In this document: piece by piece, positions 1 through 64,000 of the stretch | Position numbering within the stretch: position 1 is the first letter of the stretch | Layout of the letters: the number at the start of each line of letters is the position of its first letter | Assembly (NCBI RefSeq): GCF_900115155.1 | Contig: NZ_FOVM01000002.1 | Span: forward strand, 312,550 to 376,549 | Source: Mycetocola miduiensis | Lineage (GTDB): Bacteria > Actinomycetota > Actinomycetes > Actinomycetales > Microbacteriaceae | Length of the DNA: 64,000 nt | Direction: 5' to 3' | Notes under the pieces: model-generated | What the model was told of the DNA's origin: nothing | Seen by the model: the letters and a program-made list of their open reading frames with translations, nothing else | Database searches by the model: none | Translations under genes and position numbers: made by a program

Positions 1-128
1 TCTTCCGGGTACATCGGCTTGAGTACCGGGTCGTCGGCGACGCCCTTGTAGAACTCTACGCAGAGCTTTTCGAAGGTGGGGCGGCCGCCGACTTCGGCGT
101 AGAACGAGCTGGAGAGAAGATTGCTCAT
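1..128 (-). CDS. Truncated haemoglobin (group II globin), N-terminal part only
   Basis: Only the first 42 codons are in the window; the gene runs off the left edge. The translation begins MSNLLSSSFYAEVGGRPTF and continues with KLCVEFYKGVADDPVL and KPMYPE, which is the helix-A/B pattern of group II truncated globins (GlbO/YjbI type). These haem proteins bind oxygen and handle reactive nitrogen or oxygen species in the cytoplasm. The start ATG overlaps the stop of the upstream mechanosensitive channel gene by 4 bp (ATGA), so the two genes are probably co-transcribed and translationally coupled. The distal haem-pocket residues and the proximal histidine lie outside the window and cannot be checked. 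Confidence 0.8.
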   Translation of the reverse strand, partial: MSNLLSSSFYAEVGGRPTFEKLCVEFYKGVADDPVLKPMYPE

Positions 129-1141
129 GACTTCCGTGGTGCCTTTCTCGGCGACTTCCGCCCGACGTGCGGTGCTTCGTTGACGACCGAGAGCGCTTTC
201 GTCCGCGGCGGGCGAGCGCCGGTGACGGAAGAAGCACCGTCGAAGCCCTCGAGGACGACGCTCTTCAGCGAAGGAAGCTGAATGCCCATGGCGTCGGTGG
301 CGGCCTTGAGCCTGGCGCGAAGTTCGCGGGCGACATCGTCCTTGGCCGGCGGACGGGTCTTCACGACGAGACGAATGACGAGAGCTTCCTCAGAGATGGA
401 CTCGATGCCCCACAGCTCAGGGCGCTCAAGAATTCTGCTGCGCCACTTCGGATCCTGGGCCAGCGATGACGCGGCTTCCATCATCCGGTCCTGCACGGCC
501 TCGACGTCGGCGTCATACGGGACGGCCAGGTCGATGATGACCCGCGCCCAGCCCTGCGACATGTTGCCGACACGGAGGATCTCGCCGTTCCGCACGAACC
601 AGAGGGTTCCGTTGACGTCACGGACCTGGGTGATCCGGATGCCGACGCGTTCGACGACACCGGTGGCCGGGCCGAGGTCGACGACGTCGCCGACACCGAG
701 CTGGTCCTCCATCACCATGAACAGGCCGTTCAGTACGTCCTTGACGATGTTCTGGGCACCGAAACCAAGGCCGGCACCGAGCGCGGCGGTGAGGAGCGCG
801 AGCGACCCGATGATGTTCTGGTCGATCTGGTTGACAATGAGCACGATCGTGATGATGACCACGGTGACGTTGACAATGTTGCCAAGCACTGTGCCGAGCG
901 TGCGGGTGCGCTGAACAAGCCGCACGGCGGCAAGGGGCGAGACGTTGAGGGCCTGGGTGTCTTCGGCGCCCTGGTTTTTCTTCACTCCGGAGACGATCTG
1001 GTTGACGATCCGCCGGATGACGAAGTGGAGGAGCCAGGCCGCGACCAACGCGCCGACGATGATGCTCGCGATGGCGACGAGGCGGCCGAGCGGGGTGAGG
1101 AAGAACGCGTCGACGCTCGCCCAGAAGTCAGTCATATTCAT
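125..1141 (-). CDS. MscS-family small-conductance mechanosensitive channel
   Basis: A 338-residue membrane protein that would open under membrane tension and release solutes on osmotic downshock. Three hydrophobic segments are visible, at about residues 17-42, 85-105 and 110-130. The last is the glycine/alanine-rich pore helix typical of MscS (LTAALGAGLGFGAQ), followed by NIVKDVLNGLFMV and the beta-domain signature QLGVGDVVDLG. The C-terminal cytoplasmic domain is followed by about 40 basic, poorly conserved residues. Length fits the MscS core class. It lies upstream of the globin gene and overlaps it by 4 bp; an inverted-repeat element separates it from pepN. The start ATG at 1141 gives a complete first helix. 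Confidence 0.9.
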   Translation of the reverse strand: MNMTDFWASVDAFFLTPLGRLVAIASIIVGALVAAWLLHFVIRRIVNQIVSGVKKNQGAEDTQALNVSPLAAVRLVQRTRTLGTVLGNIVNVTVVIITIVLIVNQIDQNIIGSLALLTAALGAGLGFGAQNIVKDVLNGLFMVMEDQLGVGDVVDLGPATGVVERVGIRITQVRDVNGTLWFVRNGEILRVGNMSQGWARVIIDLAVPYDADVEAVQDRMMEAASSLAQDPKWRSRILERPELWGIESISEEALVIRLVVKTRPPAKDDVARELRARLKAATDAMGIQLPSLKSVVLEGFDGASSVTGARPPRTKALSVVNEAPHVGRKSPRKAPRKS

Positions 1142-1194
1142 TGCTTCAAGTCTACCGGGTGGCCTCTGAACGGATGCTGGAGGCGCTGGTTAAC

Positions 1195-1254
1195 GCGAGT
1201 TGCCCGGTTTACCGGGTTCGGACGGGCCGGAACCCCGAAAACCGGGCAACTCGC
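1195..1254. repeat. Long hairpin, GCGAGTTGC family, copy 1
   Basis: Perfect 16-bp arms at 1195-1210 (GCGAGTTGCCCGGTTT) and 1239-1254 enclose a smaller nested stem (GGGTTCGG/CCGGAACCC). It sits just downstream of pepN and upstream of mscS. Two relatives with the same outer ends are at 27231-27284 and 33178-33241. It may work as a terminator, but there is no strong T tract. Confidence 0.75.
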
Positions 1255-1260
1255 GGAAGG

Positions 1261-3807
1261 TTACGCCTGTGCGTCCCGCTCCTGTGCCTTGAGCGCACGC
1301 TCGGCGCCGGCGAGGCTCTCGACGACGATCCGGCGAAGCGCTGGCGGCTCCGGGTTCGTTTCAAGCCATGCGAGAGTGGCGTCGCGGAGTTCCTCGTTCG
1401 CGAGAGGCGCCGGGTACAGCCCCATCACCAGGTATTCGGCGATCTTGTAGCTGCGCGACTCCCAGACGTGCTGGAGCATCCCGAAGTAGTCCGGAATGAA
1501 CGATGCGAGCACATCCTTGTCACGAGCCCGCTGGAAGCCGATCCCGGTCCACTGCACGATCGCGTTAGGGGCCGTGTCGGTGTCGACGACGGATGCCCAC
1601 GCGGCGCGTTTCGCCTCGAGCGTCGGGATCGCTGCACGGGCGAGCGCTGCCGCCTTGGCCCCGTTTGCGGTGTTGTCGTCGGCCAGGGCGGTGTCGACCT
1701 CCTCGTTCCCGGCGGCGCCGCCGGCAGTGAGCGCCGTGAGCAGCTCCCAGTCGAGGTCGGTGTCGACCGTCAGGCCGTCAAGGACAAGCTCCCCTGAGCG
1801 CAGGCCGCGCAGGATGTCGACGTGCACATCGGTCGACGCGACGCCGGCGAAGAACTTCACGAACTGGAACTGGGCGTCCGAACCCGGCTCCGCGCCCTCT
1901 GCCAACTGCCACAGTGTGTCGCCGACCTCGACGAGCACGTCTTCACGAGCCTCGGGGGCGACGTACTGGGTCGCGGCGAGCAGGAGCTGGGTGAGGGTTG
2001 TCCGGATGGTCGTCGACTCGGTCTCGCTCGCGATGTTACCGAGCACCAGCCGCACGTATTCGCGGGCAGGGGTCTCGGCGTCGCGGGTCGCATCCCACGC
2101 GGCGGCCCAGACGAGTGAGCGGGCGAGGGGATCCTCGATGGTCGCGAGCGACGTCGTTGCGACGGCGAGCGACGCGTCGTCGAGGCGGATCTTGGCGTAG
2201 GCGAGGTCGTCGTCGTTCAGGAGCACCAGGTCGGGACGCTTTCTGCCGACCAACTCCGGAACATCCGTTCGCTCGCCGTCGACGTCCAACTCGAGACGGT
2301 GCTGGCGAACGAGCTTGCCGTCGACGGAGTTGTAGAAGCCGATGGCGAGGCGGTGTGGGCGGATCGTCGGGTATTCGGCCACGGCACTCTGCAGCACGGT
2401 GAAACCGGTGATCACTCCAGACTCGTCGACGGAGATCTCCGGACGGAGGGTGTTGACCCCGGCCGTCTCGAGCCACAGCTTGCCCCAGCCGCTGAGGTCA
2501 CGACCGGATGCCGTCTCCAGCTCGGTCAGCAGGTCGACGAGTTCGGTGTTGCCCCACTCGTGCTTCTTGAAGTACGCGGAGACCCCGGCGTAGAACGCGT
2601 CGATGCCGACCCAGGCGACGAGCTGCTTGAGCACAGACCCGCCCTTGGCGTAGGTGATGCCGTCGAAGTTGACCTGCACGTCTTCGAGGTCGTTGATGGT
2701 CGCAACGATCGGGTGGGTCGACGGCAGCTGGTCCTGGCGGTACGCCCAGCTCTTCTCCATGGCGTTGAACGTCGTCCAGGCGCCGGTCCACTCGGTGGCT
2801 TCCGCGACGGCGATGGTGGATGCCCACTCGGCGAACGATTCGTTCAGCCAGAGGTCGTTCCACCACTTCATCGTGACGAGGTCACCGAACCACATGTGGG
2901 CCAGCTCGTGGAGGATCGTGACGACGCGGCGCTCCTTGACGGCATCCGTCACCTTGGAACGGAAGATGTACGCCTCGGTGAACGTCACCGCTCCCGCGTG
3001 CTCCATGGCGCCGGCGTTGTACTCGGGCACGAAGAGCTGGTCGTACTTCTCGAACGGGTACGGGTAGTCGAACTTCGACTCAAAGTATTCGAAGCCCTGA
3101 CGGGTCTTCTCGAAGATGTAGTCCGCGTCGAGGTACTGCGACAGGCTCTTGCGCGAGAAGACGCCAAGCGGGATGGTGCGGCCGTCGCTCGAGGTGAGTT
3201 CGCTGCGCACCACCGCGTACGGACCGGCGATGATGCAGGTGATGTAGCTCGACATCACCTGTGTGGGTTCGAACGCCCAGGTCTTGCTGTCCTCGCCGGC
3301 AGCGACAGGCTCCGGGGTCGGAGCGTTCGAGATGATATCCCAGTGGGCGGGGGCGGTCACCGTGAACCGGAACGTCGCCTTCAGGTCGGGCTGCTCGAAC
3401 ACCGCGAACATGCGGCGGGAGTCGGGGACCTCGAACTGGCTGTACAGGTAGACCTCGTCGTCGACGGGGTCGACAAAGCGGTGCAGTCCCTCACCCGTGT
3501 TCATATAGATCATGTCGGCGTCGACGGAGAGCTCGTTCTCGGCCTGCAGGTCGTGGAGGGTGATGCGGGTGCCGTCACTCACAACAGCCGGGTCGAGGCT
3601 CACACCGTTGAGGGTCACAGCGTGCACGGTCCGCGTGATCGCGTCGATGAAGGTGGACGCGCCGGGTGTGCCCGTGAAGCGCACCGTCGTGGTCGAACGG
3701 AAGGTCTCAGGGCCGGTGGTGAGGTCGAGGGTGACGTCGTAGCTTGAGGTCGAAACGAGCGATGCCCGTTCCTGTGCTTCGGCGCGGGTGAGGTTTTCTC
3801 CGGGCAA
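1261..3807 (-). CDS. pepN: Aminopeptidase N, M1 family zinc metallopeptidase
   Basis: An 848-residue cytoplasmic aminopeptidase that removes N-terminal residues from peptides, normal length for actinobacterial PepN. The zinc site is H300-E301-x2-H304 with the third ligand E323 (HELAHMWFGD then NESFAEW). The substrate-anchoring motif reads GAMEH at 266-270 rather than the usual GAMEN. The start is TTG at 3807 (LPGENLTRAEAQ, the usual PepN opening), preceded by AAAGGAG at good spacing. The open frame continues upstream to 4704, but that part lacks family similarity and overlaps two plus-strand genes. The ERAP1-like C-terminal helical domain fills residues from about 520 to the end. A divergent promoter region separates it from the DsbA-like gene. 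Confidence 0.95.
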   Translation of the reverse strand: MPGENLTRAEAQERASLVSTSSYDVTLDLTTGPETFRSTTTVRFTGTPGASTFIDAITRTVHAVTLNGVSLDPAVVSDGTRITLHDLQAENELSVDADMIYMNTGEGLHRFVDPVDDEVYLYSQFEVPDSRRMFAVFEQPDLKATFRFTVTAPAHWDIISNAPTPEPVAAGEDSKTWAFEPTQVMSSYITCIIAGPYAVVRSELTSSDGRTIPLGVFSRKSLSQYLDADYIFEKTRQGFEYFESKFDYPYPFEKYDQLFVPEYNAGAMEHAGAVTFTEAYIFRSKVTDAVKERRVVTILHELAHMWFGDLVTMKWWNDLWLNESFAEWASTIAVAEATEWTGAWTTFNAMEKSWAYRQDQLPSTHPIVATINDLEDVQVNFDGITYAKGGSVLKQLVAWVGIDAFYAGVSAYFKKHEWGNTELVDLLTELETASGRDLSGWGKLWLETAGVNTLRPEISVDESGVITGFTVLQSAVAEYPTIRPHRLAIGFYNSVDGKLVRQHRLELDVDGERTDVPELVGRKRPDLVLLNDDDLAYAKIRLDDASLAVATTSLATIEDPLARSLVWAAAWDATRDAETPAREYVRLVLGNIASETESTTIRTTLTQLLLAATQYVAPEAREDVLVEVGDTLWQLAEGAEPGSDAQFQFVKFFAGVASTDVHVDILRGLRSGELVLDGLTVDTDLDWELLTALTAGGAAGNEEVDTALADDNTANGAKAAALARAAIPTLEAKRAAWASVVDTDTAPNAIVQWTGIGFQRARDKDVLASFIPDYFGMLQHVWESRSYKIAEYLVMGLYPAPLANEELRDATLAWLETNPEPPALRRIVVESLAGAERALKAQERDAQA

Positions 3808-3936
3808 CGCGGAACTCCTTTGTGCGAAATGGGACGGGCGGATCGTGTCCGAGTTGCAAGCGTAGTCCTTTGCTTCCGAGCCCCGCGGGAACGGTCGCGG
3901 GAATGCGGGGCCGGGGTTCCATGGTTGGCTGGACGT

Positions 3937-4563
3937 ATGAGCACCGATATTTCGACCTCCGTCCCGACCGCCGTCGACTTCTGGTTCGACCCCTCCTGCC
4001 CGTGGGCCTGGATGACCTCCCGCTGGGTCGATGAGGTTGCCCAGCTGCGCAACCTCGACGTCACCTGGCACGTGATGAGCCTCGCCGTTCTCAACGAAGA
4101 CCAGGACGTCTCCGAGGAGTACCGCGCGTTTTTCCCCCGTGCGCTCCGTTACACCCGCCTCGTCGCCGCTGCGAAGGAAGAATTCGGCCAAGCGATCGTC
4201 AAACCGCTGTACGACGCCCTCGGCACGCAGATCCACCTCGGTGAATCGACAGACCCGGATGTCGTGATCGCGCAGGCGCTCGCCGAAGTCGGGCTGCCGC
4301 CGGAGTTCGCCGAGCACTCGCTGAGCGACACGTACGACCCGCAGATGCGGGCGAGCCACTTCGACGGCATCGGCCGGGTGGGCCAGGATGTCGGGACTCC
4401 GGTCATCGCCGTGAACGACGTCGCCTTCTTCGGCCCGGTCATCTCCCCGGCCCCGGTCGGTGAAGAGGCCGCCAAACTCTGGGACGGCGTCGTCGCCGTC
4501 GCGGCGTACCCCGGGTTCTTCGAGATCAAGCGCAGCCGCACGGTCGGTCCGATCCTCAACTGA
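3937..4563 (+). CDS. DsbA-family thiol oxidoreductase, mycothiol-dependent nitroreductase type (Rv2466c-like)
   Basis: A 208-residue thioredoxin-fold protein with an inserted helical domain. The redox motif is CPWAW near residue 20 (FWFDPSCPWAW); the tryptophan after the first cysteine-proline and the absence of a second nearby cysteine fit the DsbA subgroup that works with mycothiol in actinobacteria. The late sequence VGTPVIAVNDVAFFGPV contains the cis-proline loop (TP). It has no signal peptide, so it acts in the cytoplasm. The start at 3937 (MSTDIS) was chosen over an upstream in-frame ATG because the latter overlaps the pepN promoter region. It is followed 45 bp later by rpiB. The family is confident, the substrate is not. 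Confidence 0.85.
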   Translation: MSTDISTSVPTAVDFWFDPSCPWAWMTSRWVDEVAQLRNLDVTWHVMSLAVLNEDQDVSEEYRAFFPRALRYTRLVAAAKEEFGQAIVKPLYDALGTQIHLGESTDPDVVIAQALAEVGLPPEFAEHSLSDTYDPQMRASHFDGIGRVGQDVGTPVIAVNDVAFFGPVISPAPVGEEAAKLWDGVVAVAAYPGFFEIKRSRTVGPILN

Positions 4564-4608
4564 CCGGTGTCGGGCGCCGGCGCGCGTAGGAAACGGCAGA
4601 ATGGAAGC

Positions 4609-5112
4609 ATGCGCATCCATATCGCCACCGACCACGCCGGCCTCGACTTCAGCCAGCACCTCCAGCAGCATCTTCGCGATAACGGTCACGAGGTCGTGGA
4701 CCACGGACCGACCGAATACGACGCGCTGGACGACTACCCGGCGTTCTGCATCAACGCCGCCATTGCCGTCGCGCGCGACCAGTCGGCGGGAGTTGAAGCG
4801 CTCGGCGTCGTCTTCGGTGGTTCAGGCAACGGTGAGCAGATCGCAGCGAACAAGGTGCGCGGCATCCGGGCAGCCCTCGTCTGGAACCTGAGCACGGCGA
4901 AACTGGCCCGCGACCACAACGACGCCAACGTCATCTCGATTGGGGCCCGCCAGCACTCCGTCGACGAGGCCATCGCCTTCATCGACGCGTTCATCGCCGA
5001 GCCGTTCACCGCTGAAGAACGCCACGTTCGCCGGATTGCGCAGCTCGCCGAGTTTGAAGAGACCGGCACGATCGAGGGCAAGGGCGTCGACGCCCTTACC
5101 GAACGCGGCTGA
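4609..5112 (+). CDS. rpiB: Ribose-5-phosphate isomerase B
   Basis: A 167-residue isomerase interconverting ribose-5-phosphate and ribulose-5-phosphate in the pentose phosphate pathway. Diagnostic pieces are the opening RIHIATDHAGLDF with the Asp-His pair of the active site, and the phosphate/catalytic loop FGGSGNGEQIAANKVRG. Actinobacterial RpiB lacks the catalytic cysteine of enteric enzymes and uses a glutamate, here in GNGEQ. The start at 4609 matches the conserved N-terminus. The stop codon is followed 1 bp later by the glycosylase gene, so translation is probably coupled. Confidence 0.93.
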   Translation: MRIHIATDHAGLDFSQHLQQHLRDNGHEVVDHGPTEYDALDDYPAFCINAAIAVARDQSAGVEALGVVFGGSGNGEQIAANKVRGIRAALVWNLSTAKLARDHNDANVISIGARQHSVDEAIAFIDAFIAEPFTAEERHVRRIAQLAEFEETGTIEGKGVDALTERG

Positions 5113-5113
5113 T

Positions 5114-6109
5114 ATGCCTGAGGGGCATTCCGTCCACCGCATCGCGCGGCAGTTCAGGCAGAACTTCCAAGGCCACCGCGTCCGTGTCACCTCACCCCAG
5201 GGTCGGTTCGTCGACGGCGCGGCGATCCTCGACGGGCGCACCGTCACCGATGTGAAGGCTGTCGGCAAACAGATGTTCATCGACTTCGACGACAGCGTCT
5301 GGTTGCGGGTCCACCTCGGGATGTACGGGGCCTGGGACTTCGCCGGTGAGATCACCCAGGATGCGACGATCGCTTCCGCGAACGGCCGGATGGGGCACAC
5401 CAACCAGCGGGGCACTGACCTGGCGGCGGCGATCCTCGATGATGCCGGGGAGAATTCCCTGAGCTCGATCGGCGCCCCGCGGAAGACCCGCGTGCGAATG
5501 TCTGAGCAGACCAAAGGCCTCGCCGGTTCCGAGTGGGAGACGTTCCCGCCGGAGCCGGTCGGCGCAGTGCGCGTGCGGCTCCTCGCCGAGCACGCCGTCG
5601 CCGACCTGCGGGGTCCGACCGCCTGCGAGGTCATCGACGACTCCCGTGTCGGCGAGGTGATTGCGAAACTGGGACCAGACCCGCTGCTCGACGACAGTGA
5701 CGAAGCCGAGGACCGGTTCACCGCCGTCGTCCGACGAAAGCCGACCCCGATCGGGTTGCTGCTCATGGACCAGTCGGTGGTCTCCGGCATCGGCAACGTA
5801 TACCGGGCAGAGCTGCTGTTCCGTGCCGGCGTCAACCCGCACACACCGGGCAAGCTCGTGCCTGACGAGACCGTGCGGGCGATCTGGCAGGACTGGTCGA
5901 GGCTCTTGCGGATCGGCGTCGAAACCGGCCAGATGATGACGATGGACAACCTCACCGGCGACGACTACCGCAAAGCCATGGCGCATCGCGACGACCGGCA
6001 TTGGGTGTACAAACGTGAGGGCCTGCCCTGCCGGGTGTGCGGAACGCATATCCTGCTCGAAGAGATGGGCGCCAGGAAGCTGTACTGGTGCCCGGTCTGC
6101 CAACGCTAA
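5114..6109 (+). CDS. Fpg/Nei-family DNA glycosylase (endonuclease VIII-like)
   Basis: A 331-residue base-excision repair enzyme. It begins M-P-E-G-H-S, in which Pro2 is the catalytic nucleophile and Glu3 assists; PEGHS rather than PELPE marks the Nei side of the family. The central helix-two-turn-helix region carries SGIGNVYRAELLF. The C-terminal zinc finger is CRVCG ... CPVC-QR, ending the protein. The middle of the gene contains a somewhat long insertion (about residues 100-150) compared with enteric Nei, as in mycobacterial Nei2. The start ATG at 5114 is fixed by the need for Pro2. It lies tightly between rpiB and the PaiB-like gene. Confidence 0.9.
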   Translation: MPEGHSVHRIARQFRQNFQGHRVRVTSPQGRFVDGAAILDGRTVTDVKAVGKQMFIDFDDSVWLRVHLGMYGAWDFAGEITQDATIASANGRMGHTNQRGTDLAAAILDDAGENSLSSIGAPRKTRVRMSEQTKGLAGSEWETFPPEPVGAVRVRLLAEHAVADLRGPTACEVIDDSRVGEVIAKLGPDPLLDDSDEAEDRFTAVVRRKPTPIGLLLMDQSVVSGIGNVYRAELLFRAGVNPHTPGKLVPDETVRAIWQDWSRLLRIGVETGQMMTMDNLTGDDYRKAMAHRDDRHWVYKREGLPCRVCGTHILLEEMGARKLYWCPVCQR

Positions 6110-6134
6110 GTTCACCCGATTCGAGAAGGATCCG

Positions 6135-6755
6135 ATGCGACAGAATCCCAGTTTCGTGCTCGGCGACATCCCCGAGATTCGCCGGCTGATCGAACAGAAC
6201 CCGTGGGTCACCCTCGTGAGCGAAACGGCCGACGGCCTCGTCGCATCCCACTACGCCGTCGTGCTGGACCCGGACCGGGACGACCTCACAATCCTCGGCC
6301 ACGTCGGCCGCCCCGACGAGGCCATCCACGAGCTCGGATCCCACGAGCTGCTCGTGATCGTGCAGGGTCCGCACGGCTACATCTCACCGGGCTGGTACGA
6401 CGACAATCCAGCGGTGCCGACCTGGAACTTCGTCGTCGCACACCTGCGCGCCGTCCCCGAAATCCTCGGCGACGAGGAGAATTACCGGGTCCTCGGCCAC
6501 CTCGTGGAACACTTCGAGAAGCGCATGCCTGAACCCCGGCTGATGGAGGGAACTCCGGCGAACGCCGAATACGCGCGCCGTATCAGCAGCGGAACGGTCG
6601 GCTTCCGCCTTACCCCGACCCGCGTCACCGCGAAACGCAAGCTCAGCCAGAACCGGCCGGCCGAGACGGTCGAGAGGATCATCGACCAGCTCGAGAACGG
6701 TGTCGAATACCCCAACCCAGCCCTCGCCGCCGAGATGCGCCGGGCTCGCCGATGA
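6135..6755 (+). CDS. PaiB-like FMN-binding negative transcriptional regulator
   Basis: A 206-residue protein with the split-barrel flavin-binding fold. Typical family pieces are RQNPSFVLGDIPEIRRLI at the N-terminus, the central GPHGYISPGWY and VPTWNFVVAHL, and a C-terminal KLSQNRP loop. In Bacillus PaiB represses sporulation and protease genes; in actinobacteria the role is unknown and may be catalytic flavin or haem chemistry instead. The start at 6135 fits the conserved N-terminus. Its TGA overlaps the ATG of the amidohydrolase by 4 bp, so the two are probably expressed together. Confidence 0.88.
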   Translation: MRQNPSFVLGDIPEIRRLIEQNPWVTLVSETADGLVASHYAVVLDPDRDDLTILGHVGRPDEAIHELGSHELLVIVQGPHGYISPGWYDDNPAVPTWNFVVAHLRAVPEILGDEENYRVLGHLVEHFEKRMPEPRLMEGTPANAEYARRISSGTVGFRLTPTRVTAKRKLSQNRPAETVERIIDQLENGVEYPNPALAAEMRRARR

Positions 6756-8278
6756 CCGAATTCCGGCTCCGCGCTGCCCGGCCGGGTTCCGGCATCCGTC
6801 GCACCCTCACCGACGTGCGCCTCGCCGGCGGGGACGGCCGGCCTGTCGACGTCATGCTCGAGGATGGCACCGTCGCCGAGTTCCGGCCGGCAGGAACCGG
6901 CCCCGCCGAGGGCGAAGAAACCAGGGGCGATGGGCGGTGGCTCCTGCCCGGGCTGTGGGATTCTCACGTGCACTTCACCCAGTGGGCGCAGACGTCCCGC
7001 CGGTTCGACCTTGCCGGCACGTCGACGGCGGCCGAGGTGCTCGCGACGGTCGACGCGCACACCGCCCCGAATCCGGACACGTCCGCCGGTTCGGATGAAC
7101 CCGCCGTCGGGTTCGGGTTCCGCGACGCGCTCTGGCCATACGCGGCAGACCTCGCCGCCTTCGACCGGGCGTCGCACGGGCGTGCGGTGATCCTCATCGC
7201 AGGTGACCTGCACTGTGTCTGGTTGAACAGTGCCGCGCTGCGTCAGCACGGTCACGCCGGCCATGCCACGGGCATCCTGCGCGAAGAGGACGCGTTCGCC
7301 GTGCACCGCAGCATCGAAAGCGCCCCCGAGAGGGTCGTCGACGGTTGGGTGCGCGACGCCGCCGATGCCGCCGCCGCCCGGGGTGTAGTCGGCATCGTCG
7401 ACTTCGAAATGGCATGGAACCTCGAATCGTGGACGAGACGCATCGCGGCAGGCACCCTTGCGTTGCGCGCCCGGTTCGGCATCTATCCGCAAGACCTCGA
7501 CCGAGCTATCGCCGAACGCCTGCAGTCCGGGCAGATCCTTCCGCACACCCACGGCCTGCTCGAAGTCGGGTCGTTCAAGGTCATCACCGACGGATCGCTC
7601 AACACCCGGACCGCCTACTGTGTCGAGCCGTATCCCGGGGTGGCGGACCCGAACCCCCACGGGATCCTGAACGTGCCGCCGGGCGAGCTCATCGACCTGA
7701 TGTCACGCGCACGGAACGCCGGCCTCGACTCAGCCATCCACGCCATCGGAGACCAGGCCAACACCCATGTCCTTGACGCGTTCGCCGCCACGGGTTCCCG
7801 AGGCTCGGTGGAGCACGCCCAGCTGCTCTCGTCCCGAGACATCGTCCGGTTCGCGGAACTCGGGGTGACAGCGAGTGTGCAACCCGAACACGCGATGGAC
7901 GACCGGGATGTCGCGGACCGGTATTGGGCGGGCAGGACCGATCGTGCGTTCAGCCTCCGCAGCATCCTCGACGCCGGCGGGAGACTCGCCCTCGGCTCGG
8001 ACGCGCCCGTCGCCCCGCTCGATCCATGGCAGGCCATTTCGGCCGCGGTGGGGCGCTCCCGTGACGGACGCGCACCGTGGCATCCGGAGCAGTCGGTCAC
8101 CGTCGCCGAAGCGATCGCGGCGTCCACGCGAACCGGAAGCCCGACGATCCGGGCCGGGCAGGTCGCCGACCTCGTCCTCGTCGACAGGGACCCGTACACG
8201 GCGTGCCCGGAAGAACTGCGACGGATGCCGGTGGCCGCCACAATCTTGGGCGGCCGTGATACCTTCAACGCGCTCTGA
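6752..8278 (+). CDS. Metal-dependent amidohydrolase, YtcJ-like
   Basis: A 508-residue TIM-barrel hydrolase of the amidohydrolase superfamily. The first metal motif is LWDSHVHF (H-x-H). Further conserved pieces are KVITDGSLNTRTAY, HAIGDQAN and GSDAPVAPLDPW, the last providing the catalytic Asp region. The C-terminal VADLVLVDRDPY is the usual beta-sandwich end. YtcJ-type enzymes hydrolyse N-acyl or formamide substrates, but the actual substrate cannot be read from sequence. The gene overlaps the PaiB-like gene by 4 bp and ends at a strong hairpin shared with dps. Confidence 0.88.
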   Translation: MTEFRLRAARPGSGIRRTLTDVRLAGGDGRPVDVMLEDGTVAEFRPAGTGPAEGEETRGDGRWLLPGLWDSHVHFTQWAQTSRRFDLAGTSTAAEVLATVDAHTAPNPDTSAGSDEPAVGFGFRDALWPYAADLAAFDRASHGRAVILIAGDLHCVWLNSAALRQHGHAGHATGILREEDAFAVHRSIESAPERVVDGWVRDAADAAAARGVVGIVDFEMAWNLESWTRRIAAGTLALRARFGIYPQDLDRAIAERLQSGQILPHTHGLLEVGSFKVITDGSLNTRTAYCVEPYPGVADPNPHGILNVPPGELIDLMSRARNAGLDSAIHAIGDQANTHVLDAFAATGSRGSVEHAQLLSSRDIVRFAELGVTASVQPEHAMDDRDVADRYWAGRTDRAFSLRSILDAGGRLALGSDAPVAPLDPWQAISAAVGRSRDGRAPWHPEQSVTVAEAIAASTRTGSPTIRAGQVADLVLVDRDPYTACPEELRRMPVAATILGGRDTFNAL

Positions 8279-8296
8279 GCGGAAGCTCCGTTAACG

Positions 8297-8335
8297 CGAA
8301 AGGAGGGCCGCCCGGATCGAGCGGCCCTCCTTTCG
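8297..8335. terminator. Bidirectional Rho-independent terminator
   Basis: Perfect 15-bp arms (CGAAAGGAGGGCCGC at 8297-8311 and its complement at 8321-8335) with a 9-nt loop, placed between two convergent genes (amidohydrolase and dps). The short A and T runs at the stem ends suit termination in both directions. Confidence 0.85.
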
Positions 8336-8343
8336 TCGTGTTG

Positions 8344-8829
8344 CTACTTGGAGACGTGGGCGACGAGGAACCAGCGGTCCTTCTCGAGTCCGCGGGCGAT
8401 CTCGATGGCGATGTCCTGGCTGGTGAGGTCGATCGAGTCCAGCTCGTCGACGGCCGTCTTGATTGAGGTGAGGGCGGCGTCGATCTGTGCGACGAACTCA
8501 GCGATGGTGGTGTCCGACTGCTGGAATCCTGCCGTCAGTTCACCCGTCGTGGTCTTGGCGGCGACGGTGGCCAGTCGGGCGTCGACGGGAAGGCCGAGGG
8601 CGACGATGCGCTCAGCGGCGCTGTCTGCCCAGTCCTGGGCGTGTTCCACGATGGTGTCGAGGAGTTCGTGGACTCCGACGAAGTTCGCTCCGCGAACGTG
8701 CCAGTGAGCCTGCTTTCCGTTCACGACGAGAGCGGTCAGGTCGATGACGACCGGGCTCAGGAACTGTGCGACTCCCGCTGCGACGTCGGGGCTGACGGAG
8801 GTGGATGAAACGGTGGTGAGATCTGTCAT
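8344..8829 (-). CDS. dps: Dps-family DNA-binding ferritin-like protein
   Basis: A 161-residue protein expected to form dodecamers that oxidise and store iron and protect DNA in starvation or oxidative stress. The ferroxidase residues line up with E. coli Dps: H42 and H54, D58, D69 and E73, within AHWHVRGANFVGVHELLD and DWADSAAERI. The ribosome binding site AAGGGG lies 8 nt before the ATG. Upstream on the minus strand, TTGCGG (8895-8900) and a TAGCGT-like -10 are a possible promoter. Length and spacing are standard for actinobacterial Dps. Confidence 0.93.
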   Translation of the reverse strand: MTDLTTVSSTSVSPDVAAGVAQFLSPVVIDLTALVVNGKQAHWHVRGANFVGVHELLDTIVEHAQDWADSAAERIVALGLPVDARLATVAAKTTTGELTAGFQQSDTTIAEFVAQIDAALTSIKTAVDELDSIDLTSQDIAIEIARGLEKDRWFLVAHVSK

Positions 8830-8948
8830 GAGTATTCCCCTTCGCTGGGCGCGTGATGCGCTGTTGGAAACAACGCTACTCAGCTACGCACATTCCGCAA
8901 GGAAGCGAAGGCTCGTCTAACCTCACGGTTTACGGGTTCCTGGAGCCC

Positions 8949-11900
8949 TCAGCGCAGCGACGTGATCCCACGGGCCGCAGCCTTGAGATCGCGGATCCGG
9001 CTTTCGTAGGTCGCCGCCAACACGATGAGGGTCACGCCGCCGACGCCCGCCCACAGCCACCACGGGACGCTGCCGTACAGATCGGAGATCCAGGGCCAGA
9101 GCTGCGCCAGCCCGTGCGCAACCACGACGACCGCGCCGATCAGCGTGGGTGCCTGTAGCTTCAGCGCGAGGCCCGCACCGAACACGAGGAGAGCGACGAC
9201 ACCCAGGGTGACGACCCGCCAGAGCTCGTTCGATAAACCGAGGTTCGCGACCAGCGACGGCACCAGGAGAACACCGAGACCCGGCCCGAGTTCTGCCCAG
9301 GAGCCACGCTTCTGGTGGCGGCTGAGCCGAACACCACCCACGATCAGTGCGACCGCGAGGGGGACGGTAGCGAGCTCGAACGGATCGACGGTCCCGGTAA
9401 CCAGGAGCGCGCAGGCGAGGACGACGGCGCAGCCGGCGGATGCCCAGCGGAAGGCTGGCGAGAATTCATCGTGAACGGATGCTGTGATCAGATAGCCGCA
9501 CAGTACGACCAGCACCAGGAGTCCACGCCACGCGTCGAGGTTGCCGGTGAGAAGTGCTGTGAGGGTTGGCAGGGTGAGTACCAGAACGGATGCCACGACT
9601 GCCGCCGTTGCGAGCGCGGCCGGTGTCTGCCGTTGGCGGTGCCAGAGCAGGCCTGCCGCAAGAAGGAGGAAGGCGCCACCCGCCGACCACACCTCGAACG
9701 GAATGCTCGAGCCATCCCGGTTGATGGCGGCGCTTCCGACAGAGGTAAGGGTCGCACCTGAGACGCCGGCGAGCCATACGACGACACTGCAGCGGAGGCC
9801 ACGGAACACCGGAGGAAGGAAAGCGCCTGCGGCGATGAGGATTGCACACATCCCGAGCACGACACCCGTTCTCAGCGGCTCGGCCCCGGCGGAGGCAATT
9901 GCGCTCGGGCCGACGCTGACCGCGAGTGCTGCAGCGAGAAGGGCGGAGCGTCCCGGCTGGACCCGTCCGTCCGCCACCGGCCGCCGAATGAGGAGAACAC
10001 CGAGGATGGCGAACAGAAGGGCGGACACCGGCAGAGTGTAGAACTCGACAACAGTGACGTCGGCGCGCAGGAGTCCGAGCCAGAGCCCGGCGACAGCGAG
10101 GGGGAGCCCCAGCCATGCCACGTGCCGACGGGGCGAGGTCCCGGCGACGATGTCGCCGTCGCCGCTGGCGACGAGGACCGCGGCGACAGCGAGAAGCACG
10201 AGTGTGAGCCAGCCAAGCTCCGGTTCGACCGTCGCCGAAACTACGACGGCAACGGCGGCGACAGCCAGGGCACCGTCCCATCCGACGCGCGCTGGGGACG
10301 TTCCGGGGAGGCCGTCTCGTCGCGGGAACAGGACCGCCCCGACCGCCGCCAGGACCACGATCGCACCGGCGAGAACCACTCCGGTCGCCTGATCCCGCTG
10401 GGCGCCGAATAGGAGGGCCGGGGCGAATTCGGGCCAGGCGATGTCGACGGCCCCGACGATCGCGGCCGGCGCGACGGCCGCAGTGACGAAACGTTCGGGC
10501 CAGGCGGCCGCCCGCCCCGGGACCTGCCACGCCAGGCTCGCCGCTGCGGCCGCAACCACCGTCGCGAAAAGGGGCACCGGACTTCCCTGGGCGTACAGTT
10601 CCGAAATCCCGATGACTGCTGCGACGGCGGCAACGGCGGAAAGTACGGCAGCGTCTGCCCGGCTGAGCAGATCGACGGCGAACGGAATTGCGGCGCCGAC
10701 GAGGAGTGCGACGACTGTCATCCACAGCGCTGGCATCGCCACTCCGGCTGTCGTGCCGGTGACCGATTCGAACCATGCTGGCACCATCCGCGCGCTGAGA
10801 ACGAGCGCGATCGCGGCCGAACCGGTCGCGATCACGGCCAACGCTGCCGTCACCGGAGCCGCCGCGAGCCGGACGAGAGTCTGCCTGGCGGACGCGAGCA
10901 ACACCACCGAGGCGATGGCGGTCACCGGGAAGGTGGCCGTGCTGGTGAGGCCGATCGTGCCGAAGACGACAACGGCCGCGGCGAACACGATGCCGAGCGC
11001 CAGGCGTAGAGCAGCCTGCTCCACCACGACGACAGCCGCGAGCAGGGCAGCGGCGAGAAAACCGAGACACAGGGCGGATGCCACGGGCTGGCCGATCGAC
11101 GCCGAGGCACCGATGAGGCCGAGCCCGCCGATGCCGGCGGGAATCCAGCTCGACCCTTGAGCACGCCCGAGGGTCGCGAGGGTCGCGATGCCGATGGCTG
11201 CGACGAGTATCAGGGCGAGCGGGGACTCGATTCCCATCTGAACGAGCGGATTCGCCGGTACCCCGAACGCGGGAACGCTGAACGGTGTCGTCGTGGCTCC
11301 CCAGGCGGACGTCGCGACGGTGAACCCGAACGCGGGCGCCGCCGCGAGCCCGGCAACGCCGAGTGGGATCACCGCGGCGAGACGGAGCGCGGGAACCAGG
11401 CGGGCGAGTGGCGCAACGTGGGTGAGAGCGGCGACGAGAAGAGCCGCGAGGGCGGTGACGGATGCCGGCAACCAGAGAATGGCATCCACGACCCGGCCCC
11501 CGAGGAACAGGGACAGACCGGCGCCTGAGGCGGCGAGACCCAGGCCCACGGCCGCGATCACATCCCAGGCGTTCAGGCCGATCGGCCTCGCAGCATCCGC
11601 TCCGTCGGGGACTCGCCGGGCGGGCGCGGCAGCGAGCATGACGAGCCACACTCCGGCGACGACCGCGAACGCCATGCTCCGGGCCGCCGGCAGTTCCGGG
11701 AACGCTCCGAACGCGCAGAGCGCGGCCACGGCAGTGGCGATCATGCCGCCGGCCAGGAGGATCGTCCGCTCGAGCGGGCGCTCTAGCCGGGTCCAGATCA
11801 GTGACGCGACGCCGACGCTGGTGAGAGCGGTCCAGGCGCGGGTCCAGCCGTCGACGTCGACGAGCAACCCCTGGACGAGGGCGAAACTCGCGAACGGCCC

Positions 11901-12839
11901 GATCAGCACCGCGGACAGTGAGAGGGTTCGGAGTGGGATCGCGCGGGCGCCGACCGCGAGAAGGGCGGTGAGAAGACCCGCTGAGAGACCTGCGTACAGC
12001 CAGCCGTCGATGTTCGCGGAGCCGAACACTCCGTTAGCCCGGATGATCCACAGGTCGAGCAGGAACAGGACAACAGCAAGCGATGCGATACCTTCGGCGG
12101 TGCCCTGCAACCGTCGGCGGAGTAGCAGAACGGCGACCCCGAACACGGCAACGCTTGCCACGCCGGTGAGCAGCGACCGCACCTCAAGGCTCGCCACAAG
12201 GTACGCGACGAGGACGAAGAACAACGCCATGACCGATACGAGGATCACGCCGACGGTCAGCATGAGGATTTGCACACCGGAACGCCGCGGTTTTGCGGCC
12301 ATGGGATGCTCTGTGCTGGACGGGTGCTGCGGCTGCGGCACCCGGTTCCCGGTTGCGAAGGGGTTGGATTGACCTTGCGTGTTCGAAGCGAGAGTGGCAG
12401 CCGGCTGCGCGGTGGGGAACGGCTGGGGAACGGGGTATGCCTGCGGGGCGTACACCGGCACGGCGGCTGCGGCGGCACGGGCTCGGGTTACGACCTGTTC
12501 CCGCTCCATCTGGGCACCGCGCATGCGGGTGAGGAGCACCTGTCGTGAGGACTCAGCGAGAGCGACGGCACTGCCGGCCTCAAGCAGGAGGTGCGCTTCG
12601 GGGACGCTGAGGTCGAGACGACATACCGTGCACACCGGGCCGGTGGACCCGTCCAGCACTGTCGGGAGCGGCGCAATGGCGATCGTCCCGAAGCAGGCAG
12701 GGCACAGTGTCGTGTCGGTGAGAAACTCTGGCCGGAGAGGCCAGCGGGCCGGAACCCCGTTGGGGCCTGAAGGGCTCGATGTCGATGGCGTCGATGTCGA
12801 TGGCGTCGATGGCGCAGGAAAGCCCGGTGTCGGAGACAT
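8949..12839 (-). CDS. Very large polytopic membrane protein, SCO7613 C-terminal-domain type
   Basis: A 1296-residue protein. The N-terminus is low-complexity (PSTPSTSTPSTSSP), followed by a possible zinc ribbon, CPACFG near residue 46 and CTVCRL near residue 71, then a basic helix and a proline/glutamine-rich linker to about residue 180. The rest consists almost entirely of hydrophobic segments, roughly thirty or more, rich in alanine, valine and leucine, some separated by short R-x-R loops. This layout matches membrane proteins annotated as SCO7613 C-terminal domain proteins in actinobacteria, whose function is unknown. The start ATG at 12839 excludes an upstream stretch of unlikely composition; there is no strong Shine-Dalgarno. 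It stands alone, divergent from the carbonic anhydrase-like gene. Confidence 0.85.
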   Translation of the reverse strand: MSPTPGFPAPSTPSTSTPSTSSPSGPNGVPARWPLRPEFLTDTTLCPACFGTIAIAPLPTVLDGSTGPVCTVCRLDLSVPEAHLLLEAGSAVALAESSRQVLLTRMRGAQMEREQVVTRARAAAAAVPVYAPQAYPVPQPFPTAQPAATLASNTQGQSNPFATGNRVPQPQHPSSTEHPMAAKPRRSGVQILMLTVGVILVSVMALFFVLVAYLVASLEVRSLLTGVASVAVFGVAVLLLRRRLQGTAEGIASLAVVLFLLDLWIIRANGVFGSANIDGWLYAGLSAGLLTALLAVGARAIPLRTLSLSAVLIGPFASFALVQGLLVDVDGWTRAWTALTSVGVASLIWTRLERPLERTILLAGGMIATAVAALCAFGAFPELPAARSMAFAVVAGVWLVMLAAAPARRVPDGADAARPIGLNAWDVIAAVGLGLAASGAGLSLFLGGRVVDAILWLPASVTALAALLVAALTHVAPLARLVPALRLAAVIPLGVAGLAAAPAFGFTVATSAWGATTTPFSVPAFGVPANPLVQMGIESPLALILVAAIGIATLATLGRAQGSSWIPAGIGGLGLIGASASIGQPVASALCLGFLAAALLAAVVVVEQAALRLALGIVFAAAVVVFGTIGLTSTATFPVTAIASVVLLASARQTLVRLAAAPVTAALAVIATGSAAIALVLSARMVPAWFESVTGTTAGVAMPALWMTVVALLVGAAIPFAVDLLSRADAAVLSAVAAVAAVIGISELYAQGSPVPLFATVVAAAAASLAWQVPGRAAAWPERFVTAAVAPAAIVGAVDIAWPEFAPALLFGAQRDQATGVVLAGAIVVLAAVGAVLFPRRDGLPGTSPARVGWDGALAVAAVAVVVSATVEPELGWLTLVLLAVAAVLVASGDGDIVAGTSPRRHVAWLGLPLAVAGLWLGLLRADVTVVEFYTLPVSALLFAILGVLLIRRPVADGRVQPGRSALLAAALAVSVGPSAIASAGAEPLRTGVVLGMCAILIAAGAFLPPVFRGLRCSVVVWLAGVSGATLTSVGSAAINRDGSSIPFEVWSAGGAFLLLAAGLLWHRQRQTPAALATAAVVASVLVLTLPTLTALLTGNLDAWRGLLVLVVLCGYLITASVHDEFSPAFRWASAGCAVVLACALLVTGTVDPFELATVPLAVALIVGGVRLSRHQKRGSWAELGPGLGVLLVPSLVANLGLSNELWRVVTLGVVALLVFGAGLALKLQAPTLIGAVVVVAHGLAQLWPWISDLYGSVPWWLWAGVGGVTLIVLAATYESRIRDLKAAARGITSLR

Positions 12840-12940
12840 GGCCCCGATTGTGGCAGAGCCGCGACGCGCGTGGGCGTCGTTGGGCGATTGGGGGACAAGA
12901 CGGCCGTGTGGAGAAAATCCGGTCGCGATAGGGTGACGGC

Positions 12941-13480
12941 ATGACGAGCGACAGCGCAGCAAGCATCATCCCGCTATCCGGCATGGACGGACCGGTGATC
13001 GCCGACACGGCCTTCGTCGCACCCGGAGCACGGATCGTCGGAAACGTCACGCTGAAGGAGGCGTCAAGCGTCTGGTACAACGCCGTCCTCCGTGCTGACT
13101 CCGCCTCCATCGAACTCGGTGAGGGCAGCAACATCCAGGACGGCGTCGCGGTGCATGTGGATTCCTCGTCGCCCGTGGTCATCGGGCGCAACGTGTCGGT
13201 CGGTCACAATGCTGTCGTGCACGGCTGCACCATCGGGGACACCGTGCTTGTCGGCATGGGAGCCGTCGTACTCAGTGGTGCGGTCATCGGCGACGAATGC
13301 CTCATCGCCGGGGGAGCGGTCGTGCTCTCCGGCGCCGTGATCCCGCCTCGGTCACTCGTCGCAGGAGTGCCGGGGAAAGTGCGCCGGGAGCTGACCGACG
13401 ACGAGGTGGACGGCATCCGCAAGAACGCCGAGATCTACCTCGAACACACCCGGCACCACGCCCAGTCGCTCAGAGGCTGA
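12941..13480 (+). CDS. Gamma-carbonic anhydrase family protein (left-handed beta-helix)
   Basis: A 179-residue hexapeptide-repeat protein that would form trimers. The repeats are clear from about residue 25 to 145 (for example VAPGARIVGNVTL, GMGAVVLSGAVIGDE). The three zinc-ligand histidines of the gamma class are present as H72 (AVHVD), H89 (VGHN) and H94 (VVHGC). Members hydrate CO2 or bind CoA-type ligands; many bacterial members have weak or no anhydrase activity, so the reaction is not certain. It is divergent from the large membrane protein gene with a 101-bp promoter gap. Confidence 0.9.
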   Translation: MTSDSAASIIPLSGMDGPVIADTAFVAPGARIVGNVTLKEASSVWYNAVLRADSASIELGEGSNIQDGVAVHVDSSSPVVIGRNVSVGHNAVVHGCTIGDTVLVGMGAVVLSGAVIGDECLIAGGAVVLSGAVIPPRSLVAGVPGKVRRELTDDEVDGIRKNAEIYLEHTRHHAQSLRG

Positions 13481-13484
13481 TCGC

Positions 13485-13670
13485 CTAGTCGGACCCGTAC
13501 TTCCTGATCCACCGTCGGTGTGAGGTCATGGCCGTGCCAAGGCACACCGCGGAAGCCACCATGAGACCGACACCCGCTCCGAAACGCCCGGTGCCGAGAA
13601 AAATGCCGGCTGCGACGAAGAGCGCAACACCGACAGCGGTCCAGATCGAGTGAGGGCGGAGCATCTTCAT
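13485..13670 (-). CDS. Small two-helix membrane protein, hypothetical
   Basis: A 61-residue protein with two predicted membrane segments at about 10-25 and 30-48, separated by a short TGRFGAG turn, and a basic C-terminal tail (HRRWIRKYGSD). I do not recognise the family. It is convergent with the gamma-carbonic anhydrase gene, only 4 bp away, and its start lies 53 bp from the 3' end of the tRNA-Gly gene on the same strand. The hydrophobic pattern and tight fit favour a real gene; a small chance remains that it is spurious. Confidence 0.6.
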   Translation of the reverse strand: MKMLRPHSIWTAVGVALFVAAGIFLGTGRFGAGVGLMVASAVCLGTAMTSHRRWIRKYGSD

Positions 13671-13722
13671 TGCTTCACCTTTGACTCGCCGGTATCGAAC
13701 GTGCCGGTGCTGAACGGGGAAC

Positions 13723-13796
13723 TGGAGGGGATGACGGGAATCGAACCCGCGTGATCAGTTTGGAAGACTGAGGCTCTACCATTGAGCTACATCCCC
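13723..13796 (-). tRNA. tRNA-Gly (anticodon TCC)
   Basis: Read on the minus strand, acceptor GGGGATG pairs with CATCCCC, followed by TA, the D stem GCTC, an anticodon loop CTTCCAA with anticodon TCC, a T arm with GTTCGATTC, discriminator T and an encoded CCA. U73 is usual for bacterial glycine tRNA. Confidence 0.95.
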
Positions 13797-13962
13797 GCGG
13801 CCGGAAGACCGGCACCCGAATATCGTAGTACACGTTTCGGGGTCGGATGTGCAGCCACCTGTTACGGCGGTTTTTTACCGGCATCCGTGCATTAGACTGT
13901 CGGAGGCCTTCCATTACCGCCTTCTTGATTGGTGTGTGAGTCCACACCGGTAGTTCAGCTAC

Positions 13963-14036
13963 CGGGGCGTAGCTCAGCTTGGTAGAGCGCCCGGTTTGGG
14001 ACCGGGAGGTCGCAGGTTCGAATCCTGTCGCCCCGA
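13963..14036 (+). tRNA. tRNA-Pro (anticodon TGG)
   Basis: Acceptor CGGGGCG pairs with CGCCCCG, followed by TA, the D stem GCTC, an anticodon stem CCGGT/ACCGG around a loop with anticodon TGG, a T arm with GTTCGAATC and discriminator A. The CCA end is not encoded, so it must be added enzymatically. It lies 57 bp before tig on the same strand. Confidence 0.95.
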
Positions 14037-14093
14037 CAAGTCCGACCTCCTCAGATCGAGGAAAAAATCCACAACACAGGAGAACACACCAAC

Positions 14094-15521
14094 GTGAAAT
14101 CCACGGTCGAAAAGCTCAGCCCCACACGTGTCAAGCTCGCCATCTCGGTGACGCCTGAAGACCTGAAGCCGAGCATCACCCACGCCTACGGCCACATCGC
14201 CGAACAGGTCAACATCCCCGGATTCCGCAAGGGCAAGGTTCCGCCGGCGATCATCGACCAGCGCATGGGCAAAGGCGCCGTTCTGGAGCACGCGGTCAAC
14301 GAAGGCCTCGACGGCTTCTACCGCGCCGCTGTCGAAGAGCACAGCATCCGCACCCTCGGACGCCCCCAGGCTGACATCGTCGAGTGGCCCAGCGACAAGG
14401 ACTTCTCGGGAGACCTGCAGCTCGCCATTGAGGTCGACGTGCGCCCAGAGATCACCCTGCCGTCCTACGACGACATCACCATCGAGGTCGATGAAGCCGA
14501 GATCACCGACGAGGACGTCACCGCTGAGCTCGACAAGCTCCGCACCCGCTTCGGCACGCTCGTCACCGTCGACCGCCCCGCGAAGACCGGTGACTTCGTC
14601 CAGATCGACCTCGTCGCCACGATCAACGGCGAAGAAGTAGACAACGCCACCGGCATCTCCTACGAGGTCGGCTCAGGCGACCTGATCGAGGGCATCGACG
14701 AGGCGCTCGAGTCGCTCACCGCCGGTGAAGTCACCACTTTCAGCGCACCGCTGCTCGGTGGCGAGCACGAGGGCGAGAACGCCGAGATCACTGTCACCGT
14801 CGGCGCCGTCAAGGAACGCGAAATGCCCGCGGCTGACGACGACTTCGCTCAGATCGCCAGCGAGTTCGACACCATCGCCGAGCTCACCGAGAGCCTCAAG
14901 GAGCAGGTCGCGCGCCAGAAGGCGTTCGGTCAGGGCGCTTCTGCCCGCACCAAGCTGCTCGAGAAGCTCGTCGAGCTCGTCGAGATTCCCGTTCCGGAGA
15001 AGCTCGTCGAAGACGAAGTACACCGTCACCTCGAGGGCGAAGGCCGACTCGAAGACGACGAGCACCGCGCTGAGGTCACCGTTTCGAGCGAGGCCACGTT
15101 CAAGCAGCAGATGCTCCTCGACACCATCGCCGAGGCCGAGAACGTCCAGGTCAGCCAGGATGAACTGACCCAGTACCTGATCCAGGGCGCTGCGCAGTAC
15201 AACATGGAGCCGGGCGAGTTCATCAAGGTCCTCGACGAGAACGGCCAGATCCCGGCAATGGTCGGAGAGGTCGCCCGCAACAAGGCCCTCGCCGTCGTGC
15301 TTGCGAAGACCACCGTCGTCGACACAGCCGGCAAGCCTGTGGACCTGACCGGATTCGTTCCGACCGATGAGGACGAGACCGAAGAGCTTGTGGCCGAAGA
15401 GGCTTCTGCCGATGAGGCTCCGGCCGATGAGGCTCCGGCTGACGAGACCACCACGGACGAGGCTGCGGCCGAGGCTGACAAGCCCAAGAAGGCCAAGAAG
15501 ACCGCGAAGACCGAGAAGTAG
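14094..15521 (+). CDS. tig: Trigger factor, ribosome-associated chaperone
   Basis: A 475-residue folding factor that binds nascent chains at the ribosome exit. Residues 1-150 form the ribosome-binding domain with the signature [10 protein letters not shown] prolyl isomerase (FKBP-like) domain follows (about 160-245; [16 protein letters not shown]), then the C-terminal chaperone arms. The last 50 residues are an unstructured acidic repeat ([12 protein letters not shown]) ending in a lysine-rich tail, a lineage feature absent from E. coli. The start is GTG at 14094 behind ACAGGAGAAC. It precedes the clpP1-clpP2-clpX block, the conserved tig-clp order, and is followed by its own hairpin terminator. 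Confidence 0.97.
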
Positions 15522-15534
15522 GTTTTCTCACGAT

Positions 15535-15564
15535 GGATGCCCCGGGAGTGATTCCGGGGCATCC
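15535..15564 (+). terminator. Hairpin terminator after tig
   Basis: Eleven-bp perfect arms (GGATGCCCCGG at 15535-15545 and its complement at 15554-15564) with an 8-nt loop, followed by GTCATTT. The T tract is weak, so termination may be partial. Confidence 0.65.
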
Positions 15565-15673
15565 GTCATTTAACCGCGGGGCGGCGCGATATCTGCCCAC
15601 GGCGAACAGAGCAGTTCCGGTGCGTTGGCTCCGATAGATTCGATTACACGCAACAACTGAAATGGAGCGCGAC

Positions 15674-16261
15674 ATGGCCGAACTGACACTGCCCAACAGT
15701 GTTTTTGACCGACTGCTGAAGGATCGCATCATCTGGCTCGGCGCCGAGGTCCGCGATGAGAACGCGAACGAGATCGCTGCGAAGCTGTTGCTGCTCGCGG
15801 CTGAGGATTCCAAGCGGGACATCTACCTGTACATCAACTCGCCCGGTGGCTCGATCACCGCGGGCATGGCGATCTACGACACCATGCAGTTCGTTCCGAA
15901 TGACATCGTCACCGTCGGCATCGGCATGGCCGCGTCGATGGGCCAGCTTCTGCTGACCGCGGGGACGAAGGGCAAGCGGTACATCACGCCGAACGCCCGC
16001 GTGCTGCTGCACCAGCCGCACGGTGGCTTCGGTGGAACGTCGAGCGACATCCAGACCCAGGCGCAGCTCATCCTCGACATGAAGCGCCGCCTGGCCGAGA
16101 TCACCGCTGCGCAGACCGGCAAGACCGTCGAGCAGATCAACGCCGACGGCGACCGCGACCGCTGGTTCAGCGCGCAGGAAGCCCTCGAGTACGGGTTCGT
16201 CGACCACATCCGCGAATCGGCCACTGATGTGACCGGTGGCGGCGGAACCGAATCCAACTAA
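15674..16261 (+). CDS. clpP: ATP-dependent Clp protease proteolytic subunit 1
   Basis: A 195-residue serine peptidase subunit. The catalytic triad is visible as S88 (GMAASMG), H113 (LLHQPHG) and D162 (GDRDRW), with the oxyanion-hole motif [12 protein letters not shown]. Actinobacterial ClpP1 and ClpP2 form a mixed two-ring complex that degrades proteins unfolded by ClpX or ClpC. The start at 15674 (MAELTLPN) was chosen over an in-frame ATG 12 nt upstream because GGAG sits 6 nt before it. clpP2 follows after 29 bp, so the two subunits are made together. Confidence 0.95.
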
Positions 16262-16290
16262 GCGTCGAGAAACCAAGAGGACAGAACACT

Positions 16291-16992
16291 ATGGAAACCC
16301 CGACCTTCCGCGCCGCAGGCAACTTCGCTGCAACAGCGGCTGCCATGCCGAACTCCCGGTACATCCTGCCGAGCTTCGAGGAGCGCACCGCTTACGGCTA
16401 CAAGCGCCAGGACCCTTACGCCAAGCTCTTTGAGGACCGCATCATCTTCCTCGGCGTACAGGTCGATGACGCATCCGCTGACGACGTCATGGCGCAGCTG
16501 CTTGTGCTTGAGAGCATGGACCCCGACCGCGACATCGTCATGTACATCAACTCACCGGGTGGATCGTTCACAGCGATGACGGCGATCTACGACACGATGC
16601 AGTACATCCGTCCGCACATCCAGACCGTCGTGCTCGGCCAGGCGGCGTCCGCCGCAGCTGTGCTCACCGCGGCAGGCACCCCCGGCAAGCGGCTCGCCCT
16701 GCCGAACGCCCGCATCCTCATCCACCAGCCCGCCATCGGCGAGGCCGGCCAGGGCCAGGCATCCGACATCGAGATCCAGGCGGCTGAGATCCTGCGCATG
16801 CGCGTCTGGCTCGAGGAGACCCTGTCCGCACACTCCAACCGCAGTGTTGAGCAGGTCAACAAGGACATCGACCGTGACAAGATCCTGTCGGCGTCCGAGG
16901 CCCTCGAGTACGGCCTGATCGACCAGGTGCTCACCAGTCGCAAGCACCTGCCGACGCTGAACAAGACCGCGTCAGGCGCCATCGCGTCCTGA
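16291..16992 (+). CDS. clpP: ATP-dependent Clp protease proteolytic subunit 2
   Basis: A 233-residue paralogue of the preceding gene with a longer N-terminus that is probably processed. The triad is S120 (GQAASAAA), H145 (LIHQPAIG) and D196 (DIDRDKIL), with [12 protein letters not shown] as the oxyanion region. In actinobacteria this subunit usually contacts the ATPase. It is transcribed with clpP1 and followed by a strong terminator, so clpX downstream must have its own promoter in the 115-bp gap. Confidence 0.95.
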
Positions 16993-17016
16993 GCGCACGC
17001 GCCATCCAGAATCAAG

Positions 17017-17050
17017 AAAACGGAGCCGGGGGAGACCCCGGCTCCGTTTT
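17017..17050 (+). terminator. Rho-independent terminator after clpP1-clpP2
   Basis: Perfect 15-bp arms (AAAACGGAGCCGGGG at 17017-17031, complement at 17036-17050) with a GAGA loop, ending in TTTTG. This is one of the strongest terminators in the window and closes the clpP operon. Confidence 0.92.
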
Positions 17051-17166
17051 GTTCGCTGTAGGCAATCGTGAGTTTTTCGAGACAGGGCAGCCCGCTTGCA
17101 GTGCGATGTCGCAGGTTCGGGTTAGGCTCAATTCAGGCAACCGGCCAGTAAGAGGAGTGTGGACAG

Positions 17167-18444
17167 ATGGCTCGAATCGGTGAGAGCGCCGACCTGCTCA
17201 AATGTTCCTTCTGTGGCAAGAGCCAGAAGCAGGTCCAGCAGCTCATTGCGGGGCCGGGCGTGTACATCTGCGACGAATGCGTCGAGTTGTGCAACGAGAT
17301 CATCGAGGAACGTCTTGCCGAGGCCGGCGAAGCAGCCGCCCCCGACTTCGAACTGCCCAAACCCAAGGAGATCTTCAACTTCCTTGAGGAGTACGTGATC
17401 GGTCAGGAGCCAGCGAAGCGGGCGCTTTCCGTCGCTGTGTACAACCATTACAAGCGAACCCGGGCACGCACGACGCTCACCAGTGCCGACACGATCGCCG
17501 ACGACGTCGAGATCGCGAAGAGCAACATCCTGCTGATCGGCCCGACCGGCTGCGGCAAGACCTATCTTGCCCAGACCCTCGCCAAGCGGCTGAACGTTCC
17601 CTTCGCCGTCGCTGACGCCACCGCGCTGACCGAGGCCGGTTACGTCGGTGAAGACGTCGAGAACATTCTGTTGAAGCTGATCCAGGCGGCTGACTACGAC
17701 GTCAAGCGCGCTGAAACAGGCATCATCTACATCGACGAGGTCGACAAGATCGCCCGCAAGGCCGAGAACCCGTCGATCACCCGCGACGTCTCCGGTGAAG
17801 GCGTGCAGCAGGCGCTGCTGAAAATCCTCGAGGGCACCGTCGCATCCGTTCCCCCGCAGGGCGGGCGCAAGCATCCGCACCAGGAATTCATCCAGATCGA
17901 CACCACCAACGTGCTCTTCATCGTCGCCGGTGCATTCGCCGGGCTCGAAGAGATCATCTCGTCGCGGGCAGGCAAGAAGGGCATCGGCTTCGGTGCCCCA
18001 CTGCACTCCAAGGGCGACGACATGAACCTGTTCAGCGAGGTTCTGCCAGAAGACCTGCACAAGTTCGGCCTCATCCCGGAGTTCATCGGGCGTCTCCCGG
18101 TCGTCACCACAGTGACGCCACTCGACCAGCACGCGCTGATGGAGATCCTCACCGTTCCGAAGAACGCCCTTGTGCGGCAGTACCAGCGCATGTTCCAGAT
18201 CGACGGTGTCGAGCTGGAGTTCGAGCAGAGTGCACTCGAGGCGATCGCCGACCTGGCTGTGCTGCGCAAGACCGGTGCCCGTGGGCTCCGTGCGATCCTC
18301 GAAGAGGTTCTCGGCCCGGTGATGTTCGAGGTGCCGTCGACCGAAGAGGTGGCGCGCGTCGTGATCACCCGGGAGTCGGTTCTGGAAAACGCGGCACCGA
18401 CGATTGTTCCCCACAAGCCGCGTCGCCAAGAGAAGTCAGCGTAG
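17167..18444 (+). CDS. clpX: ATP-dependent Clp protease ATP-binding subunit ClpX
   Basis: A 425-residue AAA+ unfoldase that recognises tagged substrates and feeds them to ClpP. The N-terminal zinc-binding domain has C13, C16, C35 and C38. Walker A is GPTGCGKT at 125-132, the pore loop is GYVG, Walker B is IIYIDEVDK, and the ClpP-docking loop contains KKGIGFGAP. Sensor 2 lies in TGARGLRAI. The ribosome binding site AGAGGAG precedes the ATG. Monocistronic by position: an upstream terminator and a downstream repeat element isolate it. Confidence 0.97.
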
Positions 18445-18478
18445 CCAGCATCCGTCGGGCGCAAGTTCGGCGAATCGT

Positions 18479-18566
18479 CGATCGGTCCCAAAGGGCTGTT
18501 CGATCGCGCACGAACGACCCCTTGGGCCAGATCGATGGTGGGAACGACCCTTTGGGCCCAACCGAT
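18479..18566. repeat. Diverged CGATTGGGCC-family hairpin element
   Basis: Between the convergent clpX and M3 peptidase genes. Two reversed arms (GGTCCCAAAGGGC-type and CCCTTTGGGCCCAACCG) surround CACGAACGACC. Read in this orientation it resembles the reverse complement of the units at 39208-39816 in the order CGAT-YGG-CC, AAGGGCTG, CACGAAC, CTT-GGCC, ATCG. It could act as a shared terminator. Confidence 0.6.
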
Positions 18567-18575
18567 ACGCTCGGG

Positions 18576-20624
18576 TCAGTCCGCTAGGCCGCGTCGCTCC
18601 AGCAGCGGCTCGATGCGGGCATCCCGGCCCCGGAACTCGCGATACGCCTCGAGCGGATCCTTGCTGCCACCGACACCCAGCAGGAGGGAACGGAACCGGT
18701 CGCCGTTCTCGCGCGTCAGCCCGCCGTTCTCCGTGAACCACTCGACGGCATCCGCATCGAGGACCTCACTCCAGATGTAGGAGTAGTAGCCGGCGTCATA
18801 GCCGCCGGAGAAAGTGTGCGCGAAGTAGGTGCTCGAGTACCGTGACGGCACGGCCGGGTTATCGAGCCCGGCCGCAGCCAGAGCGTCCCGTTCAAATGCG
18901 GCGACGTCGCTGACCACCGTGCCTGAGCCAATCCGGTGCCAGGCCTGATCGAGCATGGCCGCAGCGAGGTATTCGCTGGTGAGGAATCCCTCGTTGAACG
19001 AGGTGGACCTGCGGATGTTGTCGACGAGCTCCTGGGGCATCCGTTCGCCGGTCTCGTGGTGCACGGCGTAATTGGCGAGCACCTCCGGCCACAGCATCCA
19101 CATCTCGTTCACCTGGCTCGGGAACTCGACGAAGTCACGGTACACGTTTGTTCCGGCGAATCGCGGGTAACTGACCCGGGCGAAAAGCCCATGAAGGGCG
19201 TGGCCGAACTCGTGGAAGAACGTTTTCACCTCGTCGAAGCTGAGCAGGGTGGGCGCACCCGGCGCGGGTTTGGGCACGTTGAGGTTGTTCACGACAACAG
19301 TGGGCTGGTCGAGCAGTGCGTTCTGAGCGATCAACGGGTTCATCCACGCGCCGCCCCGCTTGGAGTCGCGCGTGTAGAGGTCGAGCAGGTAGAGGCCGAC
19401 GGGGGAGCCGTCCGCTTCGCTCACCTCGAAGACCCGGACTTCCGGATGGTAGGCGTCGAGGTCGGTGCGTTCGGTGAACCGTACACCGTAGAGCTGCGCG
19501 GCGGCGAAGAAGATCCCGTCTATGAGCACGCGCTGCGCTTCGAAGTACGGCCGCATGGCCGCCGTGTCGACGGCGTACCTGGCCTCACGCACCTGCTCGG
19601 TGAGAAACGCCCAGTCCCAGCTCGACACCTCGTACGAAATCTCACCGGCATCGACGAGCGCCTGCAGGTCGGTCAGCTCAGCACGGGCGTTGCGCGCGGC
19701 GGCCGGCGCGAGCGATCCAAGCATTCGAGCGACGTTCTCCGGATTCTTCGCGGTCTCATCTGCTGTCACGAACGCCGCGTGCGAGTCGAAGCCGAGCAGG
19801 GTAGCCCGCTCGGCTCGGAGCCGCGTGATCTCGAGGACGAGGCTCTTGTTGTCGTAGTCACCGCCCCGGATGCCTCGCGAGCGCGACGCGCGCATGATCC
19901 GTTCACGGACGTCCCGCCTGGTGAGACTCGCAAGGGCCGGATGCCCCGTCGGCAGCACCAGGGTGAGCAGGTAGCGGTCGTCAAGTCCGCGCTCCCGGGC
20001 AGCTTCAGCCGCGGCGGAGATCTCGCCCTCGGTGAGCCCGTCGAGCTCGGCAACATCGTCGAAGAGAACAGCGAGGTCGTTGGTGTCGGCAAGCAGATTC
20101 TTCTCGAACCGGGTCGTCAGGGTCGACAGTGTGCTGTTGAGCGTACGGAGCCGGTCCTTCTCCGGTTCGCTGAGGCCCGCGCCGGCGAGGGTGAATTCGG
20201 TGTGGTACCGCTCGAGAAGGTACCGCGATTCGTCATCCAGCCCGAGGGCATCGAGCCGTGAATGCAGGAAGTCGATGCGGGCGTACAACGCTGGGTTCAG
20301 CCGGATCGCGTCGGAGTGGGCAGCGAGCAACGGGGCGATGTGCTCCTCAAGTGCCAAGGTAACTGGGTTCGAATCGGCCGAACTCTTGTTGAAGAAGACG
20401 TTTCCGGCCCGTGCGAGGATCTGTCCGGAACGCTCAAGCGCGAGGATGGTGTTCTCGAAGGTGGCGGCATCGGTCGACGTGACGATCGCTTCGATTTCTG
20501 CGAGCTGCTCGGTCATGCCCTGTTCGAAGGCAGGGCGGTAGTGCTCGTCGCGGATGTCGGCGAACGGCGGCAGCTGGTACGGCAGCGTGCTCGGAACGAG
20601 GAACGGGTTCAGCGGCTCTGGCAT
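18576..20624 (-). CDS. M3-family oligopeptidase (peptidyl-dipeptidase Dcp type)
   Basis: A 682-residue zinc peptidase that trims oligopeptides in the cytoplasm. The zinc motif is HEFGH starting at H471 (TFFHEFGHALHGLF), with the downstream glutamate ligand in the NVYRDFVEFPSQ region. C-terminal pieces FSGGYDAGYYSY and YREFRGRD match Dcp/OpdA. There is no signal peptide. Length is normal. It is convergent with clpX and divergent from the methyltransferase gene, so it is probably monocistronic. Confidence 0.93.
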   Translation of the reverse strand: MPEPLNPFLVPSTLPYQLPPFADIRDEHYRPAFEQGMTEQLAEIEAIVTSTDAATFENTILALERSGQILARAGNVFFNKSSADSNPVTLALEEHIAPLLAAHSDAIRLNPALYARIDFLHSRLDALGLDDESRYLLERYHTEFTLAGAGLSEPEKDRLRTLNSTLSTLTTRFEKNLLADTNDLAVLFDDVAELDGLTEGEISAAAEAARERGLDDRYLLTLVLPTGHPALASLTRRDVRERIMRASRSRGIRGGDYDNKSLVLEITRLRAERATLLGFDSHAAFVTADETAKNPENVARMLGSLAPAAARNARAELTDLQALVDAGEISYEVSSWDWAFLTEQVREARYAVDTAAMRPYFEAQRVLIDGIFFAAAQLYGVRFTERTDLDAYHPEVRVFEVSEADGSPVGLYLLDLYTRDSKRGGAWMNPLIAQNALLDQPTVVVNNLNVPKPAPGAPTLLSFDEVKTFFHEFGHALHGLFARVSYPRFAGTNVYRDFVEFPSQVNEMWMLWPEVLANYAVHHETGERMPQELVDNIRRSTSFNEGFLTSEYLAAAMLDQAWHRIGSGTVVSDVAAFERDALAAAGLDNPAVPSRYSSTYFAHTFSGGYDAGYYSYIWSEVLDADAVEWFTENGGLTRENGDRFRSLLLGVGGSKDPLEAYREFRGRDARIEPLLERRGLAD

Positions 20625-20686
20625 GTCCCAACCCTACGGCCGACATGTGTACCGAGCCCCTCCCGGCGCACCCATAGGGTTGAGTC

Positions 20687-21493
20687 ATGGCTAACTCTGA
20701 ACGCTACACGCTGGGGCATCACGAGAGCGTTCTCCGTACCCACAGTTGGCGCACTGTCGATAATTCAGCGGCATACCTGGCGCCCCACCTGACCCGCGGC
20801 GCTTCTGTGCTCGATGTCGGCAGCGGCCCCGGCACGATCACGATCGACATCGCCCAGCGGGTCTTCCCCGGCAATGTCATCGGGATGGATGCCTCCGCCG
20901 ACGTCTGCGTCCACGCGTCGACCCTCGCGCGTGACAGCGACGTGCTGAACGTCGACTTCGTCGCCGGGGATGCGTATGCGCTCGACTTTCCCGACGACAC
21001 CTTCGACGTCGTCCACGCCCACCAGGTGCTGCAGCACGTCGGCGATCCCGTCGCTGTGCTGCGTGAGATGCGCCGTGTGGTGAAGCCGGGCGGCATTGTC
21101 GCCGCGCGGGATGTCATCTACGGCGCTGCATCCTGGTATCCGCTTCTGCCCGGGCTCGACACCTGGATGCGTGTGTATCAGTCCGTCGCGCGATCCAACT
21201 CCGGCGAGCCGAATGCGGGCCGCTCGCTCAAGGCGTGGGCGTTCGAAGCGGGGTTCACCGATGTGGAGAGCACCGCGTCGGTGTGGTGCTTTTCAACCGA
21301 CGACGATCGGGACTGGTGGGGCAGCGCATGGGCTGAGCGTGCCGTCAAATCCAGCTTCGCGTGGCAGTCGATTGAAACCGGCGCCGCCAGCCAGGCGGAT
21401 CTTGAGGAGATCTCCGCGGCCTGGACCGCCTGGGTCGGCGACTCGCGCGGATGGTATGCGATGCCCCACGGCGAGATCCTGGCCCGTAAGTAG
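20687..21493 (+). CDS. Class I SAM-dependent methyltransferase
   Basis: A 268-residue UbiE/Methyltransf_11-type enzyme. Motif I is VLDVGSGPGTITIDIA (about 41-56), motif II GMDASADV and motif III around DFPDDTFDVVHAHQVLQH. The C-terminal part has many tryptophans and probably shapes the acceptor pocket. The substrate cannot be told from sequence. It is divergent from the M3 peptidase with a 62-bp gap. Confidence 0.85.
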   Translation: MANSERYTLGHHESVLRTHSWRTVDNSAAYLAPHLTRGASVLDVGSGPGTITIDIAQRVFPGNVIGMDASADVCVHASTLARDSDVLNVDFVAGDAYALDFPDDTFDVVHAHQVLQHVGDPVAVLREMRRVVKPGGIVAARDVIYGAASWYPLLPGLDTWMRVYQSVARSNSGEPNAGRSLKAWAFEAGFTDVESTASVWCFSTDDDRDWWGSAWAERAVKSSFAWQSIETGAASQADLEEISAAWTAWVGDSRGWYAMPHGEILARK

Positions 21494-21563
21494 CGAACGG
21501 ATGCCGTCCACCAGCACGCGGCGCGGCGTCCGCGAAACGGCGACTCGAGCTCGCCGCGCGGCG

Positions 21564-21827
21564 CTACTCCTCTTCGTCGTCGGTGAGGGCCGCGTCGTGC
21601 TGGCGGATCGTCGCCGAATCGGCGACGTCGTTGTAGGTGATGATCGTGCCGTCGTCGAGTTCGAGCACCGGGCGACGTTCAAGCCAGGTGAGCGTCCAGC
21701 GCCAGCCGCGGGCGTCGACGTCGTCGGCGCGAAGTTCATCCTCGACCGTGCGCACAGCCGAAACGACAACCTCGGGGAGCGAAGCGGCCGGCGGGTCTCC
21801 GACACTCCATCGGGTACCGAGTTGCAT
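21564..21827 (-). CDS. Small acidic hypothetical protein
   Basis: An 87-residue soluble protein, rich in aspartate and glutamate, ending DDEEE. The middle reads RGWRWTLTWLERRPVLELDD, and I recognise no family. The start ATG overlaps the stop of the upstream GNAT gene by one base (TGATG), the usual sign of translational coupling, which supports a real gene. Its role may relate to the acetyltransferase. Confidence 0.6.
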   Translation of the reverse strand: MQLGTRWSVGDPPAASLPEVVVSAVRTVEDELRADDVDARGWRWTLTWLERRPVLELDDGTIITYNDVADSATIRQHDAALTDDEEE

Positions 21828-22273
21828 CAGACGGCGCGGTCGTAGGTGACCCAGTTCGTGCGCGCAGCGACCTTGTCGTAGAGCACCCGGGCTTCGTCGT
21901 TGTCAGGGGCGGTGATCCACCGGATGATGTCTGAGCGCTGGTCCCTGGCGATCTCGGTGACACGATCGATCAGGGCGGTCGCTATGCCGTTGCCCCTGGC
22001 CTCCGGCGAGACGAACAAGTCGTCGATGTAAATCCCTGTTCCCCCGGCAAGGGGGCGGGGGAAGGTTCGGTAGTGGGCGAGGCCGACGAGCGTCCCGTCT
22101 TCGTCCTGAGCGATGAGAGCCGACAGGTCATGGGTTTCGTCGGTGATCCAGCTCCACACCAGTAGGGCCTTTTCATCGGGCACCGGTGTGCCGTAGAAGT
22201 CGCCGTAGTCGGCGAACAGGGGCAGCCAGTTGAAGAAGTCGCGGTCTCGGGTGTTGCGAATCTCAAAAGTCAT
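21827..22273 (-). CDS. GNAT-family N-acetyltransferase
   Basis: A 148-residue enzyme with the GNAT fold. The acetyl-CoA binding motif A is FVSPEARGNGIATALID (R/Q-x2-G-x-G/A pattern) after strand GIYIDDL, and the C-terminal NDEARVLYDKVA is the typical motif B helix. The acceptor is unknown. It lies 9 bp after valS on the same strand and overlaps the small acidic gene, so the three probably share a transcript. Confidence 0.88.
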   Translation of the reverse strand: MTFEIRNTRDRDFFNWLPLFADYGDFYGTPVPDEKALLVWSWITDETHDLSALIAQDEDGTLVGLAHYRTFPRPLAGGTGIYIDDLFVSPEARGNGIATALIDRVTEIARDQRSDIIRWITAPDNDEARVLYDKVAARTNWVTYDRAV

Positions 22274-22282
22274 GGTTTCTCC

Positions 22283-24880
22283 TCAACTGGGGTTCGACGT
22301 AGGGGTGTCGACCGGGGCGAAGTCCACTCCGGTGACGGTCAGTTCGTCCGCCGGAGTGAAACTGAGCTTAACGATACGGCCGACCGCTTTCAGATCCCCC
22401 TCTGCGAGGGTCAATAGAGCGATATCATCCGGGGTTCCGGTGAGCGTCGCCTCGTTGAGGCTGGTCTTCTGTGACACCTTCGCGTCGGTCTTCACGCGAC
22501 GGATGCTGGTCAGCGCCTGTCCGGTGAGGACGAGGAGTCGCGGGTTTCCAGACGCGGTCAGCTCGTCGGTCGTCGGCCAGCTGGCGGCGTGCACGGATCC
22601 GTCGTTCCACCACGACCAGGACTCGTCTGCTGCGAACGGGATGAAGGGGGCGAAGAGCCTCAGCAGAGTGCGGAGAGCCTCACGCAGAGCGGCGACAGCG
22701 GAAGCCTGGCCGGGGTGCGACGCGTCGTAGGCGCGTTCCTTCACGAGTTCGAGGTAGTCGTCGCAGAAGGTCCAGAAGAACGACTCGGTCGTCTCGAGCG
22801 CCTTGGCGTGGTCGTACGCTTCAAAGGCGGTGGTCGCGTCCGCGACGACCGTTTTGAGTGTCGCGAGCATGCTGAGGTCGATCGCTTCGGTCACCGGTGC
22901 GTCGGCAGCGGATTCGAAGCTGAGGATGAACTTCGACGCGTTGAGCACCTTGATGGCGAGTCGGCGGCCGATCTTGATCTGGGTCGGGTTCTGCGGGTCG
23001 AACCCGGCGTCCGTTCCGAGGCGTGAGGATGCTGCCCAGTACCGGACGGCATCCGAACCGTGCTTCTCGAGAATGTCGGCGGGGGTGATGACGTTGCCCT
23101 TGGACTTCGACATCTTCTTGCGGTCGGGGTCGAGGATCCAGCCGGAGAGAGCGGCGTGCTCCCAGGGTTTCTCGTTGTACTCGAGCGCTGAGCGCAGCAT
23201 GGTCGAGAACAGCCAGGTACGGATGATGTCCTGCCCCTGCGGGCGCACGGAGAACGGGAAGACGACGTTCCACAGTTCGGCATCGCGTTCCCAGCCGCCC
23301 GCGAGCTGCGGGGTGAGCGATGAGGTCGCCCAGGTGTCCATGATGTCGAGTTCGCCGACGAAACCGCCCGGCACGTTGCGCTGGGATTCGTCGTAGCCGG
23401 GGGCTGTGTCGCTGGACGGATCGACCGGGAGCGACGCGGCATCCGGCAGGATCGGCGATTCGTAGATCGGTTCGCCGTGCCCGTCGAGGGGATACCAGAG
23501 CGGGATCGGCACTCCGAAGAACCGCTGGCGCGAGATCAGCCAGTCGCCCGTGAGGCCGCCGACCCAGTTCTCGTACCGGACACGCATGAAGTCAGGGTGC
23601 CACTGGAGTTCTTTGCCCAGTTCGATCAGGCGGGCACGGAGCTGTTCGTCGCGGGCGCCGTTCCTGATGTACCACTGGCGGGTGGAGACGATTTCGAGGG
23701 GCTTGTCGCCCTTCTCGTAGTACTTGACCTGGTGGGTGGTCGGCTTCGGCTCACCGATGAGGTCGCCGGAGTCGGTGAGCAGCTGGACGATGGCCTGCTT
23801 CGCGCTGAACACGGTTTTGCCGGCGATTTCGCGGTAGGCGGCGAGTCCGGACTCAGACGTGATCACATCGGGTGCTTCGTGGACGATCCGACCGTCGCGG
23901 CCCATGATGGTGCGGTTGGGCAGATCGAGCTCGCGCCACCAGACCACGTCGGTGACGTCACCGAACGTACAGATCATTGCGATACCCGCGCCCTTGTCGG
24001 GTTGCGCCAGGTGGTGCGCAAGCACGGGAACCTCGACGCCGAACAACGGGGTCGTGACCGTGGTACCGAAGTACGGCTGGTAGCGCTTATCGTCCGGGTG
24101 CGCGACCAGGGCGACGCAGGCAGGGAGCAGCTCAGGCCGGGTGGTCTCGATCTCGATGGTTCCACCGTCGGGCTTTGCGAAGGCGAGCCGGTGGTACGAC
24201 GCCGGCTGTTCCTTGTCCTCGAGCTCGGCCTGCGCGACAGCGGTGCGGAAGGTGACATCCCACAGGGTCGGCGCCATAGCTTGGTACGCCTCACCGCGCT
24301 CGATGTTGCGAAGAAAGGCGAGCTGGCTGACCCGGATGGAGTCGTCGCCGATGGTGCGGTACGACTGCGACCAGTCGACGGACAGGCCCAGTGTGCGCCA
24401 GAGCGCTTCGAACTGCTTCTCGTCTTCAGCGGTGAGCTTCTCGCAGAGTTCGATGAAGTTGCGGCGTGAGATGGGCTTCTGGTCGGCCGCCTTGGAGCTC
24501 TTGCCATCTCCGCCTTCGAACGGCGGCACGAACCCGGCGTCGTATGGGAGTGTCGGGTCGCAGCGCACGCCGTAGTAGTTCTGCACGCGGCGCTCGGTCG
24601 GCAGGCCGTTGTCGTCCCAGCCCATCGGGTAGAAGACCTGCTTGCCGGTCATCCGCTGGAACCGGGCGACCACATCCGTGTGGGTGTAACTGAAGACGTG
24701 ACCGATGTGCAGCGACCCTGACGCGGTCGGCGGGGGAGTATCGACGGAGTACACACACTCGCGGCCGCCCTCGAGAGCTGCGGCGCGGTTAAACCGGTAG
24801 GTGCCCGCTTCTTCCCACGTGGGACCCCACTTGGATTCAAGGCCTTCGAGTGCCGGCTTGTCTGGAACTTGCGCGGTCAT
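22283..24880 (-). CDS. valS: Valyl-tRNA synthetase
   Basis: An 865-residue class I synthetase charging tRNA-Val. The HIGH box appears as GSLHIGHVFSYTHTD and the KMSKS box as KKMSKSKGNVITP; the editing (CP1) domain includes ETTRPELLPACVALVAHP. The start at 24880 (MTAQVPDKPALEGLESKW) has GGAGTA 7 nt upstream; an in-frame ATG 30 nt earlier lacks this. The C-terminal coiled-coil of E. coli ValS is missing, as in the shorter actinobacterial/archaeal-like type, and the protein ends soon after the anticodon-binding domain. Confidence 0.96.
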   Translation of the reverse strand: MTAQVPDKPALEGLESKWGPTWEEAGTYRFNRAAALEGGRECVYSVDTPPPTASGSLHIGHVFSYTHTDVVARFQRMTGKQVFYPMGWDDNGLPTERRVQNYYGVRCDPTLPYDAGFVPPFEGGDGKSSKAADQKPISRRNFIELCEKLTAEDEKQFEALWRTLGLSVDWSQSYRTIGDDSIRVSQLAFLRNIERGEAYQAMAPTLWDVTFRTAVAQAELEDKEQPASYHRLAFAKPDGGTIEIETTRPELLPACVALVAHPDDKRYQPYFGTTVTTPLFGVEVPVLAHHLAQPDKGAGIAMICTFGDVTDVVWWRELDLPNRTIMGRDGRIVHEAPDVITSESGLAAYREIAGKTVFSAKQAIVQLLTDSGDLIGEPKPTTHQVKYYEKGDKPLEIVSTRQWYIRNGARDEQLRARLIELGKELQWHPDFMRVRYENWVGGLTGDWLISRQRFFGVPIPLWYPLDGHGEPIYESPILPDAASLPVDPSSDTAPGYDESQRNVPGGFVGELDIMDTWATSSLTPQLAGGWERDAELWNVVFPFSVRPQGQDIIRTWLFSTMLRSALEYNEKPWEHAALSGWILDPDRKKMSKSKGNVITPADILEKHGSDAVRYWAASSRLGTDAGFDPQNPTQIKIGRRLAIKVLNASKFILSFESAADAPVTEAIDLSMLATLKTVVADATTAFEAYDHAKALETTESFFWTFCDDYLELVKERAYDASHPGQASAVAALREALRTLLRLFAPFIPFAADESWSWWNDGSVHAASWPTTDELTASGNPRLLVLTGQALTSIRRVKTDAKVSQKTSLNEATLTGTPDDIALLTLAEGDLKAVGRIVKLSFTPADELTVTGVDFAPVDTPTSNPS

Positions 24881-25053
24881 GGGGTACTCCGATTTCGATA
24901 TAGGCGGCACCGTGTGAACGTGCCTGAGTGTGTGGGGTGCGTCAATCGTAGCGGAGCCGAGCAGTCGATAAACCCGAGCGGGGGGTGCCGGGCCTGAACG
25001 TGTGGCGAGCGCAAGCCCCTGTCATCCGACGGGGCGCTTCCTAAACTGGCGCG

Positions 25054-27225
25054 GTGCAAGGTCTTCAAGCAGTGGGAACGACGAATCAGCAGCCGAAAAC
25101 AGATGCTGGCCACCGCACCGACATCCAGGGGCTGCGCGCCGTCGCCGTGGTCCTCGTCGTCGTCTTTCACCTCTGGCCGGATGCTCTCCGTGGCGGCTAT
25201 GTGGGCGTCGACGTCTTCTTCGTGCTCTCCGGCTTCCTCATCACGACCCATCTTCTCCGCGAAGTGGAGCGCACCGGCTCGGTCTCGCTCGCCGGGTTCT
25301 GGGCGCGACGTGCCCGGCGGCTCCTGCCCGCGTCGCTCACGGTGCTTGTCGTCACGACGTGTGGCATCTGGCTTGTCGCCCCAGCCGGTGCGATCGGGCG
25401 TTTTCTCGGTGAGGTGATGACATCCGCCGTTTACATCGAGAACCTCGCGCTTGCCGGAAGCTCGGTGGACTACCTGGCCGTCGACGCTGCCCCGTCTCCG
25501 GTGCAGCACTTCTGGTCGCTGTCGGCTGAGGAACAGTTCTATCTGGTGTGGCCGGTGTTGATTCTCGGGGCTGTGGTGTTGTCCAGGCGTCTGCGGTCAA
25601 CCCACCTGTGTCCAGCGGAGTCCAGCAAGCCTCAGTACCGGCGGGCCGTCGGTGTGGCCCTTGTCCTCGTCGTCGCCGTTTCGCTGGCCTGGTCGGCGAT
25701 CTACACGGTGAGGGATCCGGCACCGGCCTATTTTCTTGCGACGACACGGGCATGGGAGTTCGGTGCAGGAGGTTTGCTCGCGGTGGCGAGCCCGGTGTTC
25801 GCCGGTAGGCTCACCCGTCGCAGCATTGGCGGCGTTCGTGGCATCCGTGGCGTTCGCTCTGCCGTTGCGTGGGCCGGGCTGGCAGCGATCGGGCTGGCTG
25901 CGGTGGCGTACGGCCCCTCGACGCCGTTCCCCGGTTGGGCGGCGGCGCTGCCCGTCCTTGGCACCCTCGCGGTGATCGGAACGGCGGAGCCGACCGGACG
26001 ATTCGCCCCGACGCGGATGCTGGCGCTCGGTCCGGTGCAGCGCATCGGCGATCTGTCCTATGGGATCTACCTGTGGCACTGGCCATTGATCGTTCTTCTC
26101 CCGCTTGGTCTCGGCCGTGCTCTCTCGTGGGTCGATGCCCTGGCCGTCGCAGTCGCCAGTGCGGCGCTCGCTGCCGCGACGGAACGCTGGATCGAGAATC
26201 CGATCCGCAGGGGAGTCCTCTCCGCCCGGAGACCCCGGTACACCCTGGTGGTGGTGGCGGCAGCGATGGCTGTGGTCGTGATCCTTCCGCTGTCGACTCT
26301 CGGGATGGCGGCCGAGCGGCTCACGGCGGAGCAGGAGAAGATCGAGGCCCTCGTTGACGCGAACCCGGAATGTCTTGGCGCAGCGGCGGTGGACAGTGGC
26401 GATTGCGCGAGGGTGACAGCGGTTTCTGCCGTGATCCCCGACCCGTCGCTGGCCGCTGCTTCCCCCGAACACTGCATCACCGACATCCGTTCGGCCGAGC
26501 TGAAGGTCTGCTCCTACGGCGTTCCAGCCGACCGGGCGTCGCGCAGGGTCGCCCTCGTCGGTGACTCCCACGCTGAACAGTGGCTGCCCGCGTTCGCCGA
26601 GATCGCAAGCCAACGCGACTGGGCGCTCGTTGTCCTCGCCAAGAGCTCGTGCCCATTCGGTCCTGACCAGCGATTCTCGAAGGACATGTCCGCCGAGGTC
26701 CTCGCCGTCATGAACGAGTCGTGCGCGGACTGGAACGAACAGGCGCTCGACTGGCTGGATCAGCATCCGGAAGTGAGCGTGATGTTCACCGCGGCGCGGG
26801 CGCGGAACGCCGTCGTCGCGGACGAAACGGATGCCGACTGGCAGGGGACCGCCAGCCGGCAGTACCGGGAGCGGTGGGCAGAGTTGGCGCCCACCATTGA
26901 GCGGGTCGTCGTTCTACGCGACACTCCGCGGATGAACGACGATTACCTGTCCTGCGTGGCCGGCTCCGGTGAGGGCGCCGCCGAGCTGTGCGCCGTGGAC
27001 GTGTCCGAGGCGGTCGACAGGGACCCGGCGGTCGAAGCAGCCTCGGATTCTCCGGATTCCAGGGCAGCGGTGATCGACCTGACGAACTACTTCTGCCCTG
27101 ACGGGTCGTGCCGACCGGTGATCGGCGGAGTCCTCGCGTACCGGGACACCCACCACATCAGCTGGGTCTACGCGAACACCCTCGTGCCGTTCCTGTCGGA
27201 AGAGATCGACGCGCTGATCCCTTAA
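25054..27225 (+). CDS. OafA/YrhL-type acyltransferase with C-terminal SGNH domain
   Basis: A 723-residue membrane enzyme. Residues 20-400 hold about ten membrane segments of the Acyl_transf_3 family, with the motif TDIQGLRAVAVVLVVVFHLW carrying the catalytic-type histidine and GVDVFFVLSGFLI. After a linker the SGNH hydrolase-like domain has VALVGDSHAEQW (block I) and DTHHISWVY (block V, D-x2-H). Such fusions O-acylate cell-surface glycans or teichoic-acid-like polymers. The start is GTG at 25054; a second GTG at 25072 is possible. It is divergent from valS. Confidence 0.9.
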   Translation: MQGLQAVGTTNQQPKTDAGHRTDIQGLRAVAVVLVVVFHLWPDALRGGYVGVDVFFVLSGFLITTHLLREVERTGSVSLAGFWARRARRLLPASLTVLVVTTCGIWLVAPAGAIGRFLGEVMTSAVYIENLALAGSSVDYLAVDAAPSPVQHFWSLSAEEQFYLVWPVLILGAVVLSRRLRSTHLCPAESSKPQYRRAVGVALVLVVAVSLAWSAIYTVRDPAPAYFLATTRAWEFGAGGLLAVASPVFAGRLTRRSIGGVRGIRGVRSAVAWAGLAAIGLAAVAYGPSTPFPGWAAALPVLGTLAVIGTAEPTGRFAPTRMLALGPVQRIGDLSYGIYLWHWPLIVLLPLGLGRALSWVDALAVAVASAALAAATERWIENPIRRGVLSARRPRYTLVVVAAAMAVVVILPLSTLGMAAERLTAEQEKIEALVDANPECLGAAAVDSGDCARVTAVSAVIPDPSLAAASPEHCITDIRSAELKVCSYGVPADRASRRVALVGDSHAEQWLPAFAEIASQRDWALVVLAKSSCPFGPDQRFSKDMSAEVLAVMNESCADWNEQALDWLDQHPEVSVMFTAARARNAVVADETDADWQGTASRQYRERWAELAPTIERVVVLRDTPRMNDDYLSCVAGSGEGAAELCAVDVSEAVDRDPAVEAASDSPDSRAAVIDLTNYFCPDGSCRPVIGGVLAYRDTHHISWVYANTLVPFLSEEIDALIP

Positions 27226-27230
27226 TTCCC

Positions 27231-27284
27231 GCCAGTTGCTGGTTTGAGGTGGTTCGCGGCACACCCTCATACGTAGCAACTCGC
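27231..27284. repeat. Long hairpin, GCGAGTTGC family, copy 2
   Basis: Arms GCCAGTTGCT (27231-27240) and AGCAACTCGC (27275-27284) pair with one mismatch, with a nested GAGGGTG-type stem inside. It lies between convergent genes and touches the end of the ABC ATPase gene, so it is well placed as a shared terminator. See copies at 1195-1254 and 33178-33241. Confidence 0.7.
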
Positions 27285-27286
27285 CG

Positions 27287-28906
27287 CTAGAGGGCGTCGA
27301 CGAGTCGGGGCGCGTCGGCGACGAGCTGCGCGGTGTATGGATGCTGCGGGTGGTCGAACACGCGGGCCGCGTCGCCGGTCTCCACGATCCTGCCATTCTT
27401 CATCACCGCGACCCTGTCGCTCATGTGACGGATGACCCCGAGGTCGTGCGAGATGAACAGGTAGCTCAGGCCGCGTTCCGCCTGCAGCCGGTCGAGCAGG
27501 TCGAGTACCTGCGCCTGGATGGTGACGTCGAGCGCCGACACCGGTTCGTCGCAGACGATCACATCGGGCCGAGCGGCCAGTGCCCGCGCGATCGACACCC
27601 GCTGGCGCTGCCCACCCGAAAGATGCAACGGCCGGGCCTTCGCGACGGCCGGCGACAGGCCGACGGCGTCGAGCAACTCGCCGACACTGTGCCGATCCGC
27701 TTTCGGCGCCAGCTCACTCGCGTCGGTGAGGATGCGGCGAACGTCCGCCCGCGGGTCGAATGAACTCAGGCTGTCCTGGTAGATGGCGCCGACCTTCCGC
27801 CGGAGCGGTCGGCGGTCGCGCTCACGGAGCTCGGAGAACGCGCCGCCCTCGAGAAGCACCGCCCCGCCATCCGCTGGCGCGAGGGCGAGGACGAGCCGGG
27901 CGACGGTTGTCTTCCCCGACCCCGACTCGCCGACAAGCCCGAGCGTCTCGCCCCGCCGAAGCGTGAAGGAGACGTCGTCGACGGCCAGGAACGGGCTCGA
28001 AGGAGACGGGAACGACTTCGTGAGGCCGCGGGCTTCGAGTACCACGGGCGCCATGGCATCCTGCGTCGAGTGAACCGTCGGTGCCGGGACCGGCATCGCG
28101 TCGGGGACGAGCGGCACCCGGCGCGGCTTGTCAGTCGGGACGGCGGAGATCAGGCGGCGGGTGTATTCCTCGCGCGGCAGGGCGAGGAGTTCCTGGGTGT
28201 TTCCGGACTCGACGATGCGACCGCCCTTCATGACAAGCACCCGGTCCGCGATCGCGCTCACCACGGCGAGATCGTGGCTGATGAGGAGGATGCCGGTGCC
28301 CCGGGACTTCACATCGGCGAGCAGATCGAGAATGCGTGCCTGAATAGAGACGTCGAGGGCCGTTGTCGGTTCGTCGGCGATGAGGAGGGGCGGGTCGAGT
28401 GCGATCGCCGACGCGATAAGTGCCCGCTGCCGCAGGCCGCCGCTGAGTTCGCCGGAGCGCTGGGTGATCGCCCGTTCCGGGTTCGGCATGCCTACGCTGG
28501 CGAGCAGCTCGAGCACCCGTGACCTGGCGTTCTCGGCCGACAGGGGGGAGTGCAGGCGAAGGACATCACCGATCTCCCGCCCGATGGGGCGAAGCGGGTC
28601 GAGAGAGACGAGTGCGTCCTGCAGCACCAGGCCGATCTGGGAGCCGCGGATGCGCCGCCAGTCCCGTTCCGACGCCGCCGTGAGGTCGCGCCCGGCCACG
28701 CTCAAAGTCGACGAGGTGACACGGGATCCTCGCCCGGCGAGCCCGAGGAGGGACCGGGCGGTCACGCTCTTGCCCGAACCGGACTCCCCGACGATCGCGA
28801 CGCACTCACCACGGGAGACGTGGAAGGAGAGGTTCCTAACAACCTCCGTGTCTCCGAACGAAACCGAGAGTCCTTCGACCTCGAGGAGGGTATCCGGCGC
28901 GGTCAT
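27287..28906 (-). CDS. ABC importer ATP-binding protein, fused DppD-DppF type
   Basis: A 539-residue protein made of two complete ATPase domains. Domain 1 has Walker A GESGSGKS, signature LSGGLRQRAL (SGELSGG) and Walker B LLIADEPTTALD. Domain 2 has Walker A GESGSGKT, signature HLSGGQRQRVSIARAL and Walker B VIVCDEPVSALD. Each ends with the oligopeptide/nickel family extension (PREEYTRRLI, HPQHPYTAQLV). It would energise the two permeases encoded upstream. The start at 28906 overlaps the DppC-like stop by 4 bp; the longer open frame upstream is out of family. Confidence 0.94.
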   Translation of the reverse strand: MTAPDTLLEVEGLSVSFGDTEVVRNLSFHVSRGECVAIVGESGSGKSVTARSLLGLAGRGSRVTSSTLSVAGRDLTAASERDWRRIRGSQIGLVLQDALVSLDPLRPIGREIGDVLRLHSPLSAENARSRVLELLASVGMPNPERAITQRSGELSGGLRQRALIASAIALDPPLLIADEPTTALDVSIQARILDLLADVKSRGTGILLISHDLAVVSAIADRVLVMKGGRIVESGNTQELLALPREEYTRRLISAVPTDKPRRVPLVPDAMPVPAPTVHSTQDAMAPVVLEARGLTKSFPSPSSPFLAVDDVSFTLRRGETLGLVGESGSGKTTVARLVLALAPADGGAVLLEGGAFSELRERDRRPLRRKVGAIYQDSLSSFDPRADVRRILTDASELAPKADRHSVGELLDAVGLSPAVAKARPLHLSGGQRQRVSIARALAARPDVIVCDEPVSALDVTIQAQVLDLLDRLQAERGLSYLFISHDLGVIRHMSDRVAVMKNGRIVETGDAARVFDHPQHPYTAQLVADAPRLVDAL

Positions 28907-29760
28907 CGCCGTCCCGCCGTTCGCCGGGTGAGGCTTCGGCCGAGGATGGTCGTCGCGATGGTGGTGAGCACGATCATGAGCCCGGGAAACACGGTGAGCC
29001 ACCACGCGGTGCCGATGTAGGTGCGGCCGGCAGACAGCATGGCACCCCACTCCGCCGACGGCGGCTGGGCGCCGAGGCCGAGGTAGCTCAGTGCGGAGGC
29101 CCACACGACGGCCTGGCCGATGCCGAGGGTCGCCAGCACCATCAGCGGCGCGAGCGCGTTGGGCAGGATGTGGCGGGTGAGGATCCGCCGGGGCCCGTGG
29201 CCGAGCACCCGGGCGGATTCGACGTAACCCGACGAACGGATGCCGGCCAGCTGGCCACGGATGATCCGCGCGTAACCGGGCGCCGTCGACAAGCCCACGG
29301 CGATCGTCGCAGTCACCGGCCCGGGCCCGGCGATGACAATCACGAGGAGGGCCAGCAGCAGACCGGGGAACGCGAAGAGCACTTCGATGGTGCGGTTCAC
29401 GGAGAAGTCCAGTATCCGGCCACCGAAACCGGCGATGACCCCGAGGATGAGGCCCAGGGTCACCCCGATCACTGTCGCCGAGACCCCGATCAGCAGTGAC
29501 GTCGAGGTGCCGGCGATGACGCGGCTGTAGACGTCGCGGCCCGATTCGTCGGTTCCGAACCAGTGCTCGGGCGACGGCCCCTGGAAGGCGTCCCTGGCGG
29601 CGATTGCGTTGGGGTCGATCGAGGAGAGGAGGCCGGGGACGACGGTTGCAACAGCGAGGAAGAGGACGAAGGCCATGGCGAAGATCTCGCTGACACTCGG
29701 GCGGGCACGGCGGACCGGTGCTGCGCTCGCTGCAGCCGTCCGCAGGTCGAGTTCGCTCAT
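28903..29760 (-). CDS. ABC importer permease, DppC type
   Basis: A 285-residue inner-membrane permease of the peptide/nickel family. After a cytoplasmic N-terminus it has one membrane helix, the loop FGTDESGRDVYSRVI that is diagnostic of DppC/OppC, and then five helices with the ATPase-contact EAA-like loop ESARVLGHGPRRIL. The start at 29760 (MSELDLR) overlaps the preceding permease gene by 4 bp, and its own stop overlaps the ATPase gene by 4 bp. Confidence 0.93.
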   Translation of the reverse strand: MSELDLRTAAASAAPVRRARPSVSEIFAMAFVLFLAVATVVPGLLSSIDPNAIAARDAFQGPSPEHWFGTDESGRDVYSRVIAGTSTSLLIGVSATVIGVTLGLILGVIAGFGGRILDFSVNRTIEVLFAFPGLLLALLVIVIAGPGPVTATIAVGLSTAPGYARIIRGQLAGIRSSGYVESARVLGHGPRRILTRHILPNALAPLMVLATLGIGQAVVWASALSYLGLGAQPPSAEWGAMLSAGRTYIGTAWWLTVFPGLMIVLTTIATTILGRSLTRRTAGRR

Positions 29761-30749
29761 GGTTGTGCCTCCGCGTTGCGCAGGCGGGGGTCCGCCAGTC
29801 GCGAGGCGGCATCCGTGACGACCGTCATGATGATGTAAACCAGCGCAACGAGGAGGACGACGCCGGTGACGATGGGGACGTCTCGCAGGGTGACCGCCTG
29901 GAGCAGGGTTCGGCCGAGGCCGGGGCGGGCGAAGATCGTTTCCACGACGACGGCACCGGAGATGAGGTAGCCGAGTGCCCAGCCGGAGAGGCTGATAGCG
30001 GGCAGGCTGGCGTGGCGGAGGGCGTGGCGAAGACGGATGCCGCGCTCGCTTTCGCCGCGGGCCCTCGCCGAGACGATGAACGGGGCGTCGAGCGTGTCGA
30101 GAAGTGTCTCGCGCATCACCTGTGCGAGGAACCCGGCGAGGGGGATGGCGAGGGTGAGGGTGGGTAGCACGAGTCCGGCCGGCGTGGCGGTGGAGACCGG
30201 CGGCAGCCAGCCGAGCGTGCTGCTGAAGATCGCGATGAGGACCGTGGCGAGCCAGAAATGGGGGAGCGCAGCACTGGTGAGTTCGATGCCCTGCCCGACC
30301 GCGGCGGCGACACGGCCGCCGCCGGTCGACCAGACGGAGAGGAGAAGGGCGATGAGCCAGGCCACGCAGAGGGCGGTGAACGCGAGGACGAGAGTGCCCC
30401 CGATCTGGGCGCCGAGGAGGTCGCTGACCGGAACCTTGAGGGCGTATGAGGTGCCGAGGTCGCCGGTGAGGAGGCGGCCGAGGGCGTTGAGGTACTGGAC
30501 GGCGAGGGGGAGGTCGAGCCCGTAGTCCTGTCGGACCTGGTCGAGGGTCTCCTGCGACGCCTGGGACCCTGGCCCGCCGAGAACCGCTTCGGCGGGGTCG
30601 CCGGGGATCAGCCGGATCGCGAAAAACGTCAGGGTCGCGACCGCCCACAATACGAAGATGGCACCGCCCAGTCGGACGAGGAGCCACCGGATGCCCCGGA
30701 AGCCCCTCGACCGCTGTGCGGGTCTACTGCCCGCTGAGCCAGGCGTCAT
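29757..30749 (-). CDS. ABC importer permease, DppB type
   Basis: A permease of about 330 residues. Helix 1 (FVLWAVATLTFFAIRLIPGDPA) ends in the RLIPGDP motif that marks DppB/OppB; the loop VSARARGESERGIRLRH contacts the ATPase. The start is uncertain: ATG at 30749 overlaps the binding-protein gene by 26 bp, and an alternative ATG at 30788 has an AAAGG immediately before it. Either gives a complete first helix. It works with the DppC-like partner and the fused ATPase encoded next. Confidence 0.9.
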   Translation of the reverse strand: MTPGSAGSRPAQRSRGFRGIRWLLVRLGGAIFVLWAVATLTFFAIRLIPGDPAEAVLGGPGSQASQETLDQVRQDYGLDLPLAVQYLNALGRLLTGDLGTSYALKVPVSDLLGAQIGGTLVLAFTALCVAWLIALLLSVWSTGGGRVAAAVGQGIELTSAALPHFWLATVLIAIFSSTLGWLPPVSTATPAGLVLPTLTLAIPLAGFLAQVMRETLLDTLDAPFIVSARARGESERGIRLRHALRHASLPAISLSGWALGYLISGAVVVETIFARPGLGRTLLQAVTLRDVPIVTGVVLLVALVYIIMTVVTDAASRLADPRLRNAEAQP

Positions 30750-32382
30750 AGAACGTCGGCGTCGAAACCGTCGGAAGCGCGCGGGCATCCTTTACCCGAG
30801 TACCGAGCAGGAAATGGTTCTGCTGGTCGTACAGGGGCAGAATGTGGAAACCCTCGAGGATGATCTTCTGCGCCTGTTCGTACAGGGCCGCCCGCTCGTC
30901 TTCATCGGAGATCTCGGACGCGGAGGTCAGCAGGGCGTCGAGCTCAGGATCGCTCACTTGCGAGTGGTTCGCGAAGTAACCGCTCGGTGCCGGGATGATG
31001 CCGTCGGAGTGGTACAGGATGCGTAGAACGTCAGGGCCGACCTTCGTGTACGGGGCGCTCACGAGGTCGTAGTTGTTCTCACCCAGAACGCCGTACCAGC
31101 TCGAGAGGTCGAGAAGGCTGAGGTTGACCTCAAAGCCGGCGTCCTTCGCCGTGGCCTGGATCTGCTCGAAGAGGGACTGCTCGGCGGGGATCGACTGGTT
31201 CGTCGACACCGGGAAGGCGAGCGAGAGGCGCTCGCCGTCCTTCACCCGGTAGCCGTCGGCATCCCGTTCGGTCCAGCCGGCGGAGTCGAGCAGGGCGTTC
31301 GCCTCGTCGAGGTCGGTGCCGAAAAGCGACTCGTCCGAGTATCCGGTGGCTTCGATGCTCGACAGTGGCGAGTAGGAACGCTTTGCAGAGCCGAAGAAGA
31401 GCGACTCGATGCCGTCGTTGACATCGACCGCGCGGATGAAGGCTTCACGGACGGCGGGATCGTTGAATGGCGACCGGCCGGCGTTCAGCTCGATCCGGTT
31501 CGACGCCCCTGGGCGCGGCGCGTCGAGGTGGGCGAGTGTCGATGTCTTTTCTGCGGCAGCGATAGTGTCTGGCTGCGCGTTGTCGATCACATCCACCTGG
31601 CCGGCCTGAAGCGCCGCATACCGTGAGGCGGAGTCGGGGAGGAACCGCCACTCGATCCCGTCGAGGTACGCCTTGCCGTCGTGCTTGGCGTCGGCCGGTG
31701 GGGAGTTGTAGTCCTCGTTGCGGACGAGGGAGACGTGGTCCTGCTTGACCCATTCGTCGACGAGGAACGGCCCGGTGCCGATCGGCGCCTGGCAGTTCTC
31801 CTCCATGCCACGCGCAATTCCTGCGGGGGATTCGATCGCGGTCCACGGCTGCGAAAGCGACTCGAGCAGTGCGCTGTCTGGGGTGCTGAGGCTGAACCGG
31901 ACGACGGTGTCTGAGACGACCTCGACGGATTCGACCTTGCCGAGCGCAAGGTATCCGGTCGACGATTCGGTGGCCGGGTCCTTCAAATGCTCCACATTGA
32001 CCTTCACAGCCTCGGCGTTGAACGGGGTCCCGTCGGTGAAGGTGACGTCGTCCTTGAGGGTGAAGTCCCAGCTGAGGTTGTCGTCCGACACCGACCACTC
32101 GGTCGCGAGCCAGGGGATGATCGTGCCGTCGGTGTTCCGCGAGACCAGGGAGTCGAGGAACTGCCCGGCGATCAACGCCTGGGGATAGTTGCCGCCGACG
32201 TGAGGGTCGAGGCACGTCGGTTCGGCGTCGCCGCTTGCGTAGGTGAGGGTGCCGCCCGCGACCGGGGTCGATCCCGACTCACCGGGTGTTGCCTGGCATC
32301 CCGCGAAGAGAAGAGCGACTCCCGTGGCCGCGGCGACGGTTGCGAGTCCGCGGCGGGCACGCGAGTGTGGGGCGATATGCAT
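30724..32382 (-). CDS. ABC importer solute-binding lipoprotein, SBP family 5
   Basis: A 552-residue exported lipoprotein, first gene of the importer operon. Residues 1-29 form a lipoprotein signal with lipobox LLFAGC (C29). The family 5 signature covers EWSVSDDNLSWDFTLKDDV and the GTPFNAEAVKVNVEHLKDP stretch. Binding proteins of this family take peptides, nickel chelates or sugars; the ligand cannot be read. The start ATG at 32382 has AAGGA 8 nt upstream. It is divergent from a TetR regulator, which is the likely controller. Confidence 0.93.
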   Translation of the reverse strand: MHIAPHSRARRGLATVAAATGVALLFAGCQATPGESGSTPVAGGTLTYASGDAEPTCLDPHVGGNYPQALIAGQFLDSLVSRNTDGTIIPWLATEWSVSDDNLSWDFTLKDDVTFTDGTPFNAEAVKVNVEHLKDPATESSTGYLALGKVESVEVVSDTVVRFSLSTPDSALLESLSQPWTAIESPAGIARGMEENCQAPIGTGPFLVDEWVKQDHVSLVRNEDYNSPPADAKHDGKAYLDGIEWRFLPDSASRYAALQAGQVDVIDNAQPDTIAAAEKTSTLAHLDAPRPGASNRIELNAGRSPFNDPAVREAFIRAVDVNDGIESLFFGSAKRSYSPLSSIEATGYSDESLFGTDLDEANALLDSAGWTERDADGYRVKDGERLSLAFPVSTNQSIPAEQSLFEQIQATAKDAGFEVNLSLLDLSSWYGVLGENNYDLVSAPYTKVGPDVLRILYHSDGIIPAPSGYFANHSQVSDPELDALLTSASEISDEDERAALYEQAQKIILEGFHILPLYDQQNHFLLGTRVKDARALPTVSTPTFYDAWLSGQ

Positions 32383-32534
32383 GGGGTTCCTTGGCAGTTG
32401 GAGGCTGTTGGTACGGGATCGCGGACGGACGCTGAGTTTCTGGACGCGGTCTAATAACGACTCTAGCGCCGAATTTCTTCCCTCGGCGACTGGCCCTCGT
32501 GGCTGTCGGTACGCTGTGGCGTGGGAAGGCCGAC

Positions 32535-33140
32535 ATGAACGACACCACGCACCACATCGGGCGTCCACGGCGCTCGTCGAAGCGCACGCTCGAAGAGGCT
32601 GCCGCAGAGCTGTTCCTCGAGCAGACCTATGCGCGCACCACCGTCGACCAGATCGCAGCGCGGGCCGGCGTGAGCCGCAACACGTTCTTCAACTACTTCG
32701 GTTCGAAATCTGACCTGCTGTGGGTGGACTTCGACGAGACGATCGAGCGGCTCGGTGCCGAGCTGGCCGCCGAGGCGGAAGACCGGGCGGTCATGGATGC
32801 TGTCCGTGAGGCAATCGTGCGGGTGGCTGCATCGCACGCGGAGGACCGGGTCCCGTGGGCGCTGACCCAGGTGGACCTGATGGGAACCCGTGACGACCTG
32901 GAGGCATCCGGTCTTCGGCGGTTCATGAAACAGTGCGGAGTCCTCCAGGCGTTCGTGAGCCGGAGGCTCGGGAGCTCGGCCAAACCAGTGCTGCCGCGGG
33001 CGGTCGCGTTCGCGGTGCTCGGAGCTGCTGCTGCCGCCGCGGGCGTCTGGGCGAACGCCGGCGTTGGCCGGCGTCCGCTGGCTGACTATGTGGCGGAGGC
33101 AGTCGAGCCGGTCTGTGCCGGTTTCGCGCAGGTGCTCTGA
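32535..33140 (+). CDS. TetR-family transcriptional regulator
   Basis: A 201-residue DNA-binding protein. The N-terminal helix-turn-helix reads TTVDQIAARAGVSRNTFFNYFGSK (residues about 38-60, here in two overlapping motifs), typical of TetR. The C-terminal domain has several tryptophans and an alanine-rich helix, consistent with ligand binding and dimerisation. The start at 32535 follows GGAAGG at 5 nt. The 152-bp intergenic space between it and the ABC importer operon is the probable operator region, though I see no clear palindrome there. Confidence 0.9.
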   Translation: MNDTTHHIGRPRRSSKRTLEEAAAELFLEQTYARTTVDQIAARAGVSRNTFFNYFGSKSDLLWVDFDETIERLGAELAAEAEDRAVMDAVREAIVRVAASHAEDRVPWALTQVDLMGTRDDLEASGLRRFMKQCGVLQAFVSRRLGSSAKPVLPRAVAFAVLGAAAAAAGVWANAGVGRRPLADYVAEAVEPVCAGFAQVL

Positions 33141-33177
33141 CCCTTCGCCGGCCACGCGCAACCGCGCGGCAGCCTGA

Positions 33178-33241
33178 TCGCGAATTGCCCACTAAGCCGG
33201 GTGTTGCGGCTCCAAGACCCGGCCAAGTGGGCAACTCGCGA
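33178..33241. repeat. Long hairpin, GCGAGTTGC family, copy 3
   Basis: Arms TCGCGAATTGCCCACT (33178-33193) and AGTGGGCAACTCGCGA (33226-33241) pair with a single G-T-type mismatch, and a nested GCCGGGT/ACCCGGC stem lies inside. It follows the tetR-type gene and precedes the ileS leader, where it could end the upstream transcript. Confidence 0.75.
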
Positions 33242-33271
33242 CGTGGCGGTCCTCGAACCGCTATCCTTGAT

Positions 33272-33470
33272 GGAACGACTGCGAACCGGCCATCACCGGG
33301 GAGTTTCCGGAAGAACAGCGGCACGAACCTGTGCCGCCCAGTAGAACCGGACGGGTCTGGCCCGTCACAGCCAATGAACGAGCGGCCGACACGTGCGGCA
33401 AGCGAGGTGGTACCGCGGATCGAACGTTGATCCGCCCTCGCAGGTGAACATCGAAACCTGCCGGGAGAAA
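33272..33470 (+). promoter_or_regulatory. T-box riboswitch of ileS (translational type)
   Basis: The conserved T-box AGGTGGTACCGCGG is at 33405-33418. The short Stem I region has an Ile specifier ATC at 33292-33294 inside GAACCGGCCATCACCGGGG, the form known from actinobacterial ileS leaders. A 7-bp stem GCGGATC/GATCCGC (33415-33421 with 33429-33435) overlaps the T-box and could be the competing structure. A second hairpin GCAGGT/ACCTGC (33440-33461) lies just before the GGGAG ribosome site. No terminator with a T run is present, so control is probably of translation start. Uncharged tRNA-Ile would bind and expose the ribosome site. Confidence 0.88.
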
Positions 33471-33471
33471 T

Positions 33472-36400
33472 ATGCCATACCCCAAGTCCCACGACGACTC
33501 GCTCTCGACCGGAGCCGCGTTCGGCGTGACGCCGTCGCCGCGCTTCCCTGAGATCGAACAGGACGTGCTCGCGTTCTGGAAGAGCGACGCGACCTTCGAG
33601 GCATCCGTCTCGCAGCGAGAGGGTGCGGACGAGTGGGTCTTCTATGACGGCCCTCCCTTTGCCAACGGACTGCCGCACTACGGGCACCTGCTCACCGGCT
33701 ACGCCAAGGACGTCTTCCCGCGCTACCAGACCATGCGCGGCAAGCAGGTGCACCGCCGCTTCGGCTGGGACACCCACGGGCTCCCCGCCGAACTCGAGGC
33801 CGAGCGCCAGCTGGGCATCACCGACAAGAGCCAGATCGAAGAGATGGGCATCGCGGCGTTCAACGCCGCGGCCAGGGATTCCGTGCTCAAGTACACCGAG
33901 GACTGGGAGCGCTACGTCACCCGGCAGGCGCGCTGGGTCGACTTCGAGAACGATTACAAGACCCTCGACATCACCTTCATGGAGAGCGTCATCTGGGCGT
34001 TCAAGCAGCTCCACGACAAGGGCCTCGCTTACGAGGGCTACCGCGTGCTTCCGTACTGCTGGCGTGACCAGACCCCGCTGTCGAACCACGAGCTGCGCAT
34101 GGACGACGACGTTTACAAGATGCGCCAGGACCAGACGGTCACCGTCACCTTCCCGCTCACCGGTTTGAAAGCAGAGTCGCTGGGCCTCACCGCCGTCCGT
34201 GCGCTGGCCTGGACGACGACGCCGTGGACGCTGCCAACCAACGCAGCCCTCGCGGTCGGACCTGCGATCGAATACGCCGTGATCCCCGCCGGCCCGAACG
34301 GCACACCGGATGCCACGGTGCTGCGTGAGAAGCACGGCACCGGTGGAAGCACCGAGGTGCTCGGCGGTGAATACCTGCTCGCCACGGCCCTCGTCGGCAA
34401 CTACGCGAAGGACCTCGGCTACGACTCGGCCGCGGATGCCATCGCCGCGATCTCGCGGACGGTCCTCGGCTCCGAGCTGGAGGACGTCACCTACGACCGC
34501 CTGTTCGACTACTACTCGGACGTCGACGCGTACGGCATGCAGAACGCCTGGCGGGTCCTCGTCGCCGACTACGTCACTCTCGAAGACGGCACCGGCATCG
34601 TTCACCAGTCGCCTGCGTACGGTGAGGAAGACCAGAGGATCTGCGAGGCGGCAGGCATCCCCGTCATCATCTCGGTCGACGAGGGCGGAAAGTTCCTGCC
34701 CGAGGTCACCGACGCTGCCGGGCTGCTCTGGTCTGACGCGAACAAGCCGCTCACCCAGGTGATCAAAGCCGAGGGCCGCCTGCTCCGCCAGGCCAGCTAC
34801 GAGCACTCGTACCCGCACTGCTGGCGCTGCCGGAACCCGCTGATCTACAAGGCTGTGTCGAGCTGGTTCATCCGCGTGCCCGAGTTCCGCGACCGCATGG
34901 TCGACCTCAACGAGCAGATCAATTGGGTGCCCGAGAACGTCAAGCACGGCCAGTTCGGCAAGTGGATCGGCAACGCGCGAGACTGGTCGATCAGCCGCAA
35001 CCGGTACTGGGGATCCCCGATCCCGGTCTGGAAGAGCGACAACCCCGAGTACCCACGTGTCGACGTGTACGGCTCGCTCGACGAGCTCGAGCAGGACTTC
35101 GGTGTGCGTCCAACCGACCTGCACCGTCCGTTCATCGACGAGCTCACCCGGCCGAACCCCGACGACCCCACCGGGCAGTCGACGATGCGCCGCATCACGG
35201 ATGTCCTCGACGTGTGGTTCGACTCCGGATCGATGCCGTTCGCCCAGGTGCACTATCCGTTCGAGAACCGTGAATGGTTCGACTCTCACAACCCGGCCGA
35301 CTTCATCGTCGAGTACATCGGGCAGACCCGCGGCTGGTTCTACACCCTCCACGTGCTCTCCACCGCGTTGTTCGACCGCCCGGCGTTCAAGAACGTCGTC
35401 AGCCACGGCATCGTCCTCGGCAGCGACGGGCAGAAGATGTCGAAGTCGCTGCGCAACTACCCGGACGTCAACGAGGTCTTCGACCGTGACGGCTCGGATG
35501 CCATGCGCTGGTTCCTCATGTCGAGTTCCGTCCTGCGCGGCGGCAACCTCGTCGTCACGGAGGAGGGCATCCGTGAGGGTGTTCGGCAGATGCTGCTGCC
35601 GTTGTGGAACACGTGGTACTTCTTCAGCCTGTACGCGAACACGGCGAAGGAGGGCGGTTACGACGCGAAGCGCCGCACTGACTCACCCGACGTGCTCGAC
35701 CGCTACATTCTCGCGAAGAGCCGGGTGATGCTCACCGAGGTCACCGCGCACCTCGATAACCTCGACTCGACAATGGCCGCAGCGACGCTGCGCGACTTCG
35801 CCGACGTGCTCACCAACTGGTACGTGCGCCGTTCGCGCGACCGGTTCTGGACCGGCGTCGCCGAGGACGGCAGTGGCAGCGATGCCTTCGACACGCTGTA
35901 TACGGTGCTCGAAACCCTGACCCGCGCTGCAGCGCCTCTCCTCCCGCTCGTCTCTGAGCGAATCTGGAAGGACCTCACCGGCGGTCGCAGCATCCACCTC
36001 GCCGATTGGCCGGATGCCGCCGAACTGCCTGAGGACGACGTGCTCGTGCGGGCGATGGACTCGATTCGGGCGATCAGCTCCACGGTGCTCTCGCTGCGCA
36101 AGCAGGCGGGCCGCCGGGTCCGGCTGCCGCTCGCGAGCCTCACCGTCGTCGCCCCGGATCCTGCCGTGCTGGCTCCGTTCGAGGACATCCTCCGCGACGA
36201 ACTCAACGTCAAGGAGGTGCGGTTCGTGCAGTTCGCCGAGTCCAGTGCCGCTGATTACGGCATCACGTCGCGACTTACCGTGAACGCTCGAACAGCGGGT
36301 CCGCGGTTGGGCAAGAACGTCCAGACGGTCATCAAGGCCGCCAGGGCGGGGGACTGGAGCGAGACCGACGGTGTCGTCACCGCTGGCGGCATCCCGCTGG

Positions 36401-36882
36401 AGCCGGGCGAATACGACCTCGTCCTGGAGACGGCATCCACCGACGGCACTTCGGATTCCGCCCTCGCGCTCCTCGCCGGGGGAGGTTTCGTTCTGCTTGA
36501 CACGGCGACCACGCCTGCCCTCGAAGCGGAAGGACTCGCCCGCGACGTGGTGCGGTCGATCCAGGACACCCGCAAAGCGGCCGGGTTCGACGTCAGTGAC
36601 CGGATCGTCCTCGGGCTGGTCTTCGCGGACCCCGGCGACGCGGATGCCATCTCGTTCGTCACCGACGTCGACATCGCCGCCGAAACGCTCGCGACGACCT
36701 CGTCCATCCATGTGCTCGACGAGGTCCCCGAAGTCAGCCGTGCCGGCACCCCGGCCGAATGGCTGCCCGCACTGTTCGACGGGCCCGTCGAGTTTTACCA
36801 GGAGTACGAGCAGGGTGCATTCGCGAACGCCGGATCATTCACCGTGGCCGTGCGCCGCGCAACCAGGAGCATTGATGTCTGA
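33472..36882 (+). CDS. ileS: Isoleucyl-tRNA synthetase
   Basis: An 1136-residue class I synthetase, long form. The HIGH-like box is [13 protein letters not shown], the KMSKS box [12 protein letters not shown], and the editing site includes [15 protein letters not shown]. The long C-terminal region without the bacterial zinc finger marks the eukaryal-like IleS type 2, the class associated with natural mupirocin tolerance in other organisms. That is a property of the family, not tested here. The start ATG at 33472 follows GGGAG at 5 nt and sits directly after the T-box leader. It overlaps folC by 8 bp. Confidence 0.97.
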
Positions 36883-38236
36883 GCACGAGGACGAATACAC
36901 CGAACAGGGCCGCGCGGTCTACGAAGCGCTGCTCGCCCGCACCGGTGAGGGCGCGCCACAGCCGCGACTCGAGCCGACCCGCCGGACGCTCGACCTGCTC
37001 GGCGACCCCCAGCGGGCTTTCCCGATCATCCAGCTCGCCGGAACGAACGGCAAGACGAGCACGAGTCGCATGATCGAGGGCATCCTCCGCTCCTACGGGT
37101 TGCGGACGGGGCTGTTCACGAGCCCTCACCTCGTGCACTTCAATGAGCGGATCGTCGTCGACGGCGAACCGATCTCGAACGAGACCCTCGTGCGCAACTG
37201 GGAAGACATCCAGCCGTACGTCAACATGGTCGACCTTGAACTCGAGGGAGCCGGCGAGCCTGCTCTGACCTTCTTCGAAGTCCTCACCGTCCTCGGTTTC
37301 GCCGTCTTCGCTGACGCTCCCGTCGATGTGGCTGTCGTCGAGGTGGGCATGGGCGGCGAGTGGGATTCCACCAATGTCGCCGACGCGCAGATCGCCGTCT
37401 TCACGCCAATCGACCTCGACCACACGAACCGTCTCGGCAAGACGATCAGCGAGATCGCGCGCACCAAGGCGGGGATCATCAAACCGGCAGCGACCGTCGT
37501 GACGGCGGCGCAGCATCCGGATGCCATGGCGCAGCTCGTCAACGCGGCGGAACTCTCCGAAGCGCCGATCATCGCTCAGGGCGTGGACTTTGAGCTGATC
37601 AGCGACGTCGTCGCCGTCGGCGGCCAGGTTCTCAACGTACGGGGACGGGCCGGCGTCTATTCCGACCTGTACCTTCCGCTGTACGGCGACCACCAGGGAC
37701 AGAATGCTGCCGTCGCGATCGCCGCTGTCGAGACGTTCCTCGGCAACGGGCTCCAGCGGCTCTCAACCGATCCGCTCACCGAAGGGCTCACGGAGGTGGA
37801 GTCACCCGGTCGGCTCCAGCTCGTCGGCATCGAACCGACCGTGCTCGTCGACGCGGCCCACAACCCGCACGGCGCTCGTTCGCTCGCGGCGGCCCTTGGC
37901 AAGTACTTCGACTTCCGTGAGATCGTCTTCGTTCTCGGGGTTCTCAGCGAGAAGGATGCAGAGGGAATCCTCGAGGTACTCGCGCCGATTGCGCAGCGGC
38001 TCCACATCACGACATCCGCCTCGACCCGCTCGATCCCGGTGGACGAACTCGCCGACCGCGCGAGGGCAATCGTCGGCCCCGCCCTGGTGCACAGCTACGA
38101 CAACCTTGAGGATGCCGTCTTCGAAGCGCGCGACTGGGCCAACGAAGGTGAAAGCCGACTCGTTGTCGTCACCGGCTCGGTGGTCCTCGCCGGTGAAGTC
38201 GTTGAGCTTGCCGAGGCGAACGGGTGGAAGAAGTGA
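36875..38236 (+). CDS. folC: Folylpolyglutamate synthase / dihydrofolate synthase
   Basis: A 453-residue Mur-ligase-type enzyme that adds glutamates to folates. The ATP loop is [17 protein letters not shown], the folate-binding [13 protein letters not shown] follows, and the central WDSTN and late DAAHNPHG motifs are present. The start at 36875 (MSEHEDE) overlaps the ileS stop; longer open frame upstream lies inside ileS and is spurious. The end overlaps a DUF4233 gene, indicating one transcript ileS-folC-DUF4233-ndk. Confidence 0.95.
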
Positions 38237-38592
38237 GGCGGCAGAAGCGCGGGGTACGTCAGTCCCTCGCGTCGATCGTCCTCGCCTTCGAGCTGATCGT
38301 CGTCTTCCTCGCCTCCCTCGTGGCGTGGGGGCTCAAAGTGCAGCCGGGGCCTGTCGCGCTGGTCGGCGGGGGAGTGGTGTGCCTCGCGATCCTGTTCACG
38401 CTCGCCACGCTCCGCTACGACTGGGCATTCGTCGTGGGCTCGGTGCTGCAAGGCGTTATCGTTGCCACGGGCATCTTCGTACCCGTGATGTGGCTCATCG
38501 GCCTCGTGTTCGCGGGTATGTGGGTGTACTGCATGGTCGTCGGTGGCCGGATCGACCGACAGAACGCCGCCACACCCGAAACGGAAAGTTGA
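38224..38592 (+). CDS. DUF4233 small membrane protein
   Basis: A protein of about 120 residues with four membrane segments (about 15-40, 45-65, 68-92 and 95-112) and the conserved-looking ELIVVFLASLVAWGL start. DUF4233 proteins are regularly found between folC and ndk in actinobacteria, and the function is unknown. The start may be GTG at 38224 or, more in keeping with coupling, GTG at 38233 in a GTGA overlap with the folC stop. The gene is 5 bp from ndk. Confidence 0.85.
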   Translation: MEEVRRQKRGVRQSLASIVLAFELIVVFLASLVAWGLKVQPGPVALVGGGVVCLAILFTLATLRYDWAFVVGSVLQGVIVATGIFVPVMWLIGLVFAGMWVYCMVVGGRIDRQNAATPETES

Positions 38593-38597
38593 AGCAC

Positions 38598-39011
38598 ATG
38601 GTTGAAGAAACACTCGTACTGATCAAGCCGGACGGCGTTGCGCGCAACCTCACGGGGGAGATCCTCCGCCGCATCGAGGCGAAGGGATACTCGCTCGTCG
38701 ACATTCGCCTCGTCGAGCCGGAGCTGTCCATCCTCGCTGCGCACTACGCGGAGCACGAGGGCAAGCCGTTCTACGAGCCGCTCGTCGAGTTCATGCTCTC
38801 GGGCCCGATCGTCGCCATCCGGGTGGCGGGCGACCGCGTCATCGAGGGCTTCCGGATGCTCGCGGGCACCACGGATCCGACCCTTGCCGCCCCCGGCACC
38901 ATCCGCGGTGACTTCGGGCGTGACTGGGGCCTGAAGGTTCAGCAGAACCTCGTGCACGGCTCCGACAGCCCCGAGTCCGCCGCCCGCGAACTCGAACTCT
39001 GGTTCGCGTAG
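38598..39011 (+). CDS. ndk: Nucleoside diphosphate kinase
   Basis: A 137-residue kinase that balances nucleoside triphosphate pools. The start EETLVLIKPDGVARN and the active-site histidine in NLVHGSDS are diagnostic, as is the ESAARELELWF end. The start ATG at 38598 gives the standard length. It ends the ileS-folC-DUF4233-ndk operon and is followed by an 825-bp gene-free repeat region. Confidence 0.96.
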   Translation: MVEETLVLIKPDGVARNLTGEILRRIEAKGYSLVDIRLVEPELSILAAHYAEHEGKPFYEPLVEFMLSGPIVAIRVAGDRVIEGFRMLAGTTDPTLAAPGTIRGDFGRDWGLKVQQNLVHGSDSPESAARELELWFA

Positions 39012-39118
39012 GCGTTTATGCTTCCGGCGGCATGCGTTTTCACGGGTGCCGCCGTTTCGCTGCCTGCGGGCGCTCCGCGGGCGCTCTGGGGGTTCGGTGA
39101 TTCGCGGCTCGGCTGGGT

Positions 39119-39298
39119 GGGCCTTTGTGGTCGTTCGGGGGCCTGCCGAGTAGCCGTTGCGGCCCCCTCAGCACCGGAGCGGCCGGGCTGAGCCGTCGCG
39201 CTGCGGTCGATTGGGCCCGAAGGGTGGTTTGTTCGTGGGGGAGCAGCCCTTATGGCCCAATCGATTCGGGGAGCAGCCTTTTGGGCCCAATCGATGGC
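39119..39298. repeat. 180-bp direct repeat, copy 1
   Basis: Matches 39411-39590 over 180 bp with only two differences that I can find (an A/G in the CACCGG-GCGG part and one in GGGG-GCAGCC). The last 90 bp (39208-39297) is a three-arm element: CGATTGGGCCCGAAGGG, then the reversed arms CCCTTATGGCCCAATCG and CCTTTTGGGCCCAATCG. Confidence 0.9.
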
Positions 39299-39410
39299 GT
39301 AGAGCGCCCGTTCGTTGGTTCTCTGGGGCTCGAGTCGCCAGTGAATGTTGCCTGCGGCATCCGCGGCAACAGAACACTGCAACTTCGGCGCGGGGGCGAC
39401 CACAGTGATC

Positions 39411-39590
39411 GGGCCTTTGTGGTCGTTCGGGGGCCTGCCGAGTAGCCGTTGCGGCCCCCTCAGCACCGGGGCGGCCGGGCTGAGCCGTCGCGCTGCGGTC
39501 GATTGGGCCCGAAGGGTGGTTTGTTCGTGGGGGAGCAGCCCTTATGGCCCAATCGATTCGGGGAACAGCCTTTTGGGCCCAATCGATGGC
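39411..39590. repeat. 180-bp direct repeat, copy 2
   Basis: Second copy, starting 292 bp after copy 1. The first half contains an inverted GGGGGCC/GGCCCCC pair (near 39430 and 39455); the second half is the three-arm CGATTGGGCC element at 39500-39589. Confidence 0.9.
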
Positions 39591-39726
39591 CTCGTCTGTG
39601 GGCGATTGTTGCTCGCCCAGGGCGAGGGCGTCCACGTAGCGTTGCTTTCTGCATTCGGGCGGCGGCACAGTGCGGGGACTCGGGTTTGAGCGACCGTGCT
39701 TCGTGGCAAATGGACCCTCGCTCGAC

Positions 39727-39816
39727 CGATTGGGCCCGAAGGGTGGTTCGTTCGTGGGGGAGCAGCCGTTATGGCCCAATCGATTCGGGGAACAGCCTTT
39801 TGGGCCCAATCGATGG
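39727..39816. repeat. 90-bp three-arm element, copy 3
   Basis: Only the three-arm half is present (CGATTGGGCC start, two CCCAATCG ends), with a few substitutions from copy 2. It lies 20 bp past the end of the convergent VKOR gene, so it could terminate transcripts from that side. Confidence 0.85.
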
Positions 39817-39836
39817 TCGTGAAGCGGCGTCCCTGC

Positions 39837-40436
39837 TCAGAGGCTCCCGAGCACATCCAGGCGCAACTGGGCGAGGATCGTAATCAGCAGGTAGCAGCCG
39901 ACAGTGATCAGCACGACCCAGCCGCTCAGCACCCCCGCAAGGCGCCGGATGCCAGCCGGCGCCGGGAGCATGCGGTCAGCAACGTTACGCAGGGTGACAA
40001 CCCAGAACAACGGAATCGTCACGGCCCAGGTCACCATGCACCACGGGCACAGGGTGCCGAGCACGAAGATGCTTTGCGAGATGAGCCACACCACGAAGAC
40101 GAACGCCGCCGTCACCCCGAGTTGGAAGAGAAGCCAGAACCACCGGTCGAACCGCCCCCCAGCGAGCAGCGCAGCGCCCACGACGATCGGGGCGACCCAG
40201 CCGGCGAGCCCAAGGATCGGGTTCGGGAAGCCAAATACCGACCCCTGCGGCGAATCGAGGTTGGCGCTGCACTGCACCAGCACGCTGACGTCGCACGACA
40301 ACGCGGCATTCGGCGACTGGAGCAGCGCGAATTTCTCCACGGTGAGGGCGAACGCTGCGATCCATCCGACGACGCCGGCAACCATCAGGAAAGTCCCGAA
40401 GCCGACAGGGCGCCGGGCGATTTCGGGGGAGTTCAC
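39837..40436 (-). CDS. Vitamin K epoxide reductase family protein
   Basis: A 199-residue membrane protein with five likely helices. The redox residues are C48 and C56 (SCDVSVLVQC) in the periplasmic loop and the C130-PW-C133 active site at a helix end. Bacterial VKOR reoxidises DsbA-like proteins using menaquinone and so drives disulfide formation in exported proteins. The start is GTG at 40436 (NSPEIARRP). No Shine-Dalgarno is visible; instead CATAAT ends 6 nt upstream, which would place transcription start at the GTG itself (leaderless mRNA). Further upstream in-frame sequence is unlike the family. Confidence 0.9.
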   Translation of the reverse strand: MNSPEIARRPVGFGTFLMVAGVVGWIAAFALTVEKFALLQSPNAALSCDVSVLVQCSANLDSPQGSVFGFPNPILGLAGWVAPIVVGAALLAGGRFDRWFWLLFQLGVTAAFVFVVWLISQSIFVLGTLCPWCMVTWAVTIPLFWVVTLRNVADRMLPAPAGIRRLAGVLSGWVVLITVGCYLLITILAQLRLDVLGSL

Positions 40437-40790
40437 TCTCGGATTATGACACGGGCGGATGCCGTCCCAACCGCGTCGGCGCGCGGTTTCGGCCCGGGCC
40501 GTGCGATAATGGCTGGACGAGGACAGGGCCGCGCCCTGGACCCGTACAACAGAAGGCTTATCGGGAATGTGATCGTAAAGAAACGGTCGAGGCCCGATGT
40601 TCGATGGAAACAGAGTTTCGTCGGTCAGCACGATCGACACAGAAGGATCGACACAGAAGGTGTGTGACTAGAGCCAGAGGGCCGGTCGCTCACATACAGG
40701 ATTTGCGGGGGGAACGCGCAAGCGGCTTCCCGCTCGATATTTCCCGCAGGGGCGGCGCGGTCGCCCCGCCGGATGAGGAGTACACCAGTA
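40437..40790 (+). promoter_or_regulatory. Long region upstream of rne with tandem repeat and hairpin
   Basis: 354 bp without a gene on either strand apart from promoter sequence for VKOR at its left end. It contains an exact tandem 14-mer (GATCGACACAGAAG at 40632-40645 and 40646-40659) and a hairpin GGGGCG/CGCCCC (40749-40754 with 40762-40767) just before the GAGGAG near 40774. It is probably a long 5' untranslated leader of rne. RNase E mRNAs in other bacteria control themselves through such leaders; here that is inference. Confidence 0.5.
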
Positions 40791-43244
40791 ATGGTGAATA
40801 AAAATTCAGACAGCAACGCAGAACCGCTAAACGACGAGATCGGCCAGGGCGTCGCCGGGCCAGAAGCGTCCGAGCCTGAAACCACCGAGCCAGAATTGAC
40901 CGGCACAGAATCGACCGGCACGGCCGAGACGGTCGACCAGGCAGCCCTCGAAGCGGCCACCGAGGCGGTAGCCGAGGACCCCGCACCTGCGGTCGAGCAA
41001 GAAGCCCCGGCAGCACGCGTGTTCACCGGCGCACCGACGACCGCGCTCTTCTTCCAGGCCCCTGACGTCAAACCCTTCCTCGCGCGTTCCGGGAACGACG
41101 AACACGATGACGATGACGACGACGACGACGAGCCGTCGACGGTTCGCCGCCGTGCGCGCCGCCGTTCCAACGACGACCGCCGCTCGAACTCGAACGACCC
41201 GGCCAATACCGTCGTCAAGGTCCGCCAGCCGCGTGAGCCGCGTGAGCCGCGTGAAGCAGAACTCATCACCGAACCGCAGCGGATCAAGGGTTCAACGCGC
41301 CTCGAGGCCAAGAAGCAGCGTCGCCGTGACGGACGGGATGCCGGTCGCCGCCGCCCCGTCGTCACCGAGGCCGAGTTCCTCGCCCGCCGCGAATCCGTGG
41401 ACCGCAAGATGGTCGTGCGCTCCAAGAACGGCCGCATCCAGATCGGCGTTCTCGAGGACGGTGTGCTCGTCGAGCACTATGTCGCGCGCAACCAGGAAGC
41501 ATCGCTCATCGGCAACGTCTACCTCGGCCGGGTGCAGAACGTGCTTCCGAGCATGGAAGCAGCGTTCGTCGACATCGGTCGAGGCCGGAACGCCGTGCTA
41601 TACTCCGGCGAAGTGGACTGGGACGGTGTCGAAACCGGCAACCAGCCGCGTCGCATCGAACTCGCCCTCAAGCCAGGCGACCGCGTGCTCGTGCAGGTCA
41701 CCAAGGACCCGATCGGCCACAAGGGCGCCCGGCTGACCAGCCAGGTCTCTCTGCCGGGCCGGTACCTCGTCTACGTGCCGAACGGCTCGATGAGCGGCAT
41801 CTCACGCAAGCTGCCGGACACCGAACGCGCCCGGCTCAAGAAGATCCTCAAGGAAGTACTCCCGGAGAACGTCGGCGTCATCGTCCGCACCGCCGCCGAA
41901 GGTGCAACCGAAGAGCAGCTCACGCTCGACGTGAACCGCCTCATCAACCAGTGGGCTGAGATCAGCAAGCAGATGGAGAGCGTCCAGGCGCCCGCCCTCC
42001 TGCACAGCGAACCCGACCTCCTCATCAAGATCGTCCGGGATGTCTTCAACGAAGATTTCCAGAAGATGCTCATCGCCGGCGAGGACGCGCAGGAGGTCAT
42101 CGAAAGCTACCTCCGTGGGGTCGCCCCCGACCTTCTCGAGCGCGTCGAGCGCTACGAGGGAACCCGGGATGCGTTCGACGAGTACCGGATCACCGAGCAG
42201 ATCGAGAAGGCGCTCGACCGCAAGGTCTGGCTGCCGTCCGGCGGTTCGCTCGTCATCGACCGCACCGAGGCGATGACGGTCGTCGACGTCAACACGGGAA
42301 AGTTCGTCGGCTCCGGCGGCAACCTGGAAGAGACCGTCACGAAGAACAACCTCGAGTCGGCCGAAGAGATCGTCCGCCAGCTTCGCCTGCGCGACATCGG
42401 CGGCATCATCGTCGTCGACTTCATCGACATGGTTCTCGAATCCAACCGTGACCTCGTGCTCCGCCGGCTGATCGAATGCCTCAGCCGCGACCGCACCAAG
42501 CACCAGGTCGCCGAGGTCACGTCGCTCGGCCTGGTTCAGATGACCCGGAAGAAGCTTGGCCTCGGCCTGCTCGAGTCCTTCAGCGAGCCGTGCGAGGTCT
42601 GCGCCGGTCGTGGCGTCGTCATCCACCACGACCCCATCGTCAAGCACCGCCAGAGCCCCCAGCCCGAGACCAAGCGCCGTGGCAAGGGTTCAGCGAACGA
42701 ATCGCGGAGCTCCAACGGCAACGGCAACGGCAACTCCAACGGCAACGTCTCGAACGGCGGCGGCGCACCCAAGGCGTCGACCCACGCGATCACCGACGAC
42801 GCCAAGAACGCCCTGGCCAAGATCGCCGCCTCCACCATCGCCCACCACAGCGAAGAGGAGGCCGCGGTCGAGGCTCCTGCAGCCCAGGCGCCCGAACGAC
42901 GCAACGAGTCGCGCAACGACCGGCGGAACGACCGCCGCAAGTCGCAGCAGCGGCCGGCGGCCGAGTCGGTCAGCGCGCCGGCAGAGGATGCTGCCCCCGA
43001 GGAGGCGGCAGGAACGGATGCCCCGGCACTCGCGATCCTCGACATTCCGATCGAGCCGGCCCGTCAGCCGCAGCGGGTCAACGCCCGGGCCGCAGAAGAC
43101 CTGCTCGGTTCGGTGCTCGACGCGTTGCCTGAGCCCAAGCAGCCAGGTAAGGGCCGTGCCCGTCGTCGTCGGGTGACGACCGCTGCCCTCACCGGCACGC
43201 CGGTTGCACATGACGCAGACTCGGCTCACCCAGCAGGCGAGTAG
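40791..43244 (+). CDS. rne: Ribonuclease E/G family endoribonuclease
   Basis: An 817-residue enzyme of RNA decay and rRNA processing. The catalytic core is central (about 200-630), as in actinobacterial RNase E: an S1 domain (EASLIGNVYLGRVQNVLPS), the DNase-like site DRTEAMTVVDVNTGKFVG and VVDFIDM with the metal-binding aspartates, and the zinc-link CEVCAGRG. Both flanks are disordered, the N-terminal one acidic then arginine-rich, the C-terminal one with NGNGNGNSNGN and RNDRRNDRR, likely RNA- and partner-binding. The start at 40791 is preferred; ATG at 40773 is an alternative 6 codons upstream. Confidence 0.95.
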   Translation: MVNKNSDSNAEPLNDEIGQGVAGPEASEPETTEPELTGTESTGTAETVDQAALEAATEAVAEDPAPAVEQEAPAARVFTGAPTTALFFQAPDVKPFLARSGNDEHDDDDDDDDEPSTVRRRARRRSNDDRRSNSNDPANTVVKVRQPREPREPREAELITEPQRIKGSTRLEAKKQRRRDGRDAGRRRPVVTEAEFLARRESVDRKMVVRSKNGRIQIGVLEDGVLVEHYVARNQEASLIGNVYLGRVQNVLPSMEAAFVDIGRGRNAVLYSGEVDWDGVETGNQPRRIELALKPGDRVLVQVTKDPIGHKGARLTSQVSLPGRYLVYVPNGSMSGISRKLPDTERARLKKILKEVLPENVGVIVRTAAEGATEEQLTLDVNRLINQWAEISKQMESVQAPALLHSEPDLLIKIVRDVFNEDFQKMLIAGEDAQEVIESYLRGVAPDLLERVERYEGTRDAFDEYRITEQIEKALDRKVWLPSGGSLVIDRTEAMTVVDVNTGKFVGSGGNLEETVTKNNLESAEEIVRQLRLRDIGGIIVVDFIDMVLESNRDLVLRRLIECLSRDRTKHQVAEVTSLGLVQMTRKKLGLGLLESFSEPCEVCAGRGVVIHHDPIVKHRQSPQPETKRRGKGSANESRSSNGNGNGNSNGNVSNGGGAPKASTHAITDDAKNALAKIAASTIAHHSEEEAAVEAPAAQAPERRNESRNDRRNDRRKSQQRPAAESVSAPAEDAAPEEAAGTDAPALAILDIPIEPARQPQRVNARAAEDLLGSVLDALPEPKQPGKGRARRRRVTTAALTGTPVAHDADSAHPAGE

Positions 43245-43249
43245 AAGAA

Positions 43250-43555
43250 CTACGAACGGCGGTTGTCCCCGGGTGGGGGCAGCCGCCGTTCGGCGCGTTC
43301 ACGGGCGGTGATCCGCAGTCCGCTGCCGATCAGCCGGCGGACGAGTTCATGGCCGTCGACCGGCACAGCGCCCGCAGAGATGAGGTCCGCGTACCGCGAG
43401 GCGGGTACGTCGTAGTGGTCGAGGTCGAATCCCCGCCGGGGGATATCGTTCGCACCGGCGAAATCGTGGAGTTCGTCGAGCGAAGCGTCACTGACCAGGT
43501 GGCTCCACAGCGTGTCGTGGGCAGGCCAGCGCGGTGGATCGATGAGGATGGCCAT
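43250..43555 (-). CDS. DUF4031 domain-containing protein
   Basis: A 101-residue soluble protein. The N-terminus AILIDPPRWPAHDTLWSHLVSD and the HDFAGANDIPRRGFDLDHYDVP stretch are characteristic of DUF4031 (motifs shown here overlap to about residue 50). Members are small proteins of unknown function, common beside rne or rplU in actinobacteria. It is convergent with rne, 5 bp apart, and divergent from the rplU-rpmA operon. Confidence 0.82.
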   Translation of the reverse strand: MAILIDPPRWPAHDTLWSHLVSDASLDELHDFAGANDIPRRGFDLDHYDVPASRYADLISAGAVPVDGHELVRRLIGSGLRITARERAERRLPPPGDNRRS

Positions 43556-43775
43556 GGGAGAATTCTAAGAAGACGCGACACGGCATCCGTTGCATTTGTG
43601 GGATTGGGTGCGATGAAGTAAAGTTTCCTGTTGGCGCACGTTGGCTTATCACCCGTTTGCCCATGGTTTTCTGTCAGCTTGACCTCCCTTCCCGCTGGGG
43701 TCTACCGCACAGTGAATTTTCCTTTGACAGATTGAGCTCGGAGCTATGAGCTCCCCAGAGAAGTAGGTACGAGAA
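43556..43775 (+). promoter_or_regulatory. rplU leader and promoter region
   Basis: 220 bp upstream of rplU. A consensus-like TTGACA is at 43724-43729 and a GAGCTC/GAGCTC inverted repeat at 43734-43739 and 43748-43753. Leaders of L21 mRNAs are often structured for control; whether this one is cannot be told here. The other half holds the DUF4031 promoter on the minus strand. Confidence 0.4.
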
Positions 43776-44084
43776 GTGGTTTACGCAGTAGTGCGCGCCG
43801 GTGGTCGGCAGGAAAAGGTAGAGGTCGGCACCATCGTGACGATGGACCGGGTCAAGAACATCAAGGACGGCAAGGTCGAACTGGCAGCTGTCCTGCTGGT
43901 CGACGGTGAGAACATCACCACCGACGCAGAGAAGCTTGCGAACGTCAAGGTCACGGCTGAGTTCCTCGAGAACCTCCGCGGCCCCAAGATCCACATCCAG
44001 AAGTTCAAGAACAAGACCGGTTACAAGAAGCGTCAGGGGCACCGCCAGGAGCTCACGCGCGTCAAGATCACCGGCATCAAGTAG
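43776..44084 (+). CDS. rplU: 50S ribosomal protein L21
   Basis: A 102-residue ribosomal protein. The start [17 protein letters not shown] and the end [18 protein letters not shown] are diagnostic. The start is GTG at 43776, behind GAGAAG. The operon rplU-rpmA-obgE is the universal bacterial arrangement; L27 follows after 19 bp. Confidence 0.98.
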
Positions 44085-44103
44085 AGCCTGAGGGAGAACA
44101 GAC

Positions 44104-44364
44104 ATGGCACACAAAAAGGGCGCGAGTTCCACTCGCAACGGTCGCGACTCGAACGCACAGCGCCTCGGCGTGAAGCGCTTCGGTGGTCAGGTCGTCTCTG
44201 CCGGCGAAATCATCGTCCGCCAGCGGGGCACCCACTTCCACCCCGGCGTCAACGTCGGACGTGGCGGCGACGACACCCTCTTCGCGCTCTCGGCCGGTGC
44301 GGTTGAGTTCGGCGCGAAGGGCGGCCGCAAGGTCATCAACATCGTGACGGCGGCTGCCGAGTAG
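44104..44364 (+). CDS. rpmA: 50S ribosomal protein L27
   Basis: An 86-residue ribosomal protein whose N-terminus reaches the peptidyl transferase centre. [20 protein letters not shown] and GDDTLFAL are diagnostic. The sequence begins directly with the mature-type AHKKG, so no N-terminal processing peptide as in Firmicutes is present. A strong terminator follows. Confidence 0.98.
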
Positions 44365-44380
44365 GCATCCGTTAGTTGTT

Positions 44381-44410
44381 CTCAGGGGCGAGCTTCGGCT
44401 CGCCCCTGAG
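44381..44410 (+). terminator. Rho-independent terminator after rpmA
   Basis: Perfect 13-bp arms (CTCAGGGGCGAGC at 44381-44393, complement at 44398-44410) around a stable TTCG tetraloop, followed by TTGTTT. It separates the ribosomal protein genes from obgE. Confidence 0.92.
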
Positions 44411-44479
44411 TTGTTTGAACGCGGCGCTATCGTGACGCTGCGTCATTTGTGAAGTATTTAGTTCTATTGGAGGGCTCTC

Positions 44480-46060
44480 GTGGCCACATTCGTCGATCAG
44501 GTGACACTGCACCTGCGTGCTGGAAACGGCGGTAACGGATGCGTGTCTGTACGTCGAGAGAAGTTCAAGCCCCTTGCCGGCCCTGATGGCGGCAACGGCG
44601 GGAACGGTGGCGACATCGTCCTCGTCTCGGACGCCCAGGTCACGACCCTCCTGAACTACCACCGCTCGCCGCACCGCAAATCGGAGAATGGTGGCCCGGG
44701 CATGGGCGACCACCGCAGCGGAACCACCGGCGAAGAGCTCGAACTCCCCGTTCCCGTCGGAACGGTCGTCAAGGATGCCGACGGCAACGAACTCATCGAC
44801 TTCGACGAGCCCGGGATGCGATACGTCGTCGCTGCTGCCGGCCAGGGCGGCCTCGGCAACGCGGCGCTGGCGACCACCAAACGCAAAGCCCCCGGCTTCG
44901 CCCTCCTCGGAACGCTCGGCTGGGAAGGCGACGTCACCCTTGAACTCAAGGTCGTCGCCGATGTTGCGCTCGTCGGTTACCCGTCGGCGGGCAAGTCCAG
45001 CCTGATCGCAGCCATGTCGGCGGCGAAGCCGAAGATCGCCGATTACCCGTTCACCACGCTGCACCCGAATCTCGGTGTCGTGCAGGCCGGCGACAACCGG
45101 TACACCATCGCCGATGTCCCCGGACTGATCGAAGGCGCCAGCGAAGGCAAGGGTCTCGGCCTTGAGTTTCTTCGCCATGTCGAACGCTGCTCGGCGCTCG
45201 TCCACGTGCTCGACTGCGCGACCCTCGAACCCGGCCGCGACCCGATCAGCGACCTGGAGATCATCCTGGGTGAGCTCGGGGCCTACCCGGTTCCCGAGGG
45301 CCAGTTGCCGTTGTTGGAGCGCCCGCAGTTCATCGCGCTGAACAAGATCGACGTGCCGGAGGGCCGGGACCTCGCCGACATGGTGAAGCCCGATCTCGAG
45401 GCGCGCGGGTACCGCGTGTTCGAGATCTCGACCGTGAGCCACGAAGGTCTCCGGCAGCTCTCCTTCGCCCTCGGCGAGCTCGTCGCCGCCGAGCGCGAAG
45501 CACGCCGGGTCGAAGCGGCTGAGAAGCCGCGGATCGTCATCCGGCCGAAGGCTGTGGATGAGTCGAAGTTCTCCGTGATCGTCGAAGGCGGAAGCTTTGG
45601 CAACGTTTACCGTGTCCTCGGCGCGAAGCCGGAACGCTGGGTGCAGCAGACGGACTTCACCAACGACGAAGCCGTGGGCTTCCTCGCTGACCGCCTCGCG
45701 AAGCTCGGCGTCGAAGACGGTCTGTTCAAGGCGGGCGCCGTCGGCGGATCGACCGTCATCATCGGCCGGGACAACGGTGTCGTGTTCGACTGGGAGCCGA
45801 CCCTCACCTCTTCAGCCGAGATGATCACGACTCCCCGTGGGCTCGACGCACGATTGGACGCGAACAACCGTCCGACCCGCAACCAGCGCCGTGAGGAGTA
45901 CTTCGAGCGGATGGACGCGAAAGCCGCCGCCCGTGCCGAACTTCAGCGGGAGCGCGAATCGGGTATGTGGACCGAGCAGTACGAGGCCGACGAGCAGGCA
46001 GCCGCTGCTGCGGCCGCCGAGCAGGCGACAGCAGCATCCGGCGCTGACGAGGAAAAGTAG
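44480..46060 (+). CDS. obgE: GTPase Obg/CgtA
   Basis: A 526-residue GTPase for 50S assembly and stress control. The glycine-rich Obg fold fills the first 160 residues ([18 protein letters not shown]). The G domain has GYPSAGKSS (G1), [10 protein letters not shown] (G3) and NKID (G4). The OCT domain (about 350-430) and an alanine/glutamate-rich tail follow, the actinobacterial long form. The start is GTG at 44480 after GGAGGG. proB begins 4 bp after its stop. Confidence 0.96.
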
Positions 46061-46063
46061 AAC

Positions 46064-46852
46064 ATGGCGTTAACCAGCCGCGACGGCATCCGTTCAGCAC
46101 GCCGTGTCGTCGTCAAGGTGGGTTCCTCATCGATCAGTGGAAAGAACGCCGGTCAGATCACCCACCTCGTCGACGCCCTCGCTGAGGCCCACGGCCGCGG
46201 CACCGAGATCATCCTCGTCTCCTCGGGAGCGATCGCGATCGGGATGCCGTTCCTCGAGCTGACGTCGCGGCCCACCGACCTCGCCACCCAGCAGGCGGCT
46301 GCGGCCGTCGGCCAGAACGTGCTCATCTACCGCTACCAGGACAGCCTCGACCGCTACGACATCGTCGCAGGGCAGGTGCTCCTCACGGCGGGCGACCTCG
46401 AGATCGACTCGCACCGAAGCAACGCCCAGCGCGCAATGGAGCGGTTGCTCGCCCTGCGCATTCTGCCGATCGTCAACGAGAACGACACCGTCGCCACCCA
46501 CGAGATCCGGTTCGGCGACAACGACAGGCTCGCCGCCCTCGTGTCGATCCTCGTCGAGGCAGACGCTCTTGTGCTCCTCAGCGACGTCGACGCGCTGTAC
46601 ACCCGGCCGCCGTCCGAGCCAGGGGCCGAGCTCATCGCCACTGTTCCGGTCGGTGACGCACTCAGCGGAGTGACGTTCGGCGACATCGGAGCAGCCGGCG
46701 TCGGCACCGGGGGAGCGTCAACGAAAGTTTCGGCGGCACGCCTCGCGGCGGAGTCCGGGGCGGGCGTGCTGATCACCTCCACCGCCCAGGTCGCCCGGGC
46801 GCTCAACGGCGACGACATCGGGACCTGGTTCGAGCCGTCCCCGCGTCGCTGA
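46064..46852 (+). CDS. proB: Glutamate 5-kinase (short form)
   Basis: A 262-residue kinase for the first step of proline synthesis. Motifs are VVKVGSSSI, LVSSGAIAIG and PIVNENDTVATHEIRFGDND, plus VGTGGASTKVSAARLA. The PUA RNA-binding domain of the E. coli enzyme is absent; it ends soon after the kinase fold, as in several bacteria. It is followed by proA after 37 bp, giving a proBA unit behind obgE. Confidence 0.95.
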   Translation: MALTSRDGIRSARRVVVKVGSSSISGKNAGQITHLVDALAEAHGRGTEIILVSSGAIAIGMPFLELTSRPTDLATQQAAAAVGQNVLIYRYQDSLDRYDIVAGQVLLTAGDLEIDSHRSNAQRAMERLLALRILPIVNENDTVATHEIRFGDNDRLAALVSILVEADALVLLSDVDALYTRPPSEPGAELIATVPVGDALSGVTFGDIGAAGVGTGGASTKVSAARLAAESGAGVLITSTAQVARALNGDDIGTWFEPSPRR

Positions 46853-46889
46853 GTCCAACGGGGTCCGGCGCACTGGCTAAAATCGCAGT

Positions 46890-48188
46890 ATGACCACAAT
46901 GACGAACTCCGCTCCGGTGAACGCTCAGCGGGCGAATCCGGCAGACGGTGTGCACGACCGGCTGAAGCGCGCACGGGTCGCGTCCCGCGCCCTCGCGACA
47001 GCGAACGGCGACGTCAAGAACCGCGCACTCGAAGCCCTCGCCGTCCAGGTCGTCGACGCGACTGCGCGCATTCTCGCGGCCAACGCAACCGACCTTGAAA
47101 ACGGCGAACGCGCCGGGCTCGCCGCCGGGCTACTCGACCGCCTGCGCCTGGATGAGAGTCGGGTCTCAGCGCTCGCTTCCGCCGTGCGGGAGATCGCCGC
47201 CCTCACCGACCCGGTTGGCCAAACGCTTCGCGGATCCCGCCTGCCCAACGGTGTGAAAATCGACCAGGTGCGGGTGCCGTTCGGCGTCGTCGGTGCAATC
47301 TACGAAGCGCGGCCCAACGTGACGATCGACATCGCAGCGCTGGCGCTGAAGAGCGGCAACGCTGTCGTCCTCCGCGGCGGTACAGCCGCTGAGAACACCA
47401 ACCGTGAGCTCGTCCGGGTGATCCGGGATGCCCTCACATCAGCCGGTCTCCCGGAGGATGCTGTGCAGACGGTCGACGACTTCGGCCGCGAAGGGGCCAC
47501 CCAGCTCATGCAGGCCCGTGGTCTCGTCGACGTGCTCGTGCCGCGGGGGAGTGCGTCCCTTATCCAAGCGGTTGTCACCGAGTCCAGGGTCCCGGTGATC
47601 GAGACCGGCGCGGGCGTCGTCCACATCTACCTCGACGAGTCTGCCCGGCTCGACTGGGCCACCGAGATCGTCCACAACGCGAAGGTCCAGCGGCCCAGCG
47701 TCTGCAACGCCGTCGAAACGGTGCTCGTGCACCGGGATGCGGCCGAGCGGCTCCTGCCGTCAGTGCTGGACCGGCTGGCGGCATCCGGAGTCACCATTCA
47801 CGCCGACGAGGCGGTAGCCGCGCTGTTCCCCGGTACCGTCCCCGCTGTCGATGAGGACTGGGCGACGGAGCACATGAGCCTCGACATCTCGGTGCGGGTG
47901 GTTGACGATCTCGACGAGGCACTCGACCACATCCGCCGGTATTCGACCGGGCACACCGAATCGATCCTGACCGAAGACGTCGCCGCAGCTGAGCGGTTCC
48001 TCGCCGAGGTGGACTCCGCTGTTGTCATGGTCAATGCGTCCACGCGGTTCACCGACGGCGGCGAGTTCGGTTTCGGCGCCGAGGTCGGTATCTCCACGCA
48101 GAAGCTGCACGCGAGGGGCCCGATGGGGGTTACCGAGCTGACCAGCACAAAGTGGACCGTCCGGGGTACCGGTCAGGTGCGCGCTTAG
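46890..48188 (+). CDS. proA: Glutamate-5-semialdehyde dehydrogenase (gamma-glutamyl phosphate reductase)
   Basis: A 432-residue NADPH-dependent reductase for the second proline step. The catalytic cysteine is in QRPSVCNAVETVLVH, and the cofactor region PFGVVGAIYEARPNVTID is typical, as are DVLVPRGSASLI and TRFTDGGEFGFGAEVGIST. The N-terminus has about 20 extra residues (an in-frame ATG at 46899 would be a slightly later start). Proline synthesis also needs proC, which is not in this window. Confidence 0.96.
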   Translation: MTTMTNSAPVNAQRANPADGVHDRLKRARVASRALATANGDVKNRALEALAVQVVDATARILAANATDLENGERAGLAAGLLDRLRLDESRVSALASAVREIAALTDPVGQTLRGSRLPNGVKIDQVRVPFGVVGAIYEARPNVTIDIAALALKSGNAVVLRGGTAAENTNRELVRVIRDALTSAGLPEDAVQTVDDFGREGATQLMQARGLVDVLVPRGSASLIQAVVTESRVPVIETGAGVVHIYLDESARLDWATEIVHNAKVQRPSVCNAVETVLVHRDAAERLLPSVLDRLAASGVTIHADEAVAALFPGTVPAVDEDWATEHMSLDISVRVVDDLDEALDHIRRYSTGHTESILTEDVAAAERFLAEVDSAVVMVNASTRFTDGGEFGFGAEVGISTQKLHARGPMGVTELTSTKWTVRGTGQVRA

Positions 48189-48239
48189 TCGGTAGACTGG
48201 TTCTGCGCCGACGCGCGCAGAGAATCGAATGGAGTACAC

Positions 48240-48443
48240 ATGTCGTTTGCGACAACCCTGATCGCCGAAGCAGCGCATCACGCGGAACTGCCGATGCCTG
48301 CCATCATGTACGGCGTGCTCGCGCTCGTTGTCTTCTCGTTTCTGGGCGTCGCAACCTTCAGCTACCGCGATGTTTCCAACCGCCACGGCGGTCGTGTCGC
48401 GGCTCGGGAACGCACCGGGTCAAACCAGGGAACCGGCCACTAG
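48240..48443 (+). CDS. Small single-pass membrane protein, hypothetical
   Basis: A 67-residue protein with a short N-terminal helix, one clear membrane segment (about 21-40, IMYGVLALVVFSFLGVATF) and a basic tail. GGAG lies 5 nt before the ATG. It sits between proA and nadD on the same strand with tight spacing, and small membrane proteins occupy this place in related actinobacteria. No function is known to me. Confidence 0.75.
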   Translation: MSFATTLIAEAAHHAELPMPAIMYGVLALVVFSFLGVATFSYRDVSNRHGGRVAARERTGSNQGTGH

Positions 48444-48449
48444 CCGGCA

Positions 48450-49049
48450 ATGGCAGACCTGCCACGTCCGCCTCGGATCGGGGTGATGGGCGGAACATTC
48501 GATCCCATCCACAACGGCCACCTTGTGGCAGCAAGCGAAGTAGCACAGTCGTTCGACCTCGATGAGGTCATTTTTGTGCCAACCGGCCGGCCGTGGCACA
48601 AGAACGTGGTCACCCCCGCGGAGCATCGGTACCTGATGACCGTGGTGGCGACGGCATCCAACCCGCGGTTCACGGTGAGCCGGGTCGACGTCGACCGCGA
48701 AGGAACGACGTACACAATTGACACGTTGCGCGACCTGCACGAAGCGCGCCCCGACGCCGAGCTCTTCTTCATCTCAGGGGCGGACGCGATCCAGCAGATT
48801 CTGAGCTGGAAAGACGCCGCCGAACTCTGGTCGCTCGCCCATTTTGTGGCTGTGAGTCGGCCGGGACACGCGCTCAACATTTCGGGATTGCCACAGCAGG
48901 ACGTAAGCTTGTTGGAAGTTCCGGCCCTGGCGATTTCCTCCACTGACTGTCGGAGCCGGGTGAGCCGGGGATTCCCGGTCTGGTATTTGGTTCCCGACGG
49001 TGTCGTTCAGTACATCACCAAACACCACCTATATCGGAGTAATGCATGA
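48450..49049 (+). CDS. nadD: Nicotinate-nucleotide adenylyltransferase
   Basis: A 199-residue enzyme of NAD synthesis. The nucleotidyltransferase motif is [15 protein letters not shown] (H-x-G-H) and the C-terminal [13 protein letters not shown] carries the second ATP-binding signature. The start ATG at 48450 leaves the usual short lead before the first strand. Its stop overlaps the next ATG by 4 bp. Confidence 0.95.
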
Positions 49050-50218
49050 CCCCGCTGCCCGACGAGCAACCACTCTCTCGTCGCCAGCTGCGAGAGCAGC
49101 AGCGAACGACCGAGACCAGCAGTACCCCTATTGAGCCGCGCTCACGACGCGTGTCGACGTCTTCCGTCGCCGGCGGAGACATCCCCGAGGTGATTACAGC
49201 GCCGGAGCCCGAGCTCTCCACCGAAGAGGTGGCCGAGCTGGAAGAGGCTGAGGCAGCGGGTCGCCCGCTCACACGTCGGCAGGCGCGCGATCTCGAGCGC
49301 GTGCGGACGGCGTCTCTAAAGGTCATCAAGCCGCAGAAGTCCACGACTCCGGATGCTGGAACGTCCGACTCGAAGGATGTCGAGGCTGATCTCAAGCCCG
49401 CTGCCGTCGAGCCCGCTGACGTTGAGCCCGCGGTCGTCGTCGAGGACGCCAAGCCTGCGGCACCGTCGAAGCAGGCGTCGAAGAAGCCCAAGCGCTCCGC
49501 GGCTCCCGCTTCGAACCGACTGCCCTCGTTTGTGCCGTCTTCCGCGCCCGCCCCGGCTGCCGAGGCCGAAGTGGTGGATGCGGAAATCGTCCCGGCCGAC
49601 ATTGACGTCGATTCTGAGCCTTCGGTTACGGAATCTCGGACCGCCCCGGCCGAGTCGGCATTCGGCCCGGCCGCCACCGCCCAGGCGGCGAACCGCGATG
49701 CGGCGCCGAAGGTGTCCAGCAGCTTCGGCCAGGCCGTCTTGTCTGGCGAACCCAGCAAGCCCGCGACGGTGGACCAGCCATTCGACCAGATCATCGCGCG
49801 AGGCCTCGAGGAGGCCGGCAGCGGCGTCAACACGAGCTCCATCATCCTGCCGTCGATGCCGAACGGGCATCCGCTGACAGGGCCGCTCTCAGCCAACGGC
49901 AACGTCGTCATCACCGGATCCATCGACCTGTCCTCGGGCATCGGCTCGACCGGCGCGCACCCGCATTTCGATCGGTCCGACATCGATGCCATGTTCGATG
50001 CTGAAGACGAAGCGCGGCCAGCGACGGCCGGGACTCCGGTCTCAGCGAGCAAGGCTGTCAGCACGCACACGGCGACCCGCGACGTGATTACGCCGCCGGC
50101 GCCCGCACGCAGCAACAGGCTGCTCCTCATCCTGGCCATCACCGCCGGCGTCCTCGCCGTGGCAGTGTTGTCGGTCATCATCGTCGGTATTGCGGCCGGC
50201 GCATTCCAGTCGCAATAA
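49046..50218 (+). CDS. Hypothetical protein, disordered with C-terminal membrane anchor
   Basis: A 390-residue protein, largely low-complexity and rich in A, P, E, S and V. Near the N-terminus the motif [10 protein letters not shown] is echoed by [11 protein letters not shown] at about residue 74, perhaps paired interaction helices. The middle 220 residues look disordered. A single membrane segment lies near the end (about 355-385), leaving the long part in the cytoplasm if the basic residues before it are inside. The gene overlaps nadD by 4 bp and precedes rsfS, so it belongs to the same transcript. Function unknown. Confidence 0.8.
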
Positions 50219-50240
50219 CCACCCGAAAGGTAACCCCCAC

Positions 50241-50618
50241 GTGACAGCACGCGAATCCACAATCGAGCAGCTCGAGATCGCTGCCGCAGCCGCACTCGAC
50301 AAAGGTGCTGACGACCTGGTGGCACTCGACGTCTCGGAACCGCTTCCGTTCGTCGACATCTTCCTCATCGCCACGGGACGCAGCGAGCGCAACGTCGTCG
50401 CCGTCGCGGGCGAGATCGAAGACAAGATGATCGAAGCCGGGCACAAGACCCTCCGTCGCGAGGGCCGTTCAGAGGGTCGTTGGATTCTCCTCGACTTCGG
50501 TGATCTCGTCGTGCACGTCTTCCACGAGGAGGAGCGGCTGTACTACTCGCTCGAGCGCTTGTGGAAGGACTGCCCTGTCGTTCCCATCGCGGTGGCGGCT
50601 TCCGCCCCGACGGAATAG
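50241..50618 (+). CDS. rsfS: Ribosomal silencing factor RsfS
   Basis: A 125-residue protein that binds L14 and keeps ribosomal subunits apart in starvation. DIFLIATGRSERNVVAVAGEIE and WILLDFGDLVVHVFHEEER with YYSLERLW are diagnostic. The start is GTG at 50241 after GAAAGG. The nadD ... rsfS order is conserved in bacteria. It is the last core gene before the tRNA-Ala island. Confidence 0.95.
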   Translation: MTARESTIEQLEIAAAAALDKGADDLVALDVSEPLPFVDIFLIATGRSERNVVAVAGEIEDKMIEAGHKTLRREGRSEGRWILLDFGDLVVHVFHEEERLYYSLERLWKDCPVVPIAVAASAPTE

Positions 50619-50682
50619 AGTCGCGGCTCGCCGGTCGATGCCTCGATTCGTGACCGAGCCAATTTTGTAGTAATCTAAACAG

Positions 50683-50706
50683 GTTGCTCCGAGAGATCAG
50701 AGCAAC
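50683..50706. repeat. Inverted repeat in front of tRNA-Ala
   Basis: GTTGCTC (50683-50689) and GAGCAAC (50700-50706) enclose 10 nt. There is no T run after it. It could end rsfS transcription or be part of the tRNA precursor leader. Confidence 0.5.
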
Positions 50707-50711
50707 CGAAT

Positions 50712-50787
50712 GGGTCTGTGGCGCAGCTGGTAGCGCACCTGCATGGCATGCAGGGGGTCAGGGGTTCGAATCCCCTCAGATCCACCA
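50712..50787 (+). tRNA. tRNA-Ala (anticodon GGC)
   Basis: Acceptor GGGTCTG pairs with CAGATCC, followed by TG, the D stem GCGC, an anticodon stem CCTGC/GCAGG with loop ATGGCAT (anticodon GGC), a T arm GGGGTTCGAATCCCC, discriminator A and an encoded CCA. Its 3' part is the attachment site of the adjacent island. Confidence 0.96.
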
Positions 50788-50792
50788 AAACC
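50751..50792 (+). repeat. attL: tRNA-proximal attachment repeat (42 bp)
   Basis: Covers the tRNA-Ala anticodon-stem 3' side, variable loop, T arm, acceptor and CCA plus AAAACC. It is identical to 62352-62393. Confidence 0.9.
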
Positions 50793-50826
50793 CCTGATGA
50801 ACGCTAAGTTCTCAGGGGTTCTTTTC
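50789..50826 (+). terminator. Terminator directly after tRNA-Ala
   Basis: Arms AACCCCTGA (50789-50797) and TCAGGGGTT (50812-50820) followed by CTTTTC. The matching place at the right attachment site has a mispaired version (CCTCTGG against TCAGGGG), so the island supplied the intact hairpin or the outer copy decayed. Confidence 0.8.
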
Positions 50827-50842
50827 GTTAGAAAAGAGCCTC

Positions 50843-50864
50843 AAAGGCCCTTTGGGGCCTTTTT
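50843..50864 (+). terminator. Second hairpin with T run downstream of tRNA-Ala
   Basis: AAAGGCCC (50843-50850) pairs with GGGCCTTT and is followed by TTTTT. A further GGGGCCTTTTT repeat follows immediately. Confidence 0.7.
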
Positions 50865-50886
50865 GGGGCCTTTTTGAAATCGCCCC

Positions 50887-50906
50887 GCGATCCACAGCGA
50901 TCCACA
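50887..50906 (+). repeat. Tandem decamer near the left attachment site
   Basis: GCGATCCACA occurs twice back to back, followed by CCGGATCACGCC. Its position inside the island next to the attachment core suits an arm-type binding site for integrase or excisionase, which is inference. Confidence 0.5.
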
Positions 50907-50960
50907 CCGGATCACGCCGGACAGCGAAGAACCAGGGTTTGTGCCGCACTCATAAGGAGT

Positions 50961-51191
50961 ATGAGCACATCATCCGTTCCGACCACCTATCCGCCCGCGC
51001 GCTTCATCGAAAGCCTCGGGGACTATATCACCGTCGACGAGCTCGCGGAGTATCTGCAGCTGTCCAAAGAGACGATCTACCACTGGCGTCTCGAGGGCAC
51101 CGGCCCGAAAGCGACCAAACTCGGCAAGCACTTGCGCTACAGCCGAGCAAACGTCGAGGCCTGGCTGAAGTCCAGAACCGACCGACGGTGA
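50961..51191 (+). CDS. Excisionase-like helix-turn-helix protein (MerR/HTH_17 type)
   Basis: A 76-residue DNA-binding protein. ITVDELAEYLQLSKETIYHW is the winged HTH core of the excisionase (Xis/AlpA-like) family and LGKHLRYSRANVEAWL the recognition end. In tRNA islands it usually directs the integrase toward excision. The start ATG at 50961 has AAGGAG only 1 nt before it, unusually close, so a downstream start is possible. It precedes the integrase gene by 42 bp. Confidence 0.85.
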   Translation: MSTSSVPTTYPPARFIESLGDYITVDELAEYLQLSKETIYHWRLEGTGPKATKLGKHLRYSRANVEAWLKSRTDRR

Positions 51192-51233
51192 CCCGGTCGG
51201 CTGTGCCGCGCTCCTCGGACTGAGGACGATCCG

Positions 51234-52469
51234 ATGGCACGACGCAAGATAGAGCCGGGCTCACACGGCGAGATCACGTTCCAAAACCTGCCCGACGGCC
51301 GCGTCCGTGGCACGCTGCGCTACCGCCGGATCGACGGCGGATATGGCAAGATTCGCGTTCGGGCGAACTCCACCGCGGCGGCACGACGTTCGCTGCTGTC
51401 GTCCGTGGAGGAGCAGAAGCAGGCCCCGCTCGGCCGGATCGACGAACTCACGCCCGACTCCTCGTTTCTGGCGCTGGCCCGCGAGTTCATGGACCATGTC
51501 GAGTTCACTGGGGATCAGCGAGACACGACCCGCCATGAAAACCGCAGGCTCGTCGAGAAGAAGATAGCGCCTCACATGGGTGCGCTCGCGATCCGCGAGA
51601 TCAAGTCCAGCACGGTGCTCCGGGTGTATAAGGCGATCCATAAGGAGACCCCAAGTACGGCCAGGAACGTGAAAGCGCTCGTCAGCCAGATCTGTTCGTA
51701 CGCCGTGATGAACGACTTGATGGTTGCTAACCCCGCCCGTGAGGTGAAGCGAGTCAAGCAACAGCCCAAGCCCATTTACGCCCCCGACCCGATGGAGCTC
51801 GAAGAACTGCGTGGCATCATCCGGGACTACCAATGCCGTACGGACAGAATGGGGCCGAGGCCCTCCGACCTTCTCGGCGACGTCGTCGACTTGATCCTCG
51901 CGACCGGTGCACGGGTCGGCGAAGCCGTCGGCCTCAAATGGGAATACGTCGACATGGACTCGCCCAAACCAACCATCACGATCGCAGGCAAGGTCGTCGA
52001 CTCGAAAGGCCAACCCAAACACTGGGAGAACTACCTCAAAAACGAGTCCGGGTGGCGGCGCATTAGCATCCCACCGGAACTACTTCCAATGTTGCGGCGC
52101 CGAAAGCTCACTAGCGGCGGCAACGAGTTCGTTTTCCACACCAGCACGGGGGCTCCCAACGGCACCCAGGACGTCCATCGCGCGCTTCAAAGCGTCCGCG
52201 CTTGGGCCGACATCGGCGACGAGCTTGTCCCACACGCCCTGCGAAAGTCGGCCGTCACCACAGTCTCCAATGCACTTGGCCTGGAAGCAGCAGCACGGTT
52301 CGCCGGCCACAAGCGCTCCCGTGTCACCGAGCAGTACTACGCCAAGCGCGCGATCGACGCGCCGGACACCTCGGGAGTCCTCGGACACCTTCAGGGCGCC
52401 CCGAAACAGTCTGCACCCGTTTTGAAGGTTGACAAGGAGCGCTGGGGTCGCCGAGAGGCAAGCTTGTGA
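51234..52469 (+). CDS. Tyrosine recombinase / integrase
   Basis: A 411-residue site-specific recombinase that would insert the island at tRNA-Ala. Residues 1-65 are an arm-binding-type basic N-terminus, 75-170 the SAM-like core-binding domain, and 185-390 the catalytic domain. Catalytic residues: R227 (ATGARVGEAVGL), K269, H334-x2-R337 (PHALRK), H359 (FAGHKR) and tyrosine Y368 or Y369 (TEQYYAKR). All are intact, so the enzyme may still be active. Its position next to the tRNA fits. Confidence 0.95.
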   Translation: MARRKIEPGSHGEITFQNLPDGRVRGTLRYRRIDGGYGKIRVRANSTAAARRSLLSSVEEQKQAPLGRIDELTPDSSFLALAREFMDHVEFTGDQRDTTRHENRRLVEKKIAPHMGALAIREIKSSTVLRVYKAIHKETPSTARNVKALVSQICSYAVMNDLMVANPAREVKRVKQQPKPIYAPDPMELEELRGIIRDYQCRTDRMGPRPSDLLGDVVDLILATGARVGEAVGLKWEYVDMDSPKPTITIAGKVVDSKGQPKHWENYLKNESGWRRISIPPELLPMLRRRKLTSGGNEFVFHTSTGAPNGTQDVHRALQSVRAWADIGDELVPHALRKSAVTTVSNALGLEAAARFAGHKRSRVTEQYYAKRAIDAPDTSGVLGHLQGAPKQSAPVLKVDKERWGRREASL

Positions 52470-52505
52470 GCGTGCGGTGCGCTTGACCGCAGGGGAGTGG
52501 CATGG

Positions 52506-52542
52506 GGTCGGGAACCCTCTAGGGAAACCTCTAACGTGACAG
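52506..52542 (+). repeat. GGGAAC-CTC tandem repeat site, left copy
   Basis: GGTCGGGAACCCTCTA is followed by GGGAAACCTCTA and ACGTGACAG: a 12-bp unit (GGGAA-CCTCTA) in tandem. A related 37-bp block is at 54620-54656, so the pair brackets the two genes between. It lies 150 bp before the start of the first gene and may be an operator. Confidence 0.6.
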
Positions 52543-52692
52543 GTCAGAAATGGTCTTCGGCACCCCCATTTTTCGAGTTGATAACAAGCCATGCGCGCTG
52601 ACGCGGGGCCGCACCGCCAGCTTTTTGATCGAACCACGTCGGAAACTAAAGTTCTGTGGTACGTTGTTGTCCTACTCGAAAGCGGAGGCAAT

Positions 52693-53439
52693 ATGAGGCA
52701 GCACCCTGCGAGACCTTGGCACGGCGAGTTCACAGACGAAGGCCTTTCCGCTGTTAGGCACGCCATTCCGCTCGGCATTCATCTGAGCCAAACTCGCAGC
52801 GCGAACGCCCACACGGCGTACGACGACAAGGATGGCGACAGGTACGTATATGGAGCCGGCATGTCCCGGGGTGTTTACAAGGAGCTCGTTCAATTGCTGA
52901 GTGAAGTGTCCGGGTTTCGAGAGGTCGAAGTGGAGGGAAGTCGCAGAAAGCTGATCGCCATCGGCAATGTCCATTTATATCCGCTGCGCATCGGGCCAAA
53001 AATGCCTCGAAACTACCATCGCGTGCGTGTGGCGTATATGCCCGAACAGCGTCAGGAGATGTTTCGGGCTTCGAGCACGACGAAATTCGATGAGCCCGCA
53101 CTGTTCGACGATCCCCACTTATCGACCGCAGACGACCCTGCGAGCATTAGCGAGGCTCTCGCACACCAGAACCGCATCGACGAGCGCAAGGCGCTCCTGG
53201 TCGCTTACTACAGCTGCACTCCCGCGGGAGTCGGCTCGATCTACTTGGCACCAGCCAAACTGTCCGGCACGCATTACCTCGAATTTACTTCGCCGGAAAG
53301 TCTCAGTTACGTCGTGGAGGCTGAGACCTCCGCAACACAGCCGGCAACTACTGTCAGCTCAAGAACGTTTGCAGACGGCACTCGTCCGCGTACCGCAGCC
53401 AAGCTTCGCACCACCCCGAAGGATCCTGATACTCAATGA
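52693..53439 (+). CDS. Unknown protein paired with an XRE-ImmA/IrrE gene
   Basis: A 248-residue soluble protein I do not recognise. A basic, aromatic first half (PARPWHGEFTDEG, YVYGAGMSRGVYKELVQLL, RKLIAIGNVHLYPLRIG) looks folded; the middle is acidic (DEPALFDDPHLSTADDPASI) and the last 40 residues look disordered. GGAGG lies 5 nt before the ATG. Its stop overlaps the start of the ImmA/IrrE gene by 4 bp, so the two are made together. COG2856-type proteases often pair with a toxin or a target protein, which suggests this role here, but no toxin motif is visible. Codon use is more AT-rich than in the core genes. Confidence 0.75.
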   Translation: MRQHPARPWHGEFTDEGLSAVRHAIPLGIHLSQTRSANAHTAYDDKDGDRYVYGAGMSRGVYKELVQLLSEVSGFREVEVEGSRRKLIAIGNVHLYPLRIGPKMPRNYHRVRVAYMPEQRQEMFRASSTTKFDEPALFDDPHLSTADDPASISEALAHQNRIDERKALLVAYYSCTPAGVGSIYLAPAKLSGTHYLEFTSPESLSYVVEAETSATQPATTVSSRTFADGTRPRTAAKLRTTPKDPDTQ

Positions 53440-54602
53440 TTGACGCCGTGTACTCCGACTTCGACCGGACATCACTGCTAGAAATCGCGAGGGTCTTCGA
53501 CCCGTCGCGGCTGATCCAGGCCCGCCAACTGAGCCGACTAACGAAGACTGATCTGCATCGGGCGGTTGGGGTTTCAGCTGCGGCGATCGGCCAGTATGAA
53601 CGCGGAGAGGCGACGCCGCGCGTTGACACCTTGATCTCCCTGTCCAAGGCACTCAACGTCCCCCCGAATTTCTTTGCGCTCGGACGGCCCCGCGCACGGC
53701 TAGACGTCGCTCAAGCTTCCTTTCGCAGATTGCGAGCGACGTCCGTGGCGCAGCAGCAGCAGGCCGTTTCATACGTCGAGCAGGTATGGGAACTCAGCAG
53801 TCATCTGGAGCGAAGTGTTGAGTTCCCGGAGCTGAATCTCCCCCAGTGGGCGATGGCAGATGAACCTGAGATGGCAGGGCGCCCCGATCCCATCACGGCC
53901 GCTCGCCACATCCGGAATCACTGGGGGCTTGGCGTCGAGCCGATCAAGTTCCTTGTTTATGAACTTGAGCAGCACGGCATCCTCACTGTGTTCTTCTCGA
54001 TGAAGGAGGATGAAAACTCGGACGAAAAAAGCCACATCGACGCTTTCTCGACGAGTTCACTTCCTCGGCCGATTATCGTTCTTACGCCTGACAAAGCAGA
54101 CGATGTGATGCGTCACCGGTTCTCGGCCGCACACGAACTGGGCCACATTGTGTTACACCGTTGGCGCCCGGGGTCGAACGCGGAACTTGAGCGGGAAGCG
54201 GATGCTTTTGCAGCAGAGTTTTTGACGCCGCGGGACGTCATCAAAACCGAGTTGCCGACACGGTTCAACCTTGGAAAGCTCGAGGAGCTCAGCCTTCGTT
54301 GGGGAGCGTCGATCAAGTCACTTGTCTTCCGCTCAAAGGAGCTCGAACTCATTTCGGAGGCCACGGCGCGCCGGGCGTACGTCACCCTCAACTCGCTGAC
54401 AAAGGACGGAACCATTCGACCGCGACCGGTGGAGGATTTCCCGGGTGAACAACCCGAACTGCTCAAGAACGCCCTGGACGTACTAGACGAAGTAGGCATC
54501 CCGATCTCGCAGATCGCCCGCGAACTGCATGTCACGCCCAAACACGTGCGCCGACTCACTGGGATCAAGGACGCGCGGCCAAAATTACGCTTGGTTCGGT
54601 AG
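53436..54602 (+). CDS. XRE HTH plus ImmA/IrrE zinc metallopeptidase
   Basis: A 388-residue two-domain regulator. An XRE helix-turn-helix occupies about residues 25-82 (GVSAAAIGQYERGEATPRVDT). The ImmA/IrrE domain has the zinc motif H233-ELG-H237 (RFSAAHELGHIVLH) and a probable third ligand E254 (READAFAAEFL). A C-terminal helix-turn-helix-like stretch (ISQIARELHVTPKHVRRL) follows. Known members cleave a repressor upon DNA damage or phage signals (ImmA, IrrE) or act as antitoxin-like partners. It overlaps the preceding unknown gene by 4 bp. Confidence 0.9.
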   Translation: MIDAVYSDFDRTSLLEIARVFDPSRLIQARQLSRLTKTDLHRAVGVSAAAIGQYERGEATPRVDTLISLSKALNVPPNFFALGRPRARLDVAQASFRRLRATSVAQQQQAVSYVEQVWELSSHLERSVEFPELNLPQWAMADEPEMAGRPDPITAARHIRNHWGLGVEPIKFLVYELEQHGILTVFFSMKEDENSDEKSHIDAFSTSSLPRPIIVLTPDKADDVMRHRFSAAHELGHIVLHRWRPGSNAELEREADAFAAEFLTPRDVIKTELPTRFNLGKLEELSLRWGASIKSLVFRSKELELISEATARRAYVTLNSLTKDGTIRPRPVEDFPGEQPELLKNALDVLDEVGIPISQIARELHVTPKHVRRLTGIKDARPKLRLVR

Positions 54603-54619
54603 GCACATTCGGCTGGTCG

Positions 54620-54656
54620 GGTCGGGAACGCTCGGCGGGAACCCTCAACGGGACAG
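54620..54656 (+). repeat. GGGAAC-CTC tandem repeat site, right copy
   Basis: GGTCGGGAACGCTC, GGC, GGGAACCCTCA, ACGGGACAG: the same two-unit layout as 52506-52542 with a few changes. It starts 18 bp after the ImmA/IrrE gene. Confidence 0.6.
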
Positions 54657-54779
54657 TCGATGCTCGAGTGCCTTTTCCGGTGGAGGATCGTCCGCCCATG
54701 ACTCGGTGGCCACCACTGATACTCTGCATCGACACCGAAGGCGTCATCGAAGTAGCGAGAACTGGAGTGCTCGATGGTG

Positions 54780-54891
54780 TGTACTACAGGGTGCGCACGG
54801 CCCCGCCTGTCCAGTAGATGTCTGCTCGCCGTGCTACATTTGGGAGATCACGATCAGCCCGTTGCCGCAAGGCGCGGGCTGATTTTCTTTT
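54780..54891 (+). ncRNA. Putative small RNA ending in a perfect terminator, directly before the abi gene
   Basis: In the 300-bp gap before the Abi gene there is a strong hairpin: ATCAGCCCG (54853-54861) pairs with CGGGCTGAT (54875-54883) around a nested GCC-GCAA-GGC, followed by TTTTCTTTT (54883-54891). The abi ribosome site GGAAGAG begins 2 bp later. A terminator this close to a start codon implies a separate short transcript ending there, of about 70-110 nt. The 5' end given here is a guess; a TACTAC-like element at 54782-54788 could be its -10 or lie inside it. Confidence 0.5.
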
Positions 54892-54902
54892 AGGAAGAGC
54901 AC

Positions 54903-55889
54903 ATGGTGGAGTACACGAAGAAGTGGCTGTCGCTCGATCAGCAGGTTGATCGGCTGATCGATCGAGGACTCGAGGTCGAGGACCCCGGCCGAGCCGCAGC
55001 ATTGCTCAAGTCGATCGGCTACTACCGTGTTACGGGCTACCTCTACCCGTTTCTTCAGTCGGACGAGTGCGTGGACGATGAAGGCCAACCGCAATTCAGA
55101 ATTCTGAACAAGTACCGGCCGGGCACCGCCTTGCATCATGCGGAGTCCATCATCGACTTCGACCGACAACTGCGCATCCTGGTACTGGAGGGTGTGGAGC
55201 GCATAGAGGTCGCCGTGCGCATGCGAGCCGGCTATGTCCTCGGGAGGTCTTCGGCGTTCGCTCACGAAGACCCCGCGTGCTTCGATGACTCTTTCACTCG
55301 ACCGGGTACCGACAGCCGGGACCCGCACTCCAGTAAGCACGTGGAGTGGCTGAAGCGAGTCAAGGACCGGCGGGACAACTCTGACGAAATGTTCGTCGGG
55401 CACTTCCGCACGAAGTACGAGGACCGCATGCCGATCTGGGCGCTCACTGAGCTGCTCGAGATGGGGCATCTCTCCACTCTCTTTCGCGGGATGCTCCAGA
55501 AGGACGCGGAGGAGCTTGCTGACGCCTTTGGCGTCTCGAAGAAGAAGCTAATGACCAGCTGGCTCGCCAGCTTGAACTATGTACGGAACGTCGCAGCACA
55601 CCACGCCCGGCTCTTCAACCGGAAACTCCAGAATGCGCCGTCGCGACCAACGGTAGGGACCGTGCCAGTGCTCGACCACCTCCGAGCGCCCGATGCACCC
55701 AAGCAGGATTTTGGAACCTATAACGCTCTGGCGGTCATCGCATACCTCTTGCAGTCGATCGAAGCGGAGCCGGTGTGGGCCAATCGCCTCGGCGAGCTAT
55801 TACGAGAATTCCCGGCGTCGCACGCCTTGACGATACAATCGATGGGTGTCCCCGAGAACTGGGAGTCGCTCAACCTCTGGACGAAGTAG
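54903..55889 (+). CDS. Abi_2-family (AbiD/AbiF-like) abortive infection protein
   Basis: A 328-residue protein of the Abi_2 family. The N-terminus KKWLSLDQQVDRLIDRGL with KSIGYYRVTGYLYPF is typical. A HEPN-like ribonuclease signature R-N-x3-H is at R228-H233 (NYVRNVAAHHARLFNR), after MPIWALTELLEMG, the usual Abi_2 core. In lactococcal plasmids AbiD/AbiF proteins stop phage growth by killing or arresting the infected cell. GGAAGAG precedes the ATG. It lies beside the ImmA/IrrE pair, forming a small defence-like block in the island. Confidence 0.9.
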   Translation: MVEYTKKWLSLDQQVDRLIDRGLEVEDPGRAAALLKSIGYYRVTGYLYPFLQSDECVDDEGQPQFRILNKYRPGTALHHAESIIDFDRQLRILVLEGVERIEVAVRMRAGYVLGRSSAFAHEDPACFDDSFTRPGTDSRDPHSSKHVEWLKRVKDRRDNSDEMFVGHFRTKYEDRMPIWALTELLEMGHLSTLFRGMLQKDAEELADAFGVSKKKLMTSWLASLNYVRNVAAHHARLFNRKLQNAPSRPTVGTVPVLDHLRAPDAPKQDFGTYNALAVIAYLLQSIEAEPVWANRLGELLREFPASHALTIQSMGVPENWESLNLWTK

Positions 55890-56634
55890 AGCCGGGCACT
55901 CGCTTAGTCTCGAGAACGGCCTTACCGAGATGATCCATACGAGACTTGCCTTGTGAGACCCAAGAGGCCATGAGATCTCAGTGTTGGGGAGCGTCTCGTC
56001 AGAGTGATATCCACGAGACGATCATCCTCAGTCATTCGCGGCGCACCAAGTGCCGCGTCGGCTGGGGAGGCTGGTTGGCATGGATGAAACCACGTTGCTC
56101 GCGGGCATGGTCGACAACTACGACGAGCAGTACCGCGGCACTTCTGACTCGGAGACGTCTTCGTACACGGGGTGGAGTTCGGACGGAAAGAACACCCCGA
56201 ACCGAGACGACCACCAACACGTGCACCGACGCGGTCGGTATCCGTCGCGACTACGAATCCCACGACGATGACGGTCAGACTGGGACGTCGTCGATCATCA
56301 TCAATGACGCATGTGGCATCTCAACTGGTCCAAGAATCGTTTGTAAACATCGCGATCAAGACGACTCCCTGCTACATCGAGGAGAACGCCAATGGAATGC
56401 TCGTTTACAAGGCGAAACTAGACATCAGAAAGGTATCGGCGATCTCGAGATCGCGGGTCGCCGAACGCTGAACGGGCAATGCCTGAAGATACGCAGGCGA
56501 AACCCCGTCGGAACCTGGAACCGTGTCCTGAAGCAGCGAGGCACCCCGAGCGCTCGCTCGAAAGCCCCGGAAGATCTGCCGATCTGCCGGGACTTTGCGT
56601 ACACGTCTTCCGACCAACAATCACGGAGCCAGTT
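55890..56634. other. Gene-poor stretch without recognisable genes
   Basis: Open frames of up to 230 codons exist on the plus strand (55946-56638) but their composition (threonine/arginine strings) is unlike a real protein and shifts between frames. The most protein-like fragments are around 56093-56170 (DETTLLAGMVDNYDEQYRG) and 56319-56440 (ASQLVQESFVNIAIKTTP), in different frames, so this may be a frameshifted remnant. No family assigned. Confidence 0.5.
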
Positions 56635-57641
56635 CTAAAGCGTTCGGGCCGGCGTCGCCCCTACCAAGCCCGCCGCCTCCGCCAGCAGTTCTACCGAACG
56701 CAGCTGCCCTGCCACTCCGGGACTCTGGTGTGCCACGATCAGTTCGTCCGCACCGGAATGCGCTGTGAACCTCGTCAGGTAATCGACGACCGCGTCAGGG
56801 GTGCCAACAGCCGAGTACTTCATCATCTGGGCGATCTGCTGGCCTTGAGGGGACTCCAGGATGAGATCCGCCTCGTCATCGGTGAACGTCCGACCCCTGC
56901 CCAGCATCAGGACCACCCGTTCACGCAACGTCGCCCGGAACATGTCCTGGGCCTCGCCGTCGGTGGCGGCCGCCACGACATTCACGCCGACCATGACATG
57001 CGGTTTCTCGAGCTGGGCGGAGGGTTCGAACTCCCGTCGGTACACGGCGACCGCGTCGTGCAGCGCGTTGGGTGCAAAATGTGAGGCGAAGGCATATGGC
57101 AGGCCAAGAGCGGCGGCGAGCTTCGCACCGAACAGCGATGACCCCAGAATGTACAACGGAACGTCGGTGCCCTTGCCCGGGATCGCCTCCACACCGGGAA
57201 TCCGGGTCGGACCGGTCAGGTAACCCTGCAGTTCAAGGACGTCCTGAGGGAAACTGTCCGAAGAACTCGGGTCACGGCGCAGCGCCCGCATGGTGTTCTG
57301 GTCACTGCCGGGCGCACGCCCCAGGCCGAGATCATCCGCCCGGGGTGCAGGGTCTCCAGGGTCCCGAACTGTTCGGCGATGGTCAGCGGCGAATGATTGG
57401 GAAGCATTACACCGCCAGCACCCAGACGGATGGTCTCGGTGTGAGCTGCGACATGCGCGATCAGCACGCTGGTCGCCGACGAAGCGATCGAAGACATGTT
57501 GTGGTGCTCGGCATACCAAATCCGGCGGTAGCCCAGTTCCTCTGCCCGGCGCGCCATGGCCACGCTGCCGGCAAAACTCTCCGCGGCGGTCTGCCCGGGT
57601 CCGATGGTCGCCAGGTCAAGAATGGAAAGCGGAACAGTCAA
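56635..57641 (-). pseudogene. LLM-class flavin-dependent monooxygenase, frameshifted
   Basis: Luciferase-like monooxygenase split over two frames. The N-terminal part (57641-57334; [42 protein letters not shown]) and the C-terminal part (from about 57333 to 56635; [43 protein letters not shown]) join in the middle of the conserved [14 protein letters not shown] motif. Loss of one base near 57333 (CGGATGATC where CGGATCGATC is expected) explains the break. The start is TTG at 57641 without a clear ribosome site. A sequencing error would give the same picture. Confidence 0.85.
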
Positions 57642-58323
57642 GATCTACCGGTCTTTCGTCGAGCGGCTGCGCCGAGTGGTTCGGGGTCTATGGACAATCG
57701 GCCAGATACCGCTGATCCATACCCCGGCACAACGCGGACAAACGTCCTGGATTCCACTGAGCTGTACCGCGAAGACAGGCAAGCCTACCCCGCTGGGCCA
57801 GGGCATTTTCGGCTGCATCACCAACCGCGAGGTGATGCCTGACACCCCTCACGACGACCTTGACGGCACCCCAGTCGCGCAGAACGTCCGCTACCTCGTG
57901 TCCGCTTGTGACAAGGACGCTTAGTCGTCCGGTGGGTTCTCCGCCGGAGCGCTCAAGATGGCCGGCACGGAGGCCGGTGACCTCTACATCGTCGACACGA
58001 AAGAGACCCTCGCCGCCAACAAGGTGAAGTAGACACCGGACGACGAAATGCCCCATTTCTGCCGACAGAGCGCGACCACGATGTTGTGCCGCGCATTACG
58101 TTGCTACTACGCATCACACGGGGCAGCTTCCTTCAGAATGTTCCAGCACTCCACCAGAGAACGGCATCGATCGCGGTAGTCGGGGCGGCGGACCAGGATC
58201 CGAGCTGACGGGCGAGCATGGCACTCCGATCGGGGGGCGACCGGCCGGGCCGCCTTGGATGGGAGGTCGAATTTCGCTCGCCCTCCGAGGCCCCCAGCCC
58301 AGGTCCACATTTTCGAAGGATAC
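57642..58323. other. Decayed coding sequence, unassigned
   Basis: Plus-strand pieces look like remnants: 57642-57924 reads into IFGCITNREVMPDTPHDD and VAQNVRYLVSACDKD, meets a stop, then continues in the same frame (SSGGFSAGALKMAGTEAGD, LYIVDTKETLAANKVK) to a second stop at about 58030. A second frame over the same bases gives ELYREDRQAYPAGPGHF. From 58030 to 58323 I see nothing recognisable. Confidence 0.45.
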
Positions 58324-58935
58324 CTACGCCGGTATCGAGATGTCGGGGGCTGTGTGGCGCGTACGGAAGCCCCCGCGAATTTGCACAACTGCGGGGATCT
58401 CGGTGCCGGCAAAGATTTCGAGGTCGTTGAGTGAACTGTCGACGATGTCGCCGACGATCTGCGGCGACGCGCCCCGTCGGCAGGTCACCTGGATGGAGAG
58501 TATCGGTGTGCGGTGAACCTTATATGCGGAGACATGGGAGGCAACGAGCCCGGGTTGCCGAGACAGCACCTCGTTGAGGATGTCGGCGGCGACTGCCGCA
58601 TCGATGATCGTCGTCCCGCCCTTGACGGCATCGTTCACGATGAGACGATTCGTGCGTCCGCGGCCTTGCCGGAGGATGAATATGGCGAGGAGGACGATCC
58701 CGAGGAGGAGAACGGCAACGGCGCCGGCAGGGAACCAATTCGGCGAGGACTGCGTGGCGGTTGTCCCCTGGAGCAAGGTCTCGATCCCCGTGAGAACACC
58801 CGGCGCGATCTCGTCCCACCCTTCGGCGAGGGCTGGGGAGGTGGCCAGTCCGATGGCTGCCGCACCAAGCACGACCGCGGTCAGGCCCACGAGCAGAAGC
58901 AGGAGGCGATTCGCGAAGCGATTCGTACTGTTCAC
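58324..58935 (-). CDS. Asp23-cluster membrane protein, AmaP-like
   Basis: A 203-residue protein with two membrane segments (about 10-35 and 68-88) and a C-terminal soluble domain (VNDAVKGGTTIIDAAVAADILNE region onward, here quoted in part) resembling the Asp23-like fold of AmaP anchors. It is the last gene of a five-gene operon in which every junction is a 4-bp overlap. In Firmicutes AmaP tethers Asp23 to the membrane; the same job is inferred here. No signal peptide cleavage site is certain. Confidence 0.75.
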   Translation of the reverse strand: MNSTNRFANRLLLLLVGLTAVVLGAAAIGLATSPALAEGWDEIAPGVLTGIETLLQGTTATQSSPNWFPAGAVAVLLLGIVLLAIFILRQGRGRTNRLIVNDAVKGGTTIIDAAVAADILNEVLSRQPGLVASHVSAYKVHRTPILSIQVTCRRGASPQIVGDIVDSSLNDLEIFAGTEIPAVVQIRGGFRTRHTAPDISIPA

Positions 58936-59516
58936 GCACCTACCTTCCCCTCACGGGCGATGGACAGACGGGGTGGTTCCAACGTGGGCTGGAGTTGGTA
59001 GGAGTCGAGTTCGTCGGTCACGACGTTGAGCACGGCAGTCCGGTCGAGGAGAATCCCCGACGTCGGCGTAAGCCGGACTTCGACACGCTTCCGAGACACG
59101 GTGACGCGTACTTGGTCGAGGCCGATGCCGGCCGCGGAAGCGGCGTGCCGGGCGAGCGCCGAGGCGATGACGTCGTCATCGACAAGGATGACCGTGTGCG
59201 TTGACTCCAGGATGTGTCGCCCCCGGCGGCCAGGAGTCACTGCAAGAGCGATGAAGGCCCAGCCGGTCAGCGCGATCACCAGACCGCCACCGACGAGACT
59301 CGCGGCAGGCAGCGAGGTGATCTCGACGAGCGCTGTCGCCATCACGCTGGGCGCCACCAGGATGGGCGGCCGGTTGAGCATACCGAGGACGATCTCTACG
59401 GCCAGCCAGGCGAACGTCGATATCAAGACGATCGCCAGGATGATGGCGGCGACCGATCGGGGAGAGCGGGTCTCGCGGCGACGGATACGCTGGTAGGTGG
59501 ACCGTCGGCTGCTCAT
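58932..59516 (-). CDS. DUF6286-type membrane protein of the Asp23 cluster
   Basis: A 194-residue protein: basic N-terminus, two membrane helices (about 24-46 and 72-93), and a soluble tail with TVILVDDDVIASALARHA and VRVTVSRKRVEVRLTPTSG. Proteins of this shape accompany Asp23 and DUF2273 genes in actinobacteria and are annotated DUF6286. It overlaps its neighbours by 4 bp on each side. Confidence 0.75.
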   Translation of the reverse strand: MSSRRSTYQRIRRRETRSPRSVAAIILAIVLISTFAWLAVEIVLGMLNRPPILVAPSVMATALVEITSLPAASLVGGGLVIALTGWAFIALAVTPGRRGRHILESTHTVILVDDDVIASALARHAASAAGIGLDQVRVTVSRKRVEVRLTPTSGILLDRTAVLNVVTDELDSYQLQPTLEPPRLSIAREGKVGA

Positions 59517-59890
59517 CTGACGCGAGCCTCGGGCCGCATCGTGGCGCCGGTGAATCGGATCGTGATGTTGCCGAGGGTGGAACCGGTCAGAGCTGCCACG
59601 CGATTGCGAAGCAACTGCTGGGCGCGCTCGGAACGGTCCAGGAGCGACCCGCCCGACCGCTCGAGCAAGCGGCCGGTGCCCCCTGACTTGCGCAGCTCCG
59701 TCACCGGAACGCTGGTGCTGACGCTCACAGCAAGCGCACCTCCTTCGTCATGAAGTTCCACGCGGACGGTTTCCGTCCGAACGCCGAGGCCCTCGGCGGC
59801 GACTGCGGAAATGACGCGGCTCAGCGCGCGCGGCGTCACTCGCGTGCGACCTCGCGATGGCTCGGCGTCAGGCTGACCCTGGATGGTCAT
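59513..59890 (-). CDS. Asp23/Gls24-like small protein
   Basis: A 125-residue soluble protein with an alkaline-shock-protein fold: RVTPRALSRVISAVAAEGLGV is the usual start of the domain and VRVELHDEGGALAVSVSTSVPV the strands. It is shorter and more diverged than the first Asp23 gene of the operon. Overlaps by 4 bp at both ends. Confidence 0.75.
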   Translation of the reverse strand: MTIQGQPDAEPSRGRTRVTPRALSRVISAVAAEGLGVRTETVRVELHDEGGALAVSVSTSVPVTELRKSGGTGRLLERSGGSLLDRSERAQQLLRNRVAALTGSTLGNITIRFTGATMRPEARVR

Positions 59891-60081
59891 GACGAGGAAC
59901 GCTTACCCCGTACCGCGTCGACAACGCCGCGGACGTTGAGCTTGCCGTCCATGATGCGGCCAGCCAGACCACCGACGAGCATTGCGCCCGCCACGAGGAC
60001 AAACGCCCAGAACCCGAGAACGATCCACGTCAGGGCGAGAACCGCTCCCACGAGAATGCCAACTCTGGTGGACGAAATCAT
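59887..60081 (-). CDS. DUF2273-like small membrane protein
   Basis: A 64-residue protein with two hydrophobic segments (about 5-24 and 26-42) and a basic tail (RGVVDAVRGKRSSS). DUF2273 proteins sit next to asp23 in Gram-positive bacteria and are thought to anchor it. Overlaps the Asp23 gene by 4 bp. Confidence 0.8.
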   Translation of the reverse strand: MISSTRVGILVGAVLALTWIVLGFWAFVLVAGAMLVGGLAGRIMDGKLNVRGVVDAVRGKRSSS

Positions 60082-60515
60082 TGCACCCGGGCCACCACGA
60101 CAGGAGCAGACTGGTCGTCGCCATCCTCAGAGGCGATATACACGTCATTGATCGTGATATTCACCTCTGTGACCTCCATACCCACCAAGGTCGAAATCGC
60201 GTTGATGACCGCAGCGCGCACATCGTCGCCAACCTTCTGCAGGGGCACTGGGTAGTCCGCGACGATGCTGACGTCAACAGCAACCTGCGTCTCGCCGACC
60301 TCGACCCTGATGCCCTGAGAAAGGTCTGTAGTGTTCATCGCATCGCGGATGGCACCCATCATGCGCGCCGCCCCGCCACCCAGGCCATGGACACCAGCAG
60401 TGTCACGCGTTGCAATGCCTGCGATCTTCGCAACCACACCTTCGTTAATCGTCGTCTTGCCGTGTCTCGTTTCGATGCTTACCGCGACGGCCGGCGTGGA
60501 CGTTGTATCTGCCAT
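60078..60515 (-). CDS. Asp23/Gls24 family envelope stress response protein
   Basis: A 145-residue protein, first gene of the operon. HGKTTINEGVVAKIAGIATRD and VAVDVSIVADYPVPLQKVGDD, with VEVTEVNITINDV near the end (here MEVTEVNITINDVYI), match the DUF322/Asp23 family. In staphylococci it coats the membrane and relates to cell-envelope stress. GAGGAGAAGAG precedes the ATG. The operon promoter should lie in 60516-60780; I see no clear consensus. Confidence 0.9.
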   Translation of the reverse strand: MADTTSTPAVAVSIETRHGKTTINEGVVAKIAGIATRDTAGVHGLGGGAARMMGAIRDAMNTTDLSQGIRVEVGETQVAVDVSIVADYPVPLQKVGDDVRAAVINAISTLVGMEVTEVNITINDVYIASEDGDDQSAPVVVARVQ

Positions 60516-60812
60516 GCTCTCTTCTCCTCGATCATCGGGGGTCGCCCCGCCGGGACGACCGTGTACGACTGAGGCAACGCGCGATGTGCGCGCTGAACTG
60601 CGGAGGATCTCGTCGGCGCTGTCTGATGGAGCGGCTCCCGACCTTTGCGCGGTGCGACATTGTTCCCAGTCACGTTCCCCATGGTCGGGATGCTACGCGC
60701 ACGATGGCGACAAGTAAACGGGCCGAAGGTCCCGCGAAAATCGTCGCTGGGTTTCTCCCTTGATCGGGAAGATATCGGGAAGCTACCTACATTGCGCTGC
60801 TGTCGAGGCTGA
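60516..60812. other. Upstream region of the Asp23 operon
   Basis: No gene is supported. On the minus strand it holds the leader of asp23, with GTTTAC and TAGCAT elements at about 60714 and 60690, eighteen bases apart, a weak candidate for a stress-sigma promoter. Confidence 0.4.
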
Positions 60813-61037
60813 CACCTTCTCGCGCGTACTCCTCCAGCCAAACCAGCAGGTCGGAATGACTCATGGGGGCTGCTGCTGGTCGATGCGGGGCCGGGGGTGT
60901 TGGCCGAGCTGGTGGCCCGGCACGACCTCGCTGATCTGCGCGCGATCGTGGTCACGCACCCGCATGCCGATCACAGCCTGGACCTGATGGCGCTGGCCTA
61001 TCGGTGGACGTTCCCGGTGCGGTTGCCGCGGATTCCA
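60813..61037 (+). pseudogene. Fragment of an MBL-fold metallohydrolase
   Basis: In one frame the sequence reads NDSWGLLLVDAGPGVLAEL, VARHDLADLRAIVVTHPHAD and HSLDLMALAYRW, the first third of a metallo-beta-lactamase-fold protein with the H-x-H-x-D-H metal motif (HPHADH). A stop lies just upstream and similarity ends near 61037, so most of the gene is missing. Confidence 0.7.
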
Positions 61038-61244
61038 ACCCCTCACCTCGCGCCGGCCGTCATCTCCGCTGAGCCCTCAGGCTCGAGCCTGCCCGCCATA
61101 AAGAACACGTTGACTTGGCCCTCGTGGTTGGAGACCAGGTTGGCATTCCGATCGCCGCGAGCCACCCTGTCTTCGACCGCATGCCGATGGCTTATGGACC
61201 TTCAACAGTGTGCGTAAGCGTGTGAGCGGAGTACCATCGCGGTC

Positions 61245-61559
61245 ATGAAAGTGACCGAGACCCGAAGCGGCGGGTTCGCTGGTATCCCACGGCGCTGGCA
61301 AGTCTTCCTGGAGAAGGAGCCCGACGAGGAGTCGTGGCTGGCCTTGCTCCGCAGGCTCCCGTGGGACGATTTGCCTCGTGACGCCCCCCAACCGGACCGC
61401 TACCTGTATCGGATCAATTGCGAACCGGACGAAAGCGTGTTCCGGGAACCGCGGGAGGCGCTCATACCGGAGCAAGACCTGACTGGGGCCTGGCGCGAAC
61501 TGGTCGAGCGAGTCTGTAAACGAGACGAGCAGGAACATCAGCCTCGGCCCGAGGACTGA
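61245..61559 (+). CDS. Emfourin-like protease inhibitor, orphan
   Basis: A 104-residue soluble protein. The opening KVTETRSGGFAGIPRRW contains the S-G-G-F-A-G-I motif of emfourin, the protealysin (M4 metalloprotease) inhibitor, and PWDDLP ... PDRYLYRI and LTGAWRELVERV fit the rest of the family. Emfourin genes normally lie beside an M4 protease gene; none is seen here, though decayed genes flank it. It may guard against foreign or distant proteases. The start ATG at 61245 is the natural one. Confidence 0.75.
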   Translation: MKVTETRSGGFAGIPRRWQVFLEKEPDEESWLALLRRLPWDDLPRDAPQPDRYLYRINCEPDESVFREPREALIPEQDLTGAWRELVERVCKRDEQEHQPRPED

Positions 61560-61804
61560 AGACTTCGTCAGGCGGGTCTCCGACCGCTACGGTGCTGGCC
61601 ACCGACCTCAAACGTTCTTCGGACCGCAGATCAGCCTTGGCGTTCGTAGAACATACGTGAGGCTTGCTGGGGACAGCATCGCGAGTTTCGTCTGAATCCG
61701 CTGGAGTCGCCCGGACAGGGTTTGTGACTTTTGTTGGAGGGCAGCGCCTCCCGTTCAATCGTGACCAGTCCACCGGCGCACTGGGGGCGCTTCCTCAAAG
61801 CCGT

Positions 61805-62047
61805 GCGCTTCAATGCGGCAACGACTTGCAAGTCGACTTGGGTTCTATTTGCTCCGGCGGATTCGAGTGCCGCTGAGATGACGTTGACGTCTTCAAACCG
61901 GATCAACCGATGACCGCGACGGATGGAGTTGAGGACAGAATGCTGCCGCACGGCGCGAGCGAGAAACGCGGCAACATATGCGGTGAGAGAGATCGACTCA
62001 CCCGTGTCGCTGCGATGCTCGTGAATGGACCTTCGTCCGTAGTCCAT
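61805..62047 (-). pseudogene. Remnant of a 2-oxoacid dehydrogenase acyltransferase (E2) domain
   Basis: Minus-strand frame from about 62047: HEHRSDTGESISLTAYVAAF, LARAVRQHSVLNSIRRGHRL and IRFEDVNVISAALE. This is the pattern of the E2 catalytic domain (T-G-E-x-I-S-x-T-A-x2, then R-x-G-R-L-x2-F-x-D-V-x-V). Neither the start nor the C-terminal HxxxD-G active site is present, and the flanks are out of family. Confidence 0.65.
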
Positions 62048-62351
62048 AGGCGTTCCGGGCGGAAGGCGGCACCGGGTGCAACAGCTATTGCAGACGGAAT
62101 GGCAGCTGGGAACGGCCGGACGGCCCTCGTAGCGGTCTCCCCGCGTGCGTTCCAGGCCGGCGGCGTCGCCGTCGCTGAAGTTGTCCGAGACGCTCATGTG
62201 TCGGGGCCTTTTTGGGTCCCTTTTGACAAGCGAACAACGGCAAATATCCACATCAAATGATGAGTGCTCATCCGACGCGATCGCCCTTGCGGCCGTATGA
62301 TTACTGGTATCCACAACTAAAGACGGCGCGGACCCGCACTTCAGCGTCTGT

Positions 62352-62393
62352 CAGGGGGTCAGGGGTTCGAATCCCCTCAGATCCACCAAAACC
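62352..62393 (+). repeat. attR: distal copy of the tRNA-Ala 3' end
   Basis: Exact 42-bp copy of 50751-50792 including T arm, acceptor and CCA. Only the 3' end of the tRNA is present, so it makes no functional tRNA. Confidence 0.9.
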
Positions 62394-62687
62394 TCTGGTG
62401 AGCGATAAGTTCTCAGGGGTTCTTTTCTTTCGGAAAGCGCCTCCGGGGCCTTATTGGGGCCTTAATGATTTTCATCGAAGGTTCCGGGGACCACTCCCGA
62501 GGTCGCTCAGTCGGCCGAAAGTGCTGCGAACGGCGGTCGTGCCCACCTGGTGGTATTCGAGCGGTCGCTCCATCTGCTCATTGGTCCGTGCGACGAGTAG
62601 AGGAGAAAGACCCTTTCACGGAATTCTGAGCCCATTGAGGGACTTTCGCCCTTGTCGCCGCACCGCATGCGCTCGTAGCTTCAGACG
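62394..62687. other. Sequence beyond attR, no gene
   Basis: About 300 bp with no supportable gene. The first 80 bp still resembles the sequence downstream of the intact tRNA (TTCTCAGGGGTTCTTTTC is shared, then GGGGCCTT repeats), followed by unrelated sequence that leads into the CPBP gene. Confidence 0.6.
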
Positions 62688-63407
62688 GTGCGGTCGCAAT
62701 CTACTGACAACGTAACCTCTCCATGGACTCCACCGCCCCCGCCGCAGCCTAGATGGGGCGGGTCATCTCTCTGGACTGCGATCGCCGCCATAGAGGTTGC
62801 GCTCGCTATCACGACAGTGATTCTGGACCTGTTCATCCCAGCGCTGGTCCTGCTCGTACTTGGTGCGTTCTCGTTAGCGCTTCGGCGACAGAGCCTCAAG
62901 ACGCTCGGAGTGTGCCGCCCGCCTGCAGGCGCCTCCAGAATGATCATCCACGTCGCCCTGCTGACGCTTGGCTGGAACATCCTCACCTTCCTCCTGTTCC
63001 TTCCGTTGCTGGAGCTCGCAACCGGTACCGAACAGGATGTGAGCGGGTTCGCCCCGATACAGGGCGACTTCCGTCTGTTGCTCCTCATGCTTGCGCTGTC
63101 ATGGACTCTCGCAGCCGTGGGTGAGGAGTTCGCGTTCCGCGGCTATGTTCAGACGCGAATGCGCGAGCTGCTCCCGGGGCGTTGGGGGCTCGCCACAGCG
63201 ATCATATTTTCGTCGTTGCTGTTCGGGCTGGTACACACAGAACAGGGAATTGTCGGAGTGATCGTCACGACCGTCGATGGTGTTTTCTTCAGCCTCCTGC
63301 GCTACCAGTTTCGAACGCTGTGGGCAGCCGTAACGTCGCACGGCGTTAGCAACACGATGGGGCTTATCGTCTTTTTTCTGTTCGGCCCGGTGCAAGCTCC
63401 CTGGTGA
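62688..63407 (+). CDS. CPBP-family intramembrane metalloprotease (Abi/CAAX type)
   Basis: A 239-residue membrane protein with about six or seven helices. Motif 1 is EEFAFRGYVQTR (E-E-x3-R), motif 2 FGLVHTEQG, and motif 3 SHGVSNTMG, giving the glutamate and histidine metal ligands of the family. Members process peptides, prenylated proteins or bacteriocin-related targets. A proline-rich N-terminus (SPWTPPPPPQP) precedes the first helix. The start is GTG at 62688. It lies just outside the island. Confidence 0.88.
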   Translation: MRSQSTDNVTSPWTPPPPPQPRWGGSSLWTAIAAIEVALAITTVILDLFIPALVLLVLGAFSLALRRQSLKTLGVCRPPAGASRMIIHVALLTLGWNILTFLLFLPLLELATGTEQDVSGFAPIQGDFRLLLLMLALSWTLAAVGEEFAFRGYVQTRMRELLPGRWGLATAIIFSSLLFGLVHTEQGIVGVIVTTVDGVFFSLLRYQFRTLWAAVTSHGVSNTMGLIVFFLFGPVQAPW

Positions 63408-63599
63408 GCAGTCGTGCTCAGGCGGGCACCATCAAACCTCGAGTTCGCCGGGTGATCATGTGCCCCGTCACCCGGAGCGCTCATGGACTTTACCTGCAAC
63501 AGGTTGTTGGAGCCGTCGACACGCAGAGAGAGGAATCGCTGGGGAATTGTTGGCTATCGCCAACCGTACTTGTGAAGCGTATGCGGAGCAGCGCGCGCC

Positions 63600-64000
63600 T
63601 CACGGAGTCGGATTGTCCGTTCGCACATCAAGTCCGAGCGTCGAGAGCACCTTCGTCGCCCAAGTCTCGGCGCGTTGGAGTTCCCCTTCCAGAAGGGGAC
63701 CTTCATACCCATGCACGCAAAAGGTTTCCTGCTTCACCGACGTTTCGAATCCGAGGGACCGCAGTTCATGCCTCGCCGCTTTTGCGGCTGAGCCAGGGAG
63801 GCGCGGCTTGTCGACTCGAGTATCGAACGCGACGGCCGGAACCTCTGATTCAACCCTGTCGAGTGCGTTAAGCCACCCCGGATGCCCCTCGTTGGTGCGT
63901 GCGGTGCAGAGTGAGATTTGACGGCTTCGGCGCGCGTCGCGGGCCGTGTCATCGAGAACGCCTGCGTGGGTCCACCAACGACGACAAGACCGTAGCCGCT
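63600..64000 (-). pseudogene. Flavodoxin-like protein, frameshifted and cut by the window edge
   Basis: Minus-strand sequence from the right edge reads YGLVVVGGPTQAFSMTRPAT then, after a frame change near 63873-63882, WLNALDRVESEVPAVAFDTR, RLPGSAAKAARHELRSLGF and YEGPLLEGELQRAETWA to a stop at 63600-63602. The order matches flavodoxin-domain proteins (VVGGPTHAF, AFDTR, GPL-EGEL). One frame ends and the other begins within GGCATCCGGGGTGG, so a 1-base indel is the simplest explanation. The N-terminal FMN loop lies beyond the window. Confidence 0.75.

Follow-up and report, generated by a model that had tools for sequence, protein, structure and literature searches.

An 11.6-kb segment of the window (the whole 64,000-nucleotide stretch of Mycetocola miduiensis DNA analysed here) was read, with a probability of roughly 80%, as an integrative element carrying defence cargo, element A, which lies at tRNA-Ala(GGC) in front of a CIME-like element B and a decayed element C. 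Directly visible in the sequence are the att repeats, recurrent arm motifs, intact integrase (int) and excisionase (xis) genes, a site shared with other genomes and, ahead of the core flank, a third att copy. The kind of element is already known; its candidate RosmerTA toxin matched no family in the libraries searched.

Integration site and attachment sequences

50712..50787, +, tRNA-Ala(GGC), the integration target (ARAGORN, Rfam)
50751..50792, +, att core copy 1, attL, inside and just past the tRNA 3' end (exact 42-bp repeat)
50854..50875, +, left-arm direct repeat, GGGGCCTTTTT twice, putative integrase arm sites, followed by ATCCACA at 50890 and 50900
62203..62321, +, right arm of element A, with GGGGCCTTTTTGGGTCCCTTTT at 62203, ATCCACA at 62246 and 62309, and TATGATTACTGGTATCCACAACTAAA at 62296-62321
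62352..62393, +, att core copy 2 (exact 42-bp repeat), which is the attR of element A and its junction with element B

The original prediction that the 3' end of tRNA-Ala is duplicated 11.6 kb away was borne out. The two 42-bp copies are identical, are spaced by 11,601 bp and have no leftward extension; weaker similarity around them extends to 112 bp (86-88% identity). Chance alone predicts about 6e-15 such exact 42-mer pairs. The window's remaining exact direct repeats of at least 42 bp all belong to a single local duplication, in three blocks (39119-39589, with partners just downstream), and no inverted exact repeats of that length occur in the window. All three window copies of GGGGCCTTTTT fall within the two arms. 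The right-arm motif is also found at right ends in contig C13 of the same genome, Agromyces terreus and A. italicus. Together with the window copy this makes four occurrences across the 12 stretches that were scanned, always immediately ahead of an att copy. Neither arm motif is universal: the right end in Agromyces sp. Soil535 has no right-arm motif and the left-arm repeat was not found at the A. terreus left end with up to 3 mismatches allowed.

Integrase and excisionase module

50961..51191, +, excisionase (Pfam HTH_17, TIGR01764, phrog_66); the ORF opens at 50874 and the start at 50961 is a guess
51234..52469, +, tyrosine integrase, 411 aa, frame intact (Pfam, PHROGs, structure alignment, motif check)

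An excisionase-like gene and an intact tyrosine integrase had been placed at the tRNA side, and both were confirmed by profile searches. The excisionase-family HTH scored 41.2 bits with TIGR01764 (cut-off 28.8), and PF00589 and PF22022 both matched the integrase above cut-off. The integrase Arg, Lys, His-x-x-Arg, His and Tyr, which we take to be the catalytic residues, align with integrase structure 3nkh. Nine PF00589 matches were found in the genome, of which the one inside C7:363-441 kb (C7 being the window's contig) and C13:197-231 kb is the integrase of the window. As had been predicted, transfer and phage genes were not seen: element A gave no relaxase or FtsK-type match (Pfam; TrwC and FtsK profile searches), and no Rep or Prim-Pol among its Pfam matches, and neither PHROGs (9 proteins) nor Pfam returned a family of phage structural or packaging proteins.

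By the proposed mechanism, attP of element A would recombine site-specifically with the tRNA-Ala(GGC) 3' end, Int joining the 42-bp cores under the guidance of putative arm sites on both sides. The inserted DNA restores the tRNA 3' end. Xis together with Int would reverse integration and release a circle. Element A yielded neither a relaxase nor a transfer gene, so that its transfer would depend on a helper, which might, for instance, recognise an oriT in trans; C8:318-339 kb is a possible helper region.

Cargo

52693..53439, +, 248-aa protein, candidate RosmerTA toxin (RmrT) from gene context, of no known family
53436..54602, +, RmrA, HTH + ImmA/IrrE (M78) antitoxin (PADLOC RmrA E 4.7e-88; Pfam)
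54903..55889, +, AbiD/Abi_2 abortive-infection protein (Pfam Abi_2 1.9e-45; PADLOC AbiD 1.8e-56; PHROGs)
56635..57641, -, LLM (luciferase-like) oxidoreductase gene, broken, two overlapping frames (Pfam, NCBIfam)
58324..60515, -, Asp23-type envelope operon, five genes (Pfam), comprising the next five lines
58324-58935, -, AmaP-like (24.4 bits only, below the cut-off of 55)
58932-59516, -, DUF6286
59513-59890, -, 125-aa protein
59887-60081, -, DUF2273
60078-60515, -, Asp23
60897..61217, +, metallo-beta-lactamase-fold hydrolase, fragment (Pfam, profile positions 40-83 of 196)
61245..61559, +, emfourin-like protease inhibitor (Pfam Emfourin 2.5e-10)

The pair at 52693-54602 is likely a RosmerTA-like toxin-antitoxin system, judged from gene order and the antitoxin profile, with the 248-aa protein as its candidate toxin. 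RmrA carries a HELGH motif at residue 233, and its gene overlaps the preceding one by 4 nt. Homologues of the 248-aa protein were matched in 7 of 398 genomes, all seven beside an RmrA homologue (two matches were weak, E 4e-5 and 2e-4); the gene lies directly upstream of the RmrA homologue in 6/6 other genomes found, and on one plasmid directly upstream of an annotated XRE-family regulator. The 248-aa protein had no family match in Pfam, PADLOC, NCBIfam or PHROGs and no match in the phage collection; across the seven family members no PADLOC model matched, and a single Pfam match (one member, E 0.099) was taken as chance. Its highest 19-residue hydropathy is 1.24. The predicted structure (mean pLDDT 70.6, built from 7 sequences) matched no fold at E ≤ 0.001, either in PDB (best 0.045) or in BFVD (best 0.12), and no biochemical guess is therefore offered. 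A profile search of PDB sequences returned one match (E 0.87), which was judged not credible. The protein is put forward as a candidate to pair with the RosmerTA antitoxin of Microbacteriaceae.

With AbiD, element A likely carries two anti-phage modules beside int, which would act in defence. Judged by its reading frames, the right half is partly decayed. The broken LLM gene has an open 335-aa counterpart at C13:209748-210755 (92% identity across 232 aa), and DNA paralogous to the emfourin region lies in element B, at 99752-100141 in window coordinates. Among 6 genomes of the genus, one has the Asp23 protein. The cargo corresponds to the predicted mixture of defence-like genes (RosmerTA-like, AbiD), a stress operon (Asp23) and decayed genes (broken LLM, hydrolase fragment). 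The further remark that this composition was not recognised as a known element stood only in part, as an integrative element, with no transfer genes detected, and its RosmerTA-like and AbiD genes can be recognised.

The same site in congeners and the adjoining elements

The order rsfS then tRNA-Ala(GGC) is common to all five congeners. At this site G001 and G005 have a single att and no integrase match, G002 and G003 have element remnants, and in G004 the contig end cuts inside int. Variable DNA lies between the tRNA and the core in G001, G002, G003 and G005, and a perfectly clean empty site was found in none of the five; neither an excised circle nor strain-level presence/absence of element A was seen. 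Synteny of the whole region in distant relatives, without the repeat, had been named as counter-evidence; in the five congeners only pieces of the region 50.8-62.4 kb matched (one of the comparisons scored at most 40 candidates per genome).

62445..62468, +, decayed left-arm sequence, attributed to element B (3 mismatches against the left-arm repeat)
62688..63407, +, CAAX/CPBP protease gene, with which the genes of element B begin (Pfam)

The CAAX/CPBP gene had been taken as the right flank of the island, and this was overturned: it has a match in 0/5 congeners and a paralogue 16 kb further on, and it is part of the older element B, not core chromosomal flank. The uninterrupted rsfS-tRNA-CPBP order proposed as an empty site was accordingly not found, because the CPBP gene is not core, and the DNA past the distal repeat starts with the apparent decayed left arm. 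The core DNA that follows tRNA-Ala in the congeners here sits on C13, behind the third att copy. C7 and C13 appear from synteny to be adjacent; if they adjoin, the distance from tRNA-Ala to core flank is about 111 kb or more, and element B extends from att2 (exact) to att3 (1 mismatch, with right arm). The decayed left arm follows att2, and xis and int remnants follow att3. No match to PF00589, TrwC or FtsK was found in C7:375-441 kb or C13:211-231 kb, with a contig gap possible between them. Element B is best read as an older, CIME-like att-flanked element with stress genes and no detected integrase, a CIME in the usage of PMC5704250. CIMEs are recognised by att sites at both ends and by the loss of genes for integration and transfer. 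For the fossil element C a distal end was not found: C13:190-230 kb showed no additional right-arm motif.

Element A looks like the tRNA-proximal unit of a larger array, and would have entered a tRNA site already holding B, with decayed C beyond. The one site holds what appears to be a decay series of a single family (intact, integrase-less, fossil) with candidate att arms mapped, so that accretion is directly testable.

Integrase relatives

Eight integrase relatives were found in one scan (7 Agromyces, 1 congener). Seven lie directly downstream of rsfS-tRNA-Ala(GGC), and the eighth (L111) begins at a contig edge; this strengthened the original prediction of an integrase island between attL and attR. 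A second att copy lies on the same contig in 3 of the 7 Agromyces genomes (18.7, 22.1 and 101.8 kb away); in two the copies are on different contigs and in two there is a single copy. A TrwC relaxase is present in two of the Agromyces elements of this family.

Fourfold-site identity was compared using the best segment per gene only, and core ranges left out ORF 43674-44138 (-), taken as the shadow of an opposite-strand gene (100% in G004, 86-92% in three Agromyces). Against G004, xis was 88.9% and int 77.1% identical (core 55-67%, 8 ORFs), and against Agromyces sp. Soil535, xis was 79.5% and int 67.9% (core 45-52%, 7 ORFs), the int value being for the second of two pieces with the other left out. 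Int identity was 35.8% against A. terreus (core 44-59%) and 31.5% against A. italicus (core 43-64%), both below core, and recent exchange therefore does not extend to these two.

The A. terreus element (G062:C12:849648-871802) shares the tRNA, att core and right-arm motif, has an integrase 72% identical and also carries defence genes (AbiEi/AbiEii beside int, HsdM/HsdS further on), but is 22.1 kb long, has a TrwC relaxase and has no left-arm repeat that could be found. Outside the genus, the nearest integrase relative is that of the Soil535 element (G064:C23; 87% in the best segment), whose contig, like element A, gave no match to TrwC or FtsK; the Soil535 element differs in its length (18.7 kb), interrupted integrase frame, missing right-arm motif and cargo (BrkB, ion channel, DUF2252, MalT-like regulator, DUF2254, PLD, DUF1254).

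Alternative explanations

Element A could be a dead remnant that integrated long ago and is no longer excisable, which we consider unlikely. The broken LLM gene, the truncated hydrolase and the lack of detected transfer genes would fit this, but xis and int have intact frames, the 42-bp cores and the two arms are intact as well, and xis/int fourfold identity is above core for two other hosts. Less probable again is that a single composite island running from att1 to att3 brought in A and B together, the 11.6-kb unit being only its proximal part. Three pieces of A (61174-61563, 61876-62026 and the left-end piece 50879-50929) do have 80-82% identical paralogues inside B, and composite CIME-ICE transfer is among the cases reported in PMC5704250. 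Against this, att2 has an intact right arm on one side and a decayed left arm on the other, the arrangement that a later insertion beside an older element would leave, and A has intact int, xis and arms while B has no PF00589 match.

A xis-int module beside a tRNA with anti-phage cargo is also known in prophages and satellites, which was counted in favour of element A being a phage satellite or degenerate prophage. A RosmerTA system is moreover encoded by Gordonia phage Kita, as described in PMC10440598. This origin was nevertheless judged very improbable, as no integrase relative was found among IMG/VR contigs (7 pattern matches, 0 confirmed), no structural or packaging family occurred in the proteins scanned, and TrwC is present in two Agromyces relatives.

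A wider reading is tentative, at somewhat less than even odds: a Microbacteriaceae element family at tRNA-Ala(GGC) in which nearly all of the cargo is swapped behind a fixed xis-int-att module, which ranges from relaxase-bearing elements of 22-102 kb to relaxase-less defence islets and builds arrays of >100 kb, together with a new soluble RosmerTA toxin family. If true, the 248-aa toxin family would be soluble rather than membrane-acting. No literature on a tRNA-Ala element of Agromyces or Mycetocola was recognised with the narrow terms used, which is weak evidence of absence.

Comparison with known systems

Element A resembles known non-conjugative integrative elements in having its own tyrosine integrase and xis, a tRNA 3' end as its site and flanking att copies, and further in the decayed att-flanked elements adjoining it. 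An IME is recognised by a relaxase of its own or by an oriT that is used in trans; element A has no TrwC and no other relaxase among its Pfam matches. Actinomycete AICEs, as described in PMC3218068, share the tRNA 3' end, Xis and tyrosine integrase, but element A has no FtsK-type Tra match and no Rep/Prim-Pol Pfam match; its assignment as an AICE was rejected on the FtsK/SpoIIIE-type Tra. The toxin of phage Kita RosmerTA (RmrT/RmrA) acts on the membrane according to PMC10440598, whereas the 248-aa candidate has a hydropathy maximum of 1.24 and no family match; the two systems agree in an HTH + ImmA protease antitoxin beside an unrelated protein and in toxin-first gene order.

Repeats and gene content of element A

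The window (G000:C7:312550-376549; G000 is the host genome, 3.30 Mb in 15 contigs) comes from a genus represented by six genomes, including the host. As the original prediction held, the tRNA-Ala 3' end is exactly duplicated: the 42 bases at 50751-50792 (att1) recur directly at 62352-62393 (att2), with ~70 further bases loosely similar and ~6e-15 such exact 42-bp pairs expected by chance. These repeats bound the 11.6-kb island, element A. All remaining exact repeats of that length in the window fall within one local duplication at 39.1-39.8 kb, where a 180-bp unit (39119-39817) is present in three direct copies (copies 2 and 3 are 99% and 65% identical to copy 1). All three overlap short arrays built from a 30-bp unit that contains GGGCCC. 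The predicted excisionase-like and tyrosine integrase genes were both recovered by profile match, and the mixed cargo described earlier (defence-like genes, a stress operon, decayed genes) was also borne out.

Features of element A
50712-50787: tRNA-Ala(GGC), target site
Between the repeats: excisionase-family protein, family-profile matches
Element A: tyrosine integrase, 411 aa, intact frame
Element A: 248-aa protein, no family assigned
Element A: RmrA, antitoxin of the RosmerTA defence system, E 4.7e-88 (PADLOC)
Element A: AbiD, E 1.8e-56 (PADLOC)
Right half: LLM oxidoreductase gene, disrupted and split across two frames
Right half: Asp23-type operon, five genes, AmaP-like member under the model's cut-off
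Right half: metallo-beta-lactamase-fold fragment, profile match
Right half: emfourin-like gene, profile match
50854 and 50865: left arm, GGGGCCTTTTT, two copies
50890 and 50900: left arm, ATCCACA, two copies
62203: right arm, GGGGCCTTTTT, single copy
62246 and 62309: right arm, ATCCACA, two copies
62296: right arm, motif TATGATTACTGGTATCCACAACTAAA

Element A has a lower G+C (left half 60%, right half 63%) than window 1-50750 (66%). The Asp23 protein was present in one of the six genus genomes.

Attachment arms

On both strands of the whole window, GGGGCCTTTTT occurred three times, exclusively in the arms, and ATCCACA 13 times, four of them within arms. Twelve stretches were scanned. The right-arm motif (≤6 mismatches) occurred four times (window, host contig C13, A. 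terreus and A. italicus), each time immediately before an att copy; it was absent from the Soil535 right end, and was visible by eye ahead of att copies on A. humi and A. bracchium contigs. The left-arm repeat (≤3 mismatches) occurred nine times (window 50854, 62203 and 62445; C13, Soil535, A. italicus and congeners G002, G003 and G004), and was not found in the A. terreus, G001 and G005 stretches. The arm repeats and motifs are putative integrase binding sites.

Integrase relatives and exchange

One scan of genome contigs gave eight integrase relatives, seven from Agromyces and one congener record (G004). In seven, tRNA-Ala(GGC) is followed by xis-int with rsfS upstream; the eighth starts at a contig edge. 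Cargo proteins of element A had no match at E ≤ 1e-4 in the eight loci, which span ≤10 kb past int, two (L113 and L114) stopping inside or just beyond it. A second att copy lies on the same contig in Soil535 (18.7 kb), A. terreus (22.1 kb) and A. italicus (101.8 kb); A. humi and A. bracchium have their copies on different contigs, and A. lapidis and A. sp. S2-1-8 have one copy each. The A. terreus element carries AbiEi/AbiEii, TrwC relaxase, GTPases, HsdM and HsdS; TrwC lies inside the A. italicus att pair, and the sole Soil535 match is on a contig other than the element's. Two neighbouring GTPase genes in A. terreus (L135, 10081-13970), one dynamin-like, have relaxase genes on one side and type I restriction genes on the other and are a possible further defence pair. 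In a limited literature search, we did not find a published description of the family of element A.

Identity at fourfold sites, element A vs. relatives
G004: xis 88.9%, int 77.1%, core 55-67% (8 rows)
Soil535: xis 79.5%, int 67.9% (scored on its second piece only), core 45-52% (7 rows)
G002 remnant: xis 77.8% (36 sites), int 76.0% (25 sites), core 31-49% (5 rows)
A. terreus: xis 76.9% (26 sites), int 35.8%, below core 44-59% (7 rows)
A. italicus: xis 70.6% (34 sites), int 31.5%, below core 43-64% (7 rows)

We read these values as exchange of xis-int among nearer hosts; the high xis identity might instead come from constraint on a short gene.

Candidate toxin

The 248-aa protein was matched in 7 of 398 sampled family genomes, host included, with an RmrA homologue directly downstream in all six others; in two of these the match is weak (E 4e-5 and 2e-4). 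A Microbacterium plasmid carries a 31% identical copy upstream of a regulator annotated as XRE-family. PADLOC matched none of the seven family members and Pfam one, non-significantly; no phage match was found at E ≤ 0.01. By gene position alone, we infer that it is a candidate toxin, the one candidate new toxin of element A. RmrA partners are described in PMC10440598 as diverse toxins with gene order either way; the phage Kita toxin treated there depolarises membranes, whereas the 248-aa protein lacks a strongly hydrophobic stretch. A RosmerTA-like pair also occurs beside another tRNA, since the pair at L157 (G180:C66, 10751-13301), whose proteins share 85% and 92% identity with those of the window, lies ~500 bp from a tRNA-Lys.

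Probable array beyond element A

With G001 as reference, core after the tRNA resumes at 1.7 kb (G001), 4.8 kb (G002), 5.4 kb (G003) and 2.0 kb (G005); G002 and G005 have ~1 kb more in common with each other. In the host, the next 78 kb of C7 (the window's contig) gave no match to this core, which was located on C13, from 197344, read backwards. A right arm stands before the third att core (att3; C13:211111-211070, 1 mismatch), and after it come xis and int fragments and an LLM gene (88% DNA identity to that of A); a decayed left arm follows att2. Assuming that C7 and C13 are adjacent, the elements line up as tRNA-att1-A-att2-B-att3-C-core (B a probably older element, C a decayed third), ~78.1 + 33.3 = 111 kb.

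Profile searches gave no PF00589, TrwC or FtsK match in B. The protein scan covered ten B proteins, all from C7: two P-type ATPases, an E1 dehydrogenase, an erythromycin-esterase-family protein, a universal stress protein, Hsp20, PfkB, BON, GH65 and a GAF histidine kinase. Several stress-type B proteins (C7:375-441 kb, outside the window) have paralogues within the array; this cargo is, we presume, reminiscent of mycobacterial dormancy regulons. Stretches of A reappear in B at ~98.8-102.3 kb (window scale), perhaps as a fossil copy.

Proposed mechanism

Int would join attP with the tRNA 3' end so that a complete tRNA gene is regenerated, and Xis would reverse this reaction. Defence genes would repay the cost of carriage, and the toxin-antitoxin pair may additionally counter loss of A. 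No relaxase was detected in A, and its spread would then need a helper. The host genome has one TrwC match (C8:318859), and 12-20 kb from it lie three matches to tyrosine integrases (C8:331-339 kb); C8:318859-339270 is possibly a second mobile element and candidate helper. Element A is real, probably mobile and ordinary in kind. Newcomers would insert at the tRNA side and displace older elements outward, as PMC5704250 describes for IME/CIME accretion.
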